From IMG/VR virus record IMGVR_UViG_3300034177_000030, positions 1 to 43,824 of that record: 43,824 nt of DNA; one strand, given 5' to 3'. Under the pieces are notes generated by a model. It did no database searches, had not been told where the DNA came from, and saw only the letters and a program-made list of their open reading frames with translations. The stretch comes from a virus. Positions 1 through 43,824 of this stretch are shown here, one piece after another (position 1 is the stretch's first letter; every line of letters begins with the position of its first letter). A program made the position numbers and the translations under genes.

Positions 1-144
1 GCGCTGCCTCCATCGCCTCGGTCCCACCGACCCACGCGTTGCCAGCCTTCGCGGGAACGCATGCGCGAAACGCGGGCGAGCGAAGCAGTTCTACCATGAG
101 CACCTGGATGCACTGCTCGTAGCCAGGCGACCCAAGGCCGCCCA
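1..144. repeat. Left copy of terminal redundancy (circular assembly overlap)
   Basis: Bases 1-126 are identical to 43681-43806, and 127-144 align to 43807-43824 with five differences, all G here and A at the right end. One open reading frame runs continuously across the join, which shows that the window is a circular molecule or a circularly permuted one. A true short direct terminal repeat is possible but less likely, because the overlap lies in the middle of a gene. Confidence 0.95.
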
Positions 145-223
145 TCTCCACGGTCCAGATCGGATCGCCGCGATCCCATGCCGCGATCACGTCGTCGCAG
201 GTCGTCTCCGCGTCGTAGATCAT
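1..223 (-). CDS. Hypothetical protein, 5' part of a gene spanning the circular join
   Basis: This is the first 74 codons of a 135-residue protein that is completed at 43496-43680 once the ends are joined. The ATG at 223 has a strong ribosome site (GGGAGGTGACC just upstream) and overlaps the stop of the preceding gene as ATGA. The N-terminus is acidic and Trp-containing; the middle reads EQCIQVLMVELLRSPAF and the C-terminal half has a hydrophobic Ala/Gly/Met stretch (GAATGLASAFLMMGP) that could be a weak membrane segment. I do not recognise a family. It belongs to the long leftward operon. Its intactness across the join is the best evidence for circularity. Confidence 0.8.
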   Translation of the reverse strand, partial: MIYDAETTCDDVIAAWDRGDPIWTVEMGGLGSPGYEQCIQVLMVELLRSPAFRACVPAKAGNAWVGGTEAMEAA

Positions 224-564
224 TGGTCACCTCCCAACGCGAGCCAAGCGCCCGCGCACACCGTAATCACCGCGAGCAGCGCCCGGGCGAGCATCCGCGC
301 CGACCGCATCGCGCCGGCCATTTCGCCGGCCATCTCGCTCTCGAAGCAGCGCGCGTCGCCGCGCAGCAACGCCTCCGCGCCTTCGATCTCCGCGTCACTG
401 ACGCCTGGCACAAGATCCTTGACCCGCAGCGGCTGCTCGTATCGCTCGCGCCCCTCGTACTCGAGCAGCGTGAACTGCGCCACCACGCGCGGCTTCCACT
501 CGCCGACGTGAAACTCGACCTTGGCGCCGGAGAGGATGATCGCTTCGAGGTCGCGGTCGATCAC
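220..564 (-). CDS. Hypothetical protein with C-terminal membrane segment
   Basis: The product has 114 residues. The GTG start at 564 overlaps the preceding stop (GTGA), like most junctions of this operon. The body is mixed and acidic (AKVEFHVGEWKPRVVAQFTL, then a Glu-rich part around EIEGAEALLRG). The last 25 residues, roughly ARALLAVITVCAGAWLALGG, form one likely transmembrane helix, so the protein is predicted to be tail-anchored with its bulk in the cytoplasm. A longer in-frame extension upstream is Arg-rich and overlaps the neighbouring gene, so I rejected it. No family was recognised. Confidence 0.65.
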   Translation of the reverse strand: MIDRDLEAIILSGAKVEFHVGEWKPRVVAQFTLLEYEGRERYEQPLRVKDLVPGVSDAEIEGAEALLRGDARCFESEMAGEMAGAMRSARMLARALLAVITVCAGAWLALGGDQ

Positions 565-755
565 GACGCGCCTCCGAGCAGCTTCGCGAGCGCGACAGCC
601 TGCGCATGCGAGAGATAGAGGGTGACGACGCATTGACCGTCGATGTAGCCGCGTACGGATGTCCACACTTGCGGACGGTTCACTCTCCACTCCAGCCTCG
701 GCGTCTCGGCGAGGTCGAGCGTTACGGCGACTGAGCGCGGGAGGGCGGCGGTCAT
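561..755 (-). CDS. Small hypothetical protein
   Basis: The product has 64 residues, starting at the ATG at 755, which overlaps the stop of the upstream gene (ATGA). The sequence is beta-rich: SVAVTLDLAETPRLEWRV, then VWTSVRGYIDGQCVVTLYLS, ending in a helix rich in Ala and Leu (AQAVALAKLLGG). This resembles a small alpha/beta fold, but I do not recognise a family. Translational coupling to both neighbours suggests co-expression within the leftward operon. An earlier ATG at 824 would overlap the upstream gene heavily and add an Arg-rich stretch typical of a shadow frame. Confidence 0.6.
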   Translation of the reverse strand: MTAALPRSVAVTLDLAETPRLEWRVNRPQVWTSVRGYIDGQCVVTLYLSHAQAVALAKLLGGAS

Positions 756-1048
756 TTCGGCGCCTCCGGCTTCTCGGTTTTCGTGATCGTTGCAAGCGCG
801 CCGTCGAGCATGGCGCGTCCCCACATCTGGCGGACTTGGCTGTTGTTATCAGACATGCTGATGGCCTTGAGGGCCGCCCGTGCGAACAGCTCGCGCTCGG
901 GAACTTCGAGCGGCTGGATCACGCGCACTTGGTCCAGCGAGTCCAGGATGATCGTGCAGTAGCCCGCCTCCTCTAGTGATTTGATCATCTTCGGGGCGTA
1001 GCGGGTCGCGGGACCGAGTAGAACGATCAGCGGCTTGGGCACGCTCAC
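752..1048 (-). CDS. Hypothetical alpha/beta protein
   Basis: The product has 98 residues, starting at GTG 1048 (MSVPKPLIVLLGPATRYAPK), overlapping the preceding stop and preceded by the ribosome site GGAGGGAAGCC. The N-terminus alternates a hydrophobic strand (LIVLLG) and a helix (MIKSLEEAGY), then a second strand (CTIILDSL), as in Rossmann-like or P-loop-like small folds. No Walker lysine or other catalytic motif is visible. The C-terminus is charged (TKTEKPEAPK). Function is unknown; position places it in the leftward early operon. Confidence 0.6.
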   Translation of the reverse strand: MSVPKPLIVLLGPATRYAPKMIKSLEEAGYCTIILDSLDQVRVIQPLEVPERELFARAALKAISMSDNNSQVRQMWGRAMLDGALATITKTEKPEAPK

Positions 1049-1245
1049 GGCTTCCCTCCGCACGAGACGCAGAGCACCGTCCCGTGACCGTTCCAGTCGA
1101 TGTCGCTTTCTCCACAACGCGAGCACGTCCGCTCGCCGCAGCGGAGGCAGTCGCGGAGCATGGAGGCCGCAGCGTGAGTCCACGGCTCGCGCTCCTCCAG
1201 CCCGCACACGTGGCAGAGGTCGGGCGACTTGTTGGGCGCGGTCAT
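1045..1245 (-). CDS. Small zinc-ribbon protein
   Basis: The product has 66 residues, with the ATG at 1245 overlapping the upstream stop. Three cysteine pairs are visible: CHVC at 11-14, then CLRCGERTCSRC around 33-44, and CVSC near the C-terminus, with intervening His residues. This pattern predicts at least two structural zinc sites. Such proteins in phage early operons often bind nucleic acid or host enzymes, but nothing here identifies the partner. The last codons (GGKP) double as the Shine-Dalgarno site of the next gene. Confidence 0.7.
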   Translation of the reverse strand: MTAPNKSPDLCHVCGLEEREPWTHAAASMLRDCLRCGERTCSRCGESDIDWNGHGTVLCVSCGGKP

Positions 1246-1475
1246 CGCTTCGCCCGCTCGGCGAGAAGCGCGTCTGCGATCTCGTAACACTTCGCTGCCT
1301 CTTTCTCGGTCGCCGTGCGATTCGACGGAAAGGCGATACTGCGCGCCGGGTAATCGCTGGTCTCGCTGCCGGCGATCCGCGCTAGCGCCGCCGCCGCGAA
1401 CAGGTCGCGGAGCGATACGACCATGCCACACGTCGGGCAGGGCACCGTTGTGAGTAATTGGTCATCGCTGCTCAT
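1242..1475 (-). CDS. Small protein with N-terminal CxxC knuckle
   Basis: The product has 77 residues from ATG 1475, coupled to the upstream gene by an ATGA overlap and preceded by the same GGAGGGAAGCC ribosome site seen at 1045. It carries a CPTC knuckle at residues 13-16, followed by an Ala-rich helix (LRDLFAAAALARIAG) and a charged C-terminal helix (EKEAAKCYEIADALLAERAKR). A single cysteine pair plus a later Cys and few His make a full zinc site uncertain. The family was not recognised. Confidence 0.6.
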   Translation of the reverse strand: MSSDDQLLTTVPCPTCGMVVSLRDLFAAAALARIAGSETSDYPARSIAFPSNRTATEKEAAKCYEIADALLAERAKR

Positions 1476-1759
1476 GGCTTCCCTCCGCACAGCGCCCGCC
1501 GGTGCGCCTCCAGCGCGCACGGCCCGCAGCGCACATAGACCTGATCCTCGTCCGCGCTGGTCGGCACGTTGTCGCTCTCGTCCACCACGTGGGACCGGCC
1601 GCACACTTCGCACTCGACCGTGACCTCGCGCTCGGGCGGGTCGCGGCGCTCGGCTTCGCGACGGCGCTCGTCGGCGGTGCGCAGGGCGTCGAAGTCGCGG
1701 AGGGCGGCGGCGACGGGGGTGCGGTGGAGGGCGCGGGCGGTCGAGAGCGGGTGGGTCAC
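1472..1759 (-). CDS. First gene of the leftward operon; zinc-binding small protein
   Basis: The product has 95 residues. The GTG at 1759 was chosen because GGAGG lies a few bases upstream and because the promoter and operator (1779-1816) sit directly before it. An in-frame ATG at 1816 would place the operator inside the gene. The middle is a long charged helix (TADERRREAERRDPPER); the C-terminal half carries CEVCGRSH and CGPC pairs, a likely zinc ribbon. Being promoter-proximal, it should be the earliest leftward product. It ends in the GGKP tail that embeds the next ribosome site. Confidence 0.7.
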   Translation of the reverse strand: MTHPLSTARALHRTPVAAALRDFDALRTADERRREAERRDPPEREVTVECEVCGRSHVVDESDNVPTSADEDQVYVRCGPCALEAHRRALCGGKP

Positions 1760-1778
1760 GGGGTGGCCTCCGGTCGGG

Positions 1779-1816
1779 TTAAGGCGCACCTTAATCCGAC
1801 TGGACGGCCAGCGCAA
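1779..1816 (-). promoter_or_regulatory. Leftward early promoter with embedded operator
   Basis: Read on the minus strand, TTGCGC (1816-1811), a 17-bp spacer and TAAGGT (1793-1788) form a promoter-like pair. The -10 lies inside the near-perfect palindrome TTAAGGCGCACCTTAA at 1779-1794. The rightward promoter has the same -35, spacer and -10 arrangement with an operator of the same consensus, so one repressor can shut both. The predicted transcript would start near 1781, leaving a short leader that contains the GGAGG of the 1759 GTG. Confidence 0.7.
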
Positions 1817-1824
1817 GCACTTTC

Positions 1825-1840
1825 TTTAGGGCCGCCTTAA
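1825..1840. promoter_or_regulatory. Auxiliary operator at the 3' end of the repressor gene
   Basis: TTTAGGGCCGCCTTAA matches the operator palindrome of 1779-1794 in 12 of 16 bases, and it starts 46 bp from that site. It overlaps the repressor stop codon (1837-1839). No promoter hexamers fit here, so it is more likely a second binding site for cooperative repressor binding or looping than a separate control point. Confidence 0.6.
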
Positions 1841-2232
1841 GATTTCTTCCGGCCCGGCTTGGGGGTCGCCTTGGAGGCCTGAAGGGCGGCGATCAGCCGG
1901 CGTAGCTCGTCGCCCGGGAGGCTCGCGAGGAAAGTGATTCCGTCCGGGCCGGCCTTGTCGAGCAACTCGCCTTGCACCTTGCCGAGCCCCGTGGTCCCGC
2001 GATCAATTCTTGCCATGAAGTACTCCAGATCCTCGCCCAACGCCCCCGCCGCCCGCGCTGCATTGTCGTCGGAGGGCATGACAGATCCGGACATCCATTG
2101 GTTGATGGCCGATGGTTTTATCCCGACGCGCCTCGCTAGGTCTGCCTGCGTGATCCCGTGAAACTCGAGGATCTGCTCCAGGCGCTGCCGAAATTGGGCG
2201 GGCGCCGGGTGCTTTCTTCGGTGAGTCGCCAT
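1837..2232 (-). CDS. Phage repressor, CI/Cro-type helix-turn-helix
   Basis: The product has 131 residues. The N-terminal half contains a Cro/CI-type helix-turn-helix at about residues 26-55 (ITQADLARRVGIKPSAINQW, then a Pro-Ser turn). The C-terminal half is short and lacks the Ser/Lys peptidase domain of LexA or lambda CI, so RecA-stimulated self-cleavage is not expected; induction must work another way. The gene sits between two outward promoters whose -10 elements are covered by palindromic operators, and another operator overlaps its stop codon. This is the classical position of the lysogeny repressor. The ATG at 2232 has only a weak ribosome site. The basic tail ends GRKKS. Confidence 0.85.
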   Translation of the reverse strand: MATHRRKHPAPAQFRQRLEQILEFHGITQADLARRVGIKPSAINQWMSGSVMPSDDNAARAAGALGEDLEYFMARIDRGTTGLGKVQGELLDKAGPDGITFLASLPGDELRRLIAALQASKATPKPGRKKS

Positions 2233-2271
2233 GCGAGCAACCTACTTGTAACCGCTCGGATTCTCGACGCA

Positions 2272-2287
2272 TTTAGGCGAGCCTCAG
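2272..2287. promoter_or_regulatory. Degenerate operator in the rightward control region
   Basis: TTTAGGCGAGCCTCAG resembles the TTAAGG...CCTTAA operators, with a good left half and a poor right half. It starts 45 bp before the strong site at 2317, nearly the same spacing as the 1779/1825 pair. It lies between the divergent starts of the repressor and the Cro-like gene, where an auto-regulatory site is expected. The match is weak on its own. Confidence 0.4.
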
Positions 2288-2294
2288 TTTCCTG

Positions 2295-2332
2295 TTGCAG
2301 AGCGCATGCGACAGGATTAAGGTACGCCTTAA
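2295..2332 (+). promoter_or_regulatory. Rightward early promoter with embedded operator
   Basis: TTGCAG (2295-2300), a 17-bp spacer and TAAGGT (2318-2323) form the promoter. The -10 lies inside the palindrome TTAAGGTACGCCTTAA at 2317-2332. The last base of the operator is the first base of the ATG of the Cro-like gene, so the transcript would be leaderless or nearly so. The design is the same as that of the leftward promoter at 1779-1816. Confidence 0.7.
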
Positions 2333-2574
2333 TGGCGCGCAACGGCAACTCAGTCCTAAGGGCTCTACGGGTCGAGATCCTCGACGTCACCCAGCAGGAG
2401 ATGGCCGACGCAACCGGCCTCTCCTCGGTCTACTTGTCGCAGGTAGAGCAGGGTCATCACGACCTCGGGCGCGACGGGGCGCTGAAGGTATTAGACGCGT
2501 ACCGGGAGCCGATGCTGAGGCACGGGCTCACTCTCGAGGATCTGCTGCGCGGGCAGCGAGGGCAGGCCGCGTGA
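2332..2574 (+). CDS. Cro-like DNA-binding protein
   Basis: The product has 80 residues. A helix-turn-helix of the XRE/Cro type is visible at about 18-47: VTQQEMADATGLSSVYLSQV followed by an EQG turn. There is no other domain, as expected for a Cro protein. Its ATG overlaps the operator at 2317-2332, so transcription and the translation start are controlled by the same DNA. AAGG inside the operator is the only Shine-Dalgarno-like element. Divergent from the repressor gene, it is the first rightward early gene and probably lowers repressor synthesis during lytic growth. The next gene overlaps by GTGA. Confidence 0.8.
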   Translation: MARNGNSVLRALRVEILDVTQQEMADATGLSSVYLSQVEQGHHDLGRDGALKVLDAYREPMLRHGLTLEDLLRGQRGQAA

Positions 2575-2912
2575 GCGAGCGGCGCGACTACTGGCGGGCT
2601 CGTTACCAGCGCCATCGCGAGCGCGTGTTCGCGATTCTTGGGGATCGTTGCGTGCGCTGCGGATTCACGGACCGGCGCGCGCTTCAAGTCGATCACATCC
2701 ACGGCGGCGGCTCCATTCGGGCCAAGGCGCTCGGGGCGTGGGGTGCTCTCGACGAGGTGGTCAGCCACCCCGACCCGCGCTCCGCCTTTCAGATGCTCTG
2801 CGCCAACTGCAATTGGATAAAGCGCGCAGAGCGCAACGAGACTCGCAGCGGCGTAGCGCCTGAGCCTCACGGCGTTCTGCCGCTGTTCGCTGATCCCGAG
2901 GCCGCCGCGTGA
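2571..2912 (+). CDS. HNH endonuclease domain protein
   Basis: The product has 113 residues from GTG 2571. CVRCG at about 26-30, then VDHIHGGG around 40-47 and LCANCN near 85-90, form an HNH/treble-clef site: Cys pairs that hold a zinc and a DH dyad that would bind the catalytic metal. The N-terminus (RRDYWRARYQRHRERV) is basic and helical, suited to DNA contact. Position two in the rightward operon, directly after the Cro-like gene, is unusual for a packaging HNH protein. It could be a homing-type nuclease or a DNA-processing enzyme. The domain call is firm; the role is not. Confidence 0.8.
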   Translation: MSERRDYWRARYQRHRERVFAILGDRCVRCGFTDRRALQVDHIHGGGSIRAKALGAWGALDEVVSHPDPRSAFQMLCANCNWIKRAERNETRSGVAPEPHGVLPLFADPEAAA

Positions 2913-2925
2913 GCGGGCAGGGCGC

Positions 2926-3102
2926 TCAGAACTCGAAGAGCACGCGGATCGCCCAGACCGTCAGCGCCACGCCCGGGATGCCCATCAGCGTGGCTATCGC
3001 GACCTCCACCGGGTTGTCGGCGACGGTCGTCGCCCACACCACCGCGAGCACCACGAGCGCCCCGAGGTACTGCCATCCGCCGATCGCGTCGAGAATCTCC
3101 AT
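2926..3102 (-). CDS. Small two-helix membrane protein, antisense to the early operon
   Basis: The product has 58 residues. ATG 3102 has a clear ribosome site (GACGGAGG, six bases before the ATG). Two hydrophobic segments are visible, GALVVLAVVWATTVA (about 13-28) and VAIATLMGIPGVALTVWAI (about 35-53), with a short polar loop (DNPVE). It lies opposite the rightward early genes in a gap where the plus strand holds only a low-complexity frame. Single minus-strand membrane genes near immunity regions are often expressed from prophages and some block superinfection. That role is an inference from position and topology only. Confidence 0.6.
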   Translation of the reverse strand: MEILDAIGGWQYLGALVVLAVVWATTVADNPVEVAIATLMGIPGVALTVWAIRVLFEF

Positions 3103-3186
3103 CGGTGGCCTCCGTCGCTGTGAGCATGGGCCGCATTCTGCCTCGCGACCACTGGCCCCTTATGGCCCCTCGCGTTCGGCTCGCAT

Positions 3187-3522
3187 ATGACGCCGCCCTC
3201 CACGCTGCGCGCGCTCGCGCGTCGGATGATCGAGGACGCCGAGTGCGAGCAGGCCGTCGCCGACGCCATCGGCCGACACGAGGGCTGGATCATGCCGCCC
3301 GACGAGCGCCGCCGGCGCGTCGCGCAGTGCCTCCGCGGACACGCCAACCGGCACTTCTGCGCGGACTGGCTGCCGATCCTCGTGCGCATCGTTGTCGCGA
3401 ACGGCGGAGACGACGTGATTACGGGGCTGCTCGACCAGGCGCGGCGCGATGGCCTGCGCGAGCGCGAGGAAGTGCAGGCCAGCGTCGCGCCGACGGTGCG
3501 GCGAGAGCGGGGGCGGGCGTGA
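3187..3522 (+). CDS. Hypothetical early protein
   Basis: The product has 111 residues and is mostly helical and charged, with the pattern IEDAECEQAVADAIGRHEGW, then a Cys/His-containing middle (QCLRGHANRHFCADWL), which might hold a metal but lacks a standard zinc motif. The C-terminus is basic. The ATG at 3187 has no good ribosome site, so expression may depend on readthrough from upstream genes. Its stop overlaps the GTG start of the methyltransferase gene, which suggests coupled expression. The family was not recognised. Confidence 0.6.
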   Translation: MTPPSTLRALARRMIEDAECEQAVADAIGRHEGWIMPPDERRRRVAQCLRGHANRHFCADWLPILVRIVVANGGDDVITGLLDQARRDGLREREEVQASVAPTVRRERGRA

Positions 3523-4253
3523 CGCCTTATTATTACAAAGACGAGTGGGTCACGCTGTACCACGGGGATTGCCGGGAGATCCTTAATGCGGTCCCGGTCA
3601 TCGCCTGCGTCATTACGGATCCGCCGTACCGCAGCCTCGATATCGACGTGATCCGTGGGACGACGACGCGCCTTGTCGGCGGGCACAACTCCAGAAAGGC
3701 GGCGCACGGAAGTCCGGGCCGTATTGCCGGCGGGAATCAGCCCTGGTTCGGCACGCTGTCCGACGAAGAGATCCGAGACGCTCTGACGCTCGCGCGTTCG
3801 CGACTATCCCATGCCGGCGCGCTCTACTGCTTCGCCGATGTTAAAACCGGGCTCGCCATCTTCCCAGATTTGAAGCCCAGCAACGTGCTGGTGTGGGACA
3901 AGGGGAAGATCGGCATGGGCTACTCGTGGCGGCGCTGCCATGAATGGATCGCCTACTGCCCAGAGCCGGACCACGAGCTGCGCGACCAAAGCCTCGGCGA
4001 TGTGCTGCGCGTCTCCGGCGTTGGCGGGAAGCTGCATCCGACGGAGAAGCCCGAGGCGCTGATCGCGCTGTTACTCCGCAATTCGACTGGACGCGGCGAC
4101 GTGGTGCTCGACCCGTTCTGCGGGTCCGGCTCGACGCTGACCGCGGCGAAACAATCGGCCCGCCGCGCCATCGGCATCGAGATCGAGGAGCGCTACTGCG
4201 AGATCGCGGCCAAGAGGCTCGCGCAGGGCGTGCTGTGGGAGGCGAGAGCATGA
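3519..4253 (+). CDS. DNA N-methyltransferase (N6-adenine or N4-cytosine), beta class
   Basis: The product has 244 residues. The catalytic motif DPPY is at 34-37, near the N-terminus. HPTEKP (173-178) and the AdoMet-binding motif LDPFCGSG (197-204) lie near the C-terminus. This order (catalytic motif first) marks the beta class; the enzyme transfers methyl from S-adenosylmethionine to the exocyclic amino group of A or C. No partner restriction enzyme is adjacent, so it is most likely an orphan enzyme that protects phage DNA or regulates it. The middle section (55-130) probably contains target recognition. Start GTG 3519 overlaps the previous stop. Target sequence and base cannot be told from the sequence. 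Confidence 0.9.
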   Translation: MTPYYYKDEWVTLYHGDCREILNAVPVIACVITDPPYRSLDIDVIRGTTTRLVGGHNSRKAAHGSPGRIAGGNQPWFGTLSDEEIRDALTLARSRLSHAGALYCFADVKTGLAIFPDLKPSNVLVWDKGKIGMGYSWRRCHEWIAYCPEPDHELRDQSLGDVLRVSGVGGKLHPTEKPEALIALLLRNSTGRGDVVLDPFCGSGSTLTAAKQSARRAIGIEIEERYCEIAAKRLAQGVLWEARA

Positions 4254-4435
4254 CGCCGCGCGCCGTTCGCAGCGTCTCGCTCATCGGCCCAGACGTCGTG
4301 CAGACGCTCGCGTGTGGCCACGTCCAGCGCCGGCCGCTCAAGGACTTCCCGCGCGAGGTGAGAGACGACCTGCGGCGGCTGCTCAATAGACCTGCAACGT
4401 GCGAGCGATGCGAGGAGCCGCCCGAAGCGGCCTGA
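4250..4435 (+). CDS. Small cysteine-containing protein
   Basis: The product has 61 residues, with the ATG overlapping the methyltransferase stop (ATGA). A CGH in the middle and CERC near the C-terminus suggest a minimal zinc site (Cys, His, Cys-x2-Cys). The N-terminus is a beta-like stretch (SVSLIGPDVVQTL). Proteins of this shape are common filler genes in phage early operons; function is unknown. Tight coupling suggests expression with the methyltransferase. Confidence 0.6.
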   Translation: MTPRAVRSVSLIGPDVVQTLACGHVQRRPLKDFPREVRDDLRRLLNRPATCERCEEPPEAA

Positions 4436-4482
4436 TAACTGGCGTCTCCGGGGGGAGGCGCGGAGGGTGAGAGGTTGGACTC

Positions 4483-4755
4483 GTGAGGCGCGCAGCGAAG
4501 CGCGACACCGCGGAGCCGCTGATCGTCGCAGCCCTGCTCGCCGTGGGCTGCTCGGTCGAGACGGTCAACTGCCCAGGCCTGCCGGACCTGCTCGTCGGCA
4601 AGGCCGGGCAGACGGTGCTCATGGAAGTGAAGACCGGCAAAAACTCGAAGCTGACGCCGATGCAGCAGTACTTCTTCGCGATGTGGCGCGGCGGGCCGGC
4701 GGTGGTGGTGCGGAGCGTAGACGAGGCGCTGCGCGCGGTGGGGGTCACGCTGTGA
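4483..4755 (+). CDS. VRR-NUC nuclease (PD-(D/E)XK fold)
   Basis: The product has 90 residues, the usual size of a stand-alone phage VRR-NUC domain. The motif GLPDLLVG gives the catalytic Asp (D35) and LMEVKTG gives E48 and K50. The following SKLTPMQQYFF is the helix with paired Gln typical of the family. An upstream Glu (E11) in the first helix also fits. Members cleave branched or flap DNA, so a role in processing replication or recombination intermediates is likely. GTG 4483 is the only reasonable start; the gene is followed by a GTGA overlap with the next one. Confidence 0.9.
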   Translation: MRRAAKRDTAEPLIVAALLAVGCSVETVNCPGLPDLLVGKAGQTVLMEVKTGKNSKLTPMQQYFFAMWRGGPAVVVRSVDEALRAVGVTL

Positions 4756-4958
4756 GCGCGCGCGATCCCCACATCCTCGAAGCCGAGCGCGAGGTCGAGG
4801 TGTGGTCCGAGCGCTTCGACCGCGCCCGCACGCGCGAGCTGCGCGCGCAGGACTACATGGCCAAGTGCCGCGAGCGCATCGCGTACTGGGAGAGCGTCGC
4901 TCGCGGCGAGGCGCCGGGGGTGCGGGTGACGGTCATGCGGGCGGGGCAGGGCGCATGA
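4752..4958 (+). CDS. Small coiled-coil-like hypothetical protein
   Basis: The product has 68 residues from GTG 4752 and is dominated by one long charged helix (EAEREVEVWSERFDRARTRELRAQDYMAKCRERIAYW, in which Glu and Arg alternate), then a short beta-like end (GVRVTVMRAG). It lies between the nuclease and the cupin gene and overlaps both by four bases. The shape suggests an oligomerising or adaptor protein, but there is no family match I can name. Confidence 0.6.
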   Translation: MSARDPHILEAEREVEVWSERFDRARTRELRAQDYMAKCRERIAYWESVARGEAPGVRVTVMRAGQGA

Positions 4959-5419
4959 AGCCCAACGTCGCCCCCGTAGGCTGGATCAAGGCCGCGAGCG
5001 CGCGCCCGCCCGACTTCGTGATCGGCGGACCCGAGCGGCCCTACCTCAAGCGCTGGTATCTGACGCCCCGCAACGACGTCGGTTGCACGTACCTGCACTG
5101 CATCCTGCGCGACGACGACGACCGCGCGCTGCACGACCATCCCTGGGACAACACCTCGATCGTGCTCGCCGGCGAGCTGCGCGAGATCACGCCGGAGGGC
5201 GGCTTCACGCTGCGCGCTGGCGACGTCGTAACGCGCCGCGCCGAAGATCGCCACCGGCTAGAGGTTGTTGCGGGCCCGGTGTGGACGCTGTTTCTCACGG
5301 GGCCCAAGCGTCGCGAGTGGGGCTTCTGGTGCTCGCAGGGCTTCGTGCCCTGGCAGCAGTTCGTCGATCCGACCGACAGCGGGAAGGTCGGCCCGGGCTG
5401 CGGTGGGGAGGGCGCGTAG
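4955..5419 (+). CDS. Cupin-fold protein
   Basis: The product has 154 residues with one cupin domain. HDHPW (60-64) supplies two histidines, and RAEDRHRLEVV (about 95-105) supplies a third, in the usual two-motif arrangement around a beta barrel; ITPEGGFTLRAGDVV links them. Cupins bind a metal and may be dioxygenases, isomerases or sensors. This one is of a type seen in many phage early regions, but no substrate is established. The Trp-rich C-terminus (EWGFWCSQGFVPWQQF) could close the pocket. Neighbouring genes handle DNA, so a link to nucleotide or DNA chemistry is possible but unproven. Confidence 0.8.
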   Translation: MKPNVAPVGWIKAASARPPDFVIGGPERPYLKRWYLTPRNDVGCTYLHCILRDDDDRALHDHPWDNTSIVLAGELREITPEGGFTLRAGDVVTRRAEDRHRLEVVAGPVWTLFLTGPKRREWGFWCSQGFVPWQQFVDPTDSGKVGPGCGGEGA

Positions 5420-5485
5420 GTGCTGACGCACGACCAGGCCGACGCGCTCTGGATTCTGAGCACGTGGCTCGAGCAGGGCGCCTGA
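5420..5485 (+). CDS. Possible 21-residue peptide
   Basis: GTG 5420 follows the cupin stop directly and has GGAGGG upstream; the frame encodes a Trp-containing amphipathic helix (LTHDQADALWILSTWLEQ) and ends at 5485, where its stop overlaps the ATG of the next gene (TGATG). It could be a real micropeptide or a coupling leader for the next gene. Evidence is limited to spacing, ribosome site and frame. Confidence 0.4.
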   Translation: MLTHDQADALWILSTWLEQGA

Positions 5486-5835
5486 TGCGCACCGGCTTCG
5501 CCGACACCCTCGACCGCGTGATGCTGGAGATGGTGCTCGCCCGCATGAGCGACGAGAAGCTCATGCCGATGCTCGAGCAGGCGTGGCGCTACCGCGGCCG
5601 GCAGGTGTGGAATCGCGTTGCTGCGCTCGAGGCCGAGTTGATGGGCACGCACCAGTCGTGCCTGCGCGACGAGCGATTTGGCTGGGGTCGGCCGTGCCAC
5701 CACGAAGGCCCAGCGTTCGACTGGTTGCGCGGGTACACCTGGGAGAGCATCGACGTCGCGATCACGGCGAAGGTCGACGAAGCCTGCGCGTGGCCATCGG
5801 ACGCAGACGGCGACTCGCCAGAGCAGGGGGCCTGA
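5485..5835 (+). CDS. Hypothetical early protein
   Basis: The product has 116 residues from ATG 5485, which overlaps the micropeptide stop. The N-terminal half is helical (DRVMLEMVLARMSDEKLMPMLEQ). The second half has a His/Cys cluster (SCLRDERFGWGRPCHHEGP) that may bind metal, then an acidic tail (SDADGDSPEQ). A Trp- and Tyr-rich stretch (FDWLRGYTWESIDVAI) follows the His pair. No family was recognised. It lies just before the replication genes. Confidence 0.6.
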   Translation: MRTGFADTLDRVMLEMVLARMSDEKLMPMLEQAWRYRGRQVWNRVAALEAELMGTHQSCLRDERFGWGRPCHHEGPAFDWLRGYTWESIDVAITAKVDEACAWPSDADGDSPEQGA

Positions 5836-5836
5836 C

Positions 5837-6595
5837 GTGGCGACGCCGCGGCAGCGCTTCTTCCCGGTTCACACGCGTCTCTATCGCGAGTCGTGGCCGC
5901 GCGAACAGAAGCTCGCGCTCGTGATGCTCGGGCTCCTGATGACCGATCGCTGGGCGGCGGATCGGCTGACCGACGAACAGGCGACGCGCGCGCGCCTGAG
6001 TTCGGCGGACCTACTGGAAATCACAGGGTGCGGCCCGGAGGAAGCTGTGAAGCTCCTGCGTTCGATCTCGCGAGACGTGAGCCTCAGGGTCAAGGCGCTC
6101 GCCAACGGTTACTGCGAGGTGCAGTGGCCTAAGTTCTTGGAATCGCTCAGGTCACGCAACCCCTATAACGCCCGCGAATTGCCCCCGAATTACCCCCAAA
6201 ATGCCCCCTCTTCATCTTCATCTTCAACTAAGAAGAAGAACGAAGAGAAGAGGAAGACGAAGAAGAAGAACCCTGAGTCGGCGGACGCCGACCCGCCGGG
6301 GCCCGGACCGCTCTCCCGGATGCTGAAAGGCGCCGCGGATGACGAGCGGGACGCATGGCTCGACACGTACTGGCTCGAGATCTGGGCCGCGGCCGAAGTC
6401 GAAGCGCCATCAGCGGAGAAGCTCTTCGCCTGCCAGAAACGAATCGCCTTCGCCCGCTGGCGCGCGTACCTCGGCGGCGCTCGCCAGTTCCGCGGGATCG
6501 GCGAACAGCGAGCGAAGCAGGCGCGCATCGACGCATGGGATCGCGAGCATGGGCAAGCAGCGCGCCAGCTCGCAGCTGAGGAGGCACAGGCGTGA
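5837..6595 (+). CDS. Replication initiation-like protein (O-like)
   Basis: The product has 252 residues. The N-terminal ~110 residues look like a winged-helix DNA-binding unit (helices around KLALVMLGLLMTDRW and ADLLEITGCGPEEAVKLLRS). A low-complexity linker follows (Ser run, then Lys/Glu run, about 128-150), and the C-terminal third is helical (DTYWLEIWAAAEVE, RQFRGIGEQRAKQAR). This plan (DNA-binding head, linker, helicase-contact tail) and the position just before the primase-helicase match lambda O-type initiators. The linker-coding DNA contains 11-bp iterons and a purine-rich tract. The GTG at 5837 has no close competitor. The role is inferred from architecture and context, not from a clear family signature. 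Confidence 0.6.
   Translation: MATPRQRFFPVHTRLYRESWPREQKLALVMLGLLMTDRWAADRLTDEQATRARLSSADLLEITGCGPEEAVKLLRSISRDVSLRVKALANGYCEVQWPKFLESLRSRNPYNARELPPNYPQNAPSSSSSSTKKKNEEKRKTKKKNPESADADPPGPGPLSRMLKGAADDERDAWLDTYWLEIWAAAEVEAPSAEKLFACQKRIAFARWRAYLGGARQFRGIGEQRAKQARIDAWDREHGQAARQLAAEEAQA
6153..6270. other. Candidate replication origin inside the O-like gene
   Basis: Three head-to-tail 11-bp units occupy 6175-6207: CGAATTGCCCC, CGAATTACCCC and CAAAATGCCCC. Two weaker units precede them at 6153-6174, so a C-run recurs every 11 bp. Eleven is not a multiple of three, so the repeat is a property of the DNA and not of the protein. Directly downstream (6208-6270) the GC content falls and the strand switches from a TTCATC-rich to a GAAGAA-rich tract that can fold on itself. 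Lambda-type origins also pair iterons and an easily melted tract within the initiator gene. Confidence 0.5.
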
Positions 6596-8112
6596 TACCC
6601 GCAACTCGGCGCGAGCCATGCCCGATCTGCCAGGGCCACCGCGACATGCCGACCGGCCGCGGCGTCCGCTGCTTCGGCTTCGTCTCGGACGACGGCGCCT
6701 ACGCGCACTGCACGCGCGAGGAGCTATCGGGCGGCATGGCGCAGCACAAGGACGCGACCTACGTCCACCGGCTCGCGGGCCCGTGCAAGTGCGGAACGAC
6801 CCACGGCGAGGCCGTCATCCCGATCGGCGCTGCAGCGCGCGAGATCGTCGCGACCTACGACTACCGGGACGCCGCCGGCCGGCTCGCTTATCAGGTCGTC
6901 CGGTTCCGGCCGAAGGACTTCCGGCAGCGGAGGCCCGATGGCGCGGGCTGGACGTGGAAGCTCGACGGCGTTGAGCCGCTGCTCTACCGGCTGCCAGACG
7001 TCGTGAGCGCGGTCGCGGCCGGCGACGTCGTCTACGTCTGCGAGGGCGAGAAAGACGTCGAGTTCATGTTCGCGGCCGGGTGCGTCGCGACCTGCAACTC
7101 CGGCGGCGCCGGGAAGTGGCCGAAGCGCGGCGCCGAGTGGCTCGCGGGCGCTGACGTCGTGATCGTGCGCGACAAGGACGAGCCCGGCACGAAGCACGCG
7201 CGCGAGGTATTCGCGGCCCTCAAGCCCGTCGCGAAGTCGCTGCGCGTGGTAGAGGCGCGCGCCGGCAAGGACGCAGCCGATCACCTTGCGGCGAAGCACA
7301 CGCCCGCCGAGTTCGTGCCGGTCTACCCGGTAACCGACCTGCGCGCGACCGATCCGATCGCGTGGAAGCGCCGCGTGCTTCGCATGAGCTTCGACTCGAC
7401 CGATCCGATTCGAGAGATCGACCCGCTGAAGGCACTGGCTGGCGAAGACGAGCCGCATTGGCCGACCGGGCTGGCGGGCTGGATCGGCGACAAGCTCCCG
7501 CACTTCCGCGGCGTCGTGATTGTCGCCGGCCTCCCGTCGAGCGGGAAGAGCTACCTCTCGATCGCGAGCGGCGTATGCGCGGCGTGCTCGGGCTGGGACG
7601 TGCTCTACCTGAGCTGCGAGATGGCCGAGAAGCCGTTCGCCAAGCGGCTGCATGCGTACATGGATCCGCTGCCCGAGGCGTTTCACTACCTCGACGTCGG
7701 CTACGGCGTGACGGTCGAGGGGCTCGTCGATTGGATCGAAGCGCGCCTAACAGCGCGCCCGACGCTCGTCGTCTTCGACTCCGTCTCGAGCTTCTGCGAC
7801 CAGGTGGCGGAGCAGTACTCGGAGGACGCGCACGGGCTCGCGCTTCTCAAGCGAATCATCATGTGGGCCATCAACGCGCGGCGTGCCACGCATGGGGAGA
7901 TCGCATTCCTGCTGCTCGCCGAGGCCAGCAAGGAAGGCCGCGCGCGCGGGCGCTTCGCCGACCACAAGGCCGACCTCGCGCTGCTGATGGAGTCGATCAA
8001 AGACCGCGATTCCGTGAAGCGCGTCACGGTCACGAAAGCGTGGGAAGCGGAGACCGGCATCGTAGGCGAGTTCGGGCTAGACATAACAACTGCGAGGCTC
8101 GTGAGGATATGA
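6592..8112 (+). CDS. Primase-helicase (zinc finger, TOPRIM, RecA-like ATPase)
   Basis: The product has 506 residues. An N-terminal zinc site is suggested by CPIC (10-13), Cys27/Cys40 and CKC (65-67). The TOPRIM motif follows: CEGEKD with Glu at 151, then VRDKDEPG near 192-199. A RecA/DnaB-type ATPase has Walker A GLPSSGKS (313-320) and Walker B LVVFDS (392-397). Such fusions make primers and unwind DNA at the phage fork, as T7 gp4 does. The GTG start at 6592 overlaps the stop of the O-like gene, and its own stop overlaps the next start. The C-terminal half has a large helicase core and no visible intein or frameshift. Confidence 0.9.
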   Translation: MIPATRREPCPICQGHRDMPTGRGVRCFGFVSDDGAYAHCTREELSGGMAQHKDATYVHRLAGPCKCGTTHGEAVIPIGAAAREIVATYDYRDAAGRLAYQVVRFRPKDFRQRRPDGAGWTWKLDGVEPLLYRLPDVVSAVAAGDVVYVCEGEKDVEFMFAAGCVATCNSGGAGKWPKRGAEWLAGADVVIVRDKDEPGTKHAREVFAALKPVAKSLRVVEARAGKDAADHLAAKHTPAEFVPVYPVTDLRATDPIAWKRRVLRMSFDSTDPIREIDPLKALAGEDEPHWPTGLAGWIGDKLPHFRGVVIVAGLPSSGKSYLSIASGVCAACSGWDVLYLSCEMAEKPFAKRLHAYMDPLPEAFHYLDVGYGVTVEGLVDWIEARLTARPTLVVFDSVSSFCDQVAEQYSEDAHGLALLKRIIMWAINARRATHGEIAFLLLAEASKEGRARGRFADHKADLALLMESIKDRDSVKRVTVTKAWEAETGIVGEFGLDITTARLVRI

Positions 8113-8660
8113 GACACATCAGCGACGTGATTGCGGAGCACGAGGGGCCGGAGCTCCAGCCGATCAAGACGGAGTACCGCGGGCACCTGTTCCGCTCGCG
8201 GCTCGAAGCGCGCTGGGCGCTCTTCTTCGACCTGATCGGCGTCGCGTGGACCTACGAGGGCGAAGGTTACGAATTGCCGGGCGGGCGCTACCTGCCGGAC
8301 TTCGAGATCAACCTCGCGCGGCGAGGGTTCTGCTTCTTCGAGGTGAAGCCGTACCAGCCCGATCTCGACGAGCTGCGCAAAGCGCACGAGCTGGCCTTCG
8401 CCTCCCGGCGCATGGTATTCATCGGCCAGGGCATGCCGGGCGACGAGTCGGGGATCTACGCCGTCTTCCCAGAGGGCGCCGAGGACGACGGCTACCACGT
8501 GGTGCCGTGCCCGAAGTGCGGCGCGATCGGGATCGAGTTCGCGGCCCGCGCGGCTCGCGTTTGCGGCGATGTGTGCGTGCCGGAGTCGGATGGCTGCCCG
8601 AGCCCCGATGCGTTCGCCGAGCAGGCGCGGCAGGCGCGCACGCGCAGGTGGTGGCCATGA
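8109..8660 (+). CDS. PD-(D/E)XK nuclease with C-terminal Cys cluster
   Basis: The product has 183 residues. FRSRLEARWALFFD (28-41) carries the first Glu. YLPDF (61-65) gives the catalytic Asp (D64), and FFEVKPY gives E78 and K80, the classic PD-(D/E)XK order with a Trp-Tyr-Glu strand between. A second part (from about 130) has CPKC and later CGDVC pairs, a likely zinc ribbon. The protein probably cuts DNA during replication or recombination; substrate is unknown. The ATG overlaps the helicase stop. It is the last gene of the rightward replication block before the minus-strand island at 8700-9045. Confidence 0.85.
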   Translation: MRHISDVIAEHEGPELQPIKTEYRGHLFRSRLEARWALFFDLIGVAWTYEGEGYELPGGRYLPDFEINLARRGFCFFEVKPYQPDLDELRKAHELAFASRRMVFIGQGMPGDESGIYAVFPEGAEDDGYHVVPCPKCGAIGIEFAARAARVCGDVCVPESDGCPSPDAFAEQARQARTRRWWP

Positions 8661-8699
8661 CCCGCCTCGCCAGCAAAGCCTACGACGACGAGGCCCAGG

Positions 8700-8861
8700 T
8701 CACTTGTTACGGGCCCGTCTCGCCGCCTGCGCGCAGGAGTTGCCGCAGTAGATGGCGTCGCGCCTACGGCTCGCGAACCATCGTCCGGGCCGCGGGCAGC
8801 GCGGGCCGGCGCACTGGCGCTCCGTGATCTCGACGATGCGGCGGCGGATGCGCTCAGTCAC
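8700..8861 (-). CDS. Small zinc-finger protein
   Basis: The product has 53 residues. It contains CAGPRC at 17-22 and YCGNSC at 38-43 in a basic background, the form of small treble-clef-like phage zinc fingers. The GTG at 8861 overlaps the stop of the 9045 gene by eight bases, so the two are one transcription unit. It reads against the surrounding early genes. A plus-strand frame across the same DNA is Arg/Ser-rich and unlikely. Function is unknown. Confidence 0.65.
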   Translation of the reverse strand: MTERIRRRIVEITERQCAGPRCPRPGRWFASRRRDAIYCGNSCAQAARRARNK

Positions 8862-9045
8862 GTGCCTCAGACTCCTGCGCGCAGAGCCACTCCCAGTACG
8901 CGCCGGTAGGCTCGCCACCGTCGAGCACGTGCTGCGCGGGCGAGGGCAAGAACTCGCGCCCGATCGACAGGACTTGATCCTCGAATGCGACCGCATCGGC
9001 CAGCACCTCGAATCGGCCGAGGTAGTTTTCGCGCGTTGCCGCCAT
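8854..9045 (-). CDS. Small hypothetical protein, first gene of a minus-strand pair
   Basis: The product has 63 residues from ATG 9045, which has GGGAGA about ten bases upstream. The sequence is acidic and mostly helical (GRFEVLADAVAFEDQVLSIG), ending in a Trp-containing segment (TGAYWEWLCAQESEARD). A 43-residue upstream extension starting at 9171 runs into the opposite gene and is not favoured. No family was recognised. With the following zinc-finger gene it forms an island read against the early operon. Confidence 0.6.
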   Translation of the reverse strand: MAATRENYLGRFEVLADAVAFEDQVLSIGREFLPSPAQHVLDGGEPTGAYWEWLCAQESEARD

Positions 9046-9133
9046 GTGTGTCTCCCGCCTCTGTGTGACCGGCCGAGGCGCGCCGTATGTCGGAGAACAT
9101 CGGGGACGGAGCAGGGCGGCGCAATGGATATCG

Positions 9134-9155
9134 GCTCGCAAAGTGCTCGCAAAAT
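9134..9155. repeat. Tandem 11-bp repeat upstream of the 9171 gene
   Basis: GCTCGCAAAGT and GCTCGCAAAAT stand head to tail in the divergent gap between the 9045 minus gene and the 9171 plus gene, 16 bases before the ATG. It might be an operator or an activator site, but no promoter hexamers can be assigned with confidence. Confidence 0.35.
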
Positions 9156-9170
9156 AAGAGAGCAACGACA

Positions 9171-9485
9171 ATGACTTACGAGACCGTCCGCACCGCGCAC
9201 GTCCGCCACTGCGCCACGCACGGCGACTACAGCGACGCCGGCGACGAGTGCCCGCGCTGCAGGCTCATGCCGAAGCGCGAGAAGGCGAAGCGGCTGGAAC
9301 TCCCCACGCAGTGCCCGAAGTGCGACAGGTGGTTCACTGGCAAGAGCCACTGGCTCCGCAAGCACATGGAGGTGTGTCACGTGTCCGATCACACCCGTGG
9401 ACTCGCGGCTCTCCTGCGCACCGAGCGCGACGCGCTCGCCGCCCGCGTCGCGAAGCTCGACGCCGCAATCGAGGCGCTCGGGTAG
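9171..9485 (+). CDS. C2H2-like zinc-finger protein
   Basis: The product has 104 residues. A first Cys/His cluster (HCATHGDYSDAGDECPRC) is followed by CPKCDRWFTGKSHWLRKHMEVCH, which I break here as CPKCDRWF and SHWLRKHMEVCH. It has Cys-x2-Cys, a Phe three after the second Cys, and His-x4-His spacing like eukaryotic-type fingers. A helical tail with regular Ala/Leu (LAARVAKLDAAIEALG) could dimerise. The ATG at 9171 was preferred to an upstream ATG at 9087, because the extra residues are of shadow type. Binding of DNA or RNA is likely; the target is unknown. Confidence 0.7.
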   Translation: MTYETVRTAHVRHCATHGDYSDAGDECPRCRLMPKREKAKRLELPTQCPKCDRWFTGKSHWLRKHMEVCHVSDHTRGLAALLRTERDALAARVAKLDAAIEALG

Positions 9486-9509
9486 AATCGCAGAAGGTGA
9501 GGTGATCCC

Positions 9510-9770
9510 GTGACCGACCTGCGCGAGAAGGCACGCGGCTTGGCTGTCAGAACCGGAACGAATCCGGCCGCGTTCGTCTATGAGTTCCATCGCGATGGCT
9601 TCGCACGCGAGGCAATGGTCGTCGCTCTGGAGTGGGCGGCCGAGCAGGTGACCGCACACCGCTTGCATGGCTGGTACCAGAACGACACCAGCGGACGCGT
9701 CTCCGTGCTCCTGGAGCACGACCCTGCTGCATGGCTCACCGCCGAAGCCGCACGACTGCGCAAACCATGA
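9510..9770 (+). CDS. Hypothetical protein, paralogue of the next gene
   Basis: The product has 86 residues from GTG 9510, with GGTGAGGTGA as ribosome site. It shares with the next protein an N-terminal DLREKAR, a central VALEWAAE helix and an LTAE-ARLR C-terminus, so the pair arose by tandem duplication. The part between the helices differs (here HGWYQNDTSGRVSVLLEHD). All-helical, soluble and small; no known family was recognised. Confidence 0.65.
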   Translation: MTDLREKARGLAVRTGTNPAAFVYEFHRDGFAREAMVVALEWAAEQVTAHRLHGWYQNDTSGRVSVLLEHDPAAWLTAEAARLRKP

Positions 9771-10006
9771 GCAACGACCTGCGCGAGAAAGCCCGGAACA
9801 TGGCCGAGGAGCGCGCGGCACAGTCTACATGGGACGCGGTTGGTGAGCGCCATGTCGCGAATCGTACCTACGAATACTGCGAGGCGATGGCCGTCGCGCT
9901 CGAATGGGCGGCGGAGCGGCTATCCGTTGGGCAGGCCATGTTCACCGGCGATAGCGCGGTAGCTCTGCTCACCGCCGAGGTTGCGCGCCTACGGGAGAGC
10001 GAATGA
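9767..10006 (+). CDS. Hypothetical protein, paralogue of the preceding gene
   Basis: The product has 79 residues. The ATG at 9767 overlaps the stop of its paralogue (ATGA). The shared blocks DLREKAR, VALEWAAE and LTAEVARLR are kept, while the middle is shorter and different (SVGQAMFTGDSAVAL). Divergence is high outside the blocks, so the duplication is old or the blocks are under strong selection. Function is unknown. Confidence 0.65.
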   Translation: MSNDLREKARNMAEERAAQSTWDAVGERHVANRTYEYCEAMAVALEWAAERLSVGQAMFTGDSAVALLTAEVARLRESE

Positions 10007-10257
10007 GCACCACCAACGACACCTGCCCCAAGTGCCACCCGACGCTGTGTCACTGCGGCGTCGCGTCTCCGTCTGCGCTCTGGGATTGGCACCACCGCTA
10101 TGGATGTACTGCGCCAAGGCCGGCATCCGTCTGGAAGCAGCTCAGCGGCCTGTGCGCCGAGTGCGGCACCTGGCCAGCGACCCCGTGGTCGCATCTGTGC
10201 GGGGCCTGCGAGGTCGAGAGCGTGCGCGCGATCCTGGCTCGCAGGGCGCAGCGCTAA
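10003..10257 (+). CDS. Small zinc-ribbon protein
   Basis: The product has 84 residues from ATG 10003, coupled to the previous stop. It contains CPKC (8-11) with CHCG close by, and a second set CAEC plus CGAC later, with several His residues (WHHRYGC) between them, so two zinc sites are likely. The stop codon overlaps the stop of the opposite-strand 10254-10712 gene tail to tail, marking the end of this rightward unit. Confidence 0.65.
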   Translation: MSTTNDTCPKCHPTLCHCGVASPSALWDWHHRYGCTAPRPASVWKQLSGLCAECGTWPATPWSHLCGACEVESVRAILARRAQR

Positions 10258-10712
10258 CCCTTCGCCGTGACGTCCACCGCCGCCGGCGCCAGCTCGAGCG
10301 TCGCCGTCACCTTCCCGCCGCCCGCGTGCAGCGCCTCCAGCAACGCCCCAAGACCACCACCCGCGCCACGCTCCGGCTGCTCCGCCCGGCGCATGTTCAC
10401 GACCTTGTCGACCGCAATCCCGTACGTCACAGGCAGCTGCCCCGGCGTGATCGCGCGCGCTAACAACGCCTCCTGCAGCTGCGCCCCAGCCTCCTGCGCA
10501 ATCTCGATCGCCTGACCCGCTAACGCCTTCCACCGCTCGTCCCCGCGCATTACCGCGTCCCAGGAACGACACTCGGCGTAGAGCATCGTGTGATCCGTCA
10601 GCCCAAGCGCGTCCGCTACAGCACGCCACGACTTGCCCTGCGAGCGCAGCGCTAGCGCGCCCCTCACGCGGTCGGGAATGTCGAGCGCTACCATCTCGCC
10701 GGCTACTGCCAT
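10254..10712 (-). CDS. Putative terminase small subunit-like DNA-binding protein
   Basis: The product has 152 residues. The N-terminal part (ALALRSQGKSWRAVADALGL) is a helix-turn-helix-like unit. The central helices (KALAGQAIEIAQEAGAQL, then LPVTYGIAVDKVVNMR) resemble the oligomerisation helices of small terminases, which often carry a conserved aspartate-lysine pair at this spot. The C-terminus is Gly/Ala-rich. The gene is on the minus strand, 1.8 kb before the large terminase gene, which is unusual. No good ribosome site precedes ATG 10712; an internal ATG (MVALDIPD) is an alternative. It could instead be another phage DNA-binding protein. Confidence 0.5.
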   Translation of the reverse strand: MAVAGEMVALDIPDRVRGALALRSQGKSWRAVADALGLTDHTMLYAECRSWDAVMRGDERWKALAGQAIEIAQEAGAQLQEALLARAITPGQLPVTYGIAVDKVVNMRRAEQPERGAGGGLGALLEALHAGGGKVTATLELAPAAVDVTAKG

Positions 10713-10731
10713 GTGGGGGACGATACCGCGA

Positions 10732-11046
10732 ATGAGCCCCGAGGCGAAGCAGCGCGCGCTCCTCGCGATCCAGCGCTCCCTCGCGGAGAACCCGCGACAG
10801 CTCGACCCGAAGCCGCGCGCACCACGAACGCCGCGGCACCTTCCAGAGTCGGTGCAACTGCGCAGCTACGGGCTGGGCTTCGTCTACCTCGGGATCTGCG
10901 AGGGCAAGCCCTACGTCGGGCGAACCCACAGCGCGCGCTATTCGGCTGTTCCTCCGTCCCAAAGCGACCAGATGGCGGTCGAATCGGTACAGATCGGCGC
11001 CGAGTCAGCTGCGAATCCGCTTGACTCGGAGCCCTTCAGCGTCTGA
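10732..11046 (+). CDS. Hypothetical protein
   Basis: The product has 104 residues from ATG 10732. A helical start (SPEAKQRALLAIQRSLAENP) is followed by a basic Pro-rich stretch, then a beta-like block (LRSYGLGFVYLGICEGKPYVG). The first ATG at 10711 overlaps the start of the opposite gene (10712); the second was chosen because GGGGGA lies upstream. No family was recognised. It is the last plus-strand gene before a 383-bp gap. Confidence 0.5.
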   Translation: MSPEAKQRALLAIQRSLAENPRQLDPKPRAPRTPRHLPESVQLRSYGLGFVYLGICEGKPYVGRTHSARYSAVPPSQSDQMAVESVQIGAESAANPLDSEPFSV

Positions 11047-11429
11047 TTTGGCGTGCTCGCGTTCGATTGAAGATCGTCGGACGCACTGTGCGATTGTATT
11101 CGCGAGCGTTATCGCGTACTTAGCCAAATCTAGCCATTTGACATAATCACGCTTATCGCACCCTGCTCGCTGCGCGATGGCACGCTCCTTGCCCAGGCGA
11201 GCGAGGCGGGGGTGGGGAGCCCCCTCCCCCCTCATCGCGATCGACTGTCCCTCTCTCGCAACAATTCAACGGCAAAGGGTGGCTGCGAGAAGAATCGCGG
11301 TGCAAAAGCCTTCCCCGGACTGCGGGCAGTCCCCCGGCCAGACCCACTGCGTTCCCGCGGGTTTAATCGGCTATGGGAGCGAGTGGAACTGTCGAGAGCG
11401 GCTGACCCCACCGGGATGCTGATGGGCGC
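11047..11429. other. Gene-free region with hairpins
   Basis: No convincing gene is seen on either strand. The first ~110 bases are distinctly AT-richer than the genome and include TTGACA, but no matching -10. At 11208-11231 there is a run GGGGGTGGGG-AGC-CCCC-T-CCCC, a strong GC hairpin with one mismatch and no T-tract. At 11317-11332 GGACTG-CGGG-CAGTCC, flanked by CCGG on both sides, forms another. Terminators, a packaging site or a small RNA are all possible. Confidence 0.4.
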
Positions 11430-11999
11430 TTACGGTGCTGTGACCTCTCGACCAGCCTTCCCCTGTGCGGGATTATCGCCGAACGCCGTCTGGCTGCGTG
11501 CATCGTCGCGTTCGCCCGGCTGCCGTTGGTGGAGTTCCCTCGTTGGATGTTTGCTGCGGATGAAGCCGCTGGCGAAGAATTCGCTGGCGGTCATGGTGAA
11601 CTTGGCCTTGTTGCAGGGCGCGCAGGCCAAGACGAGGTTCGATTCGTCGTTGGTTCCGCCGCGGGACACGGGGATCTTGTGCTCGATCTGGTAGCGCGAG
11701 TTCCAGTAGGACGGTCCGCTGCGTTTCTTGCGAAGGCGGAACGGTTGGCGGCAGTAGAAGCACTGATTCCCGGAGCGTTGGAAGACGCGGTCGAGAGTCG
11801 GTAGGTCGAGATCGCCGGGAGCGCGTTTCGTGTGGCGGTCGCAGCGCTCCTCGGCTTTCGCAAGGCTGGCCTTGTTGCGCGCGCGCTGGGCGAAGACTTC
11901 GCCGCGGCGCGACTTCCAGTCGTGGATCCGCTTGCGCGAGGCGGCTGAGAGCGGCGGCCGGCTGGTCACCCACCAGGGCTGATCCAGCCGTTTGCTCAC
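11430..11999 (-). CDS. HNH endonuclease
   Basis: The product has 189 residues. A basic N-terminal helical part (about 1-60) precedes the HNH core: CFYCRQPF gives the first zinc pair. IEHKIPVSRGGTN gives the catalytic His and the GG turn; N-LVLACAPCNKAK gives the closing Asn and second zinc pair. The gene lies next to the large terminase gene but on the opposite strand. Terminase-adjacent HNH proteins often assist DNA packaging, yet the orientation fits a mobile homing-type gene equally well. GTG 11999 is the start; a GAAA-capped hairpin (12022-12053) lies in its leader. Confidence 0.85.
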   Translation of the reverse strand: MSKRLDQPWWVTSRPPLSAASRKRIHDWKSRRGEVFAQRARNKASLAKAEERCDRHTKRAPGDLDLPTLDRVFQRSGNQCFYCRQPFRLRKKRSGPSYWNSRYQIEHKIPVSRGGTNDESNLVLACAPCNKAKFTMTASEFFASGFIRSKHPTRELHQRQPGERDDARSQTAFGDNPAQGKAGREVTAP

Positions 12000-12021
12000 G
12001 ACGCGAGCCCCAGAACCTCAA

Positions 12022-12053
12022 CGCCCCCCGCCGGATTTCTCCGACGGAGGGCG
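12022..12053 (-). promoter_or_regulatory. Leader hairpin of the HNH gene with GAAA loop
   Basis: Arms 12022-12035 and 12040-12053 are 14 bases each and match at 12 positions; read on the minus strand the two exceptions become G-U pairs and the loop is GAAA, a GNRA tetraloop. The hairpin is therefore built for a minus-strand RNA and ends 22 bases before the GTG of the HNH gene. It may control translation or be the remains of a structured RNA. Confidence 0.5.
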
Positions 12054-12072
12054 ATGAGGTTGCCGTTCCAGG

Positions 12073-12133
12073 GTGTGGGCCGAGAAAAGGCTCGCAGCGG
12101 ATTCATGGGAGTTCCTTTTCTCCTAGCCCACAC
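12073..12133. repeat. 61-bp interrupted inverted repeat upstream of the late promoter
   Basis: GTGTGGGC (12073) and GAAAAGG (12084) on the left pair with CCTTTTC (12114) and GCCCACAC (12126) on the right, with a 23-base centre. It lies just before the late promoter and close to the terminase gene, where a packaging site or a terminator is expected. No T-tract follows, so a simple intrinsic terminator is not favoured. Confidence 0.45.
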
Positions 12134-12140
12134 GCCGACC

Positions 12141-12173
12141 TTGACACACTCCTGCGGGTAGTGCAACTATAGT
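12141..12173 (+). promoter_or_regulatory. Late promoter candidate
   Basis: TTGACA (12141-12146) and TATAGT (12168-12173) match the bacterial consensus well but are 21 bp apart, four more than ideal. TATAGT forms the centre of the first 19-bp dyad repeat. Such spacing often marks promoters that need an activator. The first late gene starts at 12211 with GGGGG upstream. Confidence 0.55.
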
Positions 12174-12199
12174 TTGCAGGTGCAACACTTGTTTGCAGG
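12162..12199. repeat. Tandem 19-bp dyad repeat at the late promoter
   Basis: TGCAACTATAGTTTGCAGG (12162-12180) is followed at once by TGCAACACTTGTTTGCAGG (12181-12199); 16 of 19 bases agree. Each unit contains an inverted TGCAA...TTGCA pair, as dimeric regulators prefer. The first unit covers the -10 of the late promoter and the second the start region. This looks like a regulator binding array, distinct from the TTAAGG operators of the immunity region. Confidence 0.65.
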
Positions 12200-12210
12200 G
12201 GGTGCATTCA

Positions 12211-12498
12211 ATGGCAGTAGCGCTGACGAAGGTAGAGGGCCGGCCGATCGGCACCCTCGGGGCGGTGCAGGTCCACGAGACGGACCCGGCGTTCGCCTGG
12301 TACACGGCGGGGACGATCAGCGACGCGGAAACGACGGCGCTGACGGGCTGGACGGGGCCGTTGCCGAGTCAGGTGAGCATCGTCCCGACGACCACGAACG
12401 AGGGGTGCTCGGCGGAGTTCGCGCTCTCGGGGACGACCCTCACGCTGACGTACAACGGGGCGGCGACGGCGGGCGCGTACGTCGGCATTCGGCTCTAG
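12211..12498 (+). CDS. First late gene, small beta-rich protein
   Basis: The product has 95 residues from ATG 12211, with GGGGG upstream, placed directly after the late promoter and its dyad repeats. The sequence is Thr/Ala/Gly-rich with alternating strands (AFAWYTAGTISDAETTALTG, then TLTLTYNGAATAGAYVGI). This suggests a small beta-sandwich structural or decoration protein. A TTG at 12193 in frame would put the repeat inside the gene and is not favoured. No family was recognised. Confidence 0.65.
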   Translation: MAVALTKVEGRPIGTLGAVQVHETDPAFAWYTAGTISDAETTALTGWTGPLPSQVSIVPTTTNEGCSAEFALSGTTLTLTYNGAATAGAYVGIRL

Positions 12499-12510
12499 GC
12501 GCACGTCCCG

Positions 12511-14097
12511 GTGAGCACGCGCGATTTCTTCGGGCCGACGCCCGAGGCGTCTCGCGCTGCGCTGTTTCGGCTGATCGGGTACGAGATCCGCATCGACGCG
12601 CGCTCTCCTCGGTCCGCCGAGGAGGTGAGGCGCTTCCACCTCTCGGACGCCAAGGAGCGGATCGTCTCGGCGCCGGCGCGGACCTCCAAGAGCTGGAGCG
12701 CGGGGGCGGAGATCGCGCACGACTTCTTCCCGCGGCTCGACGCCGAGGCTTCGTGCTTCGAGGCCGGCAAGCTCGCGCTGGTGGTCGCCGAGTGCGACGC
12801 AGACGTTCATGTCTGGATCGTGCCGCCGGTCTACAAGCTCGCGAAGGAGTGGAAGTACGCGCGCGAGCACCTGTTAGACCGCGGCCTCGTCCTGGCCTTT
12901 GGCGGCAAGATCGAGACGAACACCGACGCCGAGGCGCAGGGCAACATGCAGCTGACGGTGCTGTGGCCGTGGAAGACGGCGAAGGGCCGTGCGTGCCGCT
13001 CGACGCTCCAGGTCCGGAGCGCCGCCAACGAGGAGCTGCTGCAGGCCGAGCAGGTGAAGCTGGCGGTGGTCTCCGAGGCCGCGGACCAGGATGAGCGCGT
13101 CGTCAACAAGTTCCTGCGCACGCGCTGCGAGCGGATCATCTTCCCGACGACGCCCAAGCGCTCGGGACTCTGGCTCTACGAGCGCATCCAGCGCGGGAGG
13201 GAGAACGCATCGCTCCGGCGCGAGCATTTCCAGTACGACCGCTTCGCGAATCCGACGTATGACCACGCGGGCTACGAGCTCGCGAAGCTCGAGGCAACGC
13301 TCACCTACGGTGCACCCGAGAACGACCCGGATTTCCTCGAGCAGTACGAGGGTCAATGGACGTTTGCGGGCGGGCAGGTACTGCCGTTCCGCTGGCTGCC
13401 CGACCCGCGCGGCGTTCCGATCAACGTGGTCGACGCGCTGCCGCGCTGGGCGGCGTCGGCGTCGTGGTTCGTGCCGTTCGACTACGGGTACGACGATCCC
13501 GCGGTGGCGCTGTTCGTCGGGGTGTCGCAGTCGGGCGAGATGTGCGTGGCGAGCGAGATCTACGAGCGCCACCTGATCGACGAGGACCTGATCGCGCGGG
13601 CGCGGGCGCGCGAGAAGGATCTCGGCATTCGTGTCGAGGGCTGGATTCCCGATCCGCAGCGGCCGGTGCTGACGGAGCTGATGCGGCGCTACGGGCTGCC
13701 GCTGTTCGACCGGGCGCCGCTCTCGACCCTTCGCGACCGACCGGCCGGCTATCAGGCGCTGCGCAGCGCCTTGTCCGTCGATCCCGCGGTCGGCCGTCCG
13801 CGGATGACGATTCTCCGGTCGTGCATCCACACGATTACGGAGCTGAAGACGATTAAGTTCCGGCAAGGCCACGCGAATGAGTTCTCGACCTCGGCCATCG
13901 TCGGCGATGACCACGCGACCGACGCCCTCAGGTACCTCTGCATGTCGCGCGTGCGGGCCAAGAAGACCGAGCGCGACTGGCTGCGCGACTGGACGCGCGA
14001 GCACCGCTATCACGCCGAGCGGAAGCGCGCAGCCGCGCGAAGGCTCGACGGCCCGCTCATCGGCGCAACCCCCGCCATGTTCGCGGAGGCGCGCTAG
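12511..14097 (+). CDS. Terminase large subunit
   Basis: The product has 528 residues. The ATPase half has a Walker A-like loop SAPARTSKSWS (53-63, Lys60) and a Walker B-like strand LAVVSEAAD (184-192). The nuclease half has FDYGYDDP (Asp324) and GDDHATDAL (465-473, Asp466/467/471), the acidic residues of the RNase H-like fold. It pumps DNA into the prohead at the portal and cuts the concatemer. The GTG at 12511 lies 12 bases after the previous stop; the portal ATG directly follows its stop. Which packaging mode applies (cos or headful) cannot be told, though a circular assembly is compatible with headful permutation. Confidence 0.93.
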   Translation: MSTRDFFGPTPEASRAALFRLIGYEIRIDARSPRSAEEVRRFHLSDAKERIVSAPARTSKSWSAGAEIAHDFFPRLDAEASCFEAGKLALVVAECDADVHVWIVPPVYKLAKEWKYAREHLLDRGLVLAFGGKIETNTDAEAQGNMQLTVLWPWKTAKGRACRSTLQVRSAANEELLQAEQVKLAVVSEAADQDERVVNKFLRTRCERIIFPTTPKRSGLWLYERIQRGRENASLRREHFQYDRFANPTYDHAGYELAKLEATLTYGAPENDPDFLEQYEGQWTFAGGQVLPFRWLPDPRGVPINVVDALPRWAASASWFVPFDYGYDDPAVALFVGVSQSGEMCVASEIYERHLIDEDLIARARAREKDLGIRVEGWIPDPQRPVLTELMRRYGLPLFDRAPLSTLRDRPAGYQALRSALSVDPAVGRPRMTILRSCIHTITELKTIKFRQGHANEFSTSAIVGDDHATDALRYLCMSRVRAKKTERDWLRDWTREHRYHAERKRAAARRLDGPLIGATPAMFAEAR

Positions 14098-15837
14098 ATG
14101 GCCCGCGGCGTCTCGCAGAAGTTCGTGAAAGAGTGGCGCGCGAAGCTCGCGCACGCCGATCGCGTGTGGGAGTCGCGCGGGCTCGCGAAGTCAGCCGGCT
14201 CGGCGTCGTTCGAGGACGAGCTGAAGCAGTACCTCGCAGCCTACCGCGGCGAGTCGTGGGCACCGAACGGCTGGGCGGGCCTTGCGCCGGCCGACCTCTC
14301 GGTAACGCCAATCTTCTTCGCGGCGCAGAACACCTTCGTTGCGAACCTGCTCGCGCGCGTGCCAGAGGCGGACGTGCTGCCGAGAAATCGCACGTCGATC
14401 GACCGCGCGCCGATCGTCGAGACCGTCATCAACTACGACATCGACGAGCTGAAGATGAAGCGCGAGTGGTCGCTCGCGCTCGGCGACTCGTTCTCGGCGC
14501 CCTGGGGCATGGTGCGGCACGGCTATACGCCCGCCGACGAGCTGACCGACGCGAAGGACCGGCGAATCGAGCCCTACGCGATGGCTCGGCCCAACAAGCC
14601 GTGGATGCGCCGCCACAAGATCTGGGACTTCCGCTGTGATCCGCTCGCCGAGTCGCCGCAGCCAGACGGCGACGCCATGTGGTGCGCGTTTCGCAGCCTC
14701 TACACCGAGGCGCAGCTGCGCGGGAACCCGAGGATGACGCTGCCGGACGATCTCGCGCCGACGCGCGACGTGACGGTCTGGACGAAGGACCGCACGAAGA
14801 AGCTATCGAGCACGCCGACATTCGCGGTGTGGAGCGTCTACGACCGGCGCGACAAGACGTGGTTCCAGATCCCCGACGATGGCGACACGCTCTACCGCCA
14901 GCCTGATGACTGGCCGATCCCGTGGGAGGATCTGCCCTACGACACCATCTACTTCAACCCGCAGATGGACACGCTCTTTCCGGTGCCCTACGCGGCGGCG
15001 ATCTGGCACAGCGTTCTCGAGCTCAACAAGGTGCGCACGCTGATGGTCGAGCTGGTGAAGCGGACGCGCCGGCTCGTTCTGCTCAACAAGGACCAGCTCG
15101 CCGAGGGCGAGGCGGACAAGATCGAGTCGAGCGACCTAACAGAGATAGTGCTCGTCACCGGAAACCTCGCGAACGCTATGGGTCAGGTGCAGGTCGGCGG
15201 GTTCGCTTCCGAGCTGATCGGACTCGTCGCGCTCTACGAGAAGGACATCCGCGAGGCGATCGGCCAGTCGGCGATGGACCGCGGGCAGCGCATCAACGTC
15301 GAGTCGAGCTTCGAGGCGCAGAACGTGGCGCAGGGAAGCGCGATCAACGGCGGGCGCAACATCGAGGCGACCGAGGACTTCCTGTCGTCGAGCCTCCGGC
15401 ATTATGCGATCGCGCGCCAGGCGACGACGACCGAGGACGAGATCGTCCCGATCGTCGGCCGCAAGCTCGCCGGCATGCTGCGCGAGACGAAATCTTATTT
15501 CTCGATTGCGCCCGCCGATCTCGCGGGCGAGTTCGACTACAAGGTCGTCCCCGGGTCGTCGCTCCCCGACAACCGCCAGCGGCGAATCAAAGAGGCGATG
15601 GCGAAGCTCGAGATCGCGAAGAGTGCGGTTGAGCTGCACGACATGCAGGAAGCCTACGCGCGTGTCTGGGAGGCGTTCGGCGACCGGCCTGGCGATCTCA
15701 TGCTCGACAAAAAGCAGCTCGAGCGCACGGTGCAGACGCCCGGCGCGCAGACGGGAGATGGCGCAGATCGTGGCGCCGACATGGGCGCGTTGATGATGGG
15801 GATGCGCGACCAGGACGGCGGGGGGAGTCTCCAGTGA
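14098..15837 (+). CDS. Portal protein
   Basis: The product has 579 residues, starting at the ATG directly after the terminase stop. Features of portals are visible: an early region with NTFVANLLARVPEADVLPR, a Trp/Pro-rich middle (DWPIPWEDLPYDTIYFNP) and a long helical C-terminal half (RQRRIKEAMAKLEIAKSA). Length and position between terminase and scaffold are those of a portal of short-tailed phages. It should form the dodecameric ring at one vertex. The identification rests on order, length and pattern rather than a single diagnostic motif. Confidence 0.85.
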   Translation: MARGVSQKFVKEWRAKLAHADRVWESRGLAKSAGSASFEDELKQYLAAYRGESWAPNGWAGLAPADLSVTPIFFAAQNTFVANLLARVPEADVLPRNRTSIDRAPIVETVINYDIDELKMKREWSLALGDSFSAPWGMVRHGYTPADELTDAKDRRIEPYAMARPNKPWMRRHKIWDFRCDPLAESPQPDGDAMWCAFRSLYTEAQLRGNPRMTLPDDLAPTRDVTVWTKDRTKKLSSTPTFAVWSVYDRRDKTWFQIPDDGDTLYRQPDDWPIPWEDLPYDTIYFNPQMDTLFPVPYAAAIWHSVLELNKVRTLMVELVKRTRRLVLLNKDQLAEGEADKIESSDLTEIVLVTGNLANAMGQVQVGGFASELIGLVALYEKDIREAIGQSAMDRGQRINVESSFEAQNVAQGSAINGGRNIEATEDFLSSSLRHYAIARQATTTEDEIVPIVGRKLAGMLRETKSYFSIAPADLAGEFDYKVVPGSSLPDNRQRRIKEAMAKLEIAKSAVELHDMQEAYARVWEAFGDRPGDLMLDKKQLERTVQTPGAQTGDGADRGADMGALMMGMRDQDGGGSLQ

Positions 15838-16223
15838 TCCTCCACGACCTCGTCTGTCCCGCGTGCGGAATCGAGAAGCGCGACGTAGCGATCGAGCGCG
15901 GCGAGTACCCGGACTGCCGCCGCTGCGGAACCGAGATGACGTGGGTGCCGCGCGCCTTCGCGACCGACGTGCGCGGGAGCGAGCAGGTCTCCGAGGTGCT
16001 CTGCGACCCTGACAACACGGATCTACCGCTCCGCTGGACGAGCAGCCGCGAGCGCGACGCGAAGATGGCGAAGCAGGGCTGCGTCCCGGCGGGCGACCGC
16101 ATCCACGGCGCGCTCGGAGTGGCCGGCGACGGCCCGCTTCGCGGAACGATTTCATCCATCGGCAAACGGCCACGCGAGAAGTCTCGGGTTGGCGGAGCGG
16201 ATGGCACGTGGAAGGCAACATGA
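15834..16223 (+). CDS. Zinc-ribbon protein (FmdB-like) in the head operon
   Basis: The product has 129 residues from GTG 15834, overlapping the portal stop. The N-terminal 35 residues carry CPACG at 8-12 and CRRCGTEM at about 28-35, the FmdB-type zinc ribbon that appears as a small protein next to portal genes in many phages. The remainder is Arg- and Gly-rich without a clear fold (CDPDNTDLPLRWTSSRERD). A structural or assembly role is likely. Its stop overlaps the ATG of the scaffold gene. Confidence 0.75.
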   Translation: MILHDLVCPACGIEKRDVAIERGEYPDCRRCGTEMTWVPRAFATDVRGSEQVSEVLCDPDNTDLPLRWTSSRERDAKMAKQGCVPAGDRIHGALGVAGDGPLRGTISSIGKRPREKSRVGGADGTWKAT

Positions 16224-17059
16224 GCGACACGGAAGACACGACAGCCGCAGCAGCAGCAACCGAAACCGCGGCCGGCGCGGGGACCGTCCCCGAGCTGACC
16301 GGAACCGAGCACCTCGCGCCCGAGCAGCAGCCGAAGCCGGCCGGCCCGAGCGCGGAGGAGCGCGGCTTTCAGGGTCGATTCAACAAGCTGAACGACTCGC
16401 TGAAGCCGCTGCGGCCCTACCTGGACGATCCTCAGCTGCAAGGCCCGAAGGGTATTTCGATGATTCTCGCGAACGGATCGCGCCTGTGGGCGAATCCGCA
16501 GATCGCCGAAGTCATGCGGAAGTACCTGGACACGGGTGTCGTCGAGTTCCCGAAGCCGGCGCGTAGCGCGGACGGGCTCGACTTCGACACCCCCGAGCCG
16601 CAGCCGTGGGAGAGCGAGACGACGGCGCTCAAGGCCGAGGTTGCTGGCCTCAGGAACATGCTGCGCGGCGTCCAGAAGAATGTCGGGATGCGGTCCATTA
16701 CGGATCACACGGCGAAGTTTCGCCGCGAGTACCCGATGACGCCCGAGGAGCAGTCGCGCTTCGAGGAGGCGATGGACTCCCGCATCGACCGGCTCTCCGC
16801 CACCGACGCCGGTGTGCAGGTGCTCCAGTCGATGAGCTGGGACGACTACCGCTCGATGGCGCTGCCGGCGATCGAAGACTTCCGTGACGCGATCAGCGAA
16901 CGAAAACGCCAAGCACAGCGTGCCGCAAATGCCAACCGAGCGACGGACGCTCCGGGCATCGGCACGGGCGGCGAAGAGACCCCGCGGACCGCGATGCCGC
17001 GCAACCGAGCCGAGCTGAAAGAGCAGGCCAAGCGCGCGCTCCGGGCCGTGCAGGGCTAG
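16220..17059 (+). CDS. Scaffold protein (capsid assembly)
   Basis: The product has 279 residues. The ATG at 16220 has GGAAGG upstream and overlaps the previous stop. The N-terminus is Thr/Ala/Glu-rich and disordered, the middle alternates Pro and charged residues, and the C-terminus is a basic helical segment (RNRAELKEQAKRALRAVQ), the type of tail that binds coat protein in scaffolds. Position directly before the major capsid gene supports the call. No protease domain is visible, so the scaffold is probably released rather than self-cleaved. Confidence 0.8.
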   Translation: MSDTEDTTAAAAATETAAGAGTVPELTGTEHLAPEQQPKPAGPSAEERGFQGRFNKLNDSLKPLRPYLDDPQLQGPKGISMILANGSRLWANPQIAEVMRKYLDTGVVEFPKPARSADGLDFDTPEPQPWESETTALKAEVAGLRNMLRGVQKNVGMRSITDHTAKFRREYPMTPEEQSRFEEAMDSRIDRLSATDAGVQVLQSMSWDDYRSMALPAIEDFRDAISERKRQAQRAANANRATDAPGIGTGGEETPRTAMPRNRAELKEQAKRALRAVQG

Positions 17060-17087
17060 CCGCCAGTAACACCCAAAGGATCACGTC

Positions 17088-18113
17088 ATGGCAGCGGCAC
17101 AGACCCGAACGCAGACGATCGACCGGTACCTCTCCTACACGAACGAGCACATCTTCCCCGGAGTGCGTCACATCGTCTTCCAGGAAGACCCGCTCGCGCA
17201 CATCTTCTTCGGAGAGCCGGTGGACCCGGTGAATCCGACCGGCGCGCTCGCGGGCGCTGGCAAGCGCGTCCAGGAGGGCGGCGAGCGCATCATGATGAAC
17301 CACGCCGTCGAGGGCAACTCGACCTCAGGGTGGATGGCGGGACCGACCGGCACGTACTCGACCGACATGCAGGACTTCGTGCGCCGGAGCGAGCAGAACT
17401 GGAAGCACGGCTCGGCCGTGATGACGCTCTCCTTGACCGACCGCCTGATCAACACGGGCGGCGACAAGGTGGCGGACATCGTCGAGAGCGAGGCGACGAA
17501 CCGCATGTCGAGCCTCGTCAACACGGCGGTTGCGTCGCTCATCTCGGGCACGCTCTCGACCGAGCCGACCGGCCTCGAATCGCTCGCCTCGGCGAACGAT
17601 TCGGTGCAGGGCCTCAGCGGCGCGACCTACTCGACGTGGAACTCGCGCGGCATCTCGGCGCGCGGCACCGCGGCGGCGTCGGTCTCGTTCACGGGCGGCT
17701 CGTTCGCGACGACCGGCATCGCGAACTGGATCACGGCCTTCAACAACTCGTGCGAGGGGAACCGCAAGCCCAACGTCGTGGTGACGACCTGGAGCGTGTT
17801 CGGCTTCTACGAGAACAAGCTGGTCCAGTTCGAGCGCTACGCGGCTCCGGCGAAGACCGGCGACGCTGCGTTCTCGAGCCTGCAGTTCCGCACCGCGCCC
17901 GTGATTCCGAGCCCGAACGTGACGAGCGGCGTCACGCTCTTCCTGAACACGAACGCCGCCTACTTCGTGTTCCTTGGGGGCGCCGACTTCCAGCCGCAGG
18001 ACTGGAAGCACGCGACCAACCAGGAGGTCCAGTCGAGCGAGCTGGTCATCAAGGGCAACACCTACTGCGAGGACCGACGCTTGATTAATAAGATCATCTC
18101 CCAGGTCGCGTAA
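17088..18113 (+). CDS. Major capsid protein
   Basis: The product has 341 residues from ATG 17088, with AAAGGA as ribosome site. The order scaffold then major capsid is standard. The sequence has the mixed beta content of an HK97-fold coat: an N-arm rich in Glu and Gly (AGKRVQEGGERIMMNHAV), a central A-domain with LFLNTNAAYFVFLGGADF, and a C-terminal charged loop. Cys residues are few. Two short hairpins follow the stop (18123-18173). It should be the most abundant virion protein. Confidence 0.85.
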   Translation: MAAAQTRTQTIDRYLSYTNEHIFPGVRHIVFQEDPLAHIFFGEPVDPVNPTGALAGAGKRVQEGGERIMMNHAVEGNSTSGWMAGPTGTYSTDMQDFVRRSEQNWKHGSAVMTLSLTDRLINTGGDKVADIVESEATNRMSSLVNTAVASLISGTLSTEPTGLESLASANDSVQGLSGATYSTWNSRGISARGTAAASVSFTGGSFATTGIANWITAFNNSCEGNRKPNVVVTTWSVFGFYENKLVQFERYAAPAKTGDAAFSSLQFRTAPVIPSPNVTSGVTLFLNTNAAYFVFLGGADFQPQDWKHATNQEVQSSELVIKGNTYCEDRRLINKIISQVA

Positions 18114-18122
18114 CAAACTCCT

Positions 18123-18173
18123 CACGGTAAGCCGTGGGACAACCCAAGGTGCGCGGGAATCAGCCTTCGCACC
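18123..18173 (+). other. Hairpin pair after the major capsid gene
   Basis: CACGG-TAAG-CCGTG (18123-18136) and GGTGCG...CGCACC (18148-18173) lie in the 75-bp gap after the capsid gene. Neither is followed by a T-tract. They may slow RNA decay or attenuate transcription so that capsid mRNA is made in excess. Confidence 0.4.
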
Positions 18174-18188
18174 GAAGCAGGAGACCGC

Positions 18189-18947
18189 ATGTCCGCCTAC
18201 AACGAAACGCTCCAGTCTTCGCCTCAGTCCATCTTCGCCATCTCGACGACCGACCATCACGCGGTCGGCAGCCGGCTCCACTTTCAGGGCCGGTCGTTCC
18301 GCTACGCCTCGCAGTTCGACACCACGGCCATCGGGCCGAACAAGGTGGCGGCGTTCTGCGCGCCCGTCGCGGCCCACGTCAGCGAGACGGGGACGCTCAC
18401 TGGCACGGCCACGGTGGGGGCCACGCGGCTCACCATCACGCTCGGCGCCACGGCGGCGCACGCGCGCGAGTACCAGGACGGGTACCTGAAGATCGAGTCG
18501 GCGACGACCGGCGCCGGCCAGATCTTCAAGCTCAAGAACCACGCCGCGGTGGCGTCGTCCGGCGTCCTCACGGCCGACATCTACGACCCGGTGGTGACGG
18601 CCACCTCCGGCACCACGACCTGGACGCTGCTCCACGAGGCGTACTCGAACATCGTCATCAATCCGACCACGGCAGTGGCGCCGGCGTGCGGCGTCACGAT
18701 GGTCAACTGGGCGGCGGCGACGACCACGGCTCCCAACTTCGGCTGGGTGCAGACGTGGGGCGTCGCGAGCGTGCTGCTCGACACGTCGGCGCTCGTCGCC
18801 GGTCACGGCGTCGGCCTCTCGGCCATCACGGCCGGCGCGTGCGCGGTCGCGGTCGAGACCGACATCGAGCAGAGAATCGGCGTCTCGCTCGAAGCGATGG
18901 GGACCGACAACGTCTACGCGTCGGTGTACCTCCAGATCGCTCCGTAA
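18189..18947 (+). CDS. Structural protein after the capsid gene
   Basis: The product has 252 residues from ATG 18189, with AGGAG upstream. It is Thr/Ala/Gly-rich, of beta-sandwich character (GTLTGTATVGATRLTITLG and YQDGYLKIESATTGAGQ), without signal peptide or catalytic residues. Position between the major capsid and connector genes suggests a head decoration protein or a head-surface fibre. No family was recognised with confidence. Confidence 0.65.
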   Translation: MSAYNETLQSSPQSIFAISTTDHHAVGSRLHFQGRSFRYASQFDTTAIGPNKVAAFCAPVAAHVSETGTLTGTATVGATRLTITLGATAAHAREYQDGYLKIESATTGAGQIFKLKNHAAVASSGVLTADIYDPVVTATSGTTTWTLLHEAYSNIVINPTTAVAPACGVTMVNWAAATTTAPNFGWVQTWGVASVLLDTSALVAGHGVGLSAITAGACAVAVETDIEQRIGVSLEAMGTDNVYASVYLQIAP

Positions 18948-18962
18948 TCACCAGGGCTGGCT

Positions 18963-18981
18963 CGGCGGGAAATTCCCGCCG
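18963..18981 (+). other. Perfect hairpin in the virion gene cluster
   Basis: CGGCGGGAA-A-TTCCCGCCG is a 9-bp perfect stem with one central base, in the gap before the next gene. No T-tract follows. It may act as an RNA stability element or a weak pause site within the late transcript. Confidence 0.4.
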
Positions 18982-19012
18982 GGCCGGTCCCGGCTCTCTT
19001 CGGGGAATCCAC

Positions 19013-19783
19013 ATGGCAGAAGGCTTCACCACGGCCGCGAGCGGCCTCGACTTCCTGGCGCAGCAGCACGTCCAGACGCCGCGCGGCGATTACGTGCATG
19101 CCGATTACATCGCGCACGCACACCGCGGCGAGGATCTCAATGCCCTCGTGACGCAGGGCGGCTCGCCCATCGTCGAGGGCGGCGTGGCGCTCAAGGTGGG
19201 CATGGTGCCGCCCGAGCGTCGCTACGCGGTCGGAGCGGTGAAGGACGGCCGCGCCGAGGTGCTCGCGCAGAACGATTTCGAGGCGGCGCACGCGCAGCAC
19301 TACGTCGACGCCTACGTGCAGAAGAACGCGAAGATCGACGACCCGACGCGGCGCCACATCCCGACCGTTCGCGCGTTCGTCGCGACGACGATCCACCCGC
19401 AGGACCCGAAGCGGTATCTGCCGCTCGGGATGCCGGTCGAGGGCGGCGCGCCGCCGCCGCCGCCCGACACGTTCTGGAGCAACACGCTCGGCCGCGAGGT
19501 GACCGCCGCCGAGGCCGCGAAGCTCGGGAGCGGACCCGATCCGCGAGACGCCGAGATCAAGGCGCTGAACGCCAAGATCGACGCCTCCGCGGCGCAGATG
19601 GCGGCGCTCGTCGCAGCGGCCGTGGCCGCGGCGTCCGCGGCGCCGAAGGCCGGAAGCGCCGCGAAGCCTGCGCGCCCGCTCAAGGTCGCGCCCTGCGGCA
19701 AGCAGATGGTGACGGGTCTCCCGATGCATCTCCGGCAGTGCAAGAAGGTGGAGTGTGTCGAGGCGCGCACTCCCAAGGAGTAA
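19013..19783 (+). CDS. Hypothetical virion-cluster protein
   Basis: The product has 256 residues from ATG 19013. The N-terminal half is soluble and mixed (HADYIAHAHRGEDLNALV). A Pro-rich hinge (GGAPPPPPD) precedes a long Ala-rich helix (AAQMAALVAAAVAAASAAPKAG) of coiled-coil or linker type. The end carries a Cys/His cluster (CGKQMVTGLPMHLRQCKK) resembling a small zinc finger. It could be a head or connector accessory protein. The combination is unusual and no family is claimed. Confidence 0.55.
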   Translation: MAEGFTTAASGLDFLAQQHVQTPRGDYVHADYIAHAHRGEDLNALVTQGGSPIVEGGVALKVGMVPPERRYAVGAVKDGRAEVLAQNDFEAAHAQHYVDAYVQKNAKIDDPTRRHIPTVRAFVATTIHPQDPKRYLPLGMPVEGGAPPPPPDTFWSNTLGREVTAAEAAKLGSGPDPRDAEIKALNAKIDASAAQMAALVAAAVAAASAAPKAGSAAKPARPLKVAPCGKQMVTGLPMHLRQCKKVECVEARTPKE

Positions 19784-19786
19784 GCG

Positions 19787-19993
19787 ATGAGCATTTCCAG
19801 TGCCGTCAAGAAGGTGCTCGCGAAGCCGCCCGAGGAGGAGTGCCGCTCGTGTCTCTTCTTCTACTTCCGTGAATCACCGGCCGCCGGGGTGGGCTTCTGC
19901 CACCGATACCCCGAGCCGCGCCAGTCGCCCGCCAGCTACTGGTGCGGGGAATGGAAGCTCGACCCGGACGAAGCCAACCACGAGAAGAGCTAG
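19787..19993 (+). CDS. Small cysteine protein
   Basis: The product has 68 residues, starting three bases after the previous stop. Cys at CRSC, FCHR and WCGEW could together bind zinc (or an iron-sulfur cluster). A Phe/Tyr-rich strand (CLFFYFRESPAA) separates the knuckles. Its place between two structural genes suggests a minor virion or assembly component. Function is unknown. Confidence 0.6.
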   Translation: MSISSAVKKVLAKPPEEECRSCLFFYFRESPAAGVGFCHRYPEPRQSPASYWCGEWKLDPDEANHEKS

Positions 19994-19996
19994 CCC

Positions 19997-20989
19997 GTGA
20001 GCGCAACGCTCCTCCAGCTCGTGAACCGCGTGCGCCGCGAGATCGGCCAGGAGGACGTGGCCGCGGTAACCGATCGCGTGTCGGTGATTCTCGTCGACCT
20101 GATCGGGGCCGCGAAGCGCGAGGTGCTCGAGACGCTCGAATGGGATTTCGCCGATCGGCACGACGGCGTGGTCAAGCTCGTGAAGAAGCGCAGCTACACG
20201 ACGGCCTCGGCAACGAACGCGAGCACGACGGTCAGCATCGTCGGCGGAACCGATTACACGAAGTATGCGGGCGCCTTCCGCTCGCGCGTCGTCGTGACCG
20301 AAGACGCCGATTACGGGAGCACCAGCTTCATCGTCACCAACGCGGCGACGAGCGGCGGCAACGACACCTACACGATCGACCTCGCGTTCCCCGGAACGAC
20401 GGGCGCTGGGAATCTCAACGCAGACCTGTTCGTCTGCGAGTACCAGCTGCCGGCGACAGTGGGGGACGTGCTCTCCGTGCGCGACGAAGAGGGCGACGTA
20501 GCGCTTGAGTTCGTCGAGAAGACGACCACCTTCGATCAGCTCGTCCCGAACCCGCACCAGACGGAGAGCGCCCAGCCTACGACGGTCTATGTGGGCGGCA
20601 CCACGACCAACACCACGCTCTCGGGTGCTGCAGCGACGACGCTGCTGGGCCTCTGGGTCTGGCCGATCCCGACGGTAGACATCGTGCTCCGGTACTCGTA
20701 CCGCTACCGCAACGCCGAGCTCTCGCTGCTGACCGACACGCTCGACGCTCCAGACCACGTGATCGACGACATCGTGGACCTCGCGATCGCGCGCGCGTAC
20801 CGCTCGAAGATCGCGCACGACCCGGAGCTCGCTGCACAGCGCGAGATCTCGACGCAGGCGCGGCTGCGCCGGAAGCAGCAGATGACGAGCCCGCAGCCTG
20901 GGCAACGCCGCTCGCTTGCTTCCCACGATCGGCGCGGCGGTACGAATCAGTTTGGCTCGCGGCCTCGCAATCCGCGCGAGTTCGTCTGA
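19997..20989 (+). CDS. Putative head-tail adaptor protein
   Basis: The product has 330 residues from GTG 19997. The N-terminus is helical (LLQLVNRVRREIGQED, then LVDLIGAAKREVLETLEW), followed by a beta-rich middle (SATNASTTVSIVGGTDYTKY) and a final helix with many Asp (HVIDDIVDLAIARAYRSKIA). This pattern, with a helical start and a closing helix around a beta insert, matches the adaptor (tail tubular A-like) proteins of short-tailed phages. The call is from pattern and position. Confidence 0.6.
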   Translation: MSATLLQLVNRVRREIGQEDVAAVTDRVSVILVDLIGAAKREVLETLEWDFADRHDGVVKLVKKRSYTTASATNASTTVSIVGGTDYTKYAGAFRSRVVVTEDADYGSTSFIVTNAATSGGNDTYTIDLAFPGTTGAGNLNADLFVCEYQLPATVGDVLSVRDEEGDVALEFVEKTTTFDQLVPNPHQTESAQPTTVYVGGTTTNTTLSGAAATTLLGLWVWPIPTVDIVLRYSYRYRNAELSLLTDTLDAPDHVIDDIVDLAIARAYRSKIAHDPELAAQREISTQARLRRKQQMTSPQPGQRRSLASHDRRGGTNQFGSRPRNPREFV

Positions 20990-21336
20990 TGTCTGCCCCC
21001 CTCACGACGAGCATCATCACGCGCGCGACGACCTACGCCGTCAAGGCGAACGGCGCTGGCGATACGACCGTGATCACGGTCGGCGCCGGGAAGAAATTCG
21101 TCGTCTTCGCGTGCTACGTCGTCGCGGGTGGCGCGGCAACCATCGAGGTGAAGAGCGGCGCGACCGCGATCACCGGCGAGATCGACCTCTCGGCAACCGT
21201 CCCGATGGCATTCGGCATCGGCGGCTCGACGCCCATCTGGATCGGCCGCGGCGACGGCGACGACCTCGTGTTCACGAAGGTTGGCGCGGTCGACTTCGAT
21301 GGCTGGGTGCTGGGTGCCGAGGTGGACTACCTATGA
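20989..21336 (+). CDS. Small structural protein
   Basis: The product has 115 residues. The ATG at 20989 overlaps the adaptor stop (TGATG). It is all-beta with strong Val/Gly alternation (KKFVVFACYVVAGGAATIEV and DLVFTKVGAVDFDGWVLG), like a jelly-roll or Ig-type domain. Between the adaptor and hub-like genes, a connector or head-closure role is plausible. No family was recognised. Confidence 0.55.
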   Translation: MSAPLTTSIITRATTYAVKANGAGDTTVITVGAGKKFVVFACYVVAGGAATIEVKSGATAITGEIDLSATVPMAFGIGGSTPIWIGRGDGDDLVFTKVGAVDFDGWVLGAEVDYL

Positions 21337-22991
21337 GGGCACCCAAGTTCCGCACGATCACGATCCCGCGCCTTCTTGGGCTCAACGAAGACGAGAACCC
21401 CGCCGCGCTCGCGCCCGGCGAGCTGACGATCTCGCGCAACCCCTACCGGCGCGGCAAGACGAAGGGCACGCGGCCGGGGCTGCTGCGCGACCCGGACACC
21501 TACACCGCGTCGATGACCGGACCCGTGCAAGGGATGTCCCAGCTCGTGCAGAGCAACGGCGCAACGAAGAAGCTGGTGATCATCGAGAACGGCGTGGTCA
21601 AGGCAGCGACGGCCGGGAATCTCAACGGCGCGCTCACCTTCAACACGTCGGCCGCGTGGACGTTCGCCGAGTTCAACGACTCGCTCTACGGCGCTGGCGG
21701 CACGCTCGACGATGATTTCTGGTCGTGGGACGGCGCTGCGGCGAGCATTACGGCGCGCGCGATCCTCAACCTGAGCGCAGTGGCCATCTTCCCGGCCTAC
21801 GTGTTCCAGAAGTGGAACCGCCTCTTTGCGGCTGGCTTCCGCATCGCGAGCGGCGCGATCGCCACCGACGCCTCTTCGAGCCCGACCACAGCGCGCTATA
21901 CGCCGATCGGTCAGCCGACCGTATGGCCTGCGGGCAACACCATCGGCGGCAGCTCGACCATAGGCGGGCTCTCGGCCTACGGCGACACCTACCTGACGGG
22001 CTTCGGCGACTTCACCGACGGCAGCGGCGACTGGCTGCTGATGCTCACCAACAAGAAGCTCTATGCCGTCAGCCCGACCGGCGACCCGCTCGGGCCGTTC
22101 GCGGTGAGTGAGCGCGGCGCCATCGCCAACGGCTGTGTTCACCAGCGCGCGTTCGTCTCGCTCGGCCTCGACTCGGGTGACGCCATCTATCTGTCGGACC
22201 GCGGCATTCACTCGCTGCGCCAGTCCCAGCAGTTCGGCGCGCGGAGCGAGACGTTCTTGTCGTGGAAGATCCGGCGGACGTTCGAGACGATCAACAAGCT
22301 GCACATAACGAAATGTGTCGGAGCCTACGACCACGAGCGCGGGTGCGTGCTGTTCGCGGTTCCGACCGGATCGAACACGAGCCCGGACACGGTGCTCGTG
22401 CTCGACGTGAAAGACAAGACCGAGATCACGGCCGAGAACGCCGAGTGGGACATCTGGATTCCAGGCGGATCTGGCAACGATGCACTGATTACTGCGCTCA
22501 TCGCTGCGCAGGATGCGGCAGGGGATGATTTCGTCTACGCGGGCACCGCGGGAGGCGACGTCGCGCGCTTCGACCCGGCCGCCTCTGCCGACCTCGGCAG
22601 TGCCTACCGGGTTCGCATGCGCACGAAGCATGATGATTACGGTGAGGCCGCGTTCGAGAAGCAGCCCGGCGACATCTACATGACGCTCCAGCCGGGCGGC
22701 GACTGGACCCCGACGTTTCGCATCGTCTACGACTTCGGCAGCCGCCAGTCCTCCGCGTACACGCTCCGCATGCCCGTCAGCGGTACGCAGTGGGGCGCGT
22801 TCTCCTGGGGCTCGGCGTCATGGGCGAACGAGACGAGCACGATTCAGGCGAAGGTCTACGGCGAAGGCGCGGGGCAGACGATCGCGTTCGAGTGGGATCA
22901 CAGCGGGTCGAACGAGCCTTATTACGTCGGCTCGGTGAGTCCCGAGATCTCGATTCTCGGCGAGCAGTCGCCCGGCGCGGGGAGCGAGTAG
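21333..22991 (+). CDS. Tail hub/nozzle-like protein (beta-propeller type)
   Basis: The product has 552 residues from ATG 21333. Repeated strand-turn units with Trp and Asp-Gly turns (FNDSLYGAGGTLDDDFWSWD; GDTYLTGFGDFTDGSGDWLL; GDDFVYAGTAGGDVARFD) are typical of a beta-propeller, as in the tail hubs of short-tailed phages (P22 gp10, T7 gp12). This assignment follows pattern and position, after the adaptor and before the fibre. No enzymatic site is visible. Confidence 0.6.
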   Translation: MRAPKFRTITIPRLLGLNEDENPAALAPGELTISRNPYRRGKTKGTRPGLLRDPDTYTASMTGPVQGMSQLVQSNGATKKLVIIENGVVKAATAGNLNGALTFNTSAAWTFAEFNDSLYGAGGTLDDDFWSWDGAAASITARAILNLSAVAIFPAYVFQKWNRLFAAGFRIASGAIATDASSSPTTARYTPIGQPTVWPAGNTIGGSSTIGGLSAYGDTYLTGFGDFTDGSGDWLLMLTNKKLYAVSPTGDPLGPFAVSERGAIANGCVHQRAFVSLGLDSGDAIYLSDRGIHSLRQSQQFGARSETFLSWKIRRTFETINKLHITKCVGAYDHERGCVLFAVPTGSNTSPDTVLVLDVKDKTEITAENAEWDIWIPGGSGNDALITALIAAQDAAGDDFVYAGTAGGDVARFDPAASADLGSAYRVRMRTKHDDYGEAAFEKQPGDIYMTLQPGGDWTPTFRIVYDFGSRQSSAYTLRMPVSGTQWGAFSWGSASWANETSTIQAKVYGEGAGQTIAFEWDHSGSNEPYYVGSVSPEISILGEQSPGAGSE

Positions 22992-24413
22992 ATGTCTCTC
23001 GACACTCGCAGCGTGAAGACGGGCGGCGGCACGTCGCTGATCGACGGCCAGAACGCACCCGCGGCCGATGTCGATACCGACATGACGACGCTGTTCAACC
23101 GGCTGAACGGCAACGTCGGGAACGATCAGATCAATGCGTCGGCGGCGATTGCGTATTCGAAGGTGAACCTCGCGGCTTCGATCGTCGCGGGCGACATGGC
23201 GGCGGGCGCGGTCGTGAACGCCGCGGTGAACGCGAGCGCCGACATCGCGCTCACGAAGCTCGCAGACATCTCCGCGACCGACGACGCGCACGACGATACG
23301 ACGACGCCCGGCGACTCTTCGGCGCACACGCTCCCGACGACGCTCAGCGGCGAGCTGCAGCAGATGCGCTATGCGGTCGAGCGCCTTGGGCTCGGCGTCG
23401 CCGCTTCCCGCTACGACGCGACTGGCACGCGAGAGGCTCCGTTCTGGGGCGACCTGCCGGCGCGCGGGATGCAGCGCATCCCTGGCATCAACGGGGTCAC
23501 GGTCTCTGGCCTCCCGAGCGGGTGGACGAACGTAGCGACGGCGACGCTCGCTCAGGAGGCGGCCGATGCCGCCGATGGGCTCGCCGGCAAGGGCCGCGCC
23601 ATCAAGATCACGGCCGCTGGATCTGCCAACGAGGGCATGTCCTACACGCTCTCCGGTCTCAAGGAAAGCACGCGGTACTTCATCGCCGCGTTGATGAAGG
23701 CGACGAGCGGCGACACTGCGCGGCTCGACTGCACCGGCGGCGACGCAACGTCCTCGTTCCGAAACTTCACGGCCGACGTGACGGCGACCACCTGGACGTG
23801 GGCCTATGGCGTGGTGCAGACCGACGCGACCCCGACGAGCATCGTCGTGCGCACGCTTGCCGCCGCGGATACGGACGTGGTGTGGGTCGCCGATGTGCAG
23901 TACGGCGAGTGCGCCGCGCCGCCGCTGGCCCCGCGCGTGGCCGTGATCGAGCACATGGCGGCGGAGACGGCTGGCACGGTGATCGACGGCGCGACGACCG
24001 ACGCCGGCCTAGAGACCAATTACCAGTTCATCGACAACGGATCTACCGACCTCGACATCACGGTCTACGTCCCCGGGGACGGGTACTACATCGACGTTCA
24101 TGGCGTTGCGTGCGCGGAGTCCGACACCAACGCGACTAACAACGCGGATTTCTCCGTGCGCCTCTACATGGGCGTTGGCGCCGGGGCACTTGCCGCCGTG
24201 CGGAATGCCGGCGAGTTCAGGCGCGGCGGAACGGTCAATAACACGATCGAACGCTTCACGATCCCGGTGGACTACATCGTCAAGGCCCCAACGCCCGGCT
24301 CGGCCTATCGCTTCGCGCTGGCCGGCACCAAGTCGGCTACGCCGTCGATGGCGCCGCAGAAGACCGTGGGTAGCGGTCACTCGACACTCACGGTGAAGGT
24401 GATTCCGTACTGA
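22992..24413 (+). CDS. Tail fibre-like protein
   Basis: The product has 473 residues. The N-terminal ~100 residues have the fibre-type repeat pattern (FNRLNGNVGNDQINASAAIA, then AYSKVNLAASIVAGDM and similar units), which usually attaches the fibre to the tail and trimerises. The rest is beta-rich, with distinct sandwich-like halves. It starts directly after the hub stop. The receptor-binding end cannot be assigned. Confidence 0.7.
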   Translation: MSLDTRSVKTGGGTSLIDGQNAPAADVDTDMTTLFNRLNGNVGNDQINASAAIAYSKVNLAASIVAGDMAAGAVVNAAVNASADIALTKLADISATDDAHDDTTTPGDSSAHTLPTTLSGELQQMRYAVERLGLGVAASRYDATGTREAPFWGDLPARGMQRIPGINGVTVSGLPSGWTNVATATLAQEAADAADGLAGKGRAIKITAAGSANEGMSYTLSGLKESTRYFIAALMKATSGDTARLDCTGGDATSSFRNFTADVTATTWTWAYGVVQTDATPTSIVVRTLAAADTDVVWVADVQYGECAAPPLAPRVAVIEHMAAETAGTVIDGATTDAGLETNYQFIDNGSTDLDITVYVPGDGYYIDVHGVACAESDTNATNNADFSVRLYMGVGAGALAAVRNAGEFRRGGTVNNTIERFTIPVDYIVKAPTPGSAYRFALAGTKSATPSMAPQKTVGSGHSTLTVKVIPY

Positions 24414-24982
24414 TGCCCTCGCAATTCTTCATTACTGGCCTTCCGCGCTCGCGCACGGCGTGGCTCGCCAATTGGCTGACCACGGGCGAGACGTTCTGTT
24501 ATCACGACGGCCTCTCGGGTTGCGCGTCGCTCGACGCCTTCGACCGCAAGCTCGCCGCGCATCCGATCTGCGGAGACAGCGACTCGGGGCTCGCGTTCTT
24601 CTGGGAGCCGCTACGCAAGGCGTACCCCGATGCGCAGTGGGCCATCGTGCGTCGCGATCCGCTCTTCGTTGCCGCGAGCCTCGTACGCATGACGCCGTAC
24701 GAGGGGACGGCGAACCTCACGCCGACCGCAGCCGAGGAGTTCGTGGCCGAAGCGAGCGCGCGGCTCGACAAGCTCGCGGCCGAGCCGGGCGTGTTCTCGA
24801 TCTCGGTCGAGCAGCTCGCGACTCGCGAGGGCGCGCGCGCTCTCTGGTGGCACTGCCTCCGCGATCGTTCCCCGTGGAACGCTCCGCGCTGGGAGCTGCT
24901 GCGCGATCTCCGCGTGACGGTCGCTAGCGAGCGCGTGCGCGTGCCGCTCGCGGCCGGCGCCGCACTGCTCGGGAGGGCCTAG
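24413..24982 (+). CDS. Sulfotransferase-like P-loop protein
   Basis: The product has 189 residues. ITGLPRSRTAWLANWL (7-22) is the PAPS 5'-phosphosulfate loop, and IVRRDPLFVAASLVR (78-92) the 3'-phosphate binding motif of sulfotransferases. The latter order and spacing are normal, but the protein is shorter than most family members. It should transfer sulfate from PAPS to an unknown acceptor. Placed between the tail fibre and ejection genes, it could modify phage appendages, host surface glycans or a small metabolite. The ATG overlaps the fibre stop. Domain call is firm; role is open. Confidence 0.8.
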   Translation: MPSQFFITGLPRSRTAWLANWLTTGETFCYHDGLSGCASLDAFDRKLAAHPICGDSDSGLAFFWEPLRKAYPDAQWAIVRRDPLFVAASLVRMTPYEGTANLTPTAAEEFVAEASARLDKLAAEPGVFSISVEQLATREGARALWWHCLRDRSPWNAPRWELLRDLRVTVASERVRVPLAAGAALLGRA

Positions 24983-24984
24983 CG

Positions 24985-26058
24985 ATGGCGTGGATTGCAG
25001 CACTGATCGCCGCAGTGGGCGGGCTTGGCGGCGCCGCGATGGGCGCTTACGGAGGGAGCGATCCGAAGCTCCATGACGCGGTTGGCAAGAAGGATCCTCT
25101 CTACAACGCTGCGCTGATCGACGCGCTCATTGGGATGGGGGCTCCGGTGTCGGCGCAGCAGCTCGCGCTGATGAGCCCGCTCGCGCAATTCGGCCGGGCC
25201 GGGCTCACGCCCGCGCAGCAGACCGAGGTGCGCGACCTGATCGCCCAGGGCACCGCTGCCGGGCTCACTCCCGACGAGATCGCGAAGCAGCTCGAAACGT
25301 TCGGCGCCGGGAAGGGCGGCAAGAGCGCGTTCTTCAAGGGCGGGCAGTTCCGCGGCGCGAAGCAAGGCTACGGCTCGCTCGTCGACCTCGTGAAAGCGGA
25401 GCAGGCGTTCACCACTCAGTACGACCCCGCCGAGATCGCGCGCCTCCAGGGCGTCACCTCCGCAGGCCGGCGCGGCGCGCAGGAGTCGGTCGCGCGCATC
25501 CAGGGCGACTTCGTCGCGCCGAGCGCCGCCGACATTCAGGCGCAGGCTGGCATCTCCGAGACGGCGCTGCGCGGTCAGATCGCGCGCGAGCGGAGCGACG
25601 CCGAGGCTGGGATTTTCGAGCAGATGAACGCGATGGGGATCAACCCCGCCGCGCGACTCGGGCGGCTCGACGAGTGGCAGGCGCAGCAGAATCTCGAAGC
25701 GCAGCCGAACGCTCTCGCGCGCGCGCTGCAGCTGCTCTCCGGTGAGCAGTCGCTCCAGACGAGCGCGCTCGGCGCGCTCCAGGGCTCGCTCAGCGTCCAG
25801 AGCGGGAACGCGATGGGGATGCTCGGGCTCCAGCAGTCTCTCGGCGCGCAGGCGGCGAATCAGGCGCTCGCGCTCGCGGGCATGAGCAACCAGAACGCGC
25901 AGCTGGCGGGAGAAGGCATCGCGAACGCGGGCAACGTCGGATCGCAGGCGTACCTGGTCAGTCAGCTGTACGGGCAGGATCCGGCCCCTGGCGACCGCAG
26001 CTTCCGCAGCGGCGATCCAGCGTTCGATGCGTGGCTCAGAAACCTGATGAGCTCGTGA
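24985..26058 (+). CDS. Internal virion/ejection protein with N-terminal TM
   Basis: The product has 357 residues. A hydrophobic Gly/Ala segment (WIAALIAAVGGLGGAAMGAY, 3-22) comes first. The rest is Gln/Ala/Gly-rich and helical (QAQAGISETALRGQIARERS; MLGLQQSLGAQAANQALALA), the composition of ejection proteins in short-tailed phages. It heads a series of three such genes. Spacing to the next gene is one base. Function is inferred from composition and order. Confidence 0.6.
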   Translation: MAWIAALIAAVGGLGGAAMGAYGGSDPKLHDAVGKKDPLYNAALIDALIGMGAPVSAQQLALMSPLAQFGRAGLTPAQQTEVRDLIAQGTAAGLTPDEIAKQLETFGAGKGGKSAFFKGGQFRGAKQGYGSLVDLVKAEQAFTTQYDPAEIARLQGVTSAGRRGAQESVARIQGDFVAPSAADIQAQAGISETALRGQIARERSDAEAGIFEQMNAMGINPAARLGRLDEWQAQQNLEAQPNALARALQLLSGEQSLQTSALGALQGSLSVQSGNAMGMLGLQQSLGAQAANQALALAGMSNQNAQLAGEGIANAGNVGSQAYLVSQLYGQDPAPGDRSFRSGDPAFDAWLRNLMSS

Positions 26059-26059
26059 G

Positions 26060-27511
26060 ATGCCGCTCCCCCCGCCGCCCAACTTTCTCGCCATGGCGCT
26101 CGCCGTCGAAGAGCAGAAGCGCCGCCGCGAGCGGGACTCGCTGCAGCAGATGCTGATGCAGCAGCAGCAGCAGGACCGCGTCGAGCAGCTGGGCATCGAG
26201 GCGATTCGCGCGGGCGGGAAGCTCAAGGACGTCGAGGCGCGCTACGGGACCGAGGCGAGCGAGCGCGGGCGCGCGTCGTGGCGAATCTTCTCGGACGCGC
26301 AGAAGAGGAAGGAAGCGGAGGCGGAGAGCGCCGCGGCAGCAGGCCCGTTGATCCCGAACGTGCAGCGCCTCGCCGTCGAGGCGCCGAACACGGAAGCCTA
26401 TGGGCGCGGAGTCTCGTCTCTCGCGCAGATGCTCGGCCCGCGCGCGGCACCGATCCTCGAAGCGATGTCGGCGCAGGCGCAGATGGCGCCGACGCTCGGC
26501 GCGCTCGATCAGATGCGCGCGCAGGAAGCGTTTGCGACCGAGATGGACCAGAAGGGACGCCTCGAAGCGCAAAAGCAGGCGATCATCGCTCGCAAGGAAG
26601 TCGGGGTTTACGGACAGAAGAAGAGCGTCGACCGCGCCAACCAGGAGCTGGACACCGCGATCGCGCAGCAGCGGACGGCCACCGTCACGCCGTGGGTCGC
26701 TGGCGCGATTCGCGCCGAGGAGGCATCGGGTGGCAGTAGCGCCGCCGGGCTTGCGTCGATTGCGGACGCCGCGGCGTCCATCGCCGATCCGGTAGAGCGC
26801 GGCGTTCACATCGCGCACGCCACGCGCATGTGGAATATCGGCCGCGAGGGCCGCGAGATCGCACAGCGGTTCGATGACACTGGCACGCGCATCCCCAAGG
26901 ATCTCGTCAACCGCCTCAAGAACGGGACCGCGACGCAGGATCACTACACCGGGCTCGTGCTCAACGTGAAGCCGGGCACGCTGCAGGAGCGTTCAGTCGC
27001 GTTCGTGCAGGGCGCGCTCGAATCGTCGGCCCGTCTCCGTGTCGCACTCGACCGATTCAGCACAAAGCGCAGCGCGACCGGCACGGCCTACTTCACGGGC
27101 AACGTTGAGAAGATCGCGAAGTCACCCTTTGGCGCCCAAGATCCAGACTTCGCGAACATCGTCCAGGCCCGAAACTCTGTGCTCGAGCTGCTGCGTCGTC
27201 CGAACGCCGGTGCGAATCTCACGAAGAACGAGGACGAGTACTACAAGAGCCTGATCCCAGGCCTCGAAAAGCTCTCGTTCGCGAACGGCAAGCTGACGCC
27301 GCAGAGCGAGGCGCTGCTGCGCGGTATGATCTCGCACGCCGAGACGTACTACCGCGCGAACCTCTCGGCTGCGTTCCCTGAAAGGGTGAAGAGCGCCCGC
27401 CTGCGTGCCCGCTTCGATGAAGCGCGCGCCACGGCAGCCGAGGAGTACGGACCTGTCTCGGCAGCAGCGACCGTCCCCGGCAGCGTCCTCATCCCGGCCA
27501 GGGGGCAGTGA
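26060..27511 (+). CDS. Internal virion/ejection protein
   Basis: The product has 483 residues. A Pro-rich start (PLPPPPNF) is followed by a Gln run (MLMQQQQQDRVEQ) and long charged helices (RDSLQQML, RQAIIARKEVGVYGQKKS). No membrane segment is clear. Helical, Gln-rich proteins in this position are typically packaged in the head and ejected with DNA. Its stop overlaps the next start. Confidence 0.55.
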   Translation: MPLPPPPNFLAMALAVEEQKRRRERDSLQQMLMQQQQQDRVEQLGIEAIRAGGKLKDVEARYGTEASERGRASWRIFSDAQKRKEAEAESAAAAGPLIPNVQRLAVEAPNTEAYGRGVSSLAQMLGPRAAPILEAMSAQAQMAPTLGALDQMRAQEAFATEMDQKGRLEAQKQAIIARKEVGVYGQKKSVDRANQELDTAIAQQRTATVTPWVAGAIRAEEASGGSSAAGLASIADAAASIADPVERGVHIAHATRMWNIGREGREIAQRFDDTGTRIPKDLVNRLKNGTATQDHYTGLVLNVKPGTLQERSVAFVQGALESSARLRVALDRFSTKRSATGTAYFTGNVEKIAKSPFGAQDPDFANIVQARNSVLELLRRPNAGANLTKNEDEYYKSLIPGLEKLSFANGKLTPQSEALLRGMISHAETYYRANLSAAFPERVKSARLRARFDEARATAAEEYGPVSAAATVPGSVLIPARGQ

Positions 27512-29286
27512 TGGCCATCGAATGGGAGCTCTTCGACCACGCGACAGGGAAGCGCCTCGGGACGATCTACGCCGCGGATCAGGATGACCTCACGCGCATG
27601 GTGCAGTCGCGCTACGGCGACCGAGCGGTCCAGGCGAACCCCGTGACGAGCAAGCGCGGACAGTTCGGCCTCGGCGCCGTGCAGGACACAATGAGCGCGC
27701 TCGGTGGCATCATGGACCTCGGCCAGATGGCGCATACGGGCGGCGTCCCGCCGCGGCATCCCGTTGGGCCTGCGATGACGTCAGCGGGCGAGAAGCTCGC
27801 AGCGATGCTCGGGATCAACCCGGTACCGCCGCAGACCACGGGACAAGGCTACGCGCGCGCTGGTGGGCGCGCGGCAGGGCAGCTCCCGATTGTCGCGGCC
27901 ACGGGTGGCATGGCGACGCCGGGTCTCGCGGCAGCGAACACTGCTGGCGCTTTCGCGGGCGAGTTTGCTGGCGAGGCGGCGAAGAACGTCGGGCTCGGCG
28001 GGTTCGGGCAGGCCGCAGCATCGACCGCAGCGGATCTGCTCGCGACCAAGGGCACGGGCAGCCTGCTCCGTAGGGCTGGCGCGAGCGGCCTCGGCCCTCC
28101 GCCGGGCGCGTTCGTGCCGAGCCGAATGCAGCAGAAGGTGTTCACGAAGCTCGCGCCGCTCGACATCTTGGACGCGAAGTCGAAGGAGCTGCTCGGCGTC
28201 ATCACGGAGCGCTACGGGATTCTCGACGATGCGAAGAACGCCGCGTGGCAGGCCGTTCCCAAAACTGGCGTTGCTTCGGTGGACGGCGCCGGACTCGTCG
28301 CAGCGGCCCGGAAGATCATCAAGGATGAGATCGGCGATTCTGCCGATCTTGCCGCGGTTGCCCCGCCGGGCCTCGTCAAGTCGCTCGCTCGCCGCGTCGG
28401 GAAGGACGGCGCGCCGCTCCCTGTGACCTTCGAGAACCTGCGAATGATCGACCGGCACATCACGAAGCTCGTTCGCGAGGCCGGAGCGCAGGGCGCGACA
28501 GAGGCGCAGCGCCAGCAGGCCGCGATGGCGCGCAAGCTCGCCGATGCGGTCGACGAGACGATGGGCGAGATGTCGCGCACCGCGGACGGAGCAGCGGTCT
28601 CTGCGCTCGATCGGGCGCGCGCCGCGTCGAAGACGCTCTCGACGCAGTTCGACCGGCAGGACGCCATCTATCAGAAAGCCATCGACCCGCGCTCGCTGCT
28701 CGAAGACCCGCACCGCTCGGTCGAGGCCATCGTGAAATCGCGCCACGGCAACACGCTCTCGAAGACGCTCACTGAGATCGCCGGCACGACGCCGGCCGGG
28801 AAGCGTGCGTTGCGCGGAGCGTTCGTAGATATCTCCGCTGGCGAGGCCGAGAAGTCCTTCAGCGCGTCGCGGACGCTCAAGTTTTTGGACGAGCACGAAG
28901 CGGTCGGCCGGAACATGATGGGCGACGCCTCCTACGACCACTACCGCGGCGTGATCTCCGATCTCACCGATGTGAGCAACAAGTACCGGAAGACCTTCGC
29001 GCACAGACTCTCGCTCTACGCCGGCTACGGCGTTGCAGGCGCGCTCGCGACCGGAAGCCGTACGGCGGGCGCAGTCGGCGGTGCCGCAGTGGGTTCGGTG
29101 CTCGAGTCGCTCGGCCAGCGACTCAACGCAGACGAGATGACGCGCGTTGCGCGACGCGCGCTCATAGATCGCGACCTGTTCGAGCTGATGAAGAGCGCAC
29201 CGACGAAGGCAAACGTCGCGCGCGCCGACTTGTGGGCGCAGGCCCTCATCGTGCGTGGAGCCATGCGCACAGGAGAATCCCAATGA
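27511..29286 (+). CDS. Large internal virion/ejection protein
   Basis: The product has 591 residues from ATG 27511; a GTG at 27508 would add one residue. The N-terminal region includes a compact mixed domain (AIEWELFDHATGKRLGTIYA), then a long Gly/Ala-rich segment (APQTTGQGYARAGGRAAG-like, about 110-150) that can pass through a membrane. Near the C-terminus (YGVAGALATGSRTAGAVGGA) is a second such stretch. Long charged helices fill the centre. The set of three adjacent proteins (24985-29286) recalls ejectosomes of podoviruses. No lytic transglycosylase motif was recognised. Confidence 0.6.
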   Translation: MAIEWELFDHATGKRLGTIYAADQDDLTRMVQSRYGDRAVQANPVTSKRGQFGLGAVQDTMSALGGIMDLGQMAHTGGVPPRHPVGPAMTSAGEKLAAMLGINPVPPQTTGQGYARAGGRAAGQLPIVAATGGMATPGLAAANTAGAFAGEFAGEAAKNVGLGGFGQAAASTAADLLATKGTGSLLRRAGASGLGPPPGAFVPSRMQQKVFTKLAPLDILDAKSKELLGVITERYGILDDAKNAAWQAVPKTGVASVDGAGLVAAARKIIKDEIGDSADLAAVAPPGLVKSLARRVGKDGAPLPVTFENLRMIDRHITKLVREAGAQGATEAQRQQAAMARKLADAVDETMGEMSRTADGAAVSALDRARAASKTLSTQFDRQDAIYQKAIDPRSLLEDPHRSVEAIVKSRHGNTLSKTLTEIAGTTPAGKRALRGAFVDISAGEAEKSFSASRTLKFLDEHEAVGRNMMGDASYDHYRGVISDLTDVSNKYRKTFAHRLSLYAGYGVAGALATGSRTAGAVGGAAVGSVLESLGQRLNADEMTRVARRALIDRDLFELMKSAPTKANVARADLWAQALIVRGAMRTGESQ

Positions 29287-30941
29287 CTCGACTCCTTGCC
29301 TTCACCCTGCTTCTGCTCGCGCTCTTGCTCTCGGCGCCGGCGCTCGCTGCGGTGCGCTGGGCACCGGAAGCGCTCAACGCCGGCGGCTGCTCGACGTTCT
29401 TCTTCGCCGGCAGCGACGCCTCGGCCGCACAGCCGTCCATCAATGTCCCGGCCGGTGAGCTGGCCTTCAGCTCGATCGCCACGGACGGCACCGCGATGAG
29501 CGTCGAGCTCTATATCGTGGCGGCCGAGTCCCCGGACCCGAGTGCCGCTACGGGCGCGGTGCTCGCGTTCACGGCTACGGGAAACTCGTCGAGCCCCGCC
29601 TACTTCCCGGTGAGCAGCGGCTACCTGCTCGACCCCGAGATCACCACCGACGGAGACGGCGGCAGCGTGACGGTGTGCTCGGCGCCCTTCCAGATGACGC
29701 GCCGCGAGATCAACGGCCGACCGGGTACCCGTTGGCTCGCGGGTACTGGTCAGGATTCTCTCGCGGCGATCACGGGGCGGGATTACGTGGACCCCGTGCT
29801 CGGAACGACTTCGAGCGCCGGCTGGGAAACGTGCTTCATAGACTTTAACGACCCGCAGGACTACACGAGTTCCTATAACGGAGGATGGTCCGGTGCGTCG
29901 CAAAATCTGCCGTTCACTTACGGGCAGCCAGCGGTGCTCGGTCTCATCGGTACGGCCACCTTCGATCCGGCAAATCTCGCCGATGGGGCCGGCGAGACCA
30001 CGACGGTCACAGTAACAGGCGCAGCGACTGGCGACCTCGCGCAGTCGTCGTTCTCACGGACGACCTCTGGAATCACGATCACGGCGTGGGTGAGCGCCGC
30101 GAACACCGTGAGCGTGCGCTTTCAGAACGAATCAGGCGGCGCGCTCGACATCTTGAGCGGCACGCTCACAGCAACGGTGCGCGACGATGATCAGGCCGGC
30201 CTGATGAACAATCCGCCGGTCCGGTGGTCAGTTCTCGCCATCGGAAGCCCGGCAGGCATTTTCCTCAATACCAACCGAACGACAGGCACCTCGAACGAGC
30301 TGGACGCGCGCGCGCTCATCGGCACGACTACGAACGCCACCGGGGCGCTTTATTACACTCCGCTCTGCGGCTTCGGGCAGTCCAGCGGAACCGTCAAGCG
30401 CGAAGTGCGCGCGATATGGCGCATTCGGCGCGACTCGGGAACGGCCACGAACTCGTGTTTTTGGGTGGGATTCATCAACACGATTGTCGCAAACGACGTG
30501 CCGCTCACGGTGACCTGCACGAACGAGTCAAGCGCGACCTCTAACTGGTTTGGAGTTTGGACGGAGGCAACCGCAGACATCCACGTTGGAATGAACGAGG
30601 CGGCTGCGTTCACGCTCGACTACGACAGCGGCGTCGATACCCCATCCTCGTTCACCAGCTTCATCATCATCGAGATGGTCGGCGTGTACGACTCCGCTGG
30701 CGGCAACACGTGGATCAACGGCTACTTCGACTTCTACGTGAACGGCACGCTGCTGCGGCAATCGGGGCGCTCTCACTCCATCGAGCCGTCGGACATGACG
30801 ACGCCTTGGGATATCGCCGCTGACCCCATGCACTTCGCGATGGCGGCTGTCCGGTTAAACACCACCGGCGGCACCCCGTCCTTTCAGGTGGATTACGTCG
30901 GCAGCTCTGTGACCCGGCAGCTTCAGAGCACGACTCCCTGA
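29283..30941 (+). CDS. Secreted-type beta-sandwich protein sharing an N-domain with the 31285 gene
   Basis: The product has 552 residues and begins with a canonical Sec signal peptide (MTRLLAFTLLLLALLLSAPALAA, written here in two parts: MTRLLAFTLLLLALLL and SAPALAA), cleaved after the second Ala-x-Ala. The mature N-terminus has a ~120-residue domain ending in GDGGS and VC, which recurs in the 31285 product. The C-terminal half is Thr/Asn-rich beta sandwich with FDFYVNGTLL, like a carbohydrate-binding fold. A signal peptide on a phage virion-cluster protein is unusual. It could be an exported moron or an appendage with a periplasmic step. The ATG overlaps the previous stop. Confidence 0.6.
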   Translation: MTRLLAFTLLLLALLLSAPALAAVRWAPEALNAGGCSTFFFAGSDASAAQPSINVPAGELAFSSIATDGTAMSVELYIVAAESPDPSAATGAVLAFTATGNSSSPAYFPVSSGYLLDPEITTDGDGGSVTVCSAPFQMTRREINGRPGTRWLAGTGQDSLAAITGRDYVDPVLGTTSSAGWETCFIDFNDPQDYTSSYNGGWSGASQNLPFTYGQPAVLGLIGTATFDPANLADGAGETTTVTVTGAATGDLAQSSFSRTTSGITITAWVSAANTVSVRFQNESGGALDILSGTLTATVRDDDQAGLMNNPPVRWSVLAIGSPAGIFLNTNRTTGTSNELDARALIGTTTNATGALYYTPLCGFGQSSGTVKREVRAIWRIRRDSGTATNSCFWVGFINTIVANDVPLTVTCTNESSATSNWFGVWTEATADIHVGMNEAAAFTLDYDSGVDTPSSFTSFIIIEMVGVYDSAGGNTWINGYFDFYVNGTLLRQSGRSHSIEPSDMTTPWDIAADPMHFAMAAVRLNTTGGTPSFQVDYVGSSVTRQLQSTTP

Positions 30942-31288
30942 TGCGCGCAGGGCGGCACCTGCGAATGGGCTCCGTCGCACGCGGCGGGGCAGCCCTTACG
31001 GGCCTGGTGCTGCTCTGCGCGCAGGCCCTCGCGGGCGGCCCAACGATCCTCGAAACGGTGCTCGTCCCGCCGAGCGCTTACGGCGACTGCGGCACGCGCG
31101 TCTCGATCAGCATGTGGGGGCGCACGGTGGCTCAGGGCCTGATGCCCGGGGACTGCGTGCGCGTCGAGGGCGCGAAGCGCGCGAAGCTCTGCTGCCAGAC
31201 GCAGCCGGTCGTATGCAGCGGCCCGGCGGTGCCCGCTGCGGTGCCGCCGCTCGCCTGGCAGAGGTGCTCGCGCGAGACCTCGCCGTGA
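30941..31288 (+). CDS. Small signal-peptide protein with six or more Cys
   Basis: The product has 115 residues. After a short basic start comes a hydrophobic helix ending ALAGG (about 15-33), typical of a Sec signal. A second ATG at 30965 (MGSVARGG) is a possible start with a better N-region. The mature part has several Cys (DCGTRV, GDCVRVEG, LCCQ) suited to disulfides outside the cytoplasm. The gene overlaps both neighbours and sits between two secreted appendage-like genes, so it may work with them. No family was recognised. Confidence 0.55.
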   Translation: MRAGRHLRMGSVARGGAALTGLVLLCAQALAGGPTILETVLVPPSAYGDCGTRVSISMWGRTVAQGLMPGDCVRVEGAKRAKLCCQTQPVVCSGPAVPAAVPPLAWQRCSRETSP

Positions 31289-33609
31289 TCAGTCACCGGG
31301 CGCGGTTCGCCACCTCCCGCGAGGTACAGGCGTGGGCGCGCGCTGAGTATTCGCACGCGGATTGGGCAATCCGCCGCGCGCTGCGCTCCACGACGGGCCG
31401 CACGCTCGCGCGCTGCATGCAGATCGTGCGGAGCGCGGCGCGCGTGGGAGTAGTGCTGCTCTGCGCGCTAGCGCCGGCAAGAGCGGAGGGAGTCTGGTCG
31501 CCAGCTTCGACGGAATGCAAGCAGTTCACTTGGACCGCCGACGACGCCGGCGACGCGCAGCCTGCCATTACGCTCGGGCCCGGCGAGATTATGCTGACTG
31601 CCGAGATCGCCGGCACGACGCTCGTGAGCCTCTACCGGATGCCGAGCGGCGTCTCGAGCGCGGACCCATCGGTTACGGGAGAGCTTGTCGCCAGCTTCGC
31701 GACGACGAATCGGTCTCCGATTTTCGCCGCAGTGAACGGCGGTCAAGTGATCGACCTGGAGGTTTCAGCCGCGGGCGATGGCGGAAGCCTCATGGTCTGC
31801 GCTGCTGGCTATGGAGGGGCAGGCTCGATCAGCGCCGAGGTTGGCAGCGGCCATGCGGTCGCAGCGGCACCTGCTTCGTCGCCTATTACTGTCGCGATCA
31901 CCGCATCGCGTACGTCTGGCCTGCCTCCGCTGCTCGTCCACTTCGAGACCTACTCGGCGACGGACGCCGGCAGCTTCGACTCGTTCCACGACATGTATTG
32001 CCAGTGGGACTTCGATGACGTCGGCAGCGGCAATCACCCGGCTGGCGACGAGTCTTCGCGCAACGCCGAACTCGACTCGACGATCGCGGCGCACGTCTTC
32101 GAGGCGGCGGGCACTTACGACGTGGTCGCGAGCTGCACAGATCCAGACGGCAACCTCGACACCGACACCACAACGATTACGGTGAGCGCCTGGGCTGGCG
32201 CGGATACGACGTGCATCGCGACCGTGCTCCCGGTGGCAGGCGCTGATGGCTGCCCGGCAGGGTCCAGTGCGTACGCCTCCCCGGCGAACGACTTCGATGC
32301 CGACGTGGCTACGAACATCGGGGCCGGAAAGCGACTGCTCTTCCGCCGCGGCGAGTCCTACGCGCACAACGCCGTGACGAACATTGCGCTAGCAGGCCCT
32401 GGCATGGTCGGCGGCTACGGCAGCGGCTCTCAGGTCACGCTCACCGGCAGCGGCAACGTGTTCCGCTGCAACAGCGCGGGCACCGCTGACGACTGGCGGT
32501 TCGTCGATTTCACGGCCGGGGACATCGGCGCCGGCAACGCCTTCGTCACGGCATCGAACGGTGCGACGCACCGATGCGCGCACTGGCTGGTGAAGAACGT
32601 CACCGGCACGGGTGGCTCACTCTGGGCGCGGGCGTGGAACCCTGTCGGTGCAGGCAATAACTACCCAAACGACGTGCCGGGGATCGTGGACACGACCTGG
32701 GATGGCGGCGGCGCGTCGGCCGGCAATAACACGATCTACATGCCGAATACCCGCATGGTGATCATGGGATCGACGCTCAGCCAGCCCGACCCGGACATCG
32801 AGCATACGATCCGCGTGTCGATCACGCGCGGCGGGTACATCGGGCACAACAGCGTGACGTGCCCGAACGACACCTCCCGGCACTGCCTCAAGCTCCACGC
32901 GGGCCTTCACGGCTCGAACCCGCCGAACGCTCCCGAGGCCAGCTCGTTCGTCTCCATCGTTCACAACACGTTCACGGCGCTATCGACCAGCGCGGCAATC
33001 ATGGTGGACATCGGCCCGGAGGACACCGACGAGAATTGGGTCGATCACGTCGCGGTCTCCGGAAACCTCTTCGTAGCGAGCAGCTCGACGCAGAAGATGA
33101 TCCGCCTAGCTATCACCGGCTACGGCTGGGTGCGCAACAGCTTCTTCAACATGACCGGCATGACCAGCGGGATGACCGGTATAAAGTGGGAGCAGCGGAG
33201 CGGCAACCCGACAGACATCCCGGACACGCTCGCCTGCACGCACAACACGGGATTCGACGACGACGCCGGGACCACGCCCACGCTCTGCTGGTTCTTCGCC
33301 TCTCAGACCGCCGCGCCGCGCTACGGCGATAACAACCTCTTCGTGGGCGACGGCACGCTGACCGCCGACACCACGGAGAGCGGCGAGGACAGCGCGCAGA
33401 CGGGCAGCACGACGATCGACTCGAACGACTGCGCGAGCGACCCGTTCGCTACGTGCCCGCCGGTCACATTCGCCGATTGGCGCATCGCGAACGGCTCGGC
33501 CGCGGACGATCAAGGCTTTGCGGATGCGGTCCACGCGAGCGGCGACTGGGAGGGCGATGCCCACTGCGCGACGCCGGACTCGGGCGCCGACGAGGAGGCC
33601 GGATGCTGA
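31285..33609 (+). CDS. Large secreted PKD and beta-helix protein, tailspike-like
   Basis: The product has 774 residues from GTG 31285. An internal ATG at 31417 would start exactly at a signal peptide (MQIVRSAARVGVVLLCALAP, then ARAEG), giving 730 residues; both are possible. After this comes the ~115-residue domain shared with the 29283 product (ends GDGGS, VC). A PKD domain follows (PLLVHFETYSATDAGSFDSF then YCQWDFDD, closing with GTYDVVASCTD). The last ~450 residues have Gly/Asn-rich strands with repeating turns (NSVTC, HNTFTAL, SGNLFVASS, NNLFVG), a right-handed beta-helix pattern as in polysaccharide lyase-type tailspikes. Binding or depolymerising of surface glycan is likely, but no catalytic residues are assigned. 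Confidence 0.65.
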   Translation: MISHRARFATSREVQAWARAEYSHADWAIRRALRSTTGRTLARCMQIVRSAARVGVVLLCALAPARAEGVWSPASTECKQFTWTADDAGDAQPAITLGPGEIMLTAEIAGTTLVSLYRMPSGVSSADPSVTGELVASFATTNRSPIFAAVNGGQVIDLEVSAAGDGGSLMVCAAGYGGAGSISAEVGSGHAVAAAPASSPITVAITASRTSGLPPLLVHFETYSATDAGSFDSFHDMYCQWDFDDVGSGNHPAGDESSRNAELDSTIAAHVFEAAGTYDVVASCTDPDGNLDTDTTTITVSAWAGADTTCIATVLPVAGADGCPAGSSAYASPANDFDADVATNIGAGKRLLFRRGESYAHNAVTNIALAGPGMVGGYGSGSQVTLTGSGNVFRCNSAGTADDWRFVDFTAGDIGAGNAFVTASNGATHRCAHWLVKNVTGTGGSLWARAWNPVGAGNNYPNDVPGIVDTTWDGGGASAGNNTIYMPNTRMVIMGSTLSQPDPDIEHTIRVSITRGGYIGHNSVTCPNDTSRHCLKLHAGLHGSNPPNAPEASSFVSIVHNTFTALSTSAAIMVDIGPEDTDENWVDHVAVSGNLFVASSSTQKMIRLAITGYGWVRNSFFNMTGMTSGMTGIKWEQRSGNPTDIPDTLACTHNTGFDDDAGTTPTLCWFFASQTAAPRYGDNNLFVGDGTLTADTTESGEDSAQTGSTTIDSNDCASDPFATCPPVTFADWRIANGSAADDQGFADAVHASGDWEGDAHCATPDSGADEEAGC

Positions 33610-33932
33610 AGCCGCTGCCGATGTCAGAGGCCGAGTCCGGTGCCTCGTGGGTGCGCGACCACTGGGAATGGATCGTCGGCGGACTGGCGACGCTGGGGGC
33701 AGGCTTCCGGTTTTCGCGTCGCCGCGACCGCGGCAGCGACGAGATCGTGCAGGCAATCGACAAGCTTCGCGACACGCTGAGCGCCGAGAGTCGCGAGACG
33801 CGAAAGGCCTTGCACCTGCGCTTCGACGCGGCGGCCGAGCGCCTGGACGCGCTGAGCCGCGCGGTCGAGGACATGCGCCGGGAAGACGCGGTGCGCGAGG
33901 GGCGATTTATTGAGCGGATCGCACAGCGATGA
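33603..33932 (+). CDS. Putative holin or spanin-like membrane protein
   Basis: The product has 109 residues. ATG 33603 overlaps the previous stop by seven bases. One hydrophobic segment (WEWIVGGLATLGAGFRF, about 22-38) is followed by Arg/Lys and a long charged coiled-coil-like helix (IDKLRDTLSAESRETRKAL, then RLDALSRAVEDMRR). This topology fits a small holin or a spanin-like protein of a lysis cassette. The endolysin gene follows with an ATGA overlap. Which lysis role it has is not resolved. Confidence 0.55.
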   Translation: MLKPLPMSEAESGASWVRDHWEWIVGGLATLGAGFRFSRRRDRGSDEIVQAIDKLRDTLSAESRETRKALHLRFDAAAERLDALSRAVEDMRREDAVREGRFIERIAQR

Positions 33933-34465
33933 GCTTCGTGGACGCCATGCGCGTGACGCGCCGCGAGGAGCGCGGGCTCGCGAACGATCCCGACGATCCC
34001 GGCGGCCGCACGTTCGACGGGGTCGCCGAGCACGCGAACCCCGAGGCGTGGCGCGATGGCGTCTGCACCGAAGAAGAGTTATTGGGCGCGTACAAGAGCC
34101 GATGGCAGGCTATCCGCGGCGACTCGCTTCCGCCGGCGACGGCGCTGGCGCTGTTCGACTGGTATTTCCAGTCCGGCGCCCACGCGGTGCGCGCGCTCCA
34201 GCGCCTCGTCGGCGCCGCGGCCGATGGCGTAGTCGGGGTCGAGACGATCGCGAACGTCGGTGCGAAGGTGCTGCTGGACGCTGAGGATCGCGCGCTCGCG
34301 ATGGCGCTCGTCGAGGCGCGCGCGGCGTTTCTCGGCGCGTGGGTGTGCGCGCGGCCGGTCAAGCCCGCGGCGGGCGTGGGCTGGGAGCCTGCGCGCATCC
34401 GGTTCCTGGTGGGTTTCATGCGACGACTCGCGCGCATTTCGCACGCGATCGCAACGGAGGGCTGA
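33929..34465 (+). CDS. Endolysin, GH108-type muramidase
   Basis: The product has 178 residues. The N-terminal motif REERGLANDPDDPGGRT (12-28) matches the GH108 signature (Glu near EGG, then DPxDPGGxT), with Glu13 or Glu14 as the likely catalytic acid; the usual EGG reads ERG here. The C-terminal half has helices of the peptidoglycan-binding type (ALQRLVGAAADGVVGVETIA, like a PG-binding 3 domain). It should cleave the glycan chain once the holin allows exit or the export route acts. No signal peptide is visible. Position in the lysis cassette supports the call. Confidence 0.85.
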   Translation: MSFVDAMRVTRREERGLANDPDDPGGRTFDGVAEHANPEAWRDGVCTEEELLGAYKSRWQAIRGDSLPPATALALFDWYFQSGAHAVRALQRLVGAAADGVVGVETIANVGAKVLLDAEDRALAMALVEARAAFLGAWVCARPVKPAAGVGWEPARIRFLVGFMRRLARISHAIATEG

Positions 34466-34469
34466 GGCC

Positions 34470-34973
34470 ATGGACTTCAAGGCAAAGATGGCGACGGGGG
34501 CGATCAGCCTCGGCGCCGGCAACCAGATCATCAACGCGCTGGCGGATCTCGTCGACGCCTGGACCAACAAGAACAGCCCGGTGTTCGAGATGTGGACCGT
34601 GGACCAGTGGCAAGTGGTGCTGGCCATCTTCATCGGGGCGGCGCTCGGCGGGCCCTTCCTCGTCTTCTCGGAGTTCCTGCGCCAGAGCGTCGTCAAGTTC
34701 GGCACCTGGGCCGGCTACGACTTCTCGAAGGCGCTAGGGAACGGAGCTGCGCTGCTGCTGTGCCTCGCGCTCTCGGGCTGCGCGTCACCCTTCGGCCAGA
34801 TCGGCGAGGTGGTGAACTGCAAGGGCGGCGGCACGTTCGTCCGCACCTCGGATACCGAGTTCACCATGAGCTGCTCCGGCGACATGAAGGCGAGCGGCCA
34901 CATCTCGTCCGAGGGCGGGCAGACGGTGCGCGTCGTGGTCGAGGGCGCAGCGCGCGCGGCGCCGCCGCAATGA
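34470..34973 (+). CDS. Membrane protein with internal lipobox
   Basis: The product has 167 residues from ATG 34470, four bases after the endolysin stop. A first TM helix lies at about 47-66 (WQVVLAIFIGAALGGPFLVF). A second hydrophobic segment (ALLLCLALSGCASPFG) contains the lipobox LSGC with Cys104, followed by a polar beta-rich tail with further Cys and Gly. Such a pair recalls spanins, where an inner-membrane part and a lipoprotein part are joined or separate. The order here (TM first, lipobox inside) differs from known fused spanins. Possible cleavage at Cys104 would release a lipoprotein. Confidence 0.55.
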   Translation: MDFKAKMATGAISLGAGNQIINALADLVDAWTNKNSPVFEMWTVDQWQVVLAIFIGAALGGPFLVFSEFLRQSVVKFGTWAGYDFSKALGNGAALLLCLALSGCASPFGQIGEVVNCKGGGTFVRTSDTEFTMSCSGDMKASGHISSEGGQTVRVVVEGAARAAPPQ

Positions 34974-35089
34974 GCCCGCCCTGGCCGACGCTCGCGGACG
35001 TGGCGCGCGCGTTCGCCTGGGTCGCGCTCGCCGGGACCTTCGCGCTCGGCGCGTGCGGCGGGCTCTGCGTGAGGATCGTCGGCCGGTGA
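34970..35089 (+). CDS. Tiny lipobox-bearing membrane peptide
   Basis: The product has 39 residues, with its ATG overlapping the previous stop. One hydrophobic helix (AFAWVALAGTFALGACGG, about 14-31) ends with LGAC, which satisfies a lipobox, and the short tail is GLCVRIVGR. A basic N-region before it is absent. Its size and place in the lysis cassette fit an o-spanin-like or regulatory peptide, but the mature part is very short. Confidence 0.5.
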   Translation: MSPPWPTLADVARAFAWVALAGTFALGACGGLCVRIVGR

Positions 35090-35535
35090 AGATCACGTCC
35101 ATCACGCGGGGCGGCGTGATCGGCGTCGACGCCTACACGCGAGATGGTGTATTCCAGTCGCTGCATCCGGTCGACGTCGCCTTCGATGGCGGCGGATTCA
35201 TGCGCATCCCTGCGGGCTTCTGGTTCAACGGCGCCTCGATCCCGCCCCGCGCGCGCTCCATCATCCAGTCGCTGACGATCGCCGGGTATATCGGGTACGT
35301 CGTCCACGACTACCCCTACGCCATCGGCGCCACCTGGATCACGCCGAGCGGCGCCCGCATCGGCATCTCGCGACGGCGCGCGGACTGGATCGCGCTCGCG
35401 CTCTCGACCTGGCTCGGGCTCGCAGTTGATGATCAGCTCCAGATTTACGCGGCCCTGCGCGCCCTTGGCGGCGCGAGCTACCGGCGGCTGCCCGTCACGC
35501 GGACGCGCGAGCAACTGCTCGCAGCGATGGCGTGA
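35086..35535 (+). CDS. DUF1353-like protein
   Basis: The product has 149 residues from GTG 35086. RIPAGFWFNGASIPPRA (around 39-55) is the conserved core of the DUF1353 family (Pro-x-Gly-Phe...Gly-Ala-Ser-Ile-Pro), seen in many phage lysis or tail-end regions; function is not established. The Trp/Tyr-rich central strand (YIGYVVHDYPYAIGATW) also fits. It is the last rightward gene before the candidate attP. No signal peptide is visible. Confidence 0.75.
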   Translation: MKITSITRGGVIGVDAYTRDGVFQSLHPVDVAFDGGGFMRIPAGFWFNGASIPPRARSIIQSLTIAGYIGYVVHDYPYAIGATWITPSGARIGISRRRADWIALALSTWLGLAVDDQLQIYAALRALGGASYRRLPVTRTREQLLAAMA

Positions 35536-35713
35536 GCGTGGCCGATGAACTGGCGGAGCCACCTCGGCGCGGGGTGAGGGACGCGCGAGGGACAAGCCAG
35601 CTTTGGATGCGAGGCCGCGAATCTGCTCAGATTTTAGGCGCTAGCCGCGGATTCGCCAGAGGTAACAAGCCTCGGGGACCGTGCACGCCGGTTTCACAAC
35701 CGCCCGAGATCGC
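35536..35713. other. Candidate attP region
   Basis: The 178-bp gap lies between the end of the late operon and the end of the integrase gene. Two copies of a short direct repeat, GCCGCGAATC (35614) and GCCGCGGATTC (35644), start 30 bp apart. AATCTG-CT-CAGATT (35620-35633) is a perfect dyad. Such elements fit core or arm sites of a tyrosine integrase. No tRNA 3' end was recognised here, so the core cannot be fixed. Confidence 0.45.
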
Positions 35714-36949
35714 TCACGATTTCTCGCCGTGCTTGCTGGCGCTCATGGCCTGGGACGAGCCCGCGCCAAGCGGGCCGCGCACCATCGGGATCAGGCGCGC
35801 CGCCGTGTAGCGCCCGTAGCGCTCGGTCGTGCGCGCGTCGGCGTGCCCGAGCAGCTCGCGCACGTCCTCGATCCCGGACTCGCGGCGCATCCGCGTCGCC
35901 GTCGAGTGCCGCGTGCTCTCGCGCACCGGGGCGACCGGCACGCCCGCGCGCTCGCAGGCGAGCTTCCAGTGTCGGTTCACCTGCCACGCGTCCCACGGCG
36001 CGCCGCCCCTCAGGAACAGCGCGCCGCCGGCCGAGCGCTCGCCGTGCGCCTGCACCCACGCCCAGAGGCGGTCGGTCGCCGGCAGGCGGCGCACGCGGCC
36101 AGTCTTCGTGCCGCGCACATCGTCCGTGCGATGCTGACCCTTGACGGCGCGCCGGATCACCACCCACGGCACGCCATCGGCGAGCTCGAAGTCTGCGTAG
36201 CTGAGCGCACGCGCCTCATTGGGCCGTAGCGCGAGATCGACGAGCGCGAGGTATAGGCCGCGGTCCCGCTCGGGGATCGCAGCAAGGACGGCCTCCTGCG
36301 CAGCCTGGGCCATGATGCGCGGCTCGTGCTCGGCGACCCGCAGCTGCGGGAAGCGCGGGATGCGCTCGATCTCCTCGCGGTCGTAGAGCCAGCGCATGAA
36401 GCCGTGGAAGTAGCCGAGCACGCCGCGCACCGTGACGGGCGATAGGCGGGCCTCCGCGAGCATCCACGTCTGCCAGTCGGCGACATGTGAAGCCTTCGCG
36501 CCACCCACCGGGAGATCGCGCCAGCACTCCCAGTAGCGGCGCACCTGGCCCGAGAGCGCGGCGACGCTCGCGCGCGTCATCTCGTGCGCGTCCGCGCGCC
36601 GCCGCTGCTCCGCGAGCCACGCGTCGATGCGGGCGCCGAGCGTCGAGTAGCCGGCCGGCAGCAGGCGTCCGACCGCGATCTCGGGATCCATGCCGTCTTC
36701 GATGCGCGCGCGGATGCGCTCGAGCAGCCGCTCGGCGTCGGCGCGCGACGTGAACGCCTGCTCGCCGAGCGCGTCGCGGTACTGGTAGATGCGGCCGAAG
36801 GGCCGCGCGTCGATGAACCAGCGCACCGCGCCGCTCGCGCTCCTCCGCTCTCGCACGCGTCCGAACTTGCCCACGGTGCGGAAGGTGCACCGGAAGACGA
36901 GGCGCTTGCGAGGCGCGAAGGTCTGGCGAATGGCGGACGCCGCGCTCAC
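35714..36949 (-). CDS. Tyrosine recombinase (integrase)
   Basis: The product has 411 residues from GTG 36949. An N-terminal arm/core-binding part (about 1-205, with the SAM-like helices around YWECWRDLP to FMRWLYDR) precedes the catalytic domain: LRPNEARAL gives Arg242, TKTGRVRRLP Lys282, RESTRHST Arg347/His348, LGHAD His369 and ERYGRY the nucleophile Tyr378 (or Tyr381). The usual His three residues before Arg347 is Glu here. It should integrate the phage at attB and, with help, excise it. The gene is the last of the leftward operon and next to the candidate attP. The GTG overlaps the stop of the preceding gene. Confidence 0.9.
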   Translation of the reverse strand: MSAASAIRQTFAPRKRLVFRCTFRTVGKFGRVRERRSASGAVRWFIDARPFGRIYQYRDALGEQAFTSRADAERLLERIRARIEDGMDPEIAVGRLLPAGYSTLGARIDAWLAEQRRRADAHEMTRASVAALSGQVRRYWECWRDLPVGGAKASHVADWQTWMLAEARLSPVTVRGVLGYFHGFMRWLYDREEIERIPRFPQLRVAEHEPRIMAQAAQEAVLAAIPERDRGLYLALVDLALRPNEARALSYADFELADGVPWVVIRRAVKGQHRTDDVRGTKTGRVRRLPATDRLWAWVQAHGERSAGGALFLRGGAPWDAWQVNRHWKLACERAGVPVAPVRESTRHSTATRMRRESGIEDVRELLGHADARTTERYGRYTAARLIPMVRGPLGAGSSQAMSASKHGEKS

Positions 36950-37263
36950 CCGCCGCCCTTGCCTTCCAGCGCGTCGGCGAGGCGGTTCGCCAGTGCGATT
37001 ACATCAATGGATTCACACAAGAACGCCCGTTGCTCTTCCGTAAAACGATGGGATGGTTCGTCGAACACCAACGGGATCGGCACAAGCAGCCGTTCCTTTG
37101 GCAGCGACCTGGCCTCCGCCACCAGCTTCGCGAAGTCGTGCGAGCAGGCGGCGCGCACATTCGCGGCGAAGTCTTTTATCGCCGCGATGGCTGATGGATT
37201 GGTCGCGTGCCGCAGCATTCTTTCGCCGGTGGCTGCCGCGCGCTCGCAGAATGTGCAGGTCAT
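36946..37263 (-). CDS. Hypothetical protein of the leftward operon
   Basis: The product has 105 residues from ATG 37263, coupled to the previous stop. A CTFC pair stands at 3-6, then long helices (AIAAIKDFAANVRAACSHDF) and a C-terminal LADALEGK block. The end DNA (36962-36981) is identical over 20 bp to the end of the next gene upstream (37270-37289), and the HDFA-LVAEAR motif is shared with it, so the two are paralogues. Function is unknown. Its own end is GKGGG before the integrase GTG. Confidence 0.6.
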   Translation of the reverse strand: MTCTFCERAAATGERMLRHATNPSAIAAIKDFAANVRAACSHDFAKLVAEARSLPKERLLVPIPLVFDEPSHRFTEEQRAFLCESIDVIALANRLADALEGKGGG

Positions 37264-37427
37264 GGCTTCCCTTCCAGCGCGTCGGCGAGCGCTACCAACA
37301 GATTCGGCGTCCCGTTCACTCCCTCGATCGCGAGTTCCTCGGACTGCTTGCGCGCCTCTGCCACCAGCGCCGCGAAGTCGTGCGTGCAGGCGAGGCAGGA
37401 CGGGCATAGACAGTTCGGGCAACTCAT
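37260..37427 (-). CDS. Small Cys-rich protein, paralogue of the following gene
   Basis: The product has 55 residues from ATG 37427. It has a CPNCLCPSCLAC cluster in the first 14 residues, likely a zinc or metal site. The remainder (HDFAALVAEARKQSEELA and LADALEGKP) is shared in pattern with the 36946-37263 product. The stop region carries the ribosome-site cassette GGAAGGGAAGCCATGA. It may be a truncated or minimal version of the family. Confidence 0.6.
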   Translation of the reverse strand: MSCPNCLCPSCLACTHDFAALVAEARKQSEELAIEGVNGTPNLLVALADALEGKP

Positions 37428-37915
37428 AGTCGTCTCCGGTGTGGGAGACCGCTGACGTGATTCCATGTGCGGCCGTTCCGTATGTCGCTTATTACGCCGC
37501 GACACACCACGAATTCGGCAGCGACGACGCGAGCAATTTCTGTGCGTCCGAGAATCTCTCGCACGCGACACTCATCCAGCGTCGCCGAGTGCTGGTCCCG
37601 CCCGCGAGCCTGACGCGACTTCGATGTCATGTCTTTGGCGTTCGCCAGAACATCTCCGAGAAACAGATGGTCGGGGTTGATGCAAGGTGGGTTGTCGCAC
37701 TTGTGGAGAACGAACAGGCCGGGCGGGATCTGTCCGTTGCGTACGATCCATGAGACACGGTGCGCATTTGTCTTGTAGCCGCGCAGCATGCAGTGCCCGT
37801 AGCCCTTGCGGTCTCTTGAGCCAGTCCATTCCCAGCAACCGTCGTCGCGCTTGCTGCACTGCATCATCAGGCGTTCCAATGGAGTGAACTTTTTGGGGTC
37901 GAAATGGCAGGCCAT
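37424..37915 (-). CDS. HNH homing-type endonuclease
   Basis: The product has 163 residues from ATG 37915 with GGAGA upstream. The HNH_3-type core is GCWEWTGSRDRKGYGHCM, then NAHRVSW and FVLHKCDNPPCINPDHLFLG, in which His, Asn and His line the metal site and Cys pair brace it. The C-terminal part (RVREILGRTEIARVVAAEF then VISDIRNGRTW) is a helix-turn-helix/NUMOD-like DNA-binding module. Such free-standing homing enzymes copy themselves into unoccupied sites. It is inserted neatly between small operon genes with overlaps intact, as such genes often are. Confidence 0.85.
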   Translation of the reverse strand: MACHFDPKKFTPLERLMMQCSKRDDGCWEWTGSRDRKGYGHCMLRGYKTNAHRVSWIVRNGQIPPGLFVLHKCDNPPCINPDHLFLGDVLANAKDMTSKSRQARGRDQHSATLDECRVREILGRTEIARVVAAEFVVCRGVISDIRNGRTWNHVSGLPHRRRL

Positions 37916-38130
37916 CAGGTCTCCCCTTCGCTTCGCTCGCCGAGTGCAGTGTCAAGAGCATCAACCAAAGGCTCTCCGCACTGCGTACAGTTCTCAGGCG
38001 CTGGTGCTGCCAAGTCGCGCAACACGAGTCCGCGACACGCGGCGCAGACGAGTGCCTGTACGCCCGCGAAGTTCTCTAGCGTGTTGCGTCGAAATCTGCC
38101 GTTGCTGCGCCTCGATTGGTAACGCTTCAC
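37915..38130 (-). CDS. Small zinc-ribbon protein
   Basis: The product has 71 residues from GTG 38130. The N-terminus is basic (KRYQSRRSNGRFRRN); CAAC and CTQC pairs 20 residues apart form a zinc ribbon. The C-terminal GERSEGET is encoded by DNA identical to that of the next gene upstream (37919-37944 and 38134-38159). Stop and next start overlap (TGATG). Nucleic-acid binding is likely; no target is known. Confidence 0.65.
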   Translation of the reverse strand: MKRYQSRRSNGRFRRNTLENFAGVQALVCAACRGLVLRDLAAPAPENCTQCGEPLVDALDTALGERSEGET

Positions 38131-38327
38131 GGCGTCTCCCCTTCGCTTCGCTCGCCGAGCGCGGCGGCGAGGCGCATCTGCTCGTGGTAGTCGCACTCAG
38201 TCGTCGCAAACTTCTCGCCCAGAGCGGCTGGACGCGGGCGCCCGGGATCGAACACGCAGCCGCATCGGGTGGGCCATCGTCGCGTAGCCTCTTTGGTGCG
38301 CTCAATGAGAGAATCTATGTTCCTCAC
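38127..38327 (-). CDS. Small hypothetical protein
   Basis: The product has 66 residues from GTG 38327, coupled to the upstream stop. It has CGC in the middle and a Cys-x-x-His stretch (ECDYHEQM), perhaps a metal site. It ends in ALGERSEGETP, whose codons are repeated at the end of the following gene. The N-terminus is helical (DSLIERTKEATRRW). No family was recognised. Confidence 0.6.
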   Translation of the reverse strand: MRNIDSLIERTKEATRRWPTRCGCVFDPGRPRPAALGEKFATTECDYHEQMRLAAALGERSEGETP

Positions 38328-38806
38328 AATTCCTGTTCCTGCTTCTCACTGTCTGCGCTGTGGATGCGCTCAGCGAGCGCGGTGGCAATTACTAACTCAC
38401 CGGCCTGCACATGAATTGCTCCGTGCGCCACGGTGCGCAGAATCTGCTTGTTGAGCCACTCCGCATTCCCCAGCGTCGCCTCGTAGCGCGCGAGCTTGGC
38501 CTCGGCATCCTCTAGGCGGCGGTTGAAGCACGAGGCACATCGCGGCCGCGCTTCTACGTGTGAGCACGGCTGCGATGCTGTTCCGAGGATGTCGATGTGG
38601 GCGCGCGATTCCCTTGCTTCCGCCTCGGCGTCGGTGGCGCGCTTGGCGAGTGCGAGGATGGCTAGACACATGTGCGGGTACAGTAATTGGTACCGCTCGG
38701 GGTCTCCGTAGGCGAGGATCGCCGAGCCGTCGATGGCGACACGCACCACCCGTAGTCCCAGCACCCGCGCGCACTCCTGCCAGAGAGCGAGGTCGGCGTC
38801 AGTCAT
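38324..38806 (-). CDS. Hypothetical protein with coiled-coil and Cys cluster
   Basis: The product has 160 residues from ATG 38806, with GGAGG upstream. A helical N-half (ALWQECARVLGLRVVRVAI and AILALAKRATDAEAEARESRA) precedes a Cys/His cluster (CSHVEARPRCASC) of zinc type, then another helix (RRLEDAEAKLARYEATLG) and a charged end. The arrangement (helix, zinc hook, helix) resembles a hinge that could dimerise. An upstream extension of 43 residues overlaps the previous gene and was rejected. No family is claimed. Confidence 0.65.
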   Translation of the reverse strand: MTDADLALWQECARVLGLRVVRVAIDGSAILAYGDPERYQLLYPHMCLAILALAKRATDAEAEARESRAHIDILGTASQPCSHVEARPRCASCFNRRLEDAEAKLARYEATLGNAEWLNKQILRTVAHGAIHVQAGELVIATALAERIHSADSEKQEQEL

Positions 38807-38960
38807 TGGGGCCTCCGAAGTCGCAGACGTGTGCCGCGTTGAACACATCGCATAATTCCTCGTCGGAGGCACCAACGAAACACCGAGCCACGAAAATCTC
38901 ACCACAGGTTCCACAGCGAAATTCCATCTGCTCATAGCCGTCTGTGGTTGTCGCGCTCAC
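38799..38960 (-). CDS. Small zinc-ribbon protein
   Basis: The product has 53 residues. GTG 38960 has GGAGGG upstream. CGTC (17-20) and a later Cys with HVC (near 44-46) make a compact zinc site; the stretch IFVARCFVG between them is a beta hairpin. The overlap with the next gene is eight bases. This is one of several small ribbon proteins in the operon. Confidence 0.65.
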   Translation of the reverse strand: MSATTTDGYEQMEFRCGTCGEIFVARCFVGASDEELCDVFNAAHVCDFGGPND

Positions 38961-39124
38961 TTTCCCTCCTTCGCTGCGCCGCTGTGGATCGTTGACTTCA
39001 ACGCCTCCTCGCGCGTGATGCACTCTACGGAGTGCTCCCCAGTAATCAGTTCGCTCGCAGATTCCGCAGAATGCCGGTTGATGAGTTCGGTCAATTCAGC
39101 TTCCAAAGTGCGGCGGTCGCTCAC
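38957..39124 (-). CDS. Small hypothetical protein
   Basis: The product has 55 residues from GTG 39124, coupled to the upstream stop. Glu-rich helices (RTLEAELTELINRHS; REEALKSTIHSG) without Cys clusters suggest a soluble helical protein. The C-terminal EGK codons (GGAGGGAAAG) serve as ribosome site for the next gene. Too short for length-based family assignment. Confidence 0.55.
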   Translation of the reverse strand: MSDRRTLEAELTELINRHSAESASELITGEHSVECITREEALKSTIHSGAAKEGK

Positions 39125-39414
39125 GGCTTCCCCTCCAGCACCGCGGCCACGAGGGCGTCGAGTGCTTCGCCTACGCCAACGTCAAGACCCTCCTCATCGC
39201 ACTTGCGCAGCAGCCTCGCGAGCGGCGCGAGGAGCGGGCGGGAGGCGACGATGAGGGCGGCGTCAGGTCTTCCGGTGCGAACGCTCGCGATGCTGTTGCC
39301 GTGCGAGATCGTCCAGCCCTTCGTATCCGTATGCTTTCGCGCATCCCACGGCCACGGCGTCGCCTCGCGGTCTATGCGCTCCAGCAGCTCGGCGGCGCGG
39401 AGTAGGTCACTCAT
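39121..39414 (-). CDS. Ea22-like (Ead) family protein
   Basis: The product has 97 residues from ATG 39414. The pattern LLRAAELLERIDREATPWPW followed by WDARK, then DAALIVASRPLLAPLARLL, is the Ea22-like signature (aTPgPWe and A-x-fI-A-x-R) of phage early accessory proteins. Function is not established; related genes lie in early regions of lambdoid phages. The end DALVAAVLEGKP carries the GKP cassette. A slightly longer start at 39423 exists. Confidence 0.7.
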   Translation of the reverse strand: MSDLLRAAELLERIDREATPWPWDARKHTDTKGWTISHGNSIASVRTGRPDAALIVASRPLLAPLARLLRKCDEEGLDVGVGEALDALVAAVLEGKP

Positions 39415-39695
39415 TCCTTCCACCCTTCCGCTCGCGCGATGGCGAGCAACGTGGCGAGGCGTGGGGTGGCTGCGTGGATCATCTTGTGTCCAGTCGCACC
39501 AGAAATATCCGCGTGAAACCGCCCATCAGACTCGTACTGAATCAACAACCCGCCCGCCATTCGCAGCCACGCCTCCACGACCTGCTCTGCCTGGTCTACT
39601 ATTTTGGTTGGACACCACACAATCCAACTGGCGCGGATGTCAGGGAATCGCTCCTCCAGAAACGCATCGAGCGCGGAGAGCTGTCCGGGACTCAC
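39411..39695 (-). CDS. Hypothetical protein
   Basis: The product has 94 residues from GTG 39695. The N-half is helical (LSALDAFLEERFPDIRASW), the middle has a beta/Trp-containing stretch (WIVWCPTKIVDQAEQVVEAW), and a Gly-Asp-His pattern (QYESDGRFHADISGATGHKM) follows. No catalytic site is clear. The gene is coupled to both neighbours within the operon. Family unknown. Confidence 0.6.
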   Translation of the reverse strand: MSPGQLSALDAFLEERFPDIRASWIVWCPTKIVDQAEQVVEAWLRMAGGLLIQYESDGRFHADISGATGHKMIHAATPRLATLLAIARAEGWKE

Positions 39696-40075
39696 GGCTT
39701 CCTCCCTTTGCTCCGCCGCGGGGCGGACGAGACGCTGCGGTACTTCGCGAGACGGAACTTGTTGCAGTTGCGCTCTCTACAATGCGCGATGCGTAGCTCC
39801 GCCTGCTCACGGGTGATCGCGGAATCAGAGCACGGCTCCCAACGCGCCGGGATTCTCCGGTAAACGTCGTTCAACATCTCAACCACCCACACGCTCGGCT
39901 CGCGCGGCTTGCGCTTGGTGCTCACGCGCAGCGCATTCGCGAGGCGCACATGCGCCGCCACCAGAGCCTGCCGATCTCGCGTCGCGGCGACCACGTTGAC
40001 CGCGAGCGCGAGAAACGACGCGAGCGTGCGCGCCTGCCGGCCGGTCAGCGTGACGGTGACGCGGGGACGGGTCAC
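39692..40075 (-). CDS. Hypothetical basic protein
   Basis: The product has 127 residues from GTG 40075. An N-terminal beta/helix part (VTVTLTGRQARTLASFLALA) is followed by helices (RQALVAAHVRLANAL) and an Arg-rich C-terminus with two Cys (IAHCRERNCNKFRL). The basic end suggests nucleic acid contact. It ends SKGRKP, again a ribosome-site cassette. No family was recognised. Confidence 0.55.
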   Translation of the reverse strand: MTRPRVTVTLTGRQARTLASFLALAVNVVAATRDRQALVAAHVRLANALRVSTKRKPREPSVWVVEMLNDVYRRIPARWEPCSDSAITREQAELRIAHCRERNCNKFRLAKYRSVSSAPRRSKGRKP

Positions 40076-40119
40076 TTGGCGCCCACCAGCTCGGGCTGCG
40101 CGGGAGTCGAGTACTTCAC
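40072..40119 (-). CDS. Possible 15-residue peptide
   Basis: GTG 40119 has a strong GAAGGAGA ribosome site, and the short frame (KYSTPAQPELVGA) ends at 40072, overlapping the next GTG. It may be a coupling leader rather than a functional peptide. Confidence 0.3.
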   Translation of the reverse strand: MKYSTPAQPELVGAK

Positions 40120-40132
40120 AGGGCTCTCCTTC

Positions 40133-40552
40133 TCAGAACGGGAGGTCTTCGTCGCTGGGCGCCGGCGGCTCTTCGCCGAGGTCGGTCGCGCGCTTCTTGG
40201 CGTTGCGCAGCAGGCCGGTAGCACCCATGAGCGCCGACGGCGTGGCCGAAATGTCCATGTCGATCTTCGCCTGCATCTTCCCCTTGTAGTCGTCGATCAT
40301 CAGGGGAACAGGATGGCCGGCGAGGAGCTGCCGATTGGCGTCGAGCTCTGACAGGTCGTGGGCGTCGGTGTCGAAGCCCGCGATCTTGAGCTGCCGCCGC
40401 GCCATGCCGGCGCTCTTCTCGGTCACGAAGATCAGCACCTCCACGGCATCGCCGTCGGCCGTCTCGCACTGAAGCGCCACGGCCACCTTGTCCGCGAACA
40501 TCCGCGTTCGGTTCGCGCGAATCACCGCCTTGCAAGGTCCGTACTCGATCAC
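40133..40552 (-). CDS. Single-stranded DNA-binding-like protein
   Basis: The product has 139 residues from GTG 40552, overlapping the recombinase stop. The end PSDEDLPF is the acidic tip typical of SSB proteins, which binds partner enzymes. Before it, a beta-rich body (CKAVIRANRTRMFADKVAVA; VEVLIFVTEKSAG) is compatible with an OB fold, though sequence identity to known SSBs is not evident. Pairing with a Sak4-like recombinase makes a recombination role likely. Confidence 0.6.
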   Translation of the reverse strand: MIEYGPCKAVIRANRTRMFADKVAVALQCETADGDAVEVLIFVTEKSAGMARRQLKIAGFDTDAHDLSELDANRQLLAGHPVPLMIDDYKGKMQAKIDMDISATPSALMGATGLLRNAKKRATDLGEEPPAPSDEDLPF

Positions 40553-41628
40553 GACTCGGCTCCCTTCTCTACGGCGTCGGGCGCCGGTGTGGATTCGATG
40601 CGGGCGAGCCCAGCCTTCAGCTCGTCGCTCTTGATTCGCGTCTCGACCTCTGTCCACGACGCGGTGCCGAAGGCGTCCTTGAGAGCAGCGACCTTCGCCT
40701 TTTTCTCGGCGGTGCTCTGCCCCGGCCAACGTTCGACGAGCGCGGCCTGGATCTTCTCGCAGAGGATCACACGCGCCTTGCGCTCGCGCGTGAAGTTGTC
40801 GGCTCCGTCGTCGGTGATTCCGTAATCGCTCTTCGTCTCCGTGTTCACGGGGGCGTGCGCGCCGGGCGTCAGGCGCTCGACGTGCGTGCGGAAGAACTCG
40901 AACGTCGGGTCTTCGCACGACTGCCCGTCGATGGCGTCGAAGCGGTCGCCGAGCACCGTGGCCCGGTGCGTCCATTCCTTGGTGAGCTTCGATCCCTCGC
41001 GCGCCTGAACGCGCTCCATCTCGACGAGCAGCGACGGCTCAAAGCCGAACTCGCCTTCGGTCTTCATCTTGACGCCGGTCTTCACCAGCTCCTTCTTGCC
41101 CGTCGATTCGTTCTCCTCGAAATCCCAGTCGTACCCCGCGCGCCCGCAGATCACGATGTGCAGGCGCGAGTTGAGATAGAGATCCGTCCAGATGCCCCAC
41201 TTCGCTTTGATGGGGTTCCAGTCCTGGAACTCGAGCCGCATCTGCGGCGAGCGATTCGTGCGCGCGTTGCGGTCGTTGAGCTGCTTGAGGTAGGAGTCGC
41301 ACGTTTCGCGCCAAACGTGCGTCATGCTGTCGGCGATCAGCACCGACACGCCAGCGGCTTCGCACTCACGCGTCATTGCGATCAGGTCGTCGAGCGCGCG
41401 CGAGCGCGTGCCGATCAAGTCGCGGTCGGTTCGCTTGCGAATCTCGGGCGCGACGTACTCGGCGCCGCCTTCGGTGTCGAACATCGCGATCGGACCGTCG
41501 AGCTTGAAGAAGTCGCGCGTGCCCGCCGCGAGCAACATCGCCGTCCATGTTTTCCCCGACTTGGGGAAGCCGAGGAAGCCGGCCTTGAGGTAGCCCTGTC
41601 CGGTGCCGAGCGTTTGCAGAAGTGTCAT
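40549..41628 (-). CDS. Sak4-like recombinase (RecA-type ATPase)
   Basis: The product has 359 residues from ATG 41628, with AGGAGA upstream. Walker A GFPKSGKT (20-27) and Walker B VLIADS (96-101) mark a RecA/Rad51 core; the pattern IAMFDTEGGAEYVA after Walker A is seen in Sak4-type phage proteins. The C-terminal third (VILCEKIQAALVERWPGQS) is helical and charged, unlike RecA. It anneals or pairs single strands in phage recombination, probably with the SSB-like protein encoded next. A GC hairpin (41649-41680) lies upstream. Confidence 0.8.
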   Translation of the reverse strand: MTLLQTLGTGQGYLKAGFLGFPKSGKTWTAMLLAAGTRDFFKLDGPIAMFDTEGGAEYVAPEIRKRTDRDLIGTRSRALDDLIAMTRECEAAGVSVLIADSMTHVWRETCDSYLKQLNDRNARTNRSPQMRLEFQDWNPIKAKWGIWTDLYLNSRLHIVICGRAGYDWDFEENESTGKKELVKTGVKMKTEGEFGFEPSLLVEMERVQAREGSKLTKEWTHRATVLGDRFDAIDGQSCEDPTFEFFRTHVERLTPGAHAPVNTETKSDYGITDDGADNFTRERKARVILCEKIQAALVERWPGQSTAEKKAKVAALKDAFGTASWTEVETRIKSDELKAGLARIESTPAPDAVEKGAES

Positions 41629-41648
41629 CGTGTCTCCTGAGAAGTTGT

Positions 41649-41680
41649 GCCCCGCCGCCGTGTCGAGTCGACGGCGGGGC
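41649..41680 (-). other. GC-rich hairpin between methyltransferase and recombinase genes
   Basis: GCCCCGCCGCCGT (41649-41661) pairs with ACGGCGGGGC (41671-41680), nine or ten base pairs in the stem, in the only substantial gap of this part of the operon. It lacks a T-tract. It could be a transcription pause, a processing site or a partial terminator before the recombinase gene. Confidence 0.45.
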
Positions 41681-41691
41681 GGCCGCGCGCT

Positions 41692-42579
41692 CTATTCACC
41701 TCTCGGGAGTGCGCGGCTGCGCTGACGTACTTCGCCAGCGCTCGGAACTGCTGCGAGCACGGCGCGCGCGATGGCGCGGCCCATGCTCATCGGAACGCCG
41801 TTTCCGACGAGCTTGCGTTTCCCGCTCACGGTGAACGGCGAGTGGCGGAAGAAGTCCGAGGGCAGACCCTGGAGCGCAAGCATCTCCTCGAGCGTGTAGC
41901 GGGTGGAGTAGTCGCGATCGGGTGCGCCGACTGCGCCCTCGTGGCGACCTGTGACGGGTGCGCGGCGCCGCTCCTCCGTCGTTCGGTTACCGGGCGTCGC
42001 ATCGTGGCCGCCCTGCACCGCTGTGCGCTTCAGCTTTCCGCTGCCGCCAATCGCCACCGGAACCGCGCGCGGGTCGCCGGCGATTGCCTGCACATGCTCG
42101 GCGGGCAGGAACAGCGCGAAGTCGATGAACGCGCGGAGCTCGGGAGCGGAATGATCGCGCATCCCGAACCAGAAGCGCCGCCGCCGCGACTGCTCCTCGC
42201 CGAGCGACGCCCAGTTGTCGAGCAAGAATGTGCGCACGTCGTAGCCGAGCGGCTTTATGTCCGGCGCCTTCGGCACGTTCTCGCGCAGGAACCACGCCGG
42301 CCGCGCTTCCTCGACGACGCGTGTCACCTCGGGCGTGAAGTCGGGGAAGCTGGGCTGCAAGCCTTTGGCCCGCACCAGATTCGCGAGCGAGCTGTGTGAT
42401 TGGCAGGGATCTCCGAAGATCATCCCGTCGAACTTGCCCGCTGGCGGATGGAAGTTTCTGATGTCGTAGAATGACCCCCACACGACATCTCCTGCGCTAA
42501 CAACACAAAATCCTTGCTCACGGAATGCCTCGTCCAGAAGCCCCGCACCGCTGAAGCACGACAGCACTAGTTCGCGCAT
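41692..42579 (-). CDS. C5-cytosine DNA methyltransferase
   Basis: The product has 295 residues. Motif [12 protein letters not shown] (9-19), motif IV GDPCQS with catalytic Cys59, motif VI ENV (100-102), motif [14 protein letters not shown] (130-139) and the C-terminal [12 protein letters not shown] (motif X region) are all present, in the normal order. The stretch between VIII and IX (about 140-245) is the target recognition part. It methylates cytosine C5 in a specific site; no partner restriction enzyme is evident. It starts at ATG 42579, overlapping the end of the HNH gene by 13 bases. Confidence 0.93.
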
Positions 42580-42992
42580 CGTCGCTGCCTCCAGTGCATT
42601 CGACTGTGCTCGCCGTGCTCAACGACCTCAAGATTTTCAATGCGGTTGTCGCTCTTGATGCCGTTCCGGTGGTGAACGTTCTCCGTTGGAGACAGAGCGC
42701 GCCCAAGGTGTCGTTCCATGACGACGCGATGCTTGAACCGCTTCCGTCCGTCGGCCGTCAGAACCTTGACGTAGCCACGTTCTGTCACGTAACCGCACTG
42801 TTCATCGCCGCCCCGATAGAAGTGATTCTCTTGGCCGAACCGAAGCTGCGGACGCAGCCCAACTCCGCGACGCTTCAGCCCGTCGTAAACGCTTTGACGA
42901 CTGACTCCGGTGATCGCGGCGATCTGCCCGATCGACATTCCATCCCTGTAGAGGGCGATCTCTCGCGAGAAGTCTCGGCGACGCCCGCTCAC
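42567..42992 (-). CDS. HNH endonuclease with N-terminal HTH
   Basis: The product has 141 residues from GTG 42992. An N-terminal helix-turn-helix ([20 protein letters not shown]) precedes an HNH_3-type core: [13 protein letters not shown], then [20 protein letters not shown], with His-His and Asn as metal ligands. This is typical of free-standing homing nucleases. Its 3' end overlaps the methyltransferase start by 13 bases. A restriction-modification pairing with that gene is conceivable but not favoured by the family. Confidence 0.85.
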
Positions 42993-43150
42993 GTTCCAAG
43001 CCTCAGCGCCAGCCACCCCATCGCGGGCAGGAACGCGAAGAGCGCGAGGCACAGTGCGCGGACGACCATCTCGCCGTGGCTCGTGAGCCACCGCCTGCGC
43101 CGCCTGCGCGGGGCGAGGCGGATCACGCGGCCGCGGGTGGGCGCGATCAC
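42989..43150 (-). CDS. Small Arg-rich single-TM protein
   Basis: The product has 53 residues from GTG 43150, overlapping the previous stop. A basic N-terminus ([11 protein letters not shown]) is followed by one TM helix ([17 protein letters not shown], about 33-49). The basic part should stay in the cytoplasm. The first residues (IAPTR) resemble those of the 43413-43499 peptide, with similar DNA at both junctions. Function is unknown. Confidence 0.55.
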
Positions 43151-43416
43151 GGCTCGATCTCCGCGAACATGCGCACTCCGACGCAATACTCGCCGTCCTG
43201 CATCGCCTCTACGCACAGCCGCCCGGTCGCGCTGGAGATCGCGCCGCGGGCAACGTTGTCGAGCAACTCGTACAGCTGCGCCTCGATCTGCGCAGCGGTC
43301 GGAACGCCTGTGTCCAGCCACGTCCACCCGTTAGCCGCGAAGTATGGAGCGAGCGCCGTAGCGACCTTGGGCACTCGCTCGCGCGCCTCGTCGATCCAGC
43401 GTGCCTTGTCTCTCAC
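43147..43416 (-). CDS. Hypothetical protein
   Basis: The product has 89 residues from GTG 43416. A helical start ([20 protein letters not shown]) leads to a Trp-containing stretch ([12 protein letters not shown]) and a mixed C-terminus ([20 protein letters not shown]). It sits between two small TM proteins and overlaps both. The family was not recognised. The pattern suggests a small alpha/beta soluble protein. Confidence 0.6.
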
Positions 43417-43499
43417 GGTGCGAGCACCACGCGCGCGAGCGCGACGAAGGCCACGAAGACGAGCGCGGTGAGAGCGGTGCGCAGAGTGGGTGCGATCAC
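43413..43499 (-). CDS. 28-residue TM peptide
   Basis: GTG 43499 overlaps the stop of the 43496 gene, and the frame encodes one hydrophobic helix (TALTALVFVAFVALARVVLA) with a short polar start (IAPTLR). It ends at 43413 in an overlap with the next GTG. Small size leaves doubt, but coupling on both sides and a clean TM profile support it. Confidence 0.5.
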   Translation of the reverse strand: MIAPTLRTALTALVFVAFVALARVVLAP

Positions 43500-43824
43500 G
43501 CGCTCACCGCTTCGGCGCGCGGCCAGCAGTTGCTCGCCTGGATGCGTCGCTCCCGCGCGACTGACTCCACCGCCGCGTGCGGCCCCATCATCAGAAACGC
43601 CGAGGCGAGTCCGGTGGCAGCGCCGACCTGCGCTCCGCTCATCCCGAGGCCCTTACACTTCGCGTCGTAGACCGAGCGGCGCGCTGCCTCCATCGCCTCG
43701 GTCCCACCGACCCACGCGTTGCCAGCCTTCGCGGGAACGCATGCGCGAAACGCGGGCGAGCGAAGCAGTTCTACCATGAGCACCTGGATGCACTGCTCGT
43801 AGCCAGACAACCCAAAACCACCCA
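43496..43824 (-). CDS. 3' part of the gene spanning the circular join
   Basis: This is the C-terminal part of the 135-residue protein that starts at 223. The last 62 codons (43496-43680, including the stop) complete it, while 43681-43824 repeats bases 1-144. In the far right copy the five G-to-A changes alter three residues (LGSP reads FGLS), so the clean copy at the left end should be used. It includes the Ala/Gly/Met hydrophobic stretch near the end (TGLASAFLMMGP). Family unknown. Confidence 0.75.
   Translation of the reverse strand, partial: GGFGLSGYEQCIQVLMVELLRSPAFRACVPAKAGNAWVGGTEAMEAARRSVYDAKCKGLGMSGAQVGAATGLASAFLMMGPHAAVESVARERRIQASNCWPRAEAVSA
43681..43824. repeat. Right copy of terminal redundancy
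   Basis: 43681-43806 equals bases 1-126. Beyond that, every G of the left copy in the last 18 bases (five of five) appears as A here. The pattern is too regular for random error and suggests read-end damage, strand-specific deamination or a variant population. Confidence 0.95.

Follow-up and report, generated by a model that had tools for sequence, protein, structure and literature searches.

The window analysed here, the whole of a single IMG/VR virus record (IMGVR_UViG_3300034177_000030; 43,824 bases), contains phage genes from end to end, with early genes at both ends, and comes from a temperate podovirus-like phage. In a block at 29283-33609, between three ejection-type genes and the endolysin gene, it encodes three consecutive proteins with predicted classical type-I export signals (proteins 1, 2 and 3, the products of 29283, 30941 and 31285/31417), and two of these share an N-terminal domain. 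The features are as follows, in positions of the window.

12511: terminase
14098: portal
17088: major capsid protein (MCP)
Within 20916-22991: hub/appendage protein (gene 21333)
22992-24413, plus strand: signal-less fibre-type protein, homologue of the signal-bearing collar fibre of podovirus ctLwi270
24985-29286, plus strand: three ejection-type late genes (24985, 26060 and 27508) without Cys, directly upstream of 29283
29283-30941, plus strand: protein 1 (552 aa), with signal, shared N-domain, tail-spike/fibre domain and C-terminal beta-rich part; AGGAGA-supported start
29283-29348, plus strand: export signal of protein 1 (rule-based detector), predicted cleavage APALA/AVRW
29349-29684, plus strand: shared N-domain, copy 1 (Cys36 and Cys132 near its ends)
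29928-30182, plus strand: tail-spike/fibre domain of protein 1 (end of phrog_23388; E 5e-13)
30183-30938, plus strand: C-terminal part of protein 1, beta-rich, no relative found
30941-31288, plus strand: protein 2 (115 aa), with export signal and six Cys in the mature part
31285-33609, plus strand: protein 3 (774 aa if started at GTG 31285, 730 aa if at ATG 31417), with signal, N-domain, PKD and beta-helix
31417-31485, plus strand: export signal of protein 3 (rule-based detector), predicted cleavage APARA/EGVW
31486-31806, plus strand: shared N-domain, copy 2 (Cys34 and Cys128 near its ends)
31894-32175, plus strand: PKD domain of protein 3 (Pfam 23.4 bits, cut-off 23.5)
32260-33312, plus strand: right-handed beta-helix region, polysaccharide-lyase/tailspike type fold (Z 12-15; pLDDT 40-60)
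33929: endolysin
35714, minus strand: integrase

The ejection-type label of the 24985, 26060 and 27508 genes is inferred from position only, and their products matched no PHROGs or Pfam profile. A GH108 endolysin domain is present in the window (Pfam), and a tRNA search of the window found none. No close relatives of the phage were found in the collections searched: scans with P0001, P0003, portal, MCP, TerL and the N-domain against viral contigs, and with P0001 and TerL against genome contigs, yielded nothing beyond a TerL fragment of 3.7 kb (L004, 54%) and, in L005, a remote match to TerL. The three consecutive signal-bearing genes reported by the first-pass annotation were confirmed, and their codons overlap: the ATG at 29283 overlaps the TGA of the 27508 gene, the ATG at 30941 overlaps the TGA of the 29283 gene (TGATG), and the GTG at 31285 overlaps the TGA of the 30941 gene. 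Furthermore, AGGAGA forms a good Shine-Dalgarno sequence ahead of the 29283 start, and a scan limited to the sigma-70 consensus found no promoter-like sites in 24000-37500 (0 against 0.9 expected), a region in which terminator-like sites are also below chance. Because of the overlapping codons, the AGGAGA and the lack of a promoter-like site, the three genes appear to be part of a late transcription unit; their GC3 is about that of the neighbouring genes.

The signal of protein 1 is MTRLLAFTLLLLALLLSAPALA, with AVRW after the predicted cleavage site; that of protein 2 ends in GLVLLCAQALA, followed by GG, and that of protein 3 is MQIVRSAARVGVVLLCALAPARA, followed by EGVW. All three proteins have AxA-type cleavage sites. 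The start of protein 3 is uncertain and may be either the GTG at 31285, with a 44-residue extension preceding the signal, or the ATG at 31417. Signals were called by our own rule-based detector rather than SignalP, and at the threshold used it recovered four of six known E. coli signals (OmpA scored 5.26 and the lowest, Bla, 3.8). In a 49-kb E. coli control the detector scored thiB, but also the membrane proteins thiP and setA, and thus does not distinguish cleaved signals from N-terminal membrane helices. In the window, 4 of 169 ORFs (at least 100 aa) were positive, including all three genes of the block; in 58 phage loci that carry the tail domain of protein 1, 12 of 1,327 ORFs were positive, half of them genes of the loci L032, L068 and L069 described below. 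As the background rate is approximately 1%, three adjacent positives are not a chance occurrence.

A homologous domain of ~115 residues had also been proposed for proteins 1 and 3, and this is borne out by 36% identity (tblastn E 1e-13) and by an alignment score of the mature N-domains of 154, against 35 +/- 6 for 3,000 shuffles (z = 18.9), which excludes, at the sequence level, a lack of similarity between them. In both proteins the domain directly abuts the signal. It was modelled as a beta domain with modest confidence, and a fold match to domain I of dengue E (Z 8.3) was set aside as looking like a generic beta-sandwich. A search for relatives in phages, plasmids, PHROGs, Pfam, PDB sequences and 61 fetched records gave nothing convincing; a second signal-bearing protein of L032 was considered as a relative but was unsupported by hhalign. 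The description of protein 2 as a signal-bearing protein with many Cys was likewise correct. The mature parts of proteins 1, 2 and 3 contain 6, 6 and 16 Cys, respectively, all even numbers, and the ejection-type products contain none. As indirect evidence, this pattern fits with possible folding in an oxidizing compartment. Disulphides as a general reason for export were dropped, because the L069 fibre contains a single Cys and epsilon15 gp20, which lacks a signal, contains 15.

Beyond the N-domain, protein 1 matches the end of phrog_23388 over residues ~216-300, a tail-spike/fibre domain absent from the first-pass annotation. The same domain terminates a beta-helix-like protein of Sulfitobacter pCB2047 and the coliphage HSE2 tailspike, and it is common to spikes and other fibres of coliphage, Acinetobacter and Sulfitobacter phages, mostly beside lysis genes. 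A scan located it in 58 IMG/VR loci, in nearly all of which it is C-terminal-most (0-21 residues after it), as against 253 residues after it in protein 1. The modular tips of proteins 1 and 3 differ, as had been claimed, although the 'beta sandwich' assigned to protein 1 was not confirmed (model pLDDT ~30). For protein 3, the proposed PKD domain lies just below the Pfam cut-off, and the beta-helix is recovered by fold comparison with a low-confidence model, its best solved matches being the adhesin PfbA (Z 14.9), PL6 lyases (14.0) and the tailspikes of Sf6 (12.7) and HK620 (12.6). Because of the low confidence of the model, the beta-helix is a putative assignment of fold and not of activity. 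Foldseek against BFVD with low-confidence models gave no usable match, and a PKD match on a Ruegeria plasmid was rejected as a bacterial gene of an exopolysaccharide locus.

The premise that Sec signals are normally absent from virion proteins holds in general, but we found such signals on virion-type spikes or fibres in at least three other phage lineages, and thus signal-bearing proteins of this kind are a recurring class rather than a one-off. Two lineages among the 58 loci, L032 and L068/L069, have a signal on the domain-bearing protein itself, and each also has a signal-bearing gene nearby. L032 is an epsilon15-like podophage in which the spike (886 aa) has a 27-residue signal exactly preceding a virion-anchor domain; in epsilon15 gp20, the corresponding anchor starts at residue 2 with no signal ahead of it. 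The N-terminus of gp20 is MTVSTEVDHNDYTGNG and L032 reads ...GAWG, then AVSSEVSRTDYVGNG; similarly, PHROG tail-protein profiles align their own position 2-3 exactly with residue 29-30 of L032. The stretch from residue 22 to the anchor contains no start codon, and cleavage of the signal would restore a normal spike N-terminus. From terminase to lysis, the L032 record contains head, hub and internal-virion families, and no second recognizable spike. The other signal-bearing protein of L032, of 360 aa, is related to signal-less proteins of Octadecabacter and Synechococcus phages. L068/L069 is a Bacteroidota-type phage with two signal-bearing genes, which in L069 are adjacent and follow baseplate/collar genes.

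The third case, ctLwi270 (GenBank MW202554.1), is a circular podovirus record that has MCP, portal and hub families in common with the window and, like it, a cluster of signal-bearing jelly-roll, beta-helix and small proteins. However, it has six signal-bearing genes rather than three, and it lacks the shared N-domain. These genes encode an 846-aa protein, an unannotated 197-aa protein, a 263-aa Laminin_G_3 protein (Pfam), a 532-aa GH28/pectate-lyase-type spike whose annotated start leaves the signal out, a 164-aa protein with the tail domain, and a 341-aa collar-type fibre; the annotation of the record does not mention the signals. That of the collar fibre was judged by eye (MIVLVLLFLLLSISSADA, then G), the detector requiring a charged n-region, and the other five became detector-positive only when the threshold was lowered to 3.8. 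In the window, the homologue of the collar fibre is the 22992 protein (blastp E 1e-8; score 110 against 27 +/- 5 for shuffles), which has no signal. By eye and with a few profile searches, no fibre- or spike-type gene without a signal was recognized in ctLwi270. A signal has thus been added to a virion-type protein in three homologous pairs: the L032 spike and epsilon15 gp20, the L032 360-aa protein and its Octadecabacter and Synechococcus relatives, and the ctLwi270 collar fibre and the 22992 protein.

From the signals and homology, we conclude that the block proteins are probably of receptor-binding/depolymerase type and probably exported by Sec. The suggestion of a modular system is supported by the signals, the shared N-domain and the differing tips. 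Exported enzymes or adhesins, on the one hand, and an appendage passing through the periplasm, on the other, were the right alternatives to propose. The reading that we favour, although it is unproven and we give it only an even chance, is that the spikes are loaded onto virions via the periplasm at lysis. Proteins 1-3, made late, would be synthesized as Sec precursors, and after export and signal-peptidase cleavage proteins 1 and 3 would fold in the oxidizing periplasm, probably with a disulphide across the N-domain. The common N-domain might serve as an adaptor, and protein 2 might be a small partner. Once the holin had breached the inner membrane, completed heads would pass into the periplasm and pick up the stored spikes through the N-domain adaptor shortly before the outer membrane yielded. 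In the related cases, where the signal exactly precedes an ordinary virion anchor, cleavage would leave the usual spike N-terminus in place.

Several observations are consistent with periplasmic loading: the signals are clustered in three consecutive late genes, the tail domain of protein 1 elsewhere forms the end of spike and fibre proteins, the fold of protein 3 resembles the Sf6 and HK620 tailspikes and polysaccharide lyases (in a low-confidence model), and Cys counts are even, with Cys at both ends of the N-domain. Virion loading is favoured mainly because L032 retains its exactly bounded anchor and because all members of the ctLwi270 set bear signals. Against it, searches of PHROGs, Pfam and PDB sequences matched the N-domain to no known anchor, the signal-less 22992 fibre means that the window phage need not rely on exported spikes, and Cys enrichment is not general, as the L069 fibre and epsilon15 gp20 illustrate. 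To our knowledge, no tailed phage has been proven to attach spikes within the brief lysis interval. More broadly, and more tentatively, some tailed phages may complete their particles in the host periplasm, with Sec-made spikes and fibres stored there and attached to holin-released heads before the outer membrane opens; signals would then be gained and lost as an add-on before ordinary virion anchors, and in at least one phage, ctLwi270, the whole recognizable adsorption apparatus would be so routed. We regard this generalization as plausible, but somewhat more doubtful than not.

The principal alternative is that these proteins derive from tail spikes but never reside on the particle, and are exported late to degrade or coat surface polysaccharide, so freeing progeny from debris or blocking re-adsorption. 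Cells do export spike-like proteins, including the MAT fibres of Bdellovibrio (PMC10769870) and WceF of Pantoea (PMC7949094), and gp40 of Xanthomonas phage PBR31, a signal-bearing esterase resembling tail hydrolases, has been read as a lysis aid (PMC10975493). A surface adhesin and lyases are among the solved structures that the beta-helix matches best. However, free secretion does not readily account for L032, which keeps a virion anchor exactly after the signal and has no other spike in its structural module, and it would leave the ctLwi270 virion without any recognized fibre or spike. Given the signal-less fibre of the window and the precedents of MAT fibres and WceF, this alternative is a serious contender, which we nevertheless think will rather prove wrong.

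It is improbable that the predicted signals are instead uncleaved N-terminal helices, acting as a membrane or tail anchor, or a hydrophobic stretch skipped by a downstream start. The detector is blind to this distinction, as thiP and setA demonstrate, and a GTG at codon 24 of protein 1 is a possible start; however, that GTG has no Shine-Dalgarno sequence and 29283 has a good one, AxA-type sites are present in all three proteins, and in L032 no start is available between residue 22 and the anchor. Least probable of all is a prophage-expressed adhesin or enzyme block that benefits the host by lysogenic conversion: the phage does encode an integrase, and PKD with beta-helix is a common combination in secreted bacterial proteins, but the start and stop codons overlap those of upstream late genes, GC3 is near that of the neighbours, protein 1 carries a phage tail domain, and the sigma-70-consensus scan, the scarcity of terminator-like sites and the overlapping codons give no sign of the promoter and terminator of its own that mark a moron.

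In the textbook view, tailed phages assemble entirely in the cytoplasm. In the window phage and at least three unrelated phages, an export tag on spike-like proteins suggests that these leave the cytoplasm before, or instead of, being mounted. If they are Sec-routed spikes, assembly would include a periplasmic stage, lysis timing would become part of assembly, and periplasmic folding factors and disulphides would be possible. If they are free secreted spikes, capsule-type enzymes or adhesins would be released as a separate late function, and some 'tail spike' annotations would be misread. On either reading, screens and direct tests can use the signal as a sequence mark, and annotated starts that skip it, as in the GH28-like gene of MW202554, conceal the mark.

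Among known systems, the tailspikes of podophages (epsilon15 gp20, Sf6, HK620 and P22) resemble the block in their late-gene position, their modular N-domain and tip, and the presence of a beta-helix type fold (as in protein 3) or a tail-spike/fibre domain (as in protein 1). However, the known podophage tailspikes have no signal peptide and all three block proteins do; furthermore, epsilon15 gp20 begins directly with its anchor, whereas the N-domain of the window is not a recognized anchor. The MAT fibres of Bdellovibrio have a signal peptide, a conserved beta-rich domain of ~130 aa and diverse tips (PMC10769870), and in architecture, which alone was compared, they parallel the block, although they are encoded by a bacterium and serve predation. 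Similarly, WceF is exported, has a tailspike fold and acts on polysaccharide, but it is the product of a bacterial gene and carries a Tat signal (PMC7949094). We found no account of signal peptides on the spikes or fibres of tailed phages in the open-access literature, and as subscription journals fell mostly outside this coverage, the novelty of signal-bearing spikes in these phages is provisional. The nearest precedent is the SGNH esterase gp40 of PBR31 (PMC10975493): although it adjoins the lysis genes and a spike or fibre architecture is not described for it, gp40 is, like the block proteins, a late-region phage protein with a signal peptide and similarity to tail-associated hydrolases.

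Protein 3, a late-gene product with a predicted export signal, has 44 in-frame codons (MISHRARFATSREVQAW...; window 31285-31417) ahead of that signal. Since GTG 31285 shares bases with the stop codon of the preceding gene (protein 2), the signal may have a long n-region. Two genes of podovirus ctLwi270 (MW202554.1) were recorded as well:

26465-27058: unannotated 197-aa gene with a predicted signal
25638-25677: neighbour of this gene, its signal peptide left out by the annotated start

The tail-spike/fibre domain of protein 1 makes up most of a much smaller product in several phage loci, and therefore occurs as a small stand-alone phage gene:

5869-6246 (L016, L019-L022, L025): ~125-aa protein, mostly tail domain (MSTPDSLRPIPHPSARLV...)

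Elsewhere in the window, two further genes were recorded:

24413-24982: small sulfotransferase-like gene, matching Pfam Sulfotransfer_3 and phrog_10855
34470-34973: lysis-region ORF, holin-like and lipobox-like

The former lies between the fibre gene (22992) and the ejection-type genes; its Sulfotransfer_3 match (E 9e-5) is below the cut-off, and that to phrog_10855 (hydrolase) has E 3e-14. The latter fuses a holin-like membrane stretch to lipobox-like LCLALSGCAS, as if an Rz1-like lipoprotein started inside it.

Among the other records, one that is Sulfitobacter-phage-like (L056) encodes, at 7877-8545, a serine-protease-like protein with a predicted export signal (cleavage predicted between MKTLIAAALAVLLAWPSLA and APW). 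The taxonomy line of Limnohabitans phage DC33 (PQ492659.1) reads Inoviridae, which looks like a misclassification; this 39-kb record carries an epsilon15-type tail spike anchor.
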